Assembly: GCA_017538795.1 (NCBI GenBank)
Contig: JAFYIE010000120.1
Span: forward strand, 1-33,620
Direction: 5' to 3'
DNA from: Bacteroidales bacterium
GTDB taxonomy: Bacteria > Bacteroidota > Bacteroidia > Bacteroidales > F082
DNA length: 33,620 nucleotides
Both the position numbers and the translations under genes were made by a program. The stretch's first letter is position 1; every line of letters begins with the position of its first letter. The notes beneath the pieces were generated by a model, which saw nothing but the letters and a program-made list of their open reading frames with translations, did not search any database and had not been told where the DNA came from. This document shows, piece after piece, positions 1 to 33,620 of the stretch.

Positions 1-295
1 CTAATCGCAACCTTATCTCCTTGAGTTTCACGACGTTGCCGGAGCTTCCGCGTCGCTATCCCGAAATTGCTGAGCACCTCGTTGTCGGACCGGAATCGGG
101 AGGCTCCATCCGCGAGATGTCTCGTCCTCTCACCTTGTGAAAGGATAAAGCTTTAATCTACTGTGCTTCGATTAAGCAGCGAGAGCGTAAGTATTTTCGC
201 CAATTAATTTTTTGCAGTCAAGATTTACGAGCGTCACTGCGAGGCTCGGTATGCTTACATAACCCTTCTACAAGCTGTCAAAACCGGTCAGCCCC
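1..295 (-). ncRNA. ssrA: tmRNA (transfer-messenger RNA), 5' part, 3' end outside the window
   Basis: tmRNA rescues stalled ribosomes and adds a degradation tag to the unfinished protein. On the minus strand the mature 5' end starts GGGGCTGACCGG at 295, matching the tRNA-like start of bacterial tmRNAs, and is followed by the conserved GTAAGCAT and CGTAAATC segments. The tag reading frame is at 201-172: GGC GAA AAT ACT TAC GCT CTC GCT GCT TAA, giving (A)GENTYALAA, close to the GExNYALAA tags known from Bacteroidetes. It is preceded by the A-rich GCAAAAAATTAATT stretch expected just before the resume codon. From 171 down to 1 lie the pseudoknot regions. The 3' tRNA-like half with the T arm should lie roughly 100 bases beyond the window edge. 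A 46-codon open frame on the plus strand (3-140) is a by-product of this RNA gene. Confidence 0.95.
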
Positions 296-328
296 AAGTT
301 ATGTGATTTCGATTCATCAAAAATCGTG

Positions 329-336
329 CAAAAGTA
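329..336 (-). promoter_or_regulatory. -7 promoter box of the tmRNA gene
   Basis: On the minus strand this reads TACTTTTG, a perfect Bacteroidetes TAnnTTTG box. It lies 33 bases upstream of the mature tmRNA 5' end at 295, so transcription would begin near 322 and leave a short leader for RNase P to remove. No clear upstream TTG element is visible. Confidence 0.7.
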
Positions 337-352
337 GTAAAAATTTCCGAAT

Positions 353-1501
353 TTAGAGATATTTTTTTACATCTTCTTCGGAGATTGTTGAGCCACAGAG
401 GATCACGAGACGTCCGACGACGTTTTGCAGTTCACGGATATTGCCGCTCCAATTCTGTCTTTTCAGTTCTTCGATGGCGTTTTGGGTGAAAGTAGGGATA
501 GGCTTGCCCATCTCGTTGGCGGCTTTCACCACGAAGCTATTAATTAATAAAGGTATGTCGTCGAGGCGTTCGCGCAGAGGCGGCACGCGCATTATTATCA
601 TGCTGATGCGGTGGTAAAGGTCTTCGCGGAAGTTGCCTTTTGCTATTTCTTCCTGCAGGTTTTTGTTTGTCGCCGCGATGACACGCACGTCGACTTTTAT
701 CTCTTCTTCGCCACCGACGCGGGTTATTTTGTTTTCCTGGAGCGCGCGAAGCACCTTAGCCTGCGCCGCCAGACTCATGTCGCCGATTTCGTCGAGAAAC
801 AGGGTGCCATTGTCGGCGAGTTCAAAAGAACCTTTTTTCTGTTTTATAGCGGAGGTAAATGCACCTTTTTCGTGTCCAAACAGCTGACTCTCGATAAGTT
901 CTGATGGGATGGCGGCGCAGTTGACCTCGATGAATGGATTGTCTTTTCGTGGACTTCTATCATGCAGCTGGCGTGCAACCAGTTCTTTGCCGGTGCCGTT
1001 TTCGCCGAGGATGAGGACACGGGCGTTGGTAGGAGCGACGCGCTCTATCATGGTGTACAACTCGTTCATTGCCCATGAGTCGCCAATCATCTCGTATTGC
1101 TTGCTTACCACGTTGCGAAGCTTTTTCGTCTCGTTGACAAGGCGGTTTTTGTCTAACGCATTGCGCAAAGTGATGAGCATGCGGTTGAGATCCATCGGTT
1201 TCTCGATGAAATCGTAGGCGCCTTTTTTTATGGCGTCGACGGCGATGTCGATTGTGCCGTGGCCGGATATTATGATTATTGGCGCGTCAGTGATGGTTTG
1301 AGCTTTTTCAAGAAACTCTATGCCGTCCATCTGAGGCATTTTTATGTCGCAGAAGATGGCGTCGAAGACGTTGTTGTTGAGCATCGGCAACGCTTCTATG
1401 GCGGAGGCCGCGTCGGCTATGGTGTAGCCTTCGTTTTCGAGAATGCTGCGCATGGCGCGACGGATGGCCGGCTCGTCGTCGATAATCAGAACTTTTGACA
1501 T
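353..1501 (-). CDS. Sigma-54-type response regulator (receiver + AAA+), no DNA-binding domain
   Basis: Response regulator of the NtrC/AtoC class, which uses ATP hydrolysis to open sigma-54 promoters. Residues 1-120 are a receiver domain with acidic residues D8/D9, phospho-acceptor D52 in CDIKMP, and K101. Residues 138-370 are the AAA+ domain: Walker A GENGTGK 166-172, the sigma-54 contact loop as GAFTSA (213-218; usual form GAFTGA), Walker B LFLDEI 234-239, and the arginine-finger stretch REDLYHR 292-298. The protein stops at 382 residues, right after the AAA+ lid, where most relatives continue to about 450 with a Fis-type helix-turn-helix. No such domain follows in the 58 bases between the stop and the tmRNA. 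The start codon shares one base with the stop of the upstream gene (TAATG), so the two are co-translated. No partner histidine kinase is in the window. Confidence 0.9.
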   Translation of the reverse strand: MSKVLIIDDEPAIRRAMRSILENEGYTIADAASAIEALPMLNNNVFDAIFCDIKMPQMDGIEFLEKAQTITDAPIIIISGHGTIDIAVDAIKKGAYDFIEKPMDLNRMLITLRNALDKNRLVNETKKLRNVVSKQYEMIGDSWAMNELYTMIERVAPTNARVLILGENGTGKELVARQLHDRSPRKDNPFIEVNCAAIPSELIESQLFGHEKGAFTSAIKQKKGSFELADNGTLFLDEIGDMSLAAQAKVLRALQENKITRVGGEEEIKVDVRVIAATNKNLQEEIAKGNFREDLYHRISMIIMRVPPLRERLDDIPLLINSFVVKAANEMGKPIPTFTQNAIEELKRQNWSGNIRELQNVVGRLVILCGSTISEEDVKKYL

Positions 1502-2205
1502 TAGAAGTTAGGTTTAAGATCAGATTTTTTATAGAAGTCGTCGATGATATTCACTGCTTCGTCGACGTTGTCAACCACATGGAAGAGGTCGAAGTCTTCT
1601 TCTTTTATCATCTTGTTTTCGAGAAGCGTGTTACGGAACCAGTCTACTAACGGGCCCCAGAACTCTTTGCCAAACATCACAACAGGGAATTGGGCTATTT
1701 TGTTTGTCTGCACGAGCGTTATGGCTTCCGACAGCTCGTCGATGGTGCCGAAACCGCCTGGAAATGCTATGAAACCTTGGGCGTAGCGCGTGAACATCGT
1801 CTTGCGGATGTAGAAATAGTCGAAATTGATAGACTTATCGCTGTCGATGTAAGGGTTGGAGTGTTGCTCGTGGGGCAGCACTATGTTGAGTCCGACGCTT
1901 TTGCCTCCGGCTTCGTGAGCACCTCTGTTGCCAGCCTCCATGATACCTGGGCCGCCGCCTGTGATAACGCCGAATCCTTTTTCAACGAGTTTAGTTGCGG
2001 TTTCTTCAGCGAGGAGATAATAAGGGTTGTCTTCTTTAATGCGTGCCGAGCCGAAAATAGCGACACAAGGGCCTATTCTCGAAAGCGTCTCGTAACCGTT
2101 GACGAACTCTGACATTATTTTAAAGACCGACCAGGAGTCGTTGGCTTTGGTGACTGTCCAGTTTCTTGTCTCAATAGCTTTTTTGATTTTATCTACAAAA
2201 TTCAT
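1501..2205 (-). CDS. LOG-family (TIGR00730) nucleotide phosphoribohydrolase
   Basis: Member of the LOG / lysine-decarboxylase-like Rossmann family; characterised members cleave nucleoside 5'-monophosphates to base and ribose 5-phosphate (cytokinin-activating type). The family signatures are visible: GGGPGIMEAGNRGA near residue 85 and PGGFGTIDE near residue 150, the usual nucleotide-binding and catalytic motifs. With the ATG at 2205 the protein has 234 residues, normal for the larger bacterial members. An in-frame TTG seven codons upstream lies inside the promoter box (2224-2231) and cannot be the start of the main transcript. The gene heads an operon with the response regulator, whose ATG overlaps its stop codon. 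The real substrate cannot be read from sequence; many family members are still annotated only as Rossmann fold proteins. Confidence 0.88.
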   Translation of the reverse strand: MNFVDKIKKAIETRNWTVTKANDSWSVFKIMSEFVNGYETLSRIGPCVAIFGSARIKEDNPYYLLAEETATKLVEKGFGVITGGGPGIMEAGNRGAHEAGGKSVGLNIVLPHEQHSNPYIDSDKSINFDYFYIRKTMFTRYAQGFIAFPGGFGTIDELSEAITLVQTNKIAQFPVVMFGKEFWGPLVDWFRNTLLENKMIKEEDFDLFHVVDNVDEAVNIIDDFYKKSDLKPNF

Positions 2206-2223
2206 GATAACTAAGATTTTTTG

Positions 2224-2231
2224 CAAAGATA
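2224..2231 (-). promoter_or_regulatory. -7 promoter box of the LOG-family/response regulator operon
   Basis: TATCTTTG on the minus strand, a perfect TAnnTTTG box. The expected transcription start near 2217 leaves a leader of about a dozen bases before the ATG at 2205, which supports that start over the in-frame TTG within the box. Confidence 0.7.
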
Positions 2232-2253
2232 TAAAAAATAATTATTGTTTTAG

Positions 2254-2349
2254 ATTTTTAATGTCATTCTCGAAATACTCTCAGTACCTTGGTGGTAAGT
2301 CGCATTTCTGCGAATGACATTAAAAATCATGGTGGTAGGTCGCATTTCT
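2254..2349. repeat. Intergenic inverted repeat with overlapping direct repeat
   Basis: A perfect 16-base inverted repeat has arms at 2254-2269 and 2312-2327 (ATTTTTAATGTCATTC and its complement). Overlapping it is a direct repeat with a 40-base period: ggtggtaagtcgcatttct at 2291-2309 and the same with one change at 2331-2349. It fills most of the 215-base gap between the LOG-family gene and tRNA-Gly. No reading frame or known RNA is recognised. It could be a decayed small repeat element; its edges resemble the TGTCATTC end of the repeat-like segment in murB, but this is only a short similarity. Confidence 0.6.
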
Positions 2350-2386
2350 CAAAGGGTATTAATAATCTTTTAAAAAAGATAATGTA

Positions 2387-2407
2387 TTGAAAAAATTAGT
2401 ATTTTTG
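2387..2407 (+). promoter_or_regulatory. Promoter of tRNA-Gly
   Basis: The -7 box TATTTTTG lies at 2400-2407, 13 bases before the tRNA. A TTGAAAAAA stretch begins at 2387, leaving a ten-base spacer. The same TTG-N10-TAnnTTTG layout precedes tRNA-Val and the DUF5606 gene. Confidence 0.7.
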
Positions 2408-2420
2408 CAGTCTGTTAGAG

Positions 2421-2493
2421 GCGGATTTAGCTCAGTTGGTAGAGCGGCAGCTTCCCAAGCTGCAGGTCGCGGGTTCGAGACCCGTAATCCGCT
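2421..2493 (+). tRNA. tRNA-Gly (anticodon CCC)
   Basis: A 73-base cloverleaf. The acceptor arms GCGGATT and AATCCGC pair fully. The D arm is GCTC/GAGC, the anticodon arm GCAGC/GCTGC encloses the loop TTCCCAA with anticodon CCC, and the T arm GCGGG/CCCGT encloses TTCGAGA. The discriminator base is T, as usual for bacterial glycine tRNAs. The CCA end is not encoded. It reads GGG codons and is probably a minor glycine isoacceptor. Confidence 0.95.
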
Positions 2494-2527
2494 CTGAAAT
2501 AATTTTTAAAAATAAATGTCGGGTGTA

Positions 2528-2548
2528 TTGAAAAAAGCAGTACTTTTG
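2528..2548 (+). promoter_or_regulatory. Promoter of tRNA-Val
   Basis: TTGAAAAAA begins at 2528 and TACTTTTG lies at 2541-2548, again ten bases apart. tRNA-Val therefore has its own promoter rather than depending on tRNA-Gly. Confidence 0.7.
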
Positions 2549-2570
2549 CACTCGCAAAAATGAGGCGATT

Positions 2571-2645
2571 GGAAGCTTAGCTCAGTTGGTTCAGAGCGCC
2601 TGCCTTACAAGCAGGAGGTCGCTGGTTCGAACCCAGCAGTTTCCA
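2571..2645 (+). tRNA. tRNA-Val (anticodon TAC)
   Basis: A 75-base cloverleaf. The acceptor arms GGAAGCT and AGTTTCC pair with one G-T wobble, the D arm is GCTC/GAGC, the anticodon arm CCTGC/GCAGG encloses CTTACAA with anticodon TAC, and the T arm GCTGG/CCAGC encloses TTCGAAC. The discriminator is A. The CCA end is not encoded. It is followed at once by the terminator. Confidence 0.95.
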
Positions 2646-2654
2646 CAAAAAAAA

Positions 2655-2679
2655 GGACTCCAATTGGAGTCCTTTTTTT
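2655..2679. terminator. Bidirectional rho-independent terminator
   Basis: A perfect seven-base stem, GGACTCC / GGAGTCC with loop AATT, is flanked by an A run on the left and seven T on the right. It can end both the plus-strand tRNA-Val transcript and the minus-strand type IX cargo gene, whose stop codon is at 2687. Confidence 0.9.
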
Positions 2680-2686
2680 ATTAAAA

Positions 2687-4567
2687 CTATCTCACAATCT
2701 TTCTGGTTGTTATCTTTCCGCTTTGCGTCACACCTTTTATAATATAAATACCTTGATTCAAATTTTGAATTTCGGTGGTGTGGAGTCGTTGTCCGTTGAG
2801 GTTGTAGATTTCAATCACGTTGACGATTTCCTCATATTCTATTTCTGATACAGATTCATGGTTTGGAATTTCGATGAGGATATAATCGTCGCCGCTTGGC
2901 GTGAGAGCGAAATCCGACTCGCAGTCTTCATATACCGCACTGAGTTTGAAGATATAGTCGCCTGGCTCCAGTTCTTGATAATATGAGGTGTATTCGCCGT
3001 CGATTTCAATGATTCCCTTGACACCCTCTATATATAAATTATAGTGTAGTGGTTGTGTCTCAGGCGCAGTCCATGAAACTACGGCTGCACTGATGCCAGT
3101 CTCGGCGTTGTAGTAAGCCTCGCCTTCGAAGTTGGTAGGAGGGTAGCATGGTGTCGGAGGGGTAGGAGGTGTCACTTCGCCCATCTCGCCATTCTGACCG
3201 ATATTTTGTCCATACATTCCGCCGGGGCCGCCACCGGTTACGGAATTGGTTGAGTTGATCCATGTGATGATGTTCTGTCCACCGTAGAATCCGGAGCTGT
3301 TTCTGCAGCTTGTTTTGTCGTATGTCGTCGAGCTCATCTGGGTGTTCCACAAGGAGTTGCCATCCATGTCGAAGCCTTGTGCCTCAACGGTGGCCATGCT
3401 TCCGCCGCCAGCGCTTTTGAAATAAGTTATAGCGAAACCGTCGCCGTATTCGAAAGCGTCGATATTATATCCGCCACAAGGGCTGGTGCCGTTGTCAAGC
3501 ACGAGGATACCTTCGCCCCATAATCTCTCGCCGTATGATGTGATGCGGTTGGTATAAATTTTACATTGTGATTGATAAGCATCGTCAGTTTGTTCGTAGA
3601 CGAGGATGATATCGTGGCTGTTAGGGTCGACGGTGGCGCTTGCTGTGATATACAAGTTGTTGTTGTCAGGTGAGTGTACCGCTGCTCCGTTGGTATCCAT
3701 GATGGTTGAGTTACCATTTTGATCGAAGTGGAACACATATACGTTGAAGTTGTACATTGCCGGATGCCAGATGTAGATATAGCCGCCGCCCATGCCGTCG
3801 GAGATGGCGTAATGGATGTATGTCGACTGGAATGTCTGTTCCGACATCAAAAGAGTCTCAGGACTGAATTGTGTACCATCTGTATTGTAACCTGCGACGT
3901 AAATAGATTTGTTGGTGTACATGCCGTTGCCAAGTTTCTCGTAAGTCACGAAGACCTTGTTGTCGGTGCCGAGAGTGAGTTTTCCGAACATGCATTTTTG
4001 TCCGCCGGCGTCGGAGATTGTTATGACTGAACCTGTGGTCTCATTGATATACTGCAGGTAAAGATTCTGGTAGTCGAAGCCCAGAGCCCAGATGCCGCCG
4101 TCGTCGGTGGCGATGACCTCGGCGCGTGAGAATCCGAGGCCTCCGAAGAGCTGTACGCCTTGTTCGCCCCAAGGGAAGGTGCCGTCGGGGTTGATTTTCA
4201 CTGCGTAGGTGAAGCCGTCGTAAACTGCGAAGCAGCTCACCACGCCGCCGTCGGTAGTAGTCGTCATGGCAACGCCTTCCGACATCGATGAGAACTCATG
4301 TCCTGCGATGTGGATACCATTAGCACCCCATTGCGGTTCGCCGGCGAAGTTGAGGCGCTGCAAGTTTGGTGACCATCCGTTGCCGCCCACGAAACTCATC
4401 CATTGAACATAGGTGTCGCCGGTGTTATGGTTGGTGGCAAGATAAATCTCGCCTGCATCACCAGAAGTGTTGGCGATGAAAGTGTTAGTAGATGGGTTGT
4501 TGACCCACTGGGCTTTAACAGTAAATGCTACTGCCAAAGCTAAAAACGTAAAGAATAATTTTTTCAT
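2687..4567 (-). CDS. Secreted protein with type IX secretion C-terminal domain
   Basis: Predicted extracellular or cell-surface protein of 626 residues; specific function not recognised. It begins MKKLFFTFLALAVAFTVKAQ, a typical signal peptide. The large middle part is rich in Gly, Asn, Tyr and Trp with repeating patterns (such as TTDGG and ATDDGGIWALG), suggesting a beta-propeller-like fold. A fibronectin type III-like segment starting CYPPTNF lies in the last third. The last 70 or so residues match a type A sorting domain (IYNLNGQRL, then NQGIYIIKG and a basic end TTRKIVR), which directs export through the type IX system. The frame stays open for 29 more codons upstream, but a promoter box lies at 4589-4596 and the signal peptide fixes the start at 4567. 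It is transcribed alone and ends at the shared terminator. Confidence 0.85.
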   Translation of the reverse strand: MKKLFFTFLALAVAFTVKAQWVNNPSTNTFIANTSGDAGEIYLATNHNTGDTYVQWMSFVGGNGWSPNLQRLNFAGEPQWGANGIHIAGHEFSSMSEGVAMTTTTDGGVVSCFAVYDGFTYAVKINPDGTFPWGEQGVQLFGGLGFSRAEVIATDDGGIWALGFDYQNLYLQYINETTGSVITISDAGGQKCMFGKLTLGTDNKVFVTYEKLGNGMYTNKSIYVAGYNTDGTQFSPETLLMSEQTFQSTYIHYAISDGMGGGYIYIWHPAMYNFNVYVFHFDQNGNSTIMDTNGAAVHSPDNNNLYITASATVDPNSHDIILVYEQTDDAYQSQCKIYTNRITSYGERLWGEGILVLDNGTSPCGGYNIDAFEYGDGFAITYFKSAGGGSMATVEAQGFDMDGNSLWNTQMSSTTYDKTSCRNSSGFYGGQNIITWINSTNSVTGGGPGGMYGQNIGQNGEMGEVTPPTPPTPCYPPTNFEGEAYYNAETGISAAVVSWTAPETQPLHYNLYIEGVKGIIEIDGEYTSYYQELEPGDYIFKLSAVYEDCESDFALTPSGDDYILIEIPNHESVSEIEYEEIVNVIEIYNLNGQRLHTTEIQNLNQGIYIIKGVTQSGKITTRKIVR

Positions 4568-4588
4568 AGTTATGATGTTTGAACCATG

Positions 4589-4596
4589 CAAAGATA
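4589..4596 (-). promoter_or_regulatory. -7 promoter box of the type IX cargo gene
   Basis: TATCTTTG on the minus strand, about 22 bases upstream of the ATG at 4567. This gives a very short leader and rules out the longer open frame. Confidence 0.65.
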
Positions 4597-4635
4597 TAAA
4601 ATTAAAATGAGAAATGCAAGAAAAAAATAAAATAG

Positions 4636-4728
4636 CCATTAGTAAAAAAGCCATTAGCCATTAGAAATTAACAAATACAGCTAATTCTAATGGCTAACGG
4701 CTAATAGCTAATGACTAAAACCTAATGG
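4636..4728. repeat. Heptanucleotide tandem repeats in inverted orientation (large hairpin)
   Basis: The right arm, 4687-4728, consists of six consecutive heptamers of the form CTAAnnn (CTAATGG, CTAACGG, CTAATAG, CTAATGA, CTAAAAC, CTAATGG), ending one base before the MFS gene's stop codon. The left arm holds three copies of the complementary CCATTAG at 4636-4642, 4651-4657 and 4658-4664. The arms can fold into a long hairpin in RNA from either strand and could end or protect the MFS transcript. Short tandem heptamers are a known class of bacterial repeat and are prone to slippage. Confidence 0.8.
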
Positions 4729-4729
4729 T

Positions 4730-6346
4730 TTATTCCTTGATGTTAGGCTCTTCCAAGCCGAGGTGTTTCTTCTTGTCAACAGCCTTGAGGTAGATGCCGA
4801 TGAGCAATGCAGCGATGCCGAGGCAGGCAAGCATCACCAGCGCCCAGGTGTAGTTGAGTTCGTGTGCGAGAGCACCTTCTGGGTTGGTTGAGGTAAGCAC
4901 CTTACCGATGAGCAATGGGAACAGCCACAGGCCGATGTTCTGGATCCAGAAGATGAGAGCATAGGCTGAACCGATGATCTTCTCGTCGACGAGCTTCGGC
5001 ACGCTTGGCCACAATGCTGCAGGAACGAGTGAGAATGATGCACCCAAAACCAAGATTGTGATGTAAGCCACGATGGTTCCACCTGCTGCGTTGCCTTTGA
5101 ACATTGGCAGGATGAATGCGAATGTGAGGTGGCAGATTACCAGGAGGATAGAACCGATCATGAGCATTGAAGCGGCTTTACCTTTATGGTCGACGTAGTT
5201 GCCGAGGATAGGAGTGATAGCTACTGCGAGGAGCGGGAACACTGCGAAGATTGTCTCGGCTGTGCCACGCATGTAACCCATGTAGCAGTAAACCACGAGG
5301 GCTATGACAGCCATTCCCATCAAACCGTATTTCATCGACTTGTTGGTCTTGATGAAGTTGCTTGCGAATGAGCAGACAGCGACGAGCAGCATCACGATGT
5401 ATTGAACTATAGTCACTGAGTTGCTTGCCCAGAAGCCTGTGCCAGGGTTAAGTGTGAGGTTGCACTGAAGCATGTTGACAGCGTATTTCTGGAATGGGAA
5501 GATTGCTGAGTAGTAAAGCACGCAGAGCAATGCCACGAGCCAGAATCCGAGGCTTGACAAAATCTTGCCTATGTCGCTGATCTTGAATGGGTCGTCTTTT
5601 TCTTCGGCCTCGCCGGTCTGAGCGTCGAGTTTCTTATCCATGAAGAAATAAACCACAAACATGATGAGGGCGATGCAGAGAAGCACCACGCCGAATGCCA
5701 CTGAACGGCTGACGTTGATTTCTTCGCCGAGTTTTGCGAAATAAGGTGAGAAGATCATGCAGGTGGCGACGCCGAGACGAGCCAATGCCATCTCAGAACC
5801 CATTGCCAATGCTGTTTCACGACCTTTGAACCATTTCACGATACCACGGCTGACGGTGATACCTGCCATTTCAGCGCCGCAACCGAAAATCATGAAGCCG
5901 ATACCTGCAACCTTAGCTGAAGCCGGCATGCCTCTGTAGAAAGGAGAAACGCCTAATTCTTCAAAGAGAGGGATGTAGTTGAGGTTTTCGTTGAACCACA
6001 ACTCGGCGCCGCTTCCACCAAAGTTTTCGTGGATGGCGTAATACTTGATGAGACCGCCAACGAGCATCACAACACCGGATAAAACCGCTGTGAAACGAAC
6101 GCCCATCTTGTCGAGGATGATACCTGCGAAGATGAGGAAGAACACGAAGACGTTGAGGAATGTCTCAGAACCCTGCATGGTGCCGAATGCCGAGCTGTCC
6201 CAACCGCGGTGAGTCTGCATCAAGTCTTTAATAGGTGACAAAATGTCCATGAAGATGTAGGCGCAGAACATCGCCAGCGCCAACAGCAGCAAAGCAGTCC
6301 ATCTCATGGCTGCATTGTCGCGAAGTGTTTGAAATTTTTCTGTCAT
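4730..6346 (-). CDS. MFS transporter
   Basis: A 538-residue inner-membrane protein of the major facilitator superfamily with about twelve hydrophobic helices. The N-terminal helix starts near residue 16 (WTALLLLALAMFCAYIFMD), and there is the usual cytoplasmic central loop (around 235-255, rich in Asp, Glu and Lys). A charged periplasmic insertion lies between helices 3 and 4 (about residues 100-145). The stretch around LVPAALWPSVPKLV in the second half resembles the MFSD1-like branch, whose animal member exports dipeptides; this is a resemblance from memory and the substrate is not established. It starts 25 bases after the M16 peptidase stop codon on the same strand with no promoter box between, so both are probably one transcript, which would fit peptide handling. 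It ends in the heptamer hairpin. Confidence 0.85.
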   Translation of the reverse strand: MTEKFQTLRDNAAMRWTALLLLALAMFCAYIFMDILSPIKDLMQTHRGWDSSAFGTMQGSETFLNVFVFFLIFAGIILDKMGVRFTAVLSGVVMLVGGLIKYYAIHENFGGSGAELWFNENLNYIPLFEELGVSPFYRGMPASAKVAGIGFMIFGCGAEMAGITVSRGIVKWFKGRETALAMGSEMALARLGVATCMIFSPYFAKLGEEINVSRSVAFGVVLLCIALIMFVVYFFMDKKLDAQTGEAEEKDDPFKISDIGKILSSLGFWLVALLCVLYYSAIFPFQKYAVNMLQCNLTLNPGTGFWASNSVTIVQYIVMLLVAVCSFASNFIKTNKSMKYGLMGMAVIALVVYCYMGYMRGTAETIFAVFPLLAVAITPILGNYVDHKGKAASMLMIGSILLVICHLTFAFILPMFKGNAAGGTIVAYITILVLGASFSLVPAALWPSVPKLVDEKIIGSAYALIFWIQNIGLWLFPLLIGKVLTSTNPEGALAHELNYTWALVMLACLGIAALLIGIYLKAVDKKKHLGLEEPNIKE

Positions 6347-6371
6347 ATCAATTAAAATTTAAAATTCAAAA

Positions 6372-9176
6372 CTATTCTGTAGGAAGCTGTACTATCTCTT
6401 TCTTTGCGCCTTTCAGCACTTCTTTAGCGAAGTCGGCGATAGTCTGAGGAGTGATGCTCTTCACGATTTCGTCGTATTCGGCCACGATGTTGATGTTGTC
6501 ATCTTCGAAGGTGTCGATGGCGTTGAGCCAGAAGTTGTTTTCTTCGAGCTGCTCAGCGCGTTTCTTGTAAAGATTTTCAACAACTTTTGTCAAGTCTTCC
6601 TGTGAAGGGCCGTTTGTTGCAACGTCGTTGAGGCCTTCATGAACTTTGTTCATGAGTTTTTCGTACATATCTCTGTTTGTGTCGAAAGCGATGAGGAAAA
6701 TGTAAGAGCTCTTTGGTTTGTCTGAAACCTGACCCATGACGCCGACGCCGTATGTGCCGCCTTCTTCTTCACGTATGGTACGTGTGTAGTAGATGTCCAT
6801 GACATCGCTTAAAGCTTTCATATACAACTGGTTGCGATAGTTATATTCCATATCGCCGTTAATTGTCATGTAGATAGTAGCTTTAGGATTCTGCATCTCT
6901 TTTTCATAGTGGCAGATTATTTCCTCGTTGTTGATGCCGAGGTCGATGTCTTTCCAGTTTTCTTTGCGTTTGGTCTTCTTCAATGATGCTAAATATTGTT
7001 CAACCAATGGTTTGAATGCAGCCTCATCGATGTTTCCAACGAAGTAGAATGTGAAGTTGTTCGGATCTTTGAAGCGGTCGTTATAGATATTCATTGCCTT
7101 TTCATAGTTGATCTTGTCGACATCTTCAGCTTTCATTCTCATGCGGAGCGGGTGGTTGTGATATAACACCTTAATCAATGAGTCGGAGAATGTAATCATC
7201 GGGTTGAGCTCCATGTTTTCGAGAGTTGCCTTGGTGCGCTGTGCGTATGACTGGAATGCTTCTTCATCGCTGCGAGGTGATGTGAAGTACAGATAGATGA
7301 GCTGCATCATTGTTTCAAGATCTTTTGGCGAGCAGCTGCCGTTGAAGCCTTCTGAATATGCGTCGATATAAGGTGTTACGCTGACTTTCTTGCCTGCGAG
7401 TACCTTTGGAAGGTCAGTCTTGCTGAAGTTGCCGACACCACCGAGGACGATGAGGTCGCTGAGTTCCTGCAGAGTGACGAAGTCGTCCTGTTTCAACACA
7501 GAGATACCGCCGTCGCTTGTAGCGCTGAATCTGATTTCGTCTTCCTTGAAGTTGGTCTTCTTGTAGATGACTCTCATGCCGTTGCCGAGTGTCAACACTG
7601 TGGCGTCGAATTCAGGCATTGGAGTCTCTTTTTTGATTTTACCTGGTTTTGGCATGTTCTCTACCATCGGGCCGTCGAATGTCTCTTCTTTGTAAGGCTC
7701 GACTTCTACCGCGTTGGCTGCAGCGTATGTCGCGAGGATTCCTTCCACTGTAGGAAGTGTCTCGCCTTCTTTTTCAGGAGTCATCACAGTGATAACGAGA
7801 TTGTTTTCAGGGATGAGCTGTGCTGCAACCATGTTGATGACTTCGATTGGGAGGTTAGGGATAATCTGCTGATACAGAGCGTATTCTGTCTCAATGCCCA
7901 TCATTGGCTCATTGCTGAGGAAGTTGTTGAGGCATTCGTTGACGTATTTTCTGTTTTCAGTGTTGTTTCTCTCATTGTATTGATTTTCAATCTGTTTCAT
8001 GAAGTCGGCTTTGGCTCTTTCATATTCTGAAGCTGTGAAGCCGAACTGTGCCATACGTTTGTTTTCTGTCACGAGAGTTGTGAGTGCTTCATTGATGCCT
8101 GCCGCGTCTTTAGCCATTGCTATGCTGCACCATGCTTCCTTGGTAGGAGCGATGTAGTAGTTTGAATAGTAGCTGTAGCCGTAAACGAATGGAGGGTTGG
8201 CTTTTTGTGTGATTTCCTGCAAACGGTTGATTTCCATGTGTGTGATGATGTTCAACATATATTGGCTAATCCAGTAGTTGACATCATTTTTCAATGAATC
8301 AGGTGTGGCGTCTGTCTTGTAGTAAAGGTTGATTTCATAGTTTGTTTGCTCAGGGTCAGAAGCGATTGCCACAATAGGTTCTTCGTTGTCGTCAATCATG
8401 AACTGCGGTCTTGGGGCAGGGTCGACTGGTGCCTTGATGTCGGCGAACATCTCTTTGATGCGAGCCTCGATAGCGTCTTGATCGATGTCACCGACGATGA
8501 TGATACCCTGAAGGTCAGGACGATACCATTTGTGGTAGTAGTCGCGGAGTGTCTGATACTCGAAGTTGGCGACGACTTCCGGAAGTCCGCCAGGCAGACG
8601 GTTTGCGTAAGGGCTGTTAGGATACATGATAGGAAGCACTTCCTTCATGAGACGCTCGCTGGCGTCTTCGCGGGTGCGAAGTTCTTCAAGGATGACGCCG
8701 CGTTCGTTGTCGATTTCCTCTTCCTGCAGAGCGATGAAGCTCGACCAGTCGTGGAGGATGAGCAAGCAAGTGTCGACAAGTCCTGGAAGGTTTGTCGGGA
8801 CGTTTGTCACCATGTAGACTGTCTGGTCGATGCCGGTGCCTGCGTTGAGGTTTTCACCGAATTTGATACCACGGCTCTGGAGATACTCACGGAGCATCAT
8901 GCCAGGAAGGTTTGTTGTTCCGTTGAACGCCATGTGTTCAAGGAAGTGGGCGAGACCACGCTGGCTCTCTTCTTCGAGGACAGAACCGACCTTCTGCGCG
9001 ATGTAGAAGTCAGCTCTCTGAGCCGGTTTTTCGTTGTGACGGATGTAATAAGTCAATCCGTTGTCAAGTTTTCCGACTCTGACGTTTGGGTCAGTCGGAC
9101 ATGGCATAGCCATTTGTGCGAAACTTGTTATTGTCATTGCGACAATGAACAGCGCTGATAAGAATAGTTTTTTCAT
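6372..9176 (-). CDS. Periplasmic M16-family zinc peptidase
   Basis: A 934-residue zinc metallopeptidase of family M16 (pitrilysin/PqqL type). It starts with the signal peptide MKKLFLSALFIVAMTITSFAQ and has no lipobox cysteine, so it should be a soluble periplasmic enzyme. The inverted zinc motif HFLEH is at residues 77-81, and the third ligand is expected at E158 in NERGVILEE, the usual distance of 77 residues. The N-terminal half carries the active site. The C-terminal half, starting near residue 530 (TVLTLGNGMRVIYK), repeats the fold without the zinc motif, as is normal for fused M16 proteins, which close like a clam around peptides. It follows rsmG by 37 bases on the same strand and precedes the MFS gene, so a three-gene transcript is possible. 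Confidence 0.93.
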   Translation of the reverse strand: MKKLFLSALFIVAMTITSFAQMAMPCPTDPNVRVGKLDNGLTYYIRHNEKPAQRADFYIAQKVGSVLEEESQRGLAHFLEHMAFNGTTNLPGMMLREYLQSRGIKFGENLNAGTGIDQTVYMVTNVPTNLPGLVDTCLLILHDWSSFIALQEEEIDNERGVILEELRTREDASERLMKEVLPIMYPNSPYANRLPGGLPEVVANFEYQTLRDYYHKWYRPDLQGIIIVGDIDQDAIEARIKEMFADIKAPVDPAPRPQFMIDDNEEPIVAIASDPEQTNYEINLYYKTDATPDSLKNDVNYWISQYMLNIITHMEINRLQEITQKANPPFVYGYSYYSNYYIAPTKEAWCSIAMAKDAAGINEALTTLVTENKRMAQFGFTASEYERAKADFMKQIENQYNERNNTENRKYVNECLNNFLSNEPMMGIETEYALYQQIIPNLPIEVINMVAAQLIPENNLVITVMTPEKEGETLPTVEGILATYAAANAVEVEPYKEETFDGPMVENMPKPGKIKKETPMPEFDATVLTLGNGMRVIYKKTNFKEDEIRFSATSDGGISVLKQDDFVTLQELSDLIVLGGVGNFSKTDLPKVLAGKKVSVTPYIDAYSEGFNGSCSPKDLETMMQLIYLYFTSPRSDEEAFQSYAQRTKATLENMELNPMITFSDSLIKVLYHNHPLRMRMKAEDVDKINYEKAMNIYNDRFKDPNNFTFYFVGNIDEAAFKPLVEQYLASLKKTKRKENWKDIDLGINNEEIICHYEKEMQNPKATIYMTINGDMEYNYRNQLYMKALSDVMDIYYTRTIREEEGGTYGVGVMGQVSDKPKSSYIFLIAFDTNRDMYEKLMNKVHEGLNDVATNGPSQEDLTKVVENLYKKRAEQLEENNFWLNAIDTFEDDNINIVAEYDEIVKSITPQTIADFAKEVLKGAKKEIVQLPTE

Positions 9177-9213
9177 TTTTTAAAAATTTATTGATTTAAC
9201 TTTTAATTACTGA

Positions 9214-9840
9214 TTAATATAAATGAATTACGTATTTTTCTACAAAATAAGGCTCGGCGTACCATTTCGTGATTGAAGTGCTTTTGCGTTTCCAGTTTTT
9301 CGGCACGTTGCGAAGCTCTTCTTCGATGTCGCCACCTTTTAAATATAGTATTCCGCCCGCCTCGATGTCGTTGGTGACACGCAGTTTGTTGTTGCACCAT
9401 TTAACGAAGTCGGGTAGTTGTGTCACAGCGCGGCTCACGATGACGTCGAACTTCTCTTTGATGTTCTCGGCGCGTTCCTGGATGGCTGTAACATTCTGTA
9501 AACCAAGCTTTTCCTTTACGTCTTGCACTACTTTAATTTTCTTTCCGATGCTGTCGACGAGAAGAAAACTTGTTTGTGGAAACATGATGGCTAAAGGAAT
9601 GCCTGGGAAACCGCCACCGGTGCCTATGTCCATGACTTTCATGCCTGGGAGCAACTCGAAATATTTCGCGATGGCGAGAGAATGGAGGACATGGTGCTCA
9701 TAGAAATTGTCCATGTCTTTCCTCGAGATGAGGTTGATTTTGCTGTTCCAGTCTTCATAAAGAGGTGCAAGTTGTTCATACTGAGTCATTTGTACCTCAG
9801 TCAGAGCTGGAAAATATTTTTTGATAATTTGATAATCCAT
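9214..9840 (-). CDS. rsmG: 16S rRNA (guanine-527-N7) methyltransferase RsmG
   Basis: Adds the N7 methyl group to G527 of 16S rRNA using S-adenosylmethionine (also known as GidB). At 208 residues it has the family length. The SAM-binding motif is MDIGTGGGFPGIPLAI near residues 69-84, and the family-typical substrate stretches NLISRKD and VSRAVTQLPDFVKW are present. The start is the ATG at 9840. An in-frame TTG six codons upstream lies in the promoter box at 9856-9863. It is divergent from the LysM glucosaminidase gene. Loss of this enzyme gives low-level streptomycin resistance in other bacteria. Confidence 0.95.
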   Translation of the reverse strand: MDYQIIKKYFPALTEVQMTQYEQLAPLYEDWNSKINLISRKDMDNFYEHHVLHSLAIAKYFELLPGMKVMDIGTGGGFPGIPLAIMFPQTSFLLVDSIGKKIKVVQDVKEKLGLQNVTAIQERAENIKEKFDVIVSRAVTQLPDFVKWCNNKLRVTNDIEAGGILYLKGGDIEEELRNVPKNWKRKSTSITKWYAEPYFVEKYVIHLY

Positions 9841-9855
9841 AATTATATAATCTCG

Positions 9856-9863
9856 CAAAGATA
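9856..9863 (-). promoter_or_regulatory. -7 promoter box of rsmG
   Basis: TATCTTTG on the minus strand, 16 bases upstream of the rsmG ATG, so the leader would be about ten bases or less. It may serve the M16 peptidase and MFS genes as well. Confidence 0.65.
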
Positions 9864-9961
9864 CAAAAAATAATTTATTTATAATAAATTATGATAAAAT
9901 GTTGAAAAAATCTTTTGTTGAATATATATAATTTGTAATTTTACACGTTTTTTAAAGGAAA

Positions 9962-10951
9962 ATGGTCGGAAAAATAAAATATATTGTTTTTGTGATATTG
10001 CTTTTGAGCGATTTCTTGGCTTACTCTCAGAAAATGCAGAGGAAGAAGGAGACGCTTGAATATATCGACAAATACAAGGATGTAGCCATGGAAGAGATGG
10101 TGAAGTATAAGATTCCGGCATCTATAACGTTGGCTCAGGGCATTCTTGAATCGGGAAACGGACAGAGTAAACTGGCGAGGAAGGGCAACAATCATTTCGG
10201 GATAAAATGTCATTCAAATTGGAAAGGCAAAACCATGCGTTTAGACGATGATGCGCCGAAAGAGTGTTTCAGGGTGTATAAAACGCCGGAGGAATCGTAT
10301 CGTGATCATTCAAAATTTTTGAAAAACGGTCAACGTTACGCTTTCCTTTTCAATCTTAAGATTACAGACTATAAAGCGTGGGCGAAAGGCTTGAAAAAGG
10401 CAGGATACGCCACGCTTCCGACTTATGCCAACGTGCTCATAAATCTCATCGAGACGTATGATTTGCAGCAGTACGACGAGATGGTGGTGAAGGGAAAATA
10501 TAAGAAAAACAAGAAAGATAAAAAAACCGCCGCGCCTGTCGTCGCCGATGTGAAACAGCCTGGCGAAGTGCCTGTTTTAGCTGATTGTAAGGTGGTTGGT
10601 ATGACTGAAGACCATCATTTTATAAGAGAGAATTTTGGCGTGAAATTTATCTTCACAAAGAAAGGCGACAACCTTGATAATATGTCTAAAGAGTTGAAAA
10701 TCAGCAAGCGACAGCTGAAAAAATACAATAACCTTGGTAGCAAGACCACATTCGCGGAAGGCGAGGTTTTGTACATCGGACCGAAACGACGCAAAGCCGC
10801 AGGTGGTTATAAAGTTCATGTGATTAAGAAAGGCGAGACCTTGTCGCATGTGTCGCGTCTGTATGCCGTGAAACTTGAGCGTATCTTCAAGATGAACGAT
10901 CTTGATGAAAATTCGATTATACAGATCGGACAAGTAATAAAACTACGATAG
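9962..10951 (+). CDS. Peptidoglycan glucosaminidase with two LysM domains
   Basis: Secreted peptidoglycan hydrolase of 329 residues. An N-terminal hydrophobic signal segment (about residues 5-22) is followed by a GH73-type glucosaminidase domain from about 40 to 170. The expected catalytic glutamate is E63 in AQGILESGNG, and the family stretch NNHFGIKC follows. A lysine-rich linker lies at about 175-190. Two LysM peptidoglycan-binding modules follow: a diverged one at about 215-275 (KKGDNLDNMSKELKIS) and a clear one at about 283-328 (HVIKKGETLSHVSRLY). It would cleave glycan strands during growth or division. The start codon follows an AAAGGA stretch. The 3' end overlaps the convergent uvrA gene by nine bases. 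A weak box TAATTTTA lies at 9936-9943, and no better promoter is seen. Confidence 0.92.
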   Translation: MVGKIKYIVFVILLLSDFLAYSQKMQRKKETLEYIDKYKDVAMEEMVKYKIPASITLAQGILESGNGQSKLARKGNNHFGIKCHSNWKGKTMRLDDDAPKECFRVYKTPEESYRDHSKFLKNGQRYAFLFNLKITDYKAWAKGLKKAGYATLPTYANVLINLIETYDLQQYDEMVVKGKYKKNKKDKKTAAPVVADVKQPGEVPVLADCKVVGMTEDHHFIRENFGVKFIFTKKGDNLDNMSKELKISKRQLKKYNNLGSKTTFAEGEVLYIGPKRRKAAGGYKVHVIKKGETLSHVSRLYAVKLERIFKMNDLDENSIIQIGQVIKLR

Positions 10952-13789
10952 TTCGGTCTTTAGATATTTCGCCGTGTATCCGATATTTTGCTTAACTATC
11001 TCTTCCGGCGTGCCTTGGCAAAGAATCATGCCGCCTCTCTCGCCACCTTCGGGACCCATGTCGATGATGTAATCAGCCATTTTTATGACATCCATGTTAT
11101 GCTCGATGATGAGCACGGTGTTGCCTTTGTTGACGAGTTTGTTCAGCACTTCCATCAAAATTTTGATATCTTCGAAATGCAGTCCGGTTGTTGGCTCATC
11201 GAGGATGTACAATGTCTTTCCGGTGTCGCGTTTTGAGAGCTCTGTGGCTAGTTTAACGCGTTGTGCTTCGCCTCCGGATAGCGTAGTGGAAGGCTGTCCA
11301 AGTGTGATGTAGCCGAGTCCGACGTCTTGTAACGTCTTGATTTTCTGTAAGATAGTCGGGAAGTTCTCGAAGAAGACGACGGCCTCGTCGATGGTGAGGT
11401 TGAGCACGTCGTTGATGGATTTGCCTTTGAAACGCACCTCGAGGGTCTCGCGATTGTAGCGTTTGCCTTGGCATGTCTCGCACTGCACATGCACGTCAGG
11501 AAGGAAGTTCATCTCGATGACGCGCACGCCTGCACCTTGGCATGTCTCGCAGCGGCCGCCTTTCACGTTGAACGAGAAACGTCCTGATTTATAGCCTCTT
11601 ATCTTCGACTCTGGCAGCTCGCCGTAAAGTTTTCTGATGTCGTCGAAGACCTTGGTGTACGTCGCCGGATTCGAGCGTGGCGTCTTGCCGATCGGCGACT
11701 GGTCGATTTCGATGACTTTGTCGATGAACTCGAGACCTTCGATGCGTTCGTAAGGCAGCGGGTTCTTCTCCGAACGATAGAAATGTTTGCTCAGGATAGG
11801 GTAGAGCGTCTCGTTTATCAACGATGACTTGCCGGAGCCTGAGACGCCTGTCACACAGATCATTACACCAAGTGGAAGGTCTAAATCGACGTTCTTGAGG
11901 TTATGTCCGTGCGCGTTATATAGTTTAAGGTGTTGCTTCTCGTTGGGCTTGCGTCGTGAGGAAGGGACTTCGATCTTTTTCTTGCCACGAAGGTAGTCGC
12001 AGGTGGGGCCTTTGCCGTGCATGGCTTCTTTCGGCGTGCCTTGAAACACCACTTCGCCGCCGTTGACGCCGGCACCCGGTCCAATGTCGATTATGTGGTC
12101 GGCGGCGAGCATCGTGTCCTTGTCATGTTCCACCACTATTATGCTGTTTCCTATGTCACGCAACGACTTTAGTGATTCAATAAGTCGATGGTTGTCACGC
12201 TGATGCAGGCCGATGGAAGGCTCGTCCAAGATGTATAAGATGCCTGTCAGCTGTGAGCCGATCTGCGTGGCGAGACGGATACGTTGTGCCTCACCGCCGG
12301 AAAGGCTTTTCGCAGGGCGGTTCATGTTTAGGTAGTCGATGCCGACGTTGAGCAGGAAACTTATTCTTTTCTTTATCTCGCCAAGGATGTCGTGCGAAAT
12401 CTCTTTCTGTTTCTCGTCAAGATGATTCGGAAGGTCGTCGAGCCATTGCGACAGCGAGTTGACGTCCATCTCGGCGAGTTCCGCTATGTTTTTGCCGTTA
12501 AGACGGAAATAAAGCGCTTCTTTTTTTAGTCGTTGTCCATGACACTCAGGGCATTCCGTCTCGTTCATGAAGCTGTTAGCCCATTTCATGATAGATGCGG
12601 GCGCGTTCTCCTCATTTTGTTTCTTTATCACGTTGACGACTCCCTCGAAAGGCATTGAATATGTTGAGCTTGTGCCGAGATATTCCTTCGTCACCGTGAA
12701 CGACTCGTTGCTTCCGTAAAGTATGATGCTCATGGCGTTTTCCGGAATCTCGCTTATCGGTGTATCGAGCGTGAATCCGTAACGTGCCCCGATGGCTTCG
12801 AGTTGGTTGAAGACCCAATTGTTTTTGTATTCTCCGAGAGGGGCGAGGCCTCCTTTTCGGAGACTCAAGCTGTCGTCGGGGATGATTTTGTTCATGTCGA
12901 CCTGTATGATGGTGCCGAGGCCGTTGCATTTCGGACATGCGCCATAAGGAGAATTGAAACTGAACGTGTTAGGCTCGGGGTCCTGATAAGCGATTCCCGT
13001 TGTCGGGCACATGAGAAGCTTGCTGAAATACCTTATATCGTTTGTGCCTTCCTCTTGAACCAGAAGCATGCTCTTGCCGCGTCGGAAAGCGGTTTCCACC
13101 GATTTCACTATGCGTTCCTTGATGTCGCCGCTTACCTGCAAGCGGTCGATGACTATCTCTATGTCGTGGGTTTTATAACGATCGAGCTGCATCCCGAAGG
13201 TAAGTTCCCGTATCTCGCCGTCGACACGAACTTTGATATATCCTTGTTGACGAATCTGTTCGAACAAATCTCTATAATGACCTTTTCGTCCTTTTACGAC
13301 TGGAGCTAAGATGTTGATTCTCTTATTGTTATATTGCTCCATTATCATTGTGGTGATTTGTTCCTCAGAATAACGCACCATCTTTTCGCCTGTGTTGTAC
13401 GAATACGGTATCGCAGCTCTGGCGTAAAGAAGTCGCATGAAATCGTATATCTCGGTGATAGTTCCTACCGTTGAGCGAGGGTTCCTGTTCACCGATTTCT
13501 GCTCGATGGAGATGACAGGGGAGAGACCGCGAATTTCGTCTACATCGGGGCGCTCCATGCTGCCGATGAACTGACGCGCGTATGCGGAAAACGACTCCAT
13601 ATATCGGCGCTGACCCTCGGCATAGATGGTCTCGAAAGCCAACGACGACTTGCCCGAGCCACTTAAGCCGGTTATCACCACGAATTTATCGCGCGGAATG
13701 CGTAAGTCGATGTTTTTCAGGTTGTTCTCACGCGCTCCGTAGATCTCGATAAACTCGTCTTCAGCGATATTTCTGTCTTTTTCTGTCAT
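10943..13789 (-). CDS. uvrA: Excinuclease ABC subunit A
   Basis: DNA damage-recognition ATPase of nucleotide excision repair; it loads UvrB on the lesion. At 948 residues it is full length. It holds two ABC ATPase modules: Walker A at 41-48 (GLSGSGKS) and 648-655 (GVSGSGKS), and LSGGEAQR signatures near 496 and again in the second half. Zinc-binding cysteines are seen at CPKC 285-288, CPEC 413-416, and the paired CETCQG motifs of the C-terminal half. The first zinc module has CPTT at 261 where many bacteria have CPxC. It starts one base after the stop codon of the lytic transglycosylase gene, so it is the last gene of the lpd transcript. Its stop codon lies inside the end of the convergent LysM gene. 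Confidence 0.98.
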
Positions 13790-13790
13790 T

Positions 13791-14813
13791 TTAGTTTATA
13801 GAATCAGCTATGATGACGTCTTCTTCCACATCGAATTCCATTATCTCACCGCCTGTAGCCTCTTTTGTGTAATCAGCCGTGAGGTTGAACGGCCTTAAAG
13901 GAATTTTTATCTCGTAAACTTCTCCTTTCCTGACTTTCAATGAGTTGGAACGCAGCCAAGGGTTGAAAATCTTGAGAAGTTTGTAAGTGATGTCGTGTTT
14001 TTTGGCAAAATCAGCCCAGCTGTCAACGCTTTTTCTTACGACGACGGTCTTATATCTAAATGGCTTATACTCAAGGCTTTTACTGACGTAAATGCCATAT
14101 TGCTCAGGGTTTTCAAGTATGGTTTTGAAGGCTAGAATCCTAAAAATATAACGTTCAGTCTCGTCAGCCATCAGTAAGTCGTAGTATGAGTTGACTTTTT
14201 GCTCTTTCAGGAACTTGTTCAGGCGTCTGATTCCGGCGTTGAAAGATGCCGCCACCAGCGTCCAGTTATGGTATATCTCATACGATTTCAGAAAATATCG
14301 GCAAGCGGCTTCCGTCTCAAGCTCGACGTTATATCTCATGTCGACATCTTTGTTTATGGTGAGGCCGAATTCTTTGCCTGTGCGCTCCAGAAACTGCCAA
14401 AATCCCACGGCTCCTGCGGGTGAGACGGCGTTGGTGAGAGTGCTTTCAGTTACGCATAGATATTTGAAATCGTCGGGGACTCCGTATTTTTTCAAAATAG
14501 GCTCTATCACCGGAAACCAACGTTTCGAACGTTTCACGAGGAGCATGGTGTTGCTGTGGAAATAACATGTCGACAGCAGTTCGCGCTCGTAACGCTCCCT
14601 GATGTTGAACATCTCCAAAGGCACACGCTCACCGGCGAAAGAGATGTCGTCGGCGAATTCAATGTCGTTGCTTCGGATAGCGATCTGCTCAAGCGAGACG
14701 GGGCGTTTTTCCGCTATCTTTATCGCTTTGATGCTCAAGATGATAGCTATGATGGCAAGGATGCCAACCGAAGCAACGGCAATATAAAAAATCAGTTGTT
14801 TTTTCTTTTCCAT
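13791..14813 (-). CDS. Membrane-anchored lytic transglycosylase (SLT domain)
   Basis: Cleaves peptidoglycan glycan strands with formation of anhydro-muramic ends. The 340-residue protein starts with a charged tail and one membrane helix (about 8-28), which anchors it in the inner membrane facing the periplasm. The SLT domain covers about 95-215: catalytic glutamate E123 in CVTESTLTNAVSPAGA, then GFWQFLERTGKEFGL, and the AASFNAG motif further on. Residues 255-315 resemble a diverged LysM-like module (SWADFAKKHDITYKLLKIFNPWL). Overall it is like MltD but shorter. Its ATG overlaps the stop of lpd by one base (TAATG) and uvrA follows after one base, so the three are translated in one run although their functions are unrelated. 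Confidence 0.9.
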   Translation of the reverse strand: MEKKKQLIFYIAVASVGILAIIAIILSIKAIKIAEKRPVSLEQIAIRSNDIEFADDISFAGERVPLEMFNIRERYERELLSTCYFHSNTMLLVKRSKRWFPVIEPILKKYGVPDDFKYLCVTESTLTNAVSPAGAVGFWQFLERTGKEFGLTINKDVDMRYNVELETEAACRYFLKSYEIYHNWTLVAASFNAGIRRLNKFLKEQKVNSYYDLLMADETERYIFRILAFKTILENPEQYGIYVSKSLEYKPFRYKTVVVRKSVDSWADFAKKHDITYKLLKIFNPWLRSNSLKVRKGEVYEIKIPLRPFNLTADYTKEATGGEIMEFDVEEDVIIADSIN

Positions 14814-16204
14814 TACAGATGAACTACTTCTCCGTATGCCGCGGCCGCAGCTTCCATGATGGCTTCCGACATCGTTGGGTGAGGGAAGATGTTCTCGATA
14901 ATGTCGCGGCCTTCAGCGCCGAGCTCGCGTGCCAAGACAGCTGTTGCCACCATCTCGGTAACGTTCTCGCCGACCATGTGGCATCCGAGCCATTTGTTGG
15001 TCTTGGCGTCGAACACCACCTTGATGAAACCGTCTTTGTTGCCTGCAGCAGCAGCTTTTCCTGATGCTGTGAACGGGAATTTGCCGATCTTCACCTCGTA
15101 ACCTGCGGCGATGGCTTTTGCCTCGCTCAGACCTACTGAAGCGATTTCAGGAGTGATGTATGTGCAGCCAGGTATATTGTTGTAGTTCAACGGTTTAGGA
15201 TTCATGCCGCAGAACTTTTCGACGCAGATGATAGCTTCGTGTGATGCCTTGTGAGCCAATGCCGGTCCGTGCACGATGTCGCCGATAGCGTAAACGCCAG
15301 GGACGTTGGTGCGATAGTAGTCGTCAACGATGATCTTGCCGCGTTCATTGGCGATGCTGAGGTTCTCGAGACCGAGGTCTTCGAGGTTTGTCTGCACGCC
15401 GACGGCTGAAAGGACGATGTCGGCTTCAACGACTTTGTCGCCTTTCTTTGTGCTGATGGTGCAGACGCATTTCTCGCCTGTAGTGTCGACGTTGGTGACT
15501 GAAGCCTCGGTCATGACCGTCATCTTCAGCTTCTTGAAGCAGCGCTCAACTTGTTTTGAAACCTCTTCGTCTTCGTTAGGAACCACGTTAGGCAGGAACT
15601 CGACCAATGTCACCTTCACACCCATCGAGGTGAAGAAGAAAGCGAACTCTGAGCCGATTGCGCCTGAACCGACAACCACCATAGTTTCCGGAAGCTTGTC
15701 TAAAACCAAAGCCTGACGATAGCTGATGATTTTCTTGCCGTCGATAGGCATGGCTGGCAGCTGACGCACTCTCGAACCTGTTGCGAGGATGATGTGGTCG
15801 GCCTCGTATTCGGTTGTATTTCCTTCAGCGTCAACAACTTTCACTGTTTTGTTTGCTGTGAGTGAGCCTAAGCCAGGGATGAGTTCCACGTTGTTTTTCT
15901 TGAAAAGATACTGAACGCCTTTGCTCATTCCGTCGGCTACGCCACGGCTGCGAGCCACGACGGCCTCCATGTCGGGATGAACCTCGCCCTCGAGCTTAAT
16001 GCCGTAATTTTCAGCATGTTGCATATATGTATAAACAGCCGCGCTCTTCAGCAAAGCCTTTGTCGGGATGCAGCCCCAGTTGAGGCATGTGCCGCCGATT
16101 TCAGCCTTTTCAACGACTCCAACTTTCTTTCCAAGCTGTGAAGCTCTGATAGCAGCCACGTAACCGCCAGGTCCGCTACCTATTACAATGACATCGTACT
16201 TCAT
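14813..16204 (-). CDS. lpdA: Dihydrolipoyl dehydrogenase
   Basis: E3 flavoprotein that re-oxidises the dihydrolipoyl groups of 2-oxo acid dehydrogenase complexes or the glycine cleavage system, passing electrons to NAD+. With the ATG at 16204 it has 463 residues, the family length. The FAD-binding motif VIGSGPGGYVAA is at 7-18 and the redox-active disulfide is C40/C45 in GGTCLNWGCIPTK. The NAD-binding motif VVGSGAIGSEFA follows in the middle, and the C-terminal active-site stretch is FPHPTMSEA. An in-frame TTG three codons upstream is a less likely start. No E1 or E2 gene is in the window, so the partner complex cannot be named. It is the first gene of a three-gene run with the transglycosylase and uvrA. 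Confidence 0.96.
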   Translation of the reverse strand: MKYDVIVIGSGPGGYVAAIRASQLGKKVGVVEKAEIGGTCLNWGCIPTKALLKSAAVYTYMQHAENYGIKLEGEVHPDMEAVVARSRGVADGMSKGVQYLFKKNNVELIPGLGSLTANKTVKVVDAEGNTTEYEADHIILATGSRVRQLPAMPIDGKKIISYRQALVLDKLPETMVVVGSGAIGSEFAFFFTSMGVKVTLVEFLPNVVPNEDEEVSKQVERCFKKLKMTVMTEASVTNVDTTGEKCVCTISTKKGDKVVEADIVLSAVGVQTNLEDLGLENLSIANERGKIIVDDYYRTNVPGVYAIGDIVHGPALAHKASHEAIICVEKFCGMNPKPLNYNNIPGCTYITPEIASVGLSEAKAIAAGYEVKIGKFPFTASGKAAAAGNKDGFIKVVFDAKTNKWLGCHMVGENVTEMVATAVLARELGAEGRDIIENIFPHPTMSEAIMEAAAAAYGEVVHL

Positions 16205-16284
16205 GATTATCAATGATTTATGTTAATTTTTAATTTATTTTTTTAAATTCTGAAATTATCGTGCGAAAATACAAAAAATTTTGT

Positions 16285-16292
16285 TATCTTTG
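16285..16292 (+). promoter_or_regulatory. -7 promoter box of the lipocalin-like gene, next to a divergent lpdA promoter
   Basis: TATCTTTG on the plus strand, giving a leader of about 85 bases before the ATG at 16383. On the opposite strand a near-match TATTTTCG at about 16264-16271 could drive lpdA, so the two promoters lie side by side. Confidence 0.55.
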
Positions 16293-16382
16293 CAACATTG
16301 TTAGTGGAGAATTTTCTTCATGTTAATATTTGTCGGAAGACAATTTTTTTACAAATTTTAGTTCCATTTAATTATTTAAATT

Positions 16383-16817
16383 ATGTTAGCTGATTATTTT
16401 AATAATCCGCTCGTGCCATGCAAGTGGTATGAAGTGGCGCGTACCCGCGAAAAAAGTATCTTTAAAAAGGTGGATGTTTTCGTGTATCTTTCGATGACTC
16501 ACGACAACGCTTTTGACTTGCTTTATGTCTCAATTGATGAAATAAACCGTCGTCTTACGAAGTGCTATCATGGAAAATTTGTTGTAAAAATAAAAGACAA
16601 CTATTTGATTATCAGAAGAGGTTTGTTTAGGAAGAAACTCTTGATAGTAGCCTTTGATGAGGCGTCAAATATTGTGGCTTTGTCGAACAGAAGAAAGACG
16701 AAGTGCTGGATTCTCTCAAAAAACATTCCTTACGACGAAGACGCTCTCAAGATGATTTTAAATCGTTTGGAGGCACAAGGTTTTGATGTTAAAAGTATTG
16801 AATTATTTTACAAATAA
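16383..16817 (+). CDS. Lipocalin-like protein (Blc-related), no signal peptide
   Basis: Small protein of 144 residues. Two stretches match the bacterial lipocalin Blc pattern: KWYEVARTREKSIFKKV near residues 13-29 (compare the family's G-x-W-Y-E-I-A-R and F-E-x-G) and CWILSKNIPYDEDALKMILN then QGFDVKSIELFY at the C-terminus (compare WILSRTP and the following helix). Between them lie alternating polar and hydrophobic strands. Classic Blc is an outer-membrane lipoprotein that binds lysophospholipids. This protein has neither a signal peptide nor a lipobox, so it would stay in the cytoplasm or leave by an unusual route. It is transcribed from its own promoter, with purB about 125 bases downstream behind a separate promoter. 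The family assignment is from motif memory. Confidence 0.65.
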   Translation: MLADYFNNPLVPCKWYEVARTREKSIFKKVDVFVYLSMTHDNAFDLLYVSIDEINRRLTKCYHGKFVVKIKDNYLIIRRGLFRKKLLIVAFDEASNIVALSNRRKTKCWILSKNIPYDEDALKMILNRLEAQGFDVKSIELFYK

Positions 16818-16905
16818 AATTAATATAATTTCATTATTTTAATTCAATAGATAAAGATTGTTGTTTTTTTGCTAAATAATTTTTTATTAAATTAATTTTT
16901 ATTCC

Positions 16906-16913
16906 TATATTTG
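16906..16913 (+). promoter_or_regulatory. -7 promoter box of purB
   Basis: TATATTTG, a TAnnTTTG match 28 bases upstream of the purB ATG. It probably also serves the ABC transporter gene that follows purB. Confidence 0.65.
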
Positions 16914-16941
16914 CAAGTTAAAATGACAATAACTTTTTGAA

Positions 16942-18297
16942 ATGAATATATCGGAATTAACAGCTATTTCGCCTATCGACGGACGTTATCGTAAAAAGGT
17001 GGAACGTCTTGATGAATTTTTTTCTGAATTTGGTTTGATTCGCGCCAGAGTTATGGTTGAAGTTGAGTATTTTATTGCTCTTTGTCAGATTCCTTTGCCT
17101 CAACTGGCCGATTTCAACAAAAATAATTTCCGTAAGCTCAGGAATATAGTTAAAAATTTCAAAGTATCTGACGCTCAGGAAATTAAAGATATTGAAAAAA
17201 CTACAAACCACGATGTTAAGGCTGTTGAATATTTCTTGAAACGTCGTTTCGACGAAATGAATCTTACTCAATTCAAGGAGTTCATTCATTTCGGATTGAC
17301 TTCGCAGGATATCAACAACAGTGCGGTGCCTTACACAATGTTGCAGGCGAATAATGAACTCATCCGTCCCGCTTTCGAGAAAATACTCCTGAAACTTAAG
17401 GACCTCGCTTCCGAGTGGAGGGACGTCCCGATGCTGGCTCATACTCACGGCCAGCCGGCAAGTCCGACGCATCTTGGAAAAGAGATTTACGTCTTCGTCG
17501 AGCGTCTCGAAAATCAACTTGAGGAACTTGACAAGATTCCGTTCACGGCGAAGTTCGGCGGTGCGACAGGTAATATGAACGCTCATAAAGTGGCTTATCC
17601 GCAGATAAATTGGCGTGACTTCGCCGCTAAGTTTATCAAAAAACTTGGCCTGAAGCGTCAGAATACTACAACGCAAATCGAGCATTACGACGTGATGGCT
17701 GAATATTTCGACGCACTGAAACGTCTCAACACCATATTAATAGATTTGTCGCGCGACATATGGCTTTACATCTCGATGGATTATTTCAAGCAGAAGATCA
17801 AAGCAGGCGAGGTGGGCTCTTCGGCAATGCCGCATAAAGTCAATCCTATTGATTTTGAGAACGCGGAAGGCAACCTCGGCATGGCAAACGCTATCTTCGA
17901 GCATCTGAGCCGAAAACTCCCGATCAGTCGTATGCAACGCGACCTCACCGACTCGACGGTGACAAGAAACATAGGCGTTCCATTGGCTCACACCCTCATC
18001 GCAACAAGTTCATTGTCGAAAGGGTTGGATAAACTGATTCTCAACGAGCCGAAGCTTCGTGCCGATTTGCAAAACAACTACGCCGTTGTTGCGGAGGCTA
18101 TCCAGACCATCCTTCGTCGTGAGCAGGTCGAAGGCGCTTATGAGCTTCTGAAAGGCCTCACTCGTACCAACGAAAAAGTGACTCGCGAATCAATCGACGC
18201 ATTTGTCGATCAACTTCCTGTTAAAGACAGCGTCAAGAAAGAGATGCACGCGATAACTCCTGAGAATTACACCGGTTTTAACTACGAAAATAACTAA
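16942..18297 (+). CDS. purB: Adenylosuccinate lyase
   Basis: Catalyses two steps of purine synthesis: fumarate release from SAICAR and from adenylosuccinate. It is a homotetramer of the fumarase/aspartase superfamily with 451 residues. The superfamily signature GSSAMPHKVNP is at 292-302. The other conserved active-site stretches are TSQDINN at 120-126 and AHTHGQPASPTHLGKE at 166-181, which carries the catalytic histidine region. The N-terminal SPIDGRY at 10-16 is typical of PurB. The ABC exporter gene starts three bases after its stop codon, so the two are co-transcribed. Confidence 0.97.
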   Translation: MNISELTAISPIDGRYRKKVERLDEFFSEFGLIRARVMVEVEYFIALCQIPLPQLADFNKNNFRKLRNIVKNFKVSDAQEIKDIEKTTNHDVKAVEYFLKRRFDEMNLTQFKEFIHFGLTSQDINNSAVPYTMLQANNELIRPAFEKILLKLKDLASEWRDVPMLAHTHGQPASPTHLGKEIYVFVERLENQLEELDKIPFTAKFGGATGNMNAHKVAYPQINWRDFAAKFIKKLGLKRQNTTTQIEHYDVMAEYFDALKRLNTILIDLSRDIWLYISMDYFKQKIKAGEVGSSAMPHKVNPIDFENAEGNLGMANAIFEHLSRKLPISRMQRDLTDSTVTRNIGVPLAHTLIATSSLSKGLDKLILNEPKLRADLQNNYAVVAEAIQTILRREQVEGAYELLKGLTRTNEKVTRESIDAFVDQLPVKDSVKKEMHAITPENYTGFNYENN

Positions 18298-18300
18298 AAA

Positions 18301-20151
18301 ATGAGTGATAAAAAACAGAATTTCCGCAGGATACTTCACTACGTCAAGCCTTACTGGTTCAGCGTGACGATGAACATTTTCTTCAATATTCTGGCGATAG
18401 TGTTCTCGCTGTTCTCGTTCTCGATGATAGTGCCGTTCTTGAACATGTTGTTTAATCCGAACAACCTGACAAGGGTAAAACCTGAGTTCGCTCTCGATAC
18501 CGACACCTTGCTCGCCACACTCGACTATTACATTAGTTTCATAATCATCGAACACGGGCAGGCGTCGGCGCTGATATTCATTTGTATCTTGCTTGTAATA
18601 GCGTTTTTCCTGAGAAACATCACGGCTTATTTCGCCATGTTTTTCATGGTCGGAGCACGTTGTGGAACTATCAAGGATATCCGCAACGACTTGTACAAGA
18701 AAATCATGATTTTGCCGCTTTCTTTCTACAGCAAGCATAAGAAAGGCGACATCATGGCGCGCATCACCACCGACGTTCAAGAGATAGAGGTGTCAATCAT
18801 CAGTTATCTCGACACTTTCATCAAGTCACCGCTCACCATCGTCGCTTATTTCGCTTACATGATTGGTGTCAGCTGGCGATTGACGCTGTTTGTGGTGCTC
18901 TTGCTGCCAATCGGAGGACTTATCATCGGATGGGTTGGAAAGTCGTTGAGAAAAGATTCGCTTGAGGGACAGAATAAATTCGCCGGATTGCTTGCCACCA
19001 TTGAAGAAACCATAGGCGGACTGCGTATCATAAAGGCTTTCAACGCAATCGATTATTCGAACGAGAAATTCGACGAACATAATGAGGAGTACACTCGAGT
19101 GATAAAATTCGTAAACCGCACGCGTGACCTCAGCTCCCCGATGAGCGAGTTCCTTTCGTCAATAATCATCGCCATTGTGATATGGTTTGGAGCTACATTG
19201 ATTATGAATGCCAGCAGCGACCCGGCGACTGTTCCAAGCATCACGGCGGCGAATTTCATCGCTTACATAGTGGTGTTTTCGCAGATTATCTCACCGGCGA
19301 AGTCGTTCTCGCAGGGTTTCTATAGCCTCCAAAAAGGTTTGGCGTCTGCCGATCGTATATTCGAAGTGCTTGATGCTGATGAAGTTATAGTTGAAAAAGA
19401 AAATGCTAAACCGTTGCTGAAGTTTAATGATTCAATAATTTACAACGACGTGAGTTTCCATTACAACGAGGTTGACGTGTTGAAAAACATAAGTCTGACT
19501 ATTCCGAAAGGCAAGATGATTGCTCTTGTTGGCGAAAGCGGTGGCGGTAAATCGACATTGGTCGACCTGCTTCCTCGTTTCTACGACGTTAGTCAGGGCA
19601 GCATCACAATTGATGGCGTCGACGTGCGCGATTACAAGATTTGCGACGTGCGCGGACTGATGGGAATAGTGTCGCAGGAAAGCATTTTGTTTAACGATAC
19701 TGTCTTCAACAACATCGCGTTCGGTCTCGAACACGCTACACGTGAAAACGTTATCGAAGCTGCTAAGATTGCCAACGCTCACGACTTCATTATGGAGCTT
19801 GAAAACGGTTACGATACGCTTATTGGCGACCGTGGAATGAACTTGTCGGGCGGTCAGCGACAGAGAATCAGCATCGCTCGAGCAGTGTTGAAGAACCCAC
19901 CAATTCTCATCCTCGACGAGGCGACTTCATCGCTCGACACCGAGTCGGAACGCCTTGTGCAGGAAGCACTTTCGAAGGTTATGACAAACAGAACGTCTGT
20001 TGTTATCGCACACCGTCTGTCAACCATTCAGAACGCCGACGAGATTTTGGTGCTCGTGAAAGGTCAGATTGTGGAACGTGGAAAACATGATGAACTCATC
20101 GCGCAAGGCGGTGTGTATAAGCGTTTGACCGACCTGCAGTCGTTCAATTAA
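18301..20151 (+). CDS. MsbA-like ABC exporter (fused membrane and ATPase domains)
   Basis: A 616-residue half-transporter that should work as a homodimer in the inner membrane. Residues 1-345 are the six-helix ABC transmembrane domain. The nucleotide-binding domain carries Walker A GESGGGKS at 411-418, signature LSGGQRQR at 515-522, Walker B ILILDE at 535-540 and the switch histidine in IAHRLSTI. Family members include the lipid A flippase MsbA and various lipid or drug exporters. In Bacteroidota this subtype is often labelled MsbA, but the substrate cannot be read from sequence. It is directly downstream of purB with a gap of three bases. Confidence 0.92.
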   Translation: MSDKKQNFRRILHYVKPYWFSVTMNIFFNILAIVFSLFSFSMIVPFLNMLFNPNNLTRVKPEFALDTDTLLATLDYYISFIIIEHGQASALIFICILLVIAFFLRNITAYFAMFFMVGARCGTIKDIRNDLYKKIMILPLSFYSKHKKGDIMARITTDVQEIEVSIISYLDTFIKSPLTIVAYFAYMIGVSWRLTLFVVLLLPIGGLIIGWVGKSLRKDSLEGQNKFAGLLATIEETIGGLRIIKAFNAIDYSNEKFDEHNEEYTRVIKFVNRTRDLSSPMSEFLSSIIIAIVIWFGATLIMNASSDPATVPSITAANFIAYIVVFSQIISPAKSFSQGFYSLQKGLASADRIFEVLDADEVIVEKENAKPLLKFNDSIIYNDVSFHYNEVDVLKNISLTIPKGKMIALVGESGGGKSTLVDLLPRFYDVSQGSITIDGVDVRDYKICDVRGLMGIVSQESILFNDTVFNNIAFGLEHATRENVIEAAKIANAHDFIMELENGYDTLIGDRGMNLSGGQRQRISIARAVLKNPPILILDEATSSLDTESERLVQEALSKVMTNRTSVVIAHRLSTIQNADEILVLVKGQIVERGKHDELIAQGGVYKRLTDLQSFN

Positions 20152-20168
20152 AAAAATAAGTCTACGCA

Positions 20169-20189
20169 TTGAAAAAAGTATTATTTTTG
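20169..20189 (+). promoter_or_regulatory. Promoter of the DUF5606 gene
   Basis: TTGAAAAAA begins at 20169 and TATTTTTG is at 20182-20189, with a ten-base spacer. The layout is the same as before both tRNA genes and suggests a strong constitutive promoter. The leader would be about 27 bases. Confidence 0.7.
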
Positions 20190-20222
20190 CGAAAATTTTA
20201 GAAATAAAAATTAAAATTTAAC

Positions 20223-20774
20223 ATGGATTTAAGTAAAGTTGTTGCTATTTCTGGCAAACCAGGTCTGTTCCTCGTCTCATCACAAGGAGCAGGAAAACTT
20301 ATCGTTGAGTCGTTGCTTGACGGAAAAAAGACTCCGGCTTTCGCAAACGATAAAATCAGCTCACTCGAGGAAATCAGTATCTTCACAACAGGTGAGGACA
20401 AGCCGTTGAAGGATGTTTTTATGAGCATTTATGAGAAAATGGGTGACAAACTCGATTTCGACCCAAAGAAAGCTACTCCAGTCGAACTTAGAGAGAAATT
20501 CTTGGTTGTGTTGCCTGATTATGACGAAGACGCTGTGTATCAGTCAGATATGAAGAAAGTGTTCCAGTGGTATCAGCTTCTGAACGACAAAAAACTTCTC
20601 GATTTCACAGTTGAGAAGAAAGAGGAAGAGAAACTGGAAGAGGCGCCTGCAGAGAAAAAAGCTGCTAAGAAAACCACAACAAAGAAGGCTGCACCAAAGG
20701 CTGCTCCGAAAGAAAACGTGAAAGCTGCCGCTGCACCTGCTACAAAATCGACAAAGAAACCGAAGAAAGTTTAA
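20223..20774 (+). CDS. DUF5606 protein with histone-like Lys/Ala-rich tail
   Basis: A protein of 183 residues with no known function. Residues 1-135 match the DUF5606 domain typical of Bacteroidota: it opens MDLSKVVAISGKPGLFLV, then DKISSLEEISIFT, LKDVFMSIYEKM and a final VFQWYQLLNDK. The last 48 residues are low-complexity and rich in Lys, Ala, Pro and Thr (for example KKAAKKTTTKKAAPKAAPK), like the tails of histone H1 or bacterial Hc1-type proteins, and are very basic. Such a tail could bind nucleic acid or ribosomes. The gene has its own promoter and its own terminator, so it is a single-gene transcript. Confidence 0.85.
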   Translation: MDLSKVVAISGKPGLFLVSSQGAGKLIVESLLDGKKTPAFANDKISSLEEISIFTTGEDKPLKDVFMSIYEKMGDKLDFDPKKATPVELREKFLVVLPDYDEDAVYQSDMKKVFQWYQLLNDKKLLDFTVEKKEEEKLEEAPAEKKAAKKTTTKKAAPKAAPKENVKAAAAPATKSTKKPKKV

Positions 20775-20802
20775 TTTTTCGGGATGACAGACAATAATTA
20801 AT

Positions 20803-20838
20803 AAGGTGAATTGAAATTATTTCTTTTCACCTTTTTTT
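20803..20838 (+). terminator. Rho-independent terminator after the DUF5606 gene
   Basis: The stem AAGGTGAA (20803-20810) pairs with TTCACCTT (20826-20833), with a 15-base loop between them, and is followed by a T run to 20838. Confidence 0.75.
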
Positions 20839-20867
20839 AGATTTCTCGACAAGCTCGAAATTACAAT

Positions 20868-21635
20868 ATGAAAAAGATTATTGATTTTACAGTAATTGAC
20901 AAACAATCGTTTCAGCGCGCGGCATTGTTGCGATTGCGTTGCGACTCACCGTTACCGGAAATCCGTGGCGGACAATTCGTGAACGTGCTAGTTGAGGGTT
21001 GCGACAAGGCATATCTGCGTCGTCCAATTTCCATTCATGATGTTGATTATCAGAACAATACAATTGATTTGCTGATTCAGGAAAAGCACGAAGGTACAAA
21101 GAAATTGTGCGCGTTGCCAGTGGGAGCGAAGGTGAATGTTGTTTTACCTCTCGGAAACGGATTTACTATGCCTGAAAAAGATGACAACGTTCTGTTGGTC
21201 GGCGGTGGCATTGGAATCGCACCGTTGTTGTATTTTGCGAAAATGATTTGTAAAGATGCACGGCCGTGCGTTTCAACATTTTTGTTAGGCGGCCGCACGA
21301 AAGACGACCTTATGCTGTTAGACCGATTCCGTTCTGTTGGCGACGTTTTTATCACAACCAACGACGGTTCGATGGGCGAGAAAGGTTTTGTAACCGAGCA
21401 TTCGCTTTGGAATACGATGAAAATCAATAAGATATATGCTTGTGGTCCTATGCCGATGATGAAAGCTGTGGCGAAGGTCGCAAAAGAAAAAGGCATCTGG
21501 TGCGAGGTGTCGCTCGAAAACCAGATGGCATGCGGCATAGGCGCCTGCCTGTGCTGTGTCGAGAACACCAAAGAAGGCAATTTGTGCGTTTGTAAAGAAG
21601 GTCCGGTTTTTAATATTGAGAGGTTGTTATGGTAA
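20868..21635 (+). CDS. pyrK: Dihydroorotate dehydrogenase electron-transfer subunit
   Basis: FAD and 2Fe-2S subunit that passes electrons from the PyrD catalytic subunit to NAD+ in pyrimidine synthesis. It has 255 residues. The FAD-binding motif RRPISI is at 51-56 and the NAD-binding glycine loop [10 protein letters not shown] at 111-120. The iron-sulfur cysteines are C222, C227, C230 and C242, in [10 protein letters not shown] and VCKEGPVF, the family pattern. Residues 128-137 ([10 protein letters not shown]) are encoded by a GC-rich palindromic repeat (21249-21278) that recurs in the methyltransferase gene; relatives have a shorter, variable stretch here. pyrD starts seven bases before the pyrK stop codon, so the two subunits are translationally coupled. 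Confidence 0.95.
21249..21278. repeat. Palindromic repeat inside pyrK
   Basis: A segment with the 12-base perfect palindrome GCACGGCCGTGC at 21258-21269 and flanks TGTAAAGAT and GTTTCAACA. It matches the segment at 32933-32962 at all but two positions and is read in the same frame, giving [10 protein letters not shown] in both proteins. Confidence 0.85.
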
Positions 21636-22540
21636 AAACAGAAATAAAACTCAAGGGTTTGACTCTGAAAAACCCAGTCATGACCGCGTCGGGAACGTTC
21701 GGCTACGGCGAGGAATATGCCGATTTTGTTGACCTTTCGGAACTTGGCGGCATCATAGTGAAAGGCACCACCTTGCACCATCGCGAAGGCAATCCTTATC
21801 CGCGTATGGCAGAAACGCCTATGGGAATGCTCAACTGTGTCGGACTTCAAAACAAAGGTGTCGATTACTTCATCGAGACTATTTATCCACGTATCAGACA
21901 TTTCGATACCAATGTTTTGGTGAATGTAAGTGGCTCAAACATAGATGATTATGTTACTGCAGCCGCAAAAATTGACGCACTTGAAGATATACCGGCCATC
22001 GAGCTTAATGTGTCGTGCCCTAATGTGAAACAAGGCGGCATGGCGTTTGGCGTGACATGTTCTGGCATAGAACAGGTTGTGAAAGCCGTTCGTGAAGTCT
22101 ATCACAAGCATTTGATGGTGAAGCTCTCGCCAAATGTTACAAACATCGCAGAGATAGCGCTTGCTGCCGAAGCCGCTGGTGCCGACTCCGTCTCATTAAT
22201 TAATACATTGCTAGGCATGGCCATCGACGCCGAAACAAGAAAGCCAATTCTTTCGATGGTAACCGGCGGATTATCAGGTGCTTGCGTTAAGCCAGTGGCA
22301 TTGCGTATGGTGTGGCAAGTTGCCAAAGCTGTTAAGATTCCAGTAGTCGGCTTGGGAGGCATATCATCAGCCACCGACGCTATAGAATTCCTGCTCGCCG
22401 GTGCCTCCGCAATTCAAATCGGCACAGCCAACTTCATCGACCCGGCAATATCTGGCAAAGTTGCCAAAGGCATAGTGGAATATTGCGAAAAGCATGGGGT
22501 AGAGGATGTAAATGAATTAATCGGCGGGTTGATTATATAA
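21629..22540 (+). CDS. pyrD: Dihydroorotate dehydrogenase, class 1B catalytic subunit
   Basis: FMN enzyme oxidising dihydroorotate to orotate, the fourth step of pyrimidine synthesis; in class 1B it works with PyrK and NAD+. It has 303 residues. The active-site cysteine C130 lies in [11 protein letters not shown], which separates it from class 2 enzymes that use serine. The FMN and substrate stretches ASGTFGYG (20-27), [11 protein letters not shown] and [20 protein letters not shown] are present. It overlaps pyrK by seven bases and, at its 3' end, the convergent murB by eight bases. Confidence 0.97.
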
Positions 22541-23621
22541 TATTCACTTCCGGTTTTATCTCAATTCCGAATTTGTCATTAACGGATTCTTGAATTTTTT
22601 TCATCAAGTCCAGGATTTCCTGCGGTTTTCCGCCACCGTAATGGACTAGGACGAGGGCTTGCTTGTCCCAGACACCGACATGATTTTCACGATGGCCTTT
22701 CCAACCGGCACGGTCAATTAACCAACCAGTAGGAATTTTAACCATTGCAGGAGATGAAACGCTGTCATTCCGACCGACCGAAGGGAGTGGAGGAATCTCA
22801 ACCGGATAAGACGGGACGTCTGAATATAACGCCTTGATTTCCTGATATTTGTCAACAGAAACTATTGCGTTTTGGAAGAAACTTCCAACACTTCCCACAA
22901 CCCCGACTTCTGGCAATTTTTCTGCACGAATCGCCTTCACCGTTGATGCCACGTCTTGAATTGTAGGGTTGGTTATGTTGTTGGCAATCAAATAATTGCG
23001 AATATTACCGTAATCCAATTTCAATTCACCATGTTTTTTCAAAATGAAATCAACAGCAAAAATCAAAGGGAAAACTTCACACTTCAAACTCCAAACTCCA
23101 AACTTTTTGAAAACCGAATTCCGATACGAAAAATGGCATTCCTCGTTGCTGAAAACCTTGGTTTTGCCTGTCGCCAAATCAATCGTATGTACTTGACACA
23201 CAGTGTCTTTAACTTCTGCACCATAGGCTCCGATGTTCTGAACAGGCGCCGCCCCGACCTTGCCAGGGATGTCGGCGAGATTCTCCAAACCGTAAAGACC
23301 TTTTGAAACGGTATAATCGACAAAATTTTTCCAAACTTCGCCACAATTGCAGCGAATCTTAACGGTTTCAGCGTTTTCTTCGAGCGTTTCAATGCCTTTC
23401 AGATTAGGGTAAACCACAAAACCGTCGAAAAATTCAGAGGAGAAAAGGATGTTGCTGCCGCCACTCAGAATTAAGACGCGAATGGCGTCTCTACATTCGA
23501 TAAATTCAGGATTTGCAATTAATTCACGGATATCTTCCATTGTTTTCAATTCCTGAAAATATCTCGCCTTCACGTCAAAACCGAAGGTGTTGAGCTCCCG
23601 CAACGAAAAGTTTTTCTCCAT
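22533..23621 (-). CDS. murB: UDP-N-acetylenolpyruvoylglucosamine reductase, with repeat insertions
   Basis: FAD enzyme reducing UDP-GlcNAc-enolpyruvate to UDP-MurNAc with NADPH, the second committed step of peptidoglycan synthesis. The ATG at 23621 gives 362 residues, against about 340 for this type. Conserved stretches are GGSNILF (54-60), [21 protein letters not shown] (114-134), SYRNSVF (165-171, catalytic arginine) and GSFFQN (246-251, catalytic serine). Three stretches look foreign and coincide with repeat DNA: CRDAIRV (about 43-49), [11 protein letters not shown] (about 173-183) and [17 protein letters not shown] (about 273-289). All lie between conserved blocks and keep the frame, so the enzyme is probably active. 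An in-frame TTG six codons upstream is a less likely start. Confidence 0.94.
22763..22800. repeat. 38-base repeat-like segment inside murB
   Basis: It begins TGTCATTCCGACCGACC on the plus strand and ends GGAGGAATCTCA. Sequences of this form (GAGATTCCTCC ... GGAATGACA) are, to my knowledge, widespread dispersed repeats in Bacteroidota and other bacteria. In murB it is read on the minus strand as [14 protein letters not shown], a stretch absent from typical MurB between the NAxVS and KIPxGWLI blocks. Confidence 0.65.
23075..23102. repeat. Heptanucleotide tandem repeat inside murB
   Basis: Four consecutive heptamers on the plus strand: CTTCACA, CTTCAAA, CTCCAAA, CTCCAAA. In murB they encode the odd stretch [10 protein letters not shown] between the SYRNSVF block and the LDYGN block. 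Confidence 0.75.
23472..23494. repeat. Diverged palindromic repeat inside murB
   Basis: AGACGC (23474-23479) and GCGTCT (23485-23490) surround the five bases GAATG. On the minus strand it reads TGT AGA GAC GCC ATT CGC GTC, that is CRDAIRV. The arms, the flank TGTAGAGACGC and the reading frame match the elements in pyrK and the methyltransferase gene; only the centre differs. Confidence 0.7.
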
Positions 23622-23706
23622 TTCTGAAATTTTTTTCAAAAATAAATAAAAAATGTCAAACTACAAGAGAAAATCTGTAATTTTATAGCTTGAAATTTTA
23701 CATGCA

Positions 23707-24822
23707 TTGAAACGTGTTATCGTATCGGTTATCAATGACTTAGTGACCGACCAGCGTGTCAACAAGTCGTGCCTGACCTTGCAGAAAGCAGGGTTTGAGG
23801 TGCTTCTTGTGGGTCGCAGGCAACGTAAATCGCCTCCGATGGACGAACGGCCGTACAAATCGCACCGCATGAAACTGCTTTTCGAGAAAGGGCCGTTTTT
23901 CTATGCTGAGTTTAATATCCGACTTTTCATATTTTTACTTTTTCATCGCTGCAATTGCCTGTTATCCAATGACTTAGACACTTTGTTGCCGAACTTTTGG
24001 ATTTCAAAATTGAAACGCGTTCCGCTGATTTACGACAGTCACGAATATTTTACCGAAGTGCCTGAGTTGGTGAGCCGTCCGAAGGTTCAGAAGGTTTGGA
24101 AGCGCATTGAGGAATATGTTGTGCCTAAGTTACCTGAGATGATAACGGTTTGCCAGTCGATTGCTAAACTTTTCCATGAAAAATATAGCATAAAAGTACA
24201 TGTCATCCGCAACATCCCGATGCGCAAAATGTTGCCTGCGCCCGCTTCTTGCGAAGAGATAGGCCTTGACCCGAGCAAACACATTCTCGTGCTTCAAGGC
24301 TCGGGCATTAACATCCATCGCGGCTCTGAAGAGCTTGTCGATGCAATGGCTTATCTCGATGATTGTCAGTTAGTTATCATCGGTGGGGGAGATGTACTGC
24401 CGATTTTGAAGGAGAAAGTCGCGATCAATCATTGGGATGACAGAGTGAAGTTTTTCCCGCGCATGCCGTATCAGAAAATGATGGCGATAACACAGCTCGC
24501 GGAACTTGGCTTCACGCTCGATAAAGACACAAATTTGAATTACAGGTTCAGTCTGCCCAACAAACTTTTCGATTATATTCAGGCCGGAGTGCCGATTATC
24601 GCGTCGCGTCTCGCTGAAATTGAAAGAATCATAACTGATTATAACATAGGCACTTTCATTGAAAATCATGAGCCTAAGACCATTGCCGACACCATCCAAA
24701 ATGTGTTAAATGATGAAAAGAATTTGGCGCAATGGAAAAATAATCTTATCTTTGCAGCGCAGGATCTCTGTTGGGAGAATGAAGAAGAGGTTTTGCTGAA
24801 AATATATGAAAAATACGTCTGA
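23707..24822 (+). CDS. GT4-type glycosyltransferase
   Basis: Cytoplasmic or membrane-associated glycosyltransferase of the GT-B fold, 371 residues. The N-terminal domain starts VIVSVINDLVTDQRVNKSC with the family's glycine-poor acceptor loop and later IYDSHEYF. The C-terminal donor domain has LVLQGSGINIHRGSEELVDA, the RMPYQKMMAI stretch, and the GT4 nucleotide-sugar motif LPNKLFDYIQAGVPIIAS with the following E. The start is a TTG at 23707. No ATG fits, and the family-conserved sequence begins directly there, so TTG is probably real. A weak box TAATTTTA lies at about 23679-23686. It overlaps the next glycosyltransferase by 17 bases. Substrate unknown; cell-surface polysaccharide or LPS synthesis is the likely setting. 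Confidence 0.85.
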   Translation: MKRVIVSVINDLVTDQRVNKSCLTLQKAGFEVLLVGRRQRKSPPMDERPYKSHRMKLLFEKGPFFYAEFNIRLFIFLLFHRCNCLLSNDLDTLLPNFWISKLKRVPLIYDSHEYFTEVPELVSRPKVQKVWKRIEEYVVPKLPEMITVCQSIAKLFHEKYSIKVHVIRNIPMRKMLPAPASCEEIGLDPSKHILVLQGSGINIHRGSEELVDAMAYLDDCQLVIIGGGDVLPILKEKVAINHWDDRVKFFPRMPYQKMMAITQLAELGFTLDKDTNLNYRFSLPNKLFDYIQAGVPIIASRLAEIERIITDYNIGTFIENHEPKTIADTIQNVLNDEKNLAQWKNNLIFAAQDLCWENEEEVLLKIYEKYV

Positions 24823-25933
24823 TAATCATGTACATATCGTGAGTTTCGACATCCCGTGTCCGGTGAACTACGGAGGCGTTATCGACGTTTTTTTCAAGGT
24901 GAAAGCTCTTGCTGAGCGTGGTTTCAAGGTGCATATGCACTGTTTTGAATACGGACGCGAGCCGTCTCCAAGGCTTGAGGCGTTGTGTTATTCTGTGGAT
25001 TACTACAAGCGTAAAACTACTTTCGGAAAGATTTTTAATAACATTCCATATATCGTAATTTCAAGAATATCAGAGGATTTGATTCAAAATATGTTGAAAG
25101 ACGACTATCCGATAATTCTTGAGGGACTGCATACTTGCGGTGTTTTGCTTGACTCGAGGATGCAGAATCGTAAGATTTTTGTGCGCGCTCATAACGTGGA
25201 GCACGATTATTACCAATATCTGGCCGCGACCGAGAAAAATCTCAGGAAAAAGCTGTTTTTGAAGATGGAATCCCGGAAACTGCGCAGGTTTGAGTCGATT
25301 TTAACGAAAGCCACGGGAATACTTGCCATTTCTAACAAAGATTACGAGTATTTTAAGCAAAGACACGACAATGTGTATCTGATTCCGGCGTATGCGGGTT
25401 TCGACAAGGTTGATGTTCTCGAAGGTCAGGGTGATTTTGTGCTTTACCATGGGAAGTTGGACGTTTCGGAGAATTACAATGCCGCTGAATTCTTGATAGA
25501 GAAGGTTTTCAAAGGCTTGGATGTAAAATTAAAAATCGCTGGCATGAATCCGCCTCGCCATCTCTTGAAATGCGCTGGTAGAGTGCCGAATGTGGATGTC
25601 ATTGAGAACCCTGACGACGAGACTTTGCAGGATCTTATCCGCAATGCTCAAATCAATATTTTGGTTACGGCACAGTCGACCGGGTTGAAGCTAAAGCTGT
25701 TAAACGCTTTGTTTAACGGACGTTATTGTGTGGTTAACGACGAGATGGTCGATGGTTTGGATGTCAACGACTTATGCGTTGTGGCGAATACCGCCGACGA
25801 GATAAAAACTGTCGTTTCCGACCTCATGACGAAGCCTTTCGTCGAGGAACAAATCGCCGTCAGGAAGAGCAGGATGGATGCTTTTTACAATCCTTCGCAT
25901 GCCACTGACAAACTCGTGGAGTTACTTGGCTGA
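24806..25933 (+). CDS. Glycosyltransferase (GT4-like)
   Basis: Second GT-B-type glycosyltransferase, 375 residues, beginning inside the end of the previous gene (17-base overlap) and so translationally coupled to it. The N-terminal part has SFDIPCPVNYGGVIDVFFKVKAL, a typical acceptor-side glycine loop, and VRAHNVEHDYY, a stretch common in this group. The C-terminal part has VLYHGKLDVSENYNAAEFLI and STGLKLKLLNALFNGRYCVV, the donor-binding region in which the usual E-x7-E pair is not clearly kept. Together with the preceding gene it would add two sugars to one glycan. It converges on the ftsE-like gene with a 12-base overlap. Confidence 0.82.
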   Translation: MKNTSDNHVHIVSFDIPCPVNYGGVIDVFFKVKALAERGFKVHMHCFEYGREPSPRLEALCYSVDYYKRKTTFGKIFNNIPYIVISRISEDLIQNMLKDDYPIILEGLHTCGVLLDSRMQNRKIFVRAHNVEHDYYQYLAATEKNLRKKLFLKMESRKLRRFESILTKATGILAISNKDYEYFKQRHDNVYLIPAYAGFDKVDVLEGQGDFVLYHGKLDVSENYNAAEFLIEKVFKGLDVKLKIAGMNPPRHLLKCAGRVPNVDVIENPDDETLQDLIRNAQINILVTAQSTGLKLKLLNALFNGRYCVVNDEMVDGLDVNDLCVVANTADEIKTVVSDLMTKPFVEEQIAVRKSRMDAFYNPSHATDKLVELLG

Positions 25934-26593
25934 TTCGGTTATCGTGCCATTGGCGCAGCTTATCACGCGTGAAGGATATTTCAAAATCAGATTATAGTTG
26001 TGGGTTGCCATCAAAATGGTGGTGCCGTTGTCGCGAATCTTCATGATGAGTTTCATGATGTCGTTTGTCGTTTCCGGGTCGAGATTGCCCGTTGGCTCGT
26101 CTGCCAAAATGACATTCGGGTTGTTGAGCAAGGCTCTTGCTATGGCGACACTCTGTTGCTCTCCACCGGAAAGCTGATGTGGCATTGATTTCCTTTTGCC
26201 TTGAAGTCCAACGAGTTGCAGCACCTCGTCGATGCGGCGGTTGATGCTGTCCTCATCCTCCCAACCTGTTGCTTTCAGCACAAAAGAAAGGTTTTGTTCG
26301 ACATTTCTGTCGTAAAGAAGCTGGAAATCCTGGAAAACGATGCCGATTTTTCGTCTAAGCATCGGGATGTCTTTTCTTTTGATATCGTTGAGGCTGAATC
26401 CCGCTATGTTGAAGATGCCGTCTATTGCGGGGATGTCGGCATATAAAGTCTTCAGCAGCGATGACTTTCCGGAGCCGCTTCTTCCGATGAGATAAACGAA
26501 CTCGCCCTCGTTGATTTCGAGGTTTATGTTATTGAGAATCAATCGATCATGTTGAAAAACAGAGCCGTTTTTTATGTAGATAACAGAAGCCAT
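25922..26593 (-). CDS. ftsE: FtsE-like ABC ATPase
   Basis: ATPase of the FtsE/LolD class, 223 residues. FtsE works with the membrane protein FtsX at the division septum, where the pair controls peptidoglycan hydrolases. Walker A is GRSGSGKSS (about 38-46), the Q-loop is VFQDFQLL, the signature is LSGGEQQSVAIARAL (QS where QR is usual), and Walker B is VILADEPTGNLD. The start is the ATG at 26593. An ATG six codons upstream (26611) lies three bases from the promoter box and would precede the transcription start. No ftsX gene is adjacent, so the partner must be elsewhere; LolD-like or MacB-like ATPases are the alternative. Confidence 0.85.
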   Translation of the reverse strand: MASVIYIKNGSVFQHDRLILNNINLEINEGEFVYLIGRSGSGKSSLLKTLYADIPAIDGIFNIAGFSLNDIKRKDIPMLRRKIGIVFQDFQLLYDRNVEQNLSFVLKATGWEDEDSINRRIDEVLQLVGLQGKRKSMPHQLSGGEQQSVAIARALLNNPNVILADEPTGNLDPETTNDIMKLIMKIRDNGTTILMATHNYNLILKYPSRVISCANGTITESAK

Positions 26594-26613
26594 AAATAAT
26601 AATTTTCTCATTG

Positions 26614-26642
26614 CAAAGATACTGAAGATTTTTGTATTTTTG
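26614..26642. promoter_or_regulatory. Divergent promoters of ftsE (minus) and the TonB receptor (plus)
   Basis: On the minus strand TATCTTTG is at 26621-26614, upstream of ftsE. On the plus strand TATTTTTG is at 26635-26642, with a TTG at 26611-26613 and a 21-base spacer, upstream of the receptor. The ftsE box lies within the spacer of the receptor promoter, so the two promoters should compete for polymerase. Confidence 0.6.
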
Positions 26643-26667
26643 CCCTCGTTTTTTAAAATATTATTCT

Positions 26668-28536
26668 ATGAAGAGATTTATTCTACTTTTATTATTAGGA
26701 TTTAGCTTGGTTTCTTATGCTCAGAACGACACTATTCATAAATTGGATGAGGTCGTCGTAACAGGAACACGTAACGCCGTTGATATTCGTCATCTTCCTA
26801 TGACGGTGACGGTTATTGAAAGAGAAAAATTGGTTGAGCAGTATCAGCCAAGCATATTGCCTACGGTGATGCAGCAGGTGCCTGGTTTGTTTGTTACAAG
26901 CCGTTCGATGATGGGTTATGGCGTCTCGACAGGAGCCGCAGGCGGTATCAATTTAAGAGGTATCAGCGGAGGTGCAGGTCAATTGCTCGTGTTAATCGAC
27001 GGACATCCTCAATATCAAGGTATTTACGGACATCCTATCAGCGACAGTTATCAGACTATGATTGTTGACCGTGTCGACGTGCTTCGTGGTCCAGCCTCGG
27101 TGCTTTATGGCAGCAACGCTATGGGCGGCGTGATAAACATTGTCACACGTTCGATGCATGAAGACGGCGCTCAAACCAATGTCAACATAGGCGGAGGAAG
27201 TTATGGCACTTTCCAGTCGGAGGTCGCAAGCCAGGTTAAAAAAGGAAAGTTCAGTAGCACTGTTTCGGCGCAATATAACCGCTCCGACAACCATCGTCCG
27301 AACATGGGTTTTGAACAAAATGGAGGATATGTTAAACTCGGTTACGATATCTCGGAGCATTGGAAAACCTATGCCGACGTCAATGTAATTCATTTCAACG
27401 CCTCAAATCCTGGTTCTGTAAAGGAACCGCTTTATGGTGCCGAACAATGGATTACCCGTGGCGTGGTATCAGCTGCCGTCGAAAATCATTATGAGAAAAC
27501 AAGCGGCGCAATCAGTGTTTACTCAAACTTCGGAAAGCATAAAATCGACGATGGTTCAAATATTGACACAGTGCCAACAACACGATATTTCCGTTCGGAA
27601 GATGCTTTGACAGGTATTTCGTGGTATCAGAGCGCAGTGCTTTTTGCTGGAAATCGTTTGACTGTAGGTGTTGATTATCAGCATATTTATGGCTATGCCT
27701 ATTATACCTCGAAGGCGACAGGAAACATTATTGACACCCCAAACAAACAAAGCGGCAAGTCGAATCGTGACGAGATAGCAGGTTATGTCGACTTACGTCA
27801 GGATATTGTGTCGTGGATGACAGTAGATGCAGGTTTGCGTTATGATTATCATAGTGTTAGTGGCGCTGAGTTGGTGCCGCAGGCAGGCGTTGTGGTCCGC
27901 CCGATATCAACAGGTGAGGTAAAAGCCATGGTGAGCAAGGGATTTAGAAATCCTACCATGCGTGAGTTGTATCTCTATCCGCCTTCAAACGAAGACCTTG
28001 AGCCTGAGCGTCTTTGGAACTATGAGTTGTCGTGGAAACATCGTCCGGGCAAGCTCGTTTACGGCGTGAACCTCTATTATATTAAAGGTGACAATATGAT
28101 TCAGACTGTCAGAATCGACGGTAAACCTAAGAATGTCAACACTGGTGAGATAGAGAATTATGGCGCTGAGCTTGAGGCAAGCTATAGAATTTGCAGTAAA
28201 TTGAGCGTCAATACAAATCATTCGTTCCTGCACATGGAGCATAAAGTCATTTCAGCTCCTGAATACAAAGGCTTTGTAGGCGCCGATTTCAATTATAACC
28301 GCTGGTCGGTGAATGCCGGTTTGCAGTATATCAACGGGCTTTACTCTTCTGTTGAAGAAAATAAAGAAGAAAAAGAGGAGTTCTGCCTTTTGGATGCGGC
28401 AGTTAAGTTTAATGTCTGGGAAGGTCTTGACCTTTGGGTACGTTGTGAGAACCTGTTAGATCAGGACTATGAGATAATGAAAGATTATCCTATGCCACGC
28501 GCTACATTTATGGGTGGTATCAACTTGAAATTCTAG
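26668..28536 (+). CDS. TonB-dependent outer-membrane receptor
   Basis: Outer-membrane beta-barrel of 622 residues that imports a scarce ligand, using energy from TonB. It starts with the signal peptide MKRFILLLLLGFSLVSYAQ, then a TonB-box-like DEVVVTGTR. The plug domain covers about 40-145 (INLRGISGGAGQLLVLIDG, then VDRVDVLRGPASVLYGSNAMGGVINIVT). The barrel ends in the terminal phenylalanine of GGINLKF. It lacks the carboxypeptidase-like N-terminal domain of SusC proteins and has no SusD neighbour, so it resembles BtuB or siderophore-type receptors (cobalamin, iron chelates) rather than glycan importers. The ligand is not known. The open frame continues 12 codons upstream from a TTG, but that part lies over the promoter box. 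Confidence 0.92.
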   Translation: MKRFILLLLLGFSLVSYAQNDTIHKLDEVVVTGTRNAVDIRHLPMTVTVIEREKLVEQYQPSILPTVMQQVPGLFVTSRSMMGYGVSTGAAGGINLRGISGGAGQLLVLIDGHPQYQGIYGHPISDSYQTMIVDRVDVLRGPASVLYGSNAMGGVINIVTRSMHEDGAQTNVNIGGGSYGTFQSEVASQVKKGKFSSTVSAQYNRSDNHRPNMGFEQNGGYVKLGYDISEHWKTYADVNVIHFNASNPGSVKEPLYGAEQWITRGVVSAAVENHYEKTSGAISVYSNFGKHKIDDGSNIDTVPTTRYFRSEDALTGISWYQSAVLFAGNRLTVGVDYQHIYGYAYYTSKATGNIIDTPNKQSGKSNRDEIAGYVDLRQDIVSWMTVDAGLRYDYHSVSGAELVPQAGVVVRPISTGEVKAMVSKGFRNPTMRELYLYPPSNEDLEPERLWNYELSWKHRPGKLVYGVNLYYIKGDNMIQTVRIDGKPKNVNTGEIENYGAELEASYRICSKLSVNTNHSFLHMEHKVISAPEYKGFVGADFNYNRWSVNAGLQYINGLYSSVEENKEEKEEFCLLDAAVKFNVWEGLDLWVRCENLLDQDYEIMKDYPMPRATFMGGINLKF

Positions 28537-28542
28537 TTGATA

Positions 28543-29337
28543 CTACCATTTCCCGCTTGCGCCGCCGCCGCCGAAGTGACCTCCTCCGAAGCCACCGAAG
28601 CCGCCTGAGCTATGTCCGCTGCCCCAGGAGCTGCCGCCCCAATTGTTGCCACGGCTCCTGCCGCCGCCCGACATCAGGTTGCCGATGAAGAAGCCTTCCC
28701 AGAAGCTCAGTCTTCTGCCTGACGAGCCGCCGCCTCTGTTCCTTCCTAATAATTTGATAAGGAAGAGGACAAAGAGAAGGGAGAATATTAATATAAATAT
28801 TCCAAAAGTATCGCTGTCATCGTCGGAATTGCGTTTGTTGCCTTTGTAAGCGCCGGTTGCCAGTCCGATTATAGCGTCGCAGGCGTTGTTGATACCTTTA
28901 TAATAATTGTTTTCCTTGAAAGCCGGAATCATCTCAAGTTCGATGATGCGTCGTGCCATGGCGTCGGTGACATAAGCTTCCATGCCATAACCCACTTGGA
29001 TGGCGACATCGCCGTATGCATTCCCGATTTTTGGCAAGACAAGGATGATGGCGCCGTTATTTTCTTTATGCCCGACGCCCCATTTCTCACCGATCTGATA
29101 GGCAAAATCGTTTGATGTCGTGCCGTTTAGACTTGTAACTGTTACGACGCAAATCTGTGTTGAGGTGCTGTCGTTGTAAGCCACCAGTTTCTTCTCTAAC
29201 GCACGTTCCTGCTTGTCTGTCATGATATTAGCGAAGTCATTGACCAGACGCGGTGGGGTAGGCCTCGCCGGAATCTTCTGGGCAAGGCCTGCCACACCTA
29301 TCATTAATAATGCCAATATAAGGCAAAGTCTTTTCAT
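28543..29337 (-). CDS. TPM-domain protein with glycine-rich tail (YgcG-like)
   Basis: Membrane-anchored protein of 264 residues facing the periplasm. A signal peptide (about 1-19) is followed by a TPM domain from about 30 to 155 (VNDFANIMTDKQERALEKKL, then STQICVVTV and GVGHKENNGAIILV). One membrane helix follows (about 175-195, FGIFILIFSLLFVLFLIKLL), then a tail very rich in Gly and Ser that ends HFGGGGASGKW. TPM proteins are often encoded beside LemA; a role in repair or assembly of membrane complexes is proposed for the photosynthetic member. The ATG overlaps the stop of the lemA-like gene by one base. Confidence 0.9.
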   Translation of the reverse strand: MKRLCLILALLMIGVAGLAQKIPARPTPPRLVNDFANIMTDKQERALEKKLVAYNDSTSTQICVVTVTSLNGTTSNDFAYQIGEKWGVGHKENNGAIILVLPKIGNAYGDVAIQVGYGMEAYVTDAMARRIIELEMIPAFKENNYYKGINNACDAIIGLATGAYKGNKRNSDDDSDTFGIFILIFSLLFVLFLIKLLGRNRGGGSSGRRLSFWEGFFIGNLMSGGGRSRGNNWGGSSWGSGHSSGGFGGFGGGHFGGGGASGKW

Positions 29338-29930
29338 TAGAATTCAACTTTAGGAGCCGCCTCTGAACCAGCCTGTGCCTTGAAATATCCGACTTTCTCG
29401 AAATCGAACATGTTGGCGATGATGTTACGAGGAAACATCCTGATAAATTGATTGTATTCGCTAGCTCTGTCGTTGAACTTCTGGCGTTCCACAGCGATGC
29501 GGTTTTCTGTTCCTTCAAGCTGTGACTGCAGTTCAAGGAAGTTCTTGTTCGCCTTCAGGTCAGGGTAACGCTCGATGGTGACGAGGAGTCGTGACAACGC
29601 GCCCGACAACTGGTCTTGAGCCGCTTGGAACTTAGCGATATCTTTAGGATCAAGCTCTGAAGGATCGACAGTGATGCTTGTAGCCTTTGCGCGCGCCTCG
29701 ATGACGGCTGTCAGAGTGTTCTGTTCATGCTCGGCATAGCCTTTCACCGTTGCCACGAGGTTAGGGATGAGGTCGGCACGACGCTGATACACGTTTTCAA
29801 CCTGAGCCCATTGAGCCTCAACTATTTCCTGACGTGAGACGCATCCGTTGTATGAACCTTTAATCCACAAGTAAATCGCCAAAACGACTACTGCGATGAT
29901 GATGATTGTAATCAAACTTTTCTTTTTCAT
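29337..29930 (-). CDS. lemA: LemA family protein
   Basis: Small membrane protein of 197 residues with one N-terminal helix (about 7-24) and a long helical domain. The family stretches QWAQVENVYQRRADLIPNLV, then YPDLKANKNFLELQSQLEGTENRIAVERQKFN and FPRNIIANMF are all seen. Its function is unresolved; in several bacteria it is linked to the cell envelope and appears with TPM proteins, as here. It starts 18 bases downstream of the htpG stop codon, so htpG, lemA and the TPM gene are probably one transcript. Confidence 0.95.
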   Translation of the reverse strand: MKKKSLITIIIIAVVVLAIYLWIKGSYNGCVSRQEIVEAQWAQVENVYQRRADLIPNLVATVKGYAEHEQNTLTAVIEARAKATSITVDPSELDPKDIAKFQAAQDQLSGALSRLLVTIERYPDLKANKNFLELQSQLEGTENRIAVERQKFNDRASEYNQFIRMFPRNIIANMFDFEKVGYFKAQAGSEAAPKVEF

Positions 29931-29948
29931 TGTGATTAGGTTTAAATG

Positions 29949-31850
29949 TTATTTAATTGTGTTAAAATTCCTATTGATAAACTCACTTAACTCTTTGCCT
30001 TTCAATAAGTTCTTCGACAATCTGGCTAAGTCGTAAAGCTGGTTGATAATCGCTTTCCTCTCATCTTCCGGCTTGTCGAGCAATGTTGCGATGGCAGCGT
30101 TGTTGGTGTTGAGCATCAGAGTGTAGCTGTCAGGCATGTCGCCCCACATCGGCATTCCGCCCATCTGGTTCATCTCTTTGTAACGGCGCATCCATTCGTT
30201 TTGGATGATCTCGACAGGAGCCTCATTCTCGTCCAAAGTGCTGAACTCAACATTGAAATGTGTCTTGTCGATGATGTCCTCGAACGCCTTCTTCACCTCT
30301 TCCTTCTGCTTTTCGTCGAGCTTTGATTCCTTCTTAACATCCTCTTTTTCAATGAGTTTGTCGATGGTGTTCGAGTCGACTCTTGCAAACGAGGTGTGCT
30401 CAAACTTCTGCTCAAACGTGCTGATGAAGTGCGAGTCGAGCATTCCGTCGAGCATCAACACATTGTAGCCGCGCTCCTTGGCCTTCTCGATGTTCGTATA
30501 TTGCTCATCCTGATTTGTCGCGTACAAATATACGACATTTCCGTCTTTGTTTTTCTGATTTTCTTCGATAAGTTTTCTGTATTCCTCGATGGTGTAATAT
30601 TTGCCGTCGGTGTCCTTGAAAAGCATGAATTTCTCAGCTCTTTCGAAGAATTTCGGGTCGGCAATCATGCCATAAACGATGAAAATCTTGATATCGTCCC
30701 ATTTCTTTTCGTAATCCTCGCGGTCTTTCTTGAAGAGTTCCTCAAGTTTTTCGGCCACCTTTTTAGTAATATAAGACGAAATCTTCTTCACGTTCTGATC
30801 ATTCTGCAGGAACGAACGGCTCACGTTGAGCGGGATGTCAGGCGAGTCGATGACGCCGTGCAGCAAGCTCAAGAAGTCAGGCAAAATGCCCTCGACAGAA
30901 TCGGTCACGAACACCTCGTTGCAATAGAGCTGAATCTTGTTGCGCTGGAATTCGTAACGGTTCGAAATCTTAGGGAAATAAAGGATTCCCGTGAGGTTGA
31001 AAGGATAATCTACATTCAGATGGATGTGGAACATCGGCTCGGTGAAGTTCATCGGATACAAGGTGTGATAAAACTCATTGTATTCCTTGTCCTCAATGGT
31101 TGATGGAGCTTTCTTCCAAAGTGGAGCTACATCGTTGATAATCCATGGTTTTTCAACCTCTTTGGTCTTCTGCTTGCCGTCTTTGTCCTTTTCACCTTCA
31201 ATAGGTTCCTGAACTTTTTTTGTACCAAATTGAATCGGCACCGACATGAACTTGCAGTACTTGTTGAGCAATTCACGAATCTTGCCTTCTTCGAGGAAAT
31301 CGGCACAATCGTCTGAAACATAGAGGATTACGTCGGTTCCGCGGTTGCCTTTCGCGATAGGATTCATGGTGTACTCAGGCGAGCCGTCGCACTCCCAAAT
31401 GACGCCTTTTTCGTCGGCTTTCTGAGTGTAAGACTTAGTAATCAGCGACACTTTCGACGACACCATGAAAGCGGAGTAGAAGCCCAAGCCAAAATGTCCG
31501 ATGATGTTGGCAGCCTCGGCCTCGCTGTTGGTCTTGAATTTCTCCACAAACTCAGTGGCGCCTGAGAAAGCTATCTGGTTGATGTATTTGTCAACTTCAG
31601 CCTCTGTCATGCCGATGCCGTTGTCGCGCACGGTGATGGTCTTTTTCTTCTTATCGACCTCCACTTTGATGGTCAAATCGCCCAGCTCGCCGTTGAATTC
31701 GCCAGCAGATGCAAGGGTTTTTAGTTTTTGCGTCGCATCGACAGCATTACTGATTATCTCACGTAAAAATATCTCGTTTTCCGAGTATAAAAACTTTTTG
31801 ATTACAGGAAAAATGTTTTCCGTTTTAACTCCTATTGATCCGTTTGACAT
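29949..31850 (-). CDS. htpG: Chaperone HtpG (Hsp90)
   Basis: Bacterial Hsp90, an ATP-dependent homodimeric chaperone of the cytoplasm. With the ATG at 31850 it has 633 residues. N-terminal ATPase motifs are EIISNAVDA (near 35), RDNGIGMT, and GHFGLGFYSAFMV. The middle domain contains the NVSRSFLQ stretch with the catalytic arginine region. The C-terminal dimerisation domain ends in ELSEFINRNF. The open frame continues 33 codons upstream, but that extension lies in the dispersed repeat and does not resemble Hsp90. No TAnnTTTG box is visible upstream. Expression from a stress-specific promoter is possible but not shown. Confidence 0.97.
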   Translation of the reverse strand: MSNGSIGVKTENIFPVIKKFLYSENEIFLREIISNAVDATQKLKTLASAGEFNGELGDLTIKVEVDKKKKTITVRDNGIGMTEAEVDKYINQIAFSGATEFVEKFKTNSEAEAANIIGHFGLGFYSAFMVSSKVSLITKSYTQKADEKGVIWECDGSPEYTMNPIAKGNRGTDVILYVSDDCADFLEEGKIRELLNKYCKFMSVPIQFGTKKVQEPIEGEKDKDGKQKTKEVEKPWIINDVAPLWKKAPSTIEDKEYNEFYHTLYPMNFTEPMFHIHLNVDYPFNLTGILYFPKISNRYEFQRNKIQLYCNEVFVTDSVEGILPDFLSLLHGVIDSPDIPLNVSRSFLQNDQNVKKISSYITKKVAEKLEELFKKDREDYEKKWDDIKIFIVYGMIADPKFFERAEKFMLFKDTDGKYYTIEEYRKLIEENQKNKDGNVVYLYATNQDEQYTNIEKAKERGYNVLMLDGMLDSHFISTFEQKFEHTSFARVDSNTIDKLIEKEDVKKESKLDEKQKEEVKKAFEDIIDKTHFNVEFSTLDENEAPVEIIQNEWMRRYKEMNQMGGMPMWGDMPDSYTLMLNTNNAAIATLLDKPEDERKAIINQLYDLARLSKNLLKGKELSEFINRNFNTIK

Positions 31851-31867
31851 AATTATATTTATTTGAT

Positions 31868-32160
31868 TTGTTATTTCTTTTTTGCCCTCACGGGCTGTTT
31901 TTTGTTCCTTTTCCCTTGATGGAAAATGAGCCGAAAAGATCAAGAGCAAAAATAAGCTCTAACCGCACTTTTTGCTCTGGCCCGTGCTGTAAACCCTGTG
32001 GGGCAAAGCCATCTGGGGCAGAGCCAAGACCGATGGAAGCCGTAGGCTTCATCTTTGAATCGCTTCGCGGTGCGGTGGCCTGCGCCAGACGGCGGTCCGA
32101 GCATCGGCTGGCGCTTGACTTTTTGGTTACTTTTTTGTCAAGAAAAAAGTAACAAGAAAC
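31868..32160. repeat. Dispersed-repeat-like element filling the htpG-methyltransferase gap
   Basis: This covers most of the 404-base gap between htpG and the methyltransferase gene. It is richer in G and C than the surrounding intergenic DNA and full of small hairpins: GCCC/GGGC at 31884-31895 followed by a T run, GAAGCC/GGCTTC at 32036-32050, and GTTACTTTTTT/AAAAAAGTAAC at 32126-32153. A 94-codon open frame on the plus strand ends in FLVTFLSRKK, a phrase I know from many spurious open frames of such repeats in Bacteroidota and other phyla. The segment between the hairpins also has a partial tandem repeat (TGGGGCAAAGCCAT / TGGGGCAGAGCCA). No protein function is supported. Confidence 0.65.
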
Positions 32161-32208
32161 CTCGTCCGTAGGACGATTATATCAAATATTATGCCAAAAT
32201 AAAAGTAC

Positions 32209-32239
32209 TGACAAAATGTCAATATTTTTTGTAATTTTG
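32209..32239 (+). promoter_or_regulatory. Methyltransferase gene promoter with an upstream palindrome
   Basis: TAATTTTG at 32232-32239 is a TAnnTTTG box 16 bases before the ATG at 32255. Just upstream is the perfect inverted repeat TGACA-AAA-TGTCA at 32209-32221, in the place where an upstream promoter element would be. It could be an operator; it is short and could also be chance. Confidence 0.5.
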
Positions 32240-32254
32240 CAAAAAAGATTTTAA

Positions 32255-33436
32255 ATGGAAAAATTCTTCGAAAAACTCGATTCGGCACTTAAAAACGGCT
32301 CTATTGTCAAGATGACATTGTCAAAACCTGTGGCAAAAAACAATGATCTGCGAAATATCTATGTAAAGCCTATCTTGTTGAAAGACAATAAGATGTATCA
32401 GTTTACCTATCGTTATGAGCGCCGTGACGAGACGAAGAATTTCGATGCCAATCAGACAATGGAGCAGGTGAGGAGCCTGGTTCCGACTGACTTTCAAAAC
32501 GTGTCGCTTTTTACCTTGACAGAAGACGTGACGCTGCTTGTCAGCAAGAAAGGCAAGCCCACGCTGATGTGCAAAGCCGTGAAGGAACAGCGCGAGCAGG
32601 ACATGAGTCACGACCACGAGAAACAGCGCCTGATTGATTCGTCGAATCCTTGGTGGAACCTTCTTGGACTGACATCGCGCGATGGCAAGGTCCTCGCCGA
32701 CATGCAGCATAAGTTCAAGCAGATCTGCAAATACGTCGAAATTGTTGACGGCGTTATGCGTCAGACAAAATTTGATGACGAAATCCATATTGCCGACATG
32801 GGGGCAGGGAAGGGCTATCTGACGTTCGCATTGTATGAATATCTGACCACGCATTACGACAAGAAAATCGTGATGGAAGGCGTTGAGATTCGTAAGGATT
32901 TGGTCTTGAAAATCAATGATATAATTGAAAAATGTAAAGACGCACGGCCGTGCGTCTCAACAATACGTTTCGTGGAAAATTCCATTGAAGATTACAAACC
33001 ATCAAATCTTGACGTGTTAATCGCCCTCCATGCCTGCGACACTGCCACCGACGACGCTATATTAAAAGGTATCCGTAACAACGCCAAATTGATTATCTGT
33101 GCGCCGTGCTGCCATAAGCAGATTCGTCGCGAGATGGAAAAATCGGGCAAGACCGATGCGATTACAAAATATGGTATCTTCCTTGAGCGTCAGGCTGTTA
33201 TGATTACCGATGCAGTTCGCGCCCTTATCCTTGAATATTGTGGCTACAAAACCCAAGTTATGGAGTTCATCGAAATCGACAACACCCCTAAAAATGTGCT
33301 TCTTGTCGGTAGAAAGAGTGACAAACCTGTTGATAAAGAAGCGGTTACAAAGCAGATTGATGGTTTATTGAAGCAGTATGGCATTGAAGAACATTATCTT
33401 TGGAAAAATCTATGGAAAAATTGTCGCGCGTATTAA
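32255..33436 (+). CDS. SAM-dependent methyltransferase (Methyltransf_32-like)
   Basis: Predicted class I methyltransferase of 393 residues. The C-terminal domain starts near residue 175: the SAM-binding motif IADMGAGKGYLTFALYEYL is at 179-197, the acidic strand end EGVEIR at 208-213, and VLIALHACDTATDDAI and ICAPCCHKQIRREM follow. The ALHACDTATD and PCCHK pattern is typical of the Methyltransf_32 family (related to GSTCD), some of which act on RNA; the substrate here is unknown. The N-terminal 130 residues form a separate domain, perhaps for substrate binding. Residues 227-236 ([10 protein letters not shown]) are encoded by the same palindromic repeat as in pyrK and sit in a variable part between the SAM-binding strands. 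A short leader follows the promoter box. Confidence 0.85.
   Translation: MEKFFEKLDSALKNGSIVKMTLSKPVAKNNDLRNIYVKPILLKDNKMYQFTYRYERRDETKNFDANQTMEQVRSLVPTDFQNVSLFTLTEDVTLLVSKKGKPTLMCKAVKEQREQDMSHDHEKQRLIDSSNPWWNLLGLTSRDGKVLADMQHKFKQICKYVEIVDGVMRQTKFDDEIHIADMGAGKGYLTFALYEYLTTHYDKKIVMEGVEIRKDLVLKINDIIEKCKDARPCVSTIRFVENSIEDYKPSNLDVLIALHACDTATDDAILKGIRNNAKLIICAPCCHKQIRREMEKSGKTDAITKYGIFLERQAVMITDAVRALILEYCGYKTQVMEFIEIDNTPKNVLLVGRKSDKPVDKEAVTKQIDGLLKQYGIEEHYLWKNLWKNCRAY
32933..32962. repeat. Palindromic repeat inside the methyltransferase gene
   Basis: Contains a perfect 20-base palindrome at 32938-32957 (AGACGCACGG and its complement), with flanks TGTAA on the left and CAACA on the right. It is the best-preserved copy of the element also seen in pyrK and, diverged, in murB. 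It encodes [10 protein letters not shown]. Confidence 0.88.
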
Positions 33437-33453
33437 AATAAAGCGTAACTTTG
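33421..33453 (+). promoter_or_regulatory. Promoter of ilvE
   Basis: The -7 box TAACTTTG is at 33446-33453. A TTG at 33421-33423, inside the end of the methyltransferase gene, gives a 22-base spacer. The leader would be about 40 bases. Confidence 0.55.
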
Positions 33454-33499
33454 CAATCCAAGAAAACGACAAAAATATAAACATTAAATAAAAAATATC

Positions 33500-33620
33500 A
33501 TGCAAAACATCGATTGGGGATCACTCCCATTTGGTTACTACCCAACAAATTACAACATCCGCTGCTACTACAGAAACGGCGAATGGGGCGAGTTAGAGTA
33601 CAGCTCAGAAACAACTATCA
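33500..33620 (+). CDS. ilvE: Branched-chain amino acid aminotransferase, N-terminal fragment
   Basis: The window ends after 40 codons. The translation begins MQNIDWGSLPFGYYPTNYN and continues with IRCYYRNGEWGELEYSS, the usual opening of Bacteroidota branched-chain aminotransferases (NIDWxxLPFGYxxTxYNxRxxxRxGxWG). The enzyme is a PLP-dependent transaminase for the last step of valine, leucine and isoleucine synthesis. The PLP lysine and the rest of the fold lie beyond the window, so the call rests on the N-terminus alone. Confidence 0.8.
   Translation, partial: MQNIDWGSLPFGYYPTNYNIRCYYRNGEWGELEYSSETTI

Follow-up and report, generated by a model that had tools for sequence, protein, structure and literature searches.

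REP-like palindromes with paired GTAG and CTAC feet in genes of a Bacteroidales bacterium and its relatives, and their association with a RAYT transposase gene

REPs are described, in the portions of PMC3686654 drawn on here, as almost exclusively intergenic, with the mechanisms of their spread and change not known. The GTAG- and CGTC-tagged REPs treated in the relevant sections of PMC3733652 are short palindromes, mostly intergenic units with some in coding regions in several species, and carry one unpaired end tag. The double-foot REPs of TnpAREP subclass 2.4, equivalent to RAYT group 4, are presented in the compared parts of PMC6006769 as having GTAG and CTAC ends, occurring in Bacteroidetes and Cyanobacteria, flanking their cognate RAYT gene and, as a feature of the subclass, lying in frame between HuH and Y of tnpAREP, with insertions in unrelated genes mentioned through the work of others. 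‘Orthoswitch’, as outlined in PMC3686654, is the replacement of one REP class by another at a fixed place, seen at orthologous RAYT genes and without a known mechanism. Palindromic repeats within intact protein genes are represented by the Rickettsia palindromic elements, so far as PMC3733652 describes them.

The window, the whole stretch of 33,620 nucleotides of Bacteroidales DNA analysed here, carries two 30-base REP-like palindromes on the plus strand, TGTAAAGATGCACGGCCGTGCGTTTCAACA at 21249-21278 in pyrK (dihydroorotate dehydrogenase electron transfer subunit, 20868-21635, plus strand) and TGTAAAGACGCACGGCCGTGCGTCTCAACA at 32933-32962 in a methyltransferase gene (Methyltransf_32, 32255-33436, plus strand). 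The first-pass annotation had reported these copies, and the comparison confirms them, with 2 mismatches in 30 bases, the same ten residues encoded in frame, and a perfect 20-base palindrome in the methyltransferase copy, where 32938-32957 matches on both strands. The feet of both are decayed, reading GTAA...CAAC. The 20-base core AGACGCACGGCCGTGCGTCT occurs at 2 window sites with at most 3 mismatches, against a maximum of 0 over 100 shuffles; a window site at 8650-8667, which has no outer arms, is regarded as chance. The third copy annotated in murB (22533-23639, minus strand) exists as a decayed in-frame element encoding CRDAIRV, with a different and shorter core, but its reported coordinates of 23472-23494 are slightly off. 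TGTAGAGACGCCATTCGCGTC lies at 23475-23495 on the minus strand, and the copy, 27 nt long with its CTACA end gone, spans 23469-23495 when the degenerate right arm is included.

These copies belong to a family with the layout TGTAGAGACGC-core-GCGTCTCTACA, in which the core, mostly of 8 bases, varies while its pairing is kept. The hairpin ends in GTAG on one side and CTAC on the other, with fixed arms GTAGAGACGC and GCGTCTCTAC; in the consensus GTAG pairs with CTAC, and the outer ends read TGTAG and CTACA. The full element is 30 bp long, a multiple of three, and is stop-free in two of three phases on either strand. Feet of the form 5' GT[AG]G and 3' C[TC]AC are present in the consensus and in 44 of 44 strict copies in relatives, and the strict pattern returned 0 sites in the reversed control of four related genomes. 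Among the matches listed, 34 distinct 28-base copies show 37 cells changed on both sides against 12.6 when shuffled, and their covariation score was reached in 0 of 500 shuffles; two weaker measures on the same copies stood out less, with 3 pairs against 3.0 and, for further types, 26 of 500. The pattern is patchy, being present in 26 of 296 genomes of a phylum sample; the perfect palindrome is spread over several of the phylum's families and also occurs on cyanobacterial plasmids. In plasmids of Calothrix and Kovacikia a 30-base query for the element with the GATTAATC core is identical at 29 of 29 aligned bases, and the 13 plasmid records matching this form are cyanobacterial without exception. 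As to a phage or plasmid vector, a near-match search of plasmids with the ACGGCCGT form gave none, phage records held no match to that form, and 87 stretches in IMG/VR contain the strict pattern. Cyanobacteria have small dispersed repeats (SDR), to which the plasmid matches of the GATTAATC element constitute a likeness of occurrence.

Set against the described systems, the palindromes are real and agree with the double-foot REPs as published. They share with subclass 2.4, in the parts of PMC6006769 compared, both types of end, the position beside a cognate RAYT gene, in-frame copies in that gene past HuH and, by description, the two host phyla. They depart from the same account in their frequency within unrelated genes, with ORFs of 190 aa or longer harbouring 22 of the 44 strict copies from four related genomes, and in having cores replaced at fixed sites; half of the copies being intragenic and the cores being replaced are the less expected properties relative to published REPs. 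A classical GTAG REP would have a single unpaired tag and would seldom overlap coding regions, whereas single copies here carry a tag at each end and the two tags pair, in contrast to the tagged REPs as presented in PMC3733652, and a CGTC-tagged REP would end in CGTC on one side and have a CCA-like tail in place of TGTAG and CTACA. The likeness to ‘Orthoswitch’ (PMC3686654, as outlined above) concerns replacement in place, which here affects single copies inside ordinary genes. The Rickettsia elements, compared by description, are likewise palindromic repeats in intact genes but belong to another host group, and the analogy drawn in the first-pass annotation is a fair one. We know of no link between them and the RAYT found here.

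Relatives provide both filled and empty versions of the sites. The pyrK insert is found in G011 and missing from the PyrK of six close species, and the methyltransferase insert is common to the window genome (G000), G011 and G005 and missing from G026, G017, G015 and G025, while the murB site holds other cores in G026, G015, G005 and G011 and is empty in G017 and G034. Inserts in RibD and NqrA, like that in the methyltransferase, are common to several species, and insert-free relatives exist at 14 of 21 sites as judged by eye. Species assembled independently show identical junctions. The net length change is often other than +30 nt, ranging from 0 to +42 nt, and the species tree and gene trees are poorly resolved and at odds with the pattern of filled sites. 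The proposal of a dispersed repeat instead of a shared domain, sitting in unrelated host genes that stay intact, is supported, as are the empty sites in relatives. Neither outcome named as refuting it occurred: there are further copies, and distant homologues lack the peptide.

Inside genes, with ORFs of 190 aa or longer counted, 50 copies comprise 21 in the phase of the ten-residue peptide and 29 in the phase giving VETHGRASL; with 8 orthologous duplicates removed, 42 sites divide into 13 and 29, and a limit of 2 mismatches leaves 16 and 16 (length test, p 0.022). Eight copies from shorter ORFs (100-189 aa) were excluded as doubtful (phase 0, three; phase 2, two; TAG, three). The TAG phase accounts for 0 of 50, but no ORF can run through a stop, which makes this count partly circular. 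Length is a multiple of three for 49 of 50 in-gene copies versus 42 of 54 others (p 0.002), and none of 48 copies outside ORFs breaks a gene. The common frame noted earlier holds for the three window copies, but the family uses two of three phases; the further suggestion that only one orientation and phase is tolerated is not supported, both stop-free phases being in use and orientation being meaningless, since the consensus reads the same on both strands. The inserts likely add surface loops to their host enzymes.

A RAYT gene in G011 (G011:C1:226370-226951) sits between two copies of the element, contains a third in frame and derives its stop codon from a copy. Among its relatives the element lies within 300 bp of 22 of 29, allowing at most 6 mismatches in 22 arm bases and counting one GTAGGGACG look-alike (L477), and 19 of 29 contain an in-frame copy past the HuH motif. 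Anything similar is present at just 2 of the 48 other Y1_Tnp loci. The core type is mostly identical between a RAYT gene and its flanking copies, some of which carry the tag at one end only. The motifs NHIH or NHVH and WQ resemble the subclass 2.4 consensus as given in the compared part of PMC6006769, the link to that class being one of motif likeness. This cognate RAYT was overlooked by a PF01797 genome search, probably because the element interrupts its domain, and was found among the genes around the G011 copies. Across the genus, copy-number excess modestly follows the number of cognate RAYT matches (rho 0.54, n 60) and copy number follows other Y1_Tnp genes less closely (rho 0.30, p 0.018), both uncorrected for kinship; among high-copy genomes, 16 of 18 have a cognate RAYT and 16 of 18 likewise a PF01797 match. 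Y1_Tnp (PF01797) genes in general were rejected as the mobiliser, with none in G000, the weaker copy-number relation and 46 of 48 loci without the element. Copies are also numerous in G012 and G026, where the cognate RAYT gave no match. No RAYT of the element-linked kind was found in G000, in an assembly 93.5% complete, and the few, decaying copies of the window genome therefore look like relics.

The palindromes are very probably double-foot REP copies, non-autonomous passengers of a RAYT of the HUH/Y1 type in relatives. The first-pass annotation's small mobile or template-copied palindrome survives as a repeat family, although its REP nature, the RAYT and the variable core had been overlooked. 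By analogy with published TnpAREP, the RAYT would bind the single-stranded hairpin, cut it and place copies elsewhere, events presumably running toward insertion and yielding loops that may be neutral. With a length of 30 bp and two stop-free phases, many in-gene insertions would survive; selection would remove insertions that fall in the TAG phase or differ in length, and neighbouring bases would often disappear with or after insertion.

At two fixed sites in sister species, flanks and most arm bases are equal and zero core bases are equal, with 18 of 18 outer bases identical and 10 of 10 inner bases different at L378, and 13 of 18 identical and 10 of 10 different at malQ. A speculative and rather doubtful extension is that double-foot REPs serve as landing pads, the RAYT cutting both GTAG feet and exchanging the hairpin with that of another copy, which would explain shared flanks and arms around a wholly different, still palindromic core. 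If true, such exchange lets REP classes switch in place, working genes included.

The net changes of 0 to +42 nt, the replaced cores at fixed sites and the copies in G012 and G026 lacking a cognate RAYT match would also follow if the RAYT were only a bystander carrying copies and spread depended chiefly on recombination or template switching among dispersed palindromes. This is improbable given the specificity of the RAYT link (flanking in 22 of 29 and inside in 19 of 29, versus 2 of 48 other loci) and the core type that RAYT genes and their flanks usually share. Retention of the inserts as useful peptides, making the element a source of selected surface loops, is more unlikely still: two peptides from two phases are used nearly equally in unrelated hosts, insert-free relatives exist at two thirds of the sites judged and the same loops seem to hold other repeats, even though the methyltransferase, RibD and NqrA inserts recur in several species.

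A host function for the palindrome, as a regulator binding site or a structural signal such as a terminator, is hardly credible. Its perfect form does recur across several families and cyanobacterial plasmids, and copies outside genes have tandem (27) or convergent (18) neighbours and rarely divergent ones (2), but the core is free to vary while pairing, the sampled genomes mostly lack the pattern, and many copies lie within unrelated coding regions and are missing in sister species. Chance similarity or assembly artefact is excluded by the controls; the looser pattern does produce a good deal of background, G000 giving 9 sites against 5 in the reversed control, yet the window core and the strict pattern gave 0 in theirs, and independent assemblies share identical junctions.

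Read as double-foot REP copies, the elements mean that enzyme genes of gut bacteria host tiny palindromes without damage, the tip in some genes differing between related species and the arms remaining much alike. One genus with filled and empty orthologues makes target choice, loop tolerance and core turnover directly countable, the candidate RAYT makes mobility biochemically testable, and small repeats that seem to occupy the same loops could be used like a natural insertion scan across housekeeping proteins.

Two further loops of murB contain repeats that differ from the palindrome family and have in common with it the loop phenomenon only. The second loop carries heptamer-like GGAGTTT repeats (23070-23105, minus strand) in G000 and G017, and other palindromes at the same place in G026, G011, G005 and G015. 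The third contains a hairpin-like repeat, GAGATTCCTCC...GGTCGGAATGAC (22762-22799, minus strand), in G000, with none in six other genomes compared and related versions in G005 and G034; the same loops seem to be used by other small repeats too.

The window corresponds to contig C61 of its own genome, G000 (2.48 Mb, 122 contigs, 93.5% complete, 6.6% contaminated). Both 30-base copies of the palindrome reported by the first-pass annotation, in pyrK (21249-21278, plus strand) and in the methyltransferase gene (32933-32962, plus strand), were recovered; they differ at two bases and encode the identical ten-residue peptide. The 20-base core occurs at two places in the window, compared with a maximum of zero across 100 shuffles. 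The third copy claimed in murB is genuine, being however shorter and decayed and lying on the minus strand at 23469-23495.

Comparison with orthologues revealed empty and filled states of the same genes. PyrK lacks the element in six closely related genomes (G005, G034, G015, G017, G006 and G025) and carries it in G011; in G026 an element of different core is placed five codons later. In the methyltransferase gene, G000, G011 and G005 have the copy in common, and G026, G017, G015 and G025 are without it and 15 nt shorter. In the alignment with named relatives that had been proposed, the element was absent from 9/9 PyrK and 2/2 methyltransferase sequences; these relatives are not all independent, since some are evidently the same assemblies as genomes already compared (G015 and G028). 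The earlier view of a repeat insertion rather than a domain is thus borne out by relatives whose PyrK and methyltransferase are without it. In the gene tree of the methyltransferase, the species that carry the insert are not monophyletic, so the account also needs loss or gene exchange. Orthologues of 23 of the 25 window genes were present in the fetched stretches, with indels of at least 4 aa in several; the element was found only in pyrK, murB and the methyltransferase gene, the remaining indels being assessed by eye at the protein level. Two more distant species, G027 (locus L055) and G009 (L076), have another insert further along the methyltransferase, around ...SSIED/SSIEA..., which is longer and of dissimilar sequence.

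The family extends well beyond the window. The ACGGCCGT-core pattern, allowing up to 3 mismatches, matched 7 places in G000 versus 2 for the reversed control. AGACGC-N-GCGTCT with any core matched 9 versus 5 and is by itself weak evidence; the outer arms are what separates the element from background. The strict form, TAGAGACGC-N-GCGTCTCTA, occurs at 44 places (G000 3, G005 7, G011 22, G026 12; control 0). A loose pattern gave 1 to 71 places in each of 60 genus genomes, with 0 to 23 for the control; in 18 genomes the copy excess was 15 or more. Strict arms were present in 26 of 296 genomes of a phylum sample, with the control in one. Two cyanobacterial plasmids contain an exact 29-base match to the GATTAATC-core form, which hit 13 plasmid records, every one of them cyanobacterial. 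In contigs classed as viral in IMG/VR, the strict pattern occurred in 87 stretches, some of which hold three copies among the matches listed (L265-L344).

Half of the strict copies (22/44) lie in open reading frames (ORFs) of at least 190 aa: 3/3 in G000, 2/7 in G005, 13/22 in G011 and 4/12 in G026. A wider census allowing up to 5/22 arm mismatches, over loci mostly fetched for holding copies and thus no random sample, comprised 112 places: 50 in such ORFs, 8 in shorter ones (100-189 aa) and the other 54 outside ORFs. Of 33 host ORFs, 20 were tested against Pfam, and 18 matched at 1e-8 or better, including Mur ligase-alanine racemase, 4-alpha-glucanotransferase, queuosine synthesis (QueA), NqrA, AnmK, RibD, LD-carboxypeptidase and a PrmC_N protein; those at L015 and L369 gave no match. 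The host names QueE, MalQ, dihydroorotase and HemW are putative, following our reading of the sequences.

The element consensus is identical to its reverse complement; two of its frames yield peptides and the third a TAG stop. The first-pass annotation had proposed a single tolerated phase. Within ORFs of 190 aa or longer, 21 copies are read in the phase of the window-copy peptide, 29 in the VETHGRASL phase and none in the TAG phase (16, 16 and 0 at up to 2 mismatches), the zero being partly forced by the ORF criterion. Joining the 600-bp flanks at 48 of the 54 non-ORF copies yielded an ORF of 190 aa in 0/48. Length is divisible by three in 49/50 genic versus 42/54 outside copies (p 0.002; p 0.022 at up to 2 mismatches). 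Taken together, phase counts, joined flanks and length bias indicate that two phases, not one, are tolerated.

Orthologues from one to five relatives were fetched for each of 21 sites. By eye, at least one relative had no insert at 14/21 sites, and another kind of repeat occupied the same loop of some relative at 7/21. Net change at filled sites was +30 nt in QueA, +42 in MalQ, +15 in a RecD-like helicase, +18 in AnmK and about 0 in RibD; because it is not always +30 nt, insertion often goes with, or precedes, the deletion of adjacent bases. Across close species, murB (22533-23639) and its relatives (L115-L123) have three loops, each with different small repeats: the element, heptamer-like repeats, other palindromes and a GGTCGGAATGAC hairpin-like repeat. 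Heptamer-derived tandem peptides, RSWELGVRKKEEGVRSGELGVRKKEE, adjoin an element copy in a radical SAM protein of G014 (L410, 486-1799). Peptides such as ISPFRFASVEMT, SFRAERSVVEKSS and DFSIPLRFTRNDV fill the same loops in relatives (L526, L553 and L558, all G000; L540, G011); DNA words matching them are over-represented among the fetched loci, suggestive of a further widespread hairpin repeat.

Element cores vary yet still pair. Among the matches listed from the phylum sample, 34 distinct 28-base copies were compared, with arms fixed by the search pattern and only the three core pairs informative. Both-side changes occurred in 37 cells (shuffles, 12.6), and 0/500 shuffles reached the covariation score; weaker measures gave 3 versus 3.0 pairs with both-side changes, and further pair types in 26/500 shuffles. 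At L378, in an unnamed gene, the copies of G011 and G005 are equal at 18/18 outer and different at 10/10 inner bases, with flank differences of 3/31 and 4/30, each copy being self-complementary at 26/28 positions. In malQ, G000/G011 and G015 share 13/18 outer and 0/10 inner bases, with flank differences of 7/31 and 8/35. At these two sites, the rival to core replacement is that separate insertions hit the identical base. NqrA is filled in 6/6 species with two main cores, and independent insertion may apply there because the flanks differ. At murB site 1, the copies in G026, G015 and G005 are 1 or 2 of 10 inner bases apart, which fits ordinary mutation.

A candidate mobiliser was found in G011. 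A 194-aa ORF lies between two element copies, one of which supplies its stop codon, and contains a third in frame; it matched the REP-associated tyrosine transposase (RAYT) model NF047646 (E 5.8e-18, 65.2 bits, curated cut-off 80) and Y1_Tnp (E 1.4e-5, above cut-off). Relatives of this protein (E up to 1e-3) occur in 38/60 genus genomes, with none at that threshold in the 93.5% complete G000. One cognate locus per genome was read in 30 of the 38, with no ORF found at L457. Allowing up to 6/22 arm mismatches, and with L477 a GTAGGGACG look-alike, an element lay within 300 bp at 22/29 loci and an in-frame internal copy in 19/29; L466, L476 and L479 had neither. A similar arrangement was seen at 2/48 other Y1_Tnp loci. 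The RAYT-adjacent core is usually of a single type, for example AAAATTTT in G003, G022, G028 and G016. Ignoring kinship, copy-number excess across the 60 genomes correlated with cognate matches (rho 0.54, p 9e-6) and more weakly with PF01797 matches (rho 0.30, p 0.018); among the 18 high-copy genomes, each was present in 16, making a simple split non-specific.

The element is thus very probably a REP linked to a RAYT. Within this known kind, the intragenic share and core replacement are what is unusual. Published work describes TnpAREP subclass 2.4, which is abundant in Cyanobacteria and Bacteroidetes and has double-foot REPs as well as REPs in frame within its gene (PMC6006769), intragenic REPs catalogued in other species (PMC3733652) and the 'orthoswitch', replacement of the REP class at orthologous RAYTs by an unknown mechanism (PMC3686654); PMC2817692 and PMC12306157 belong to the same background. 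Among the open-access matches listed, neither this element in Bacteroidales genes nor core replacement at a fixed site was found reported, a weak negative. At the genus's other Y1 transposase genes (L107-L114, L411-L450), the flanking hairpins are quite different, and some form repeated arrays such as GCATCCGCC...GGCGGATGC at L414; these hairpins are probably further REP families.
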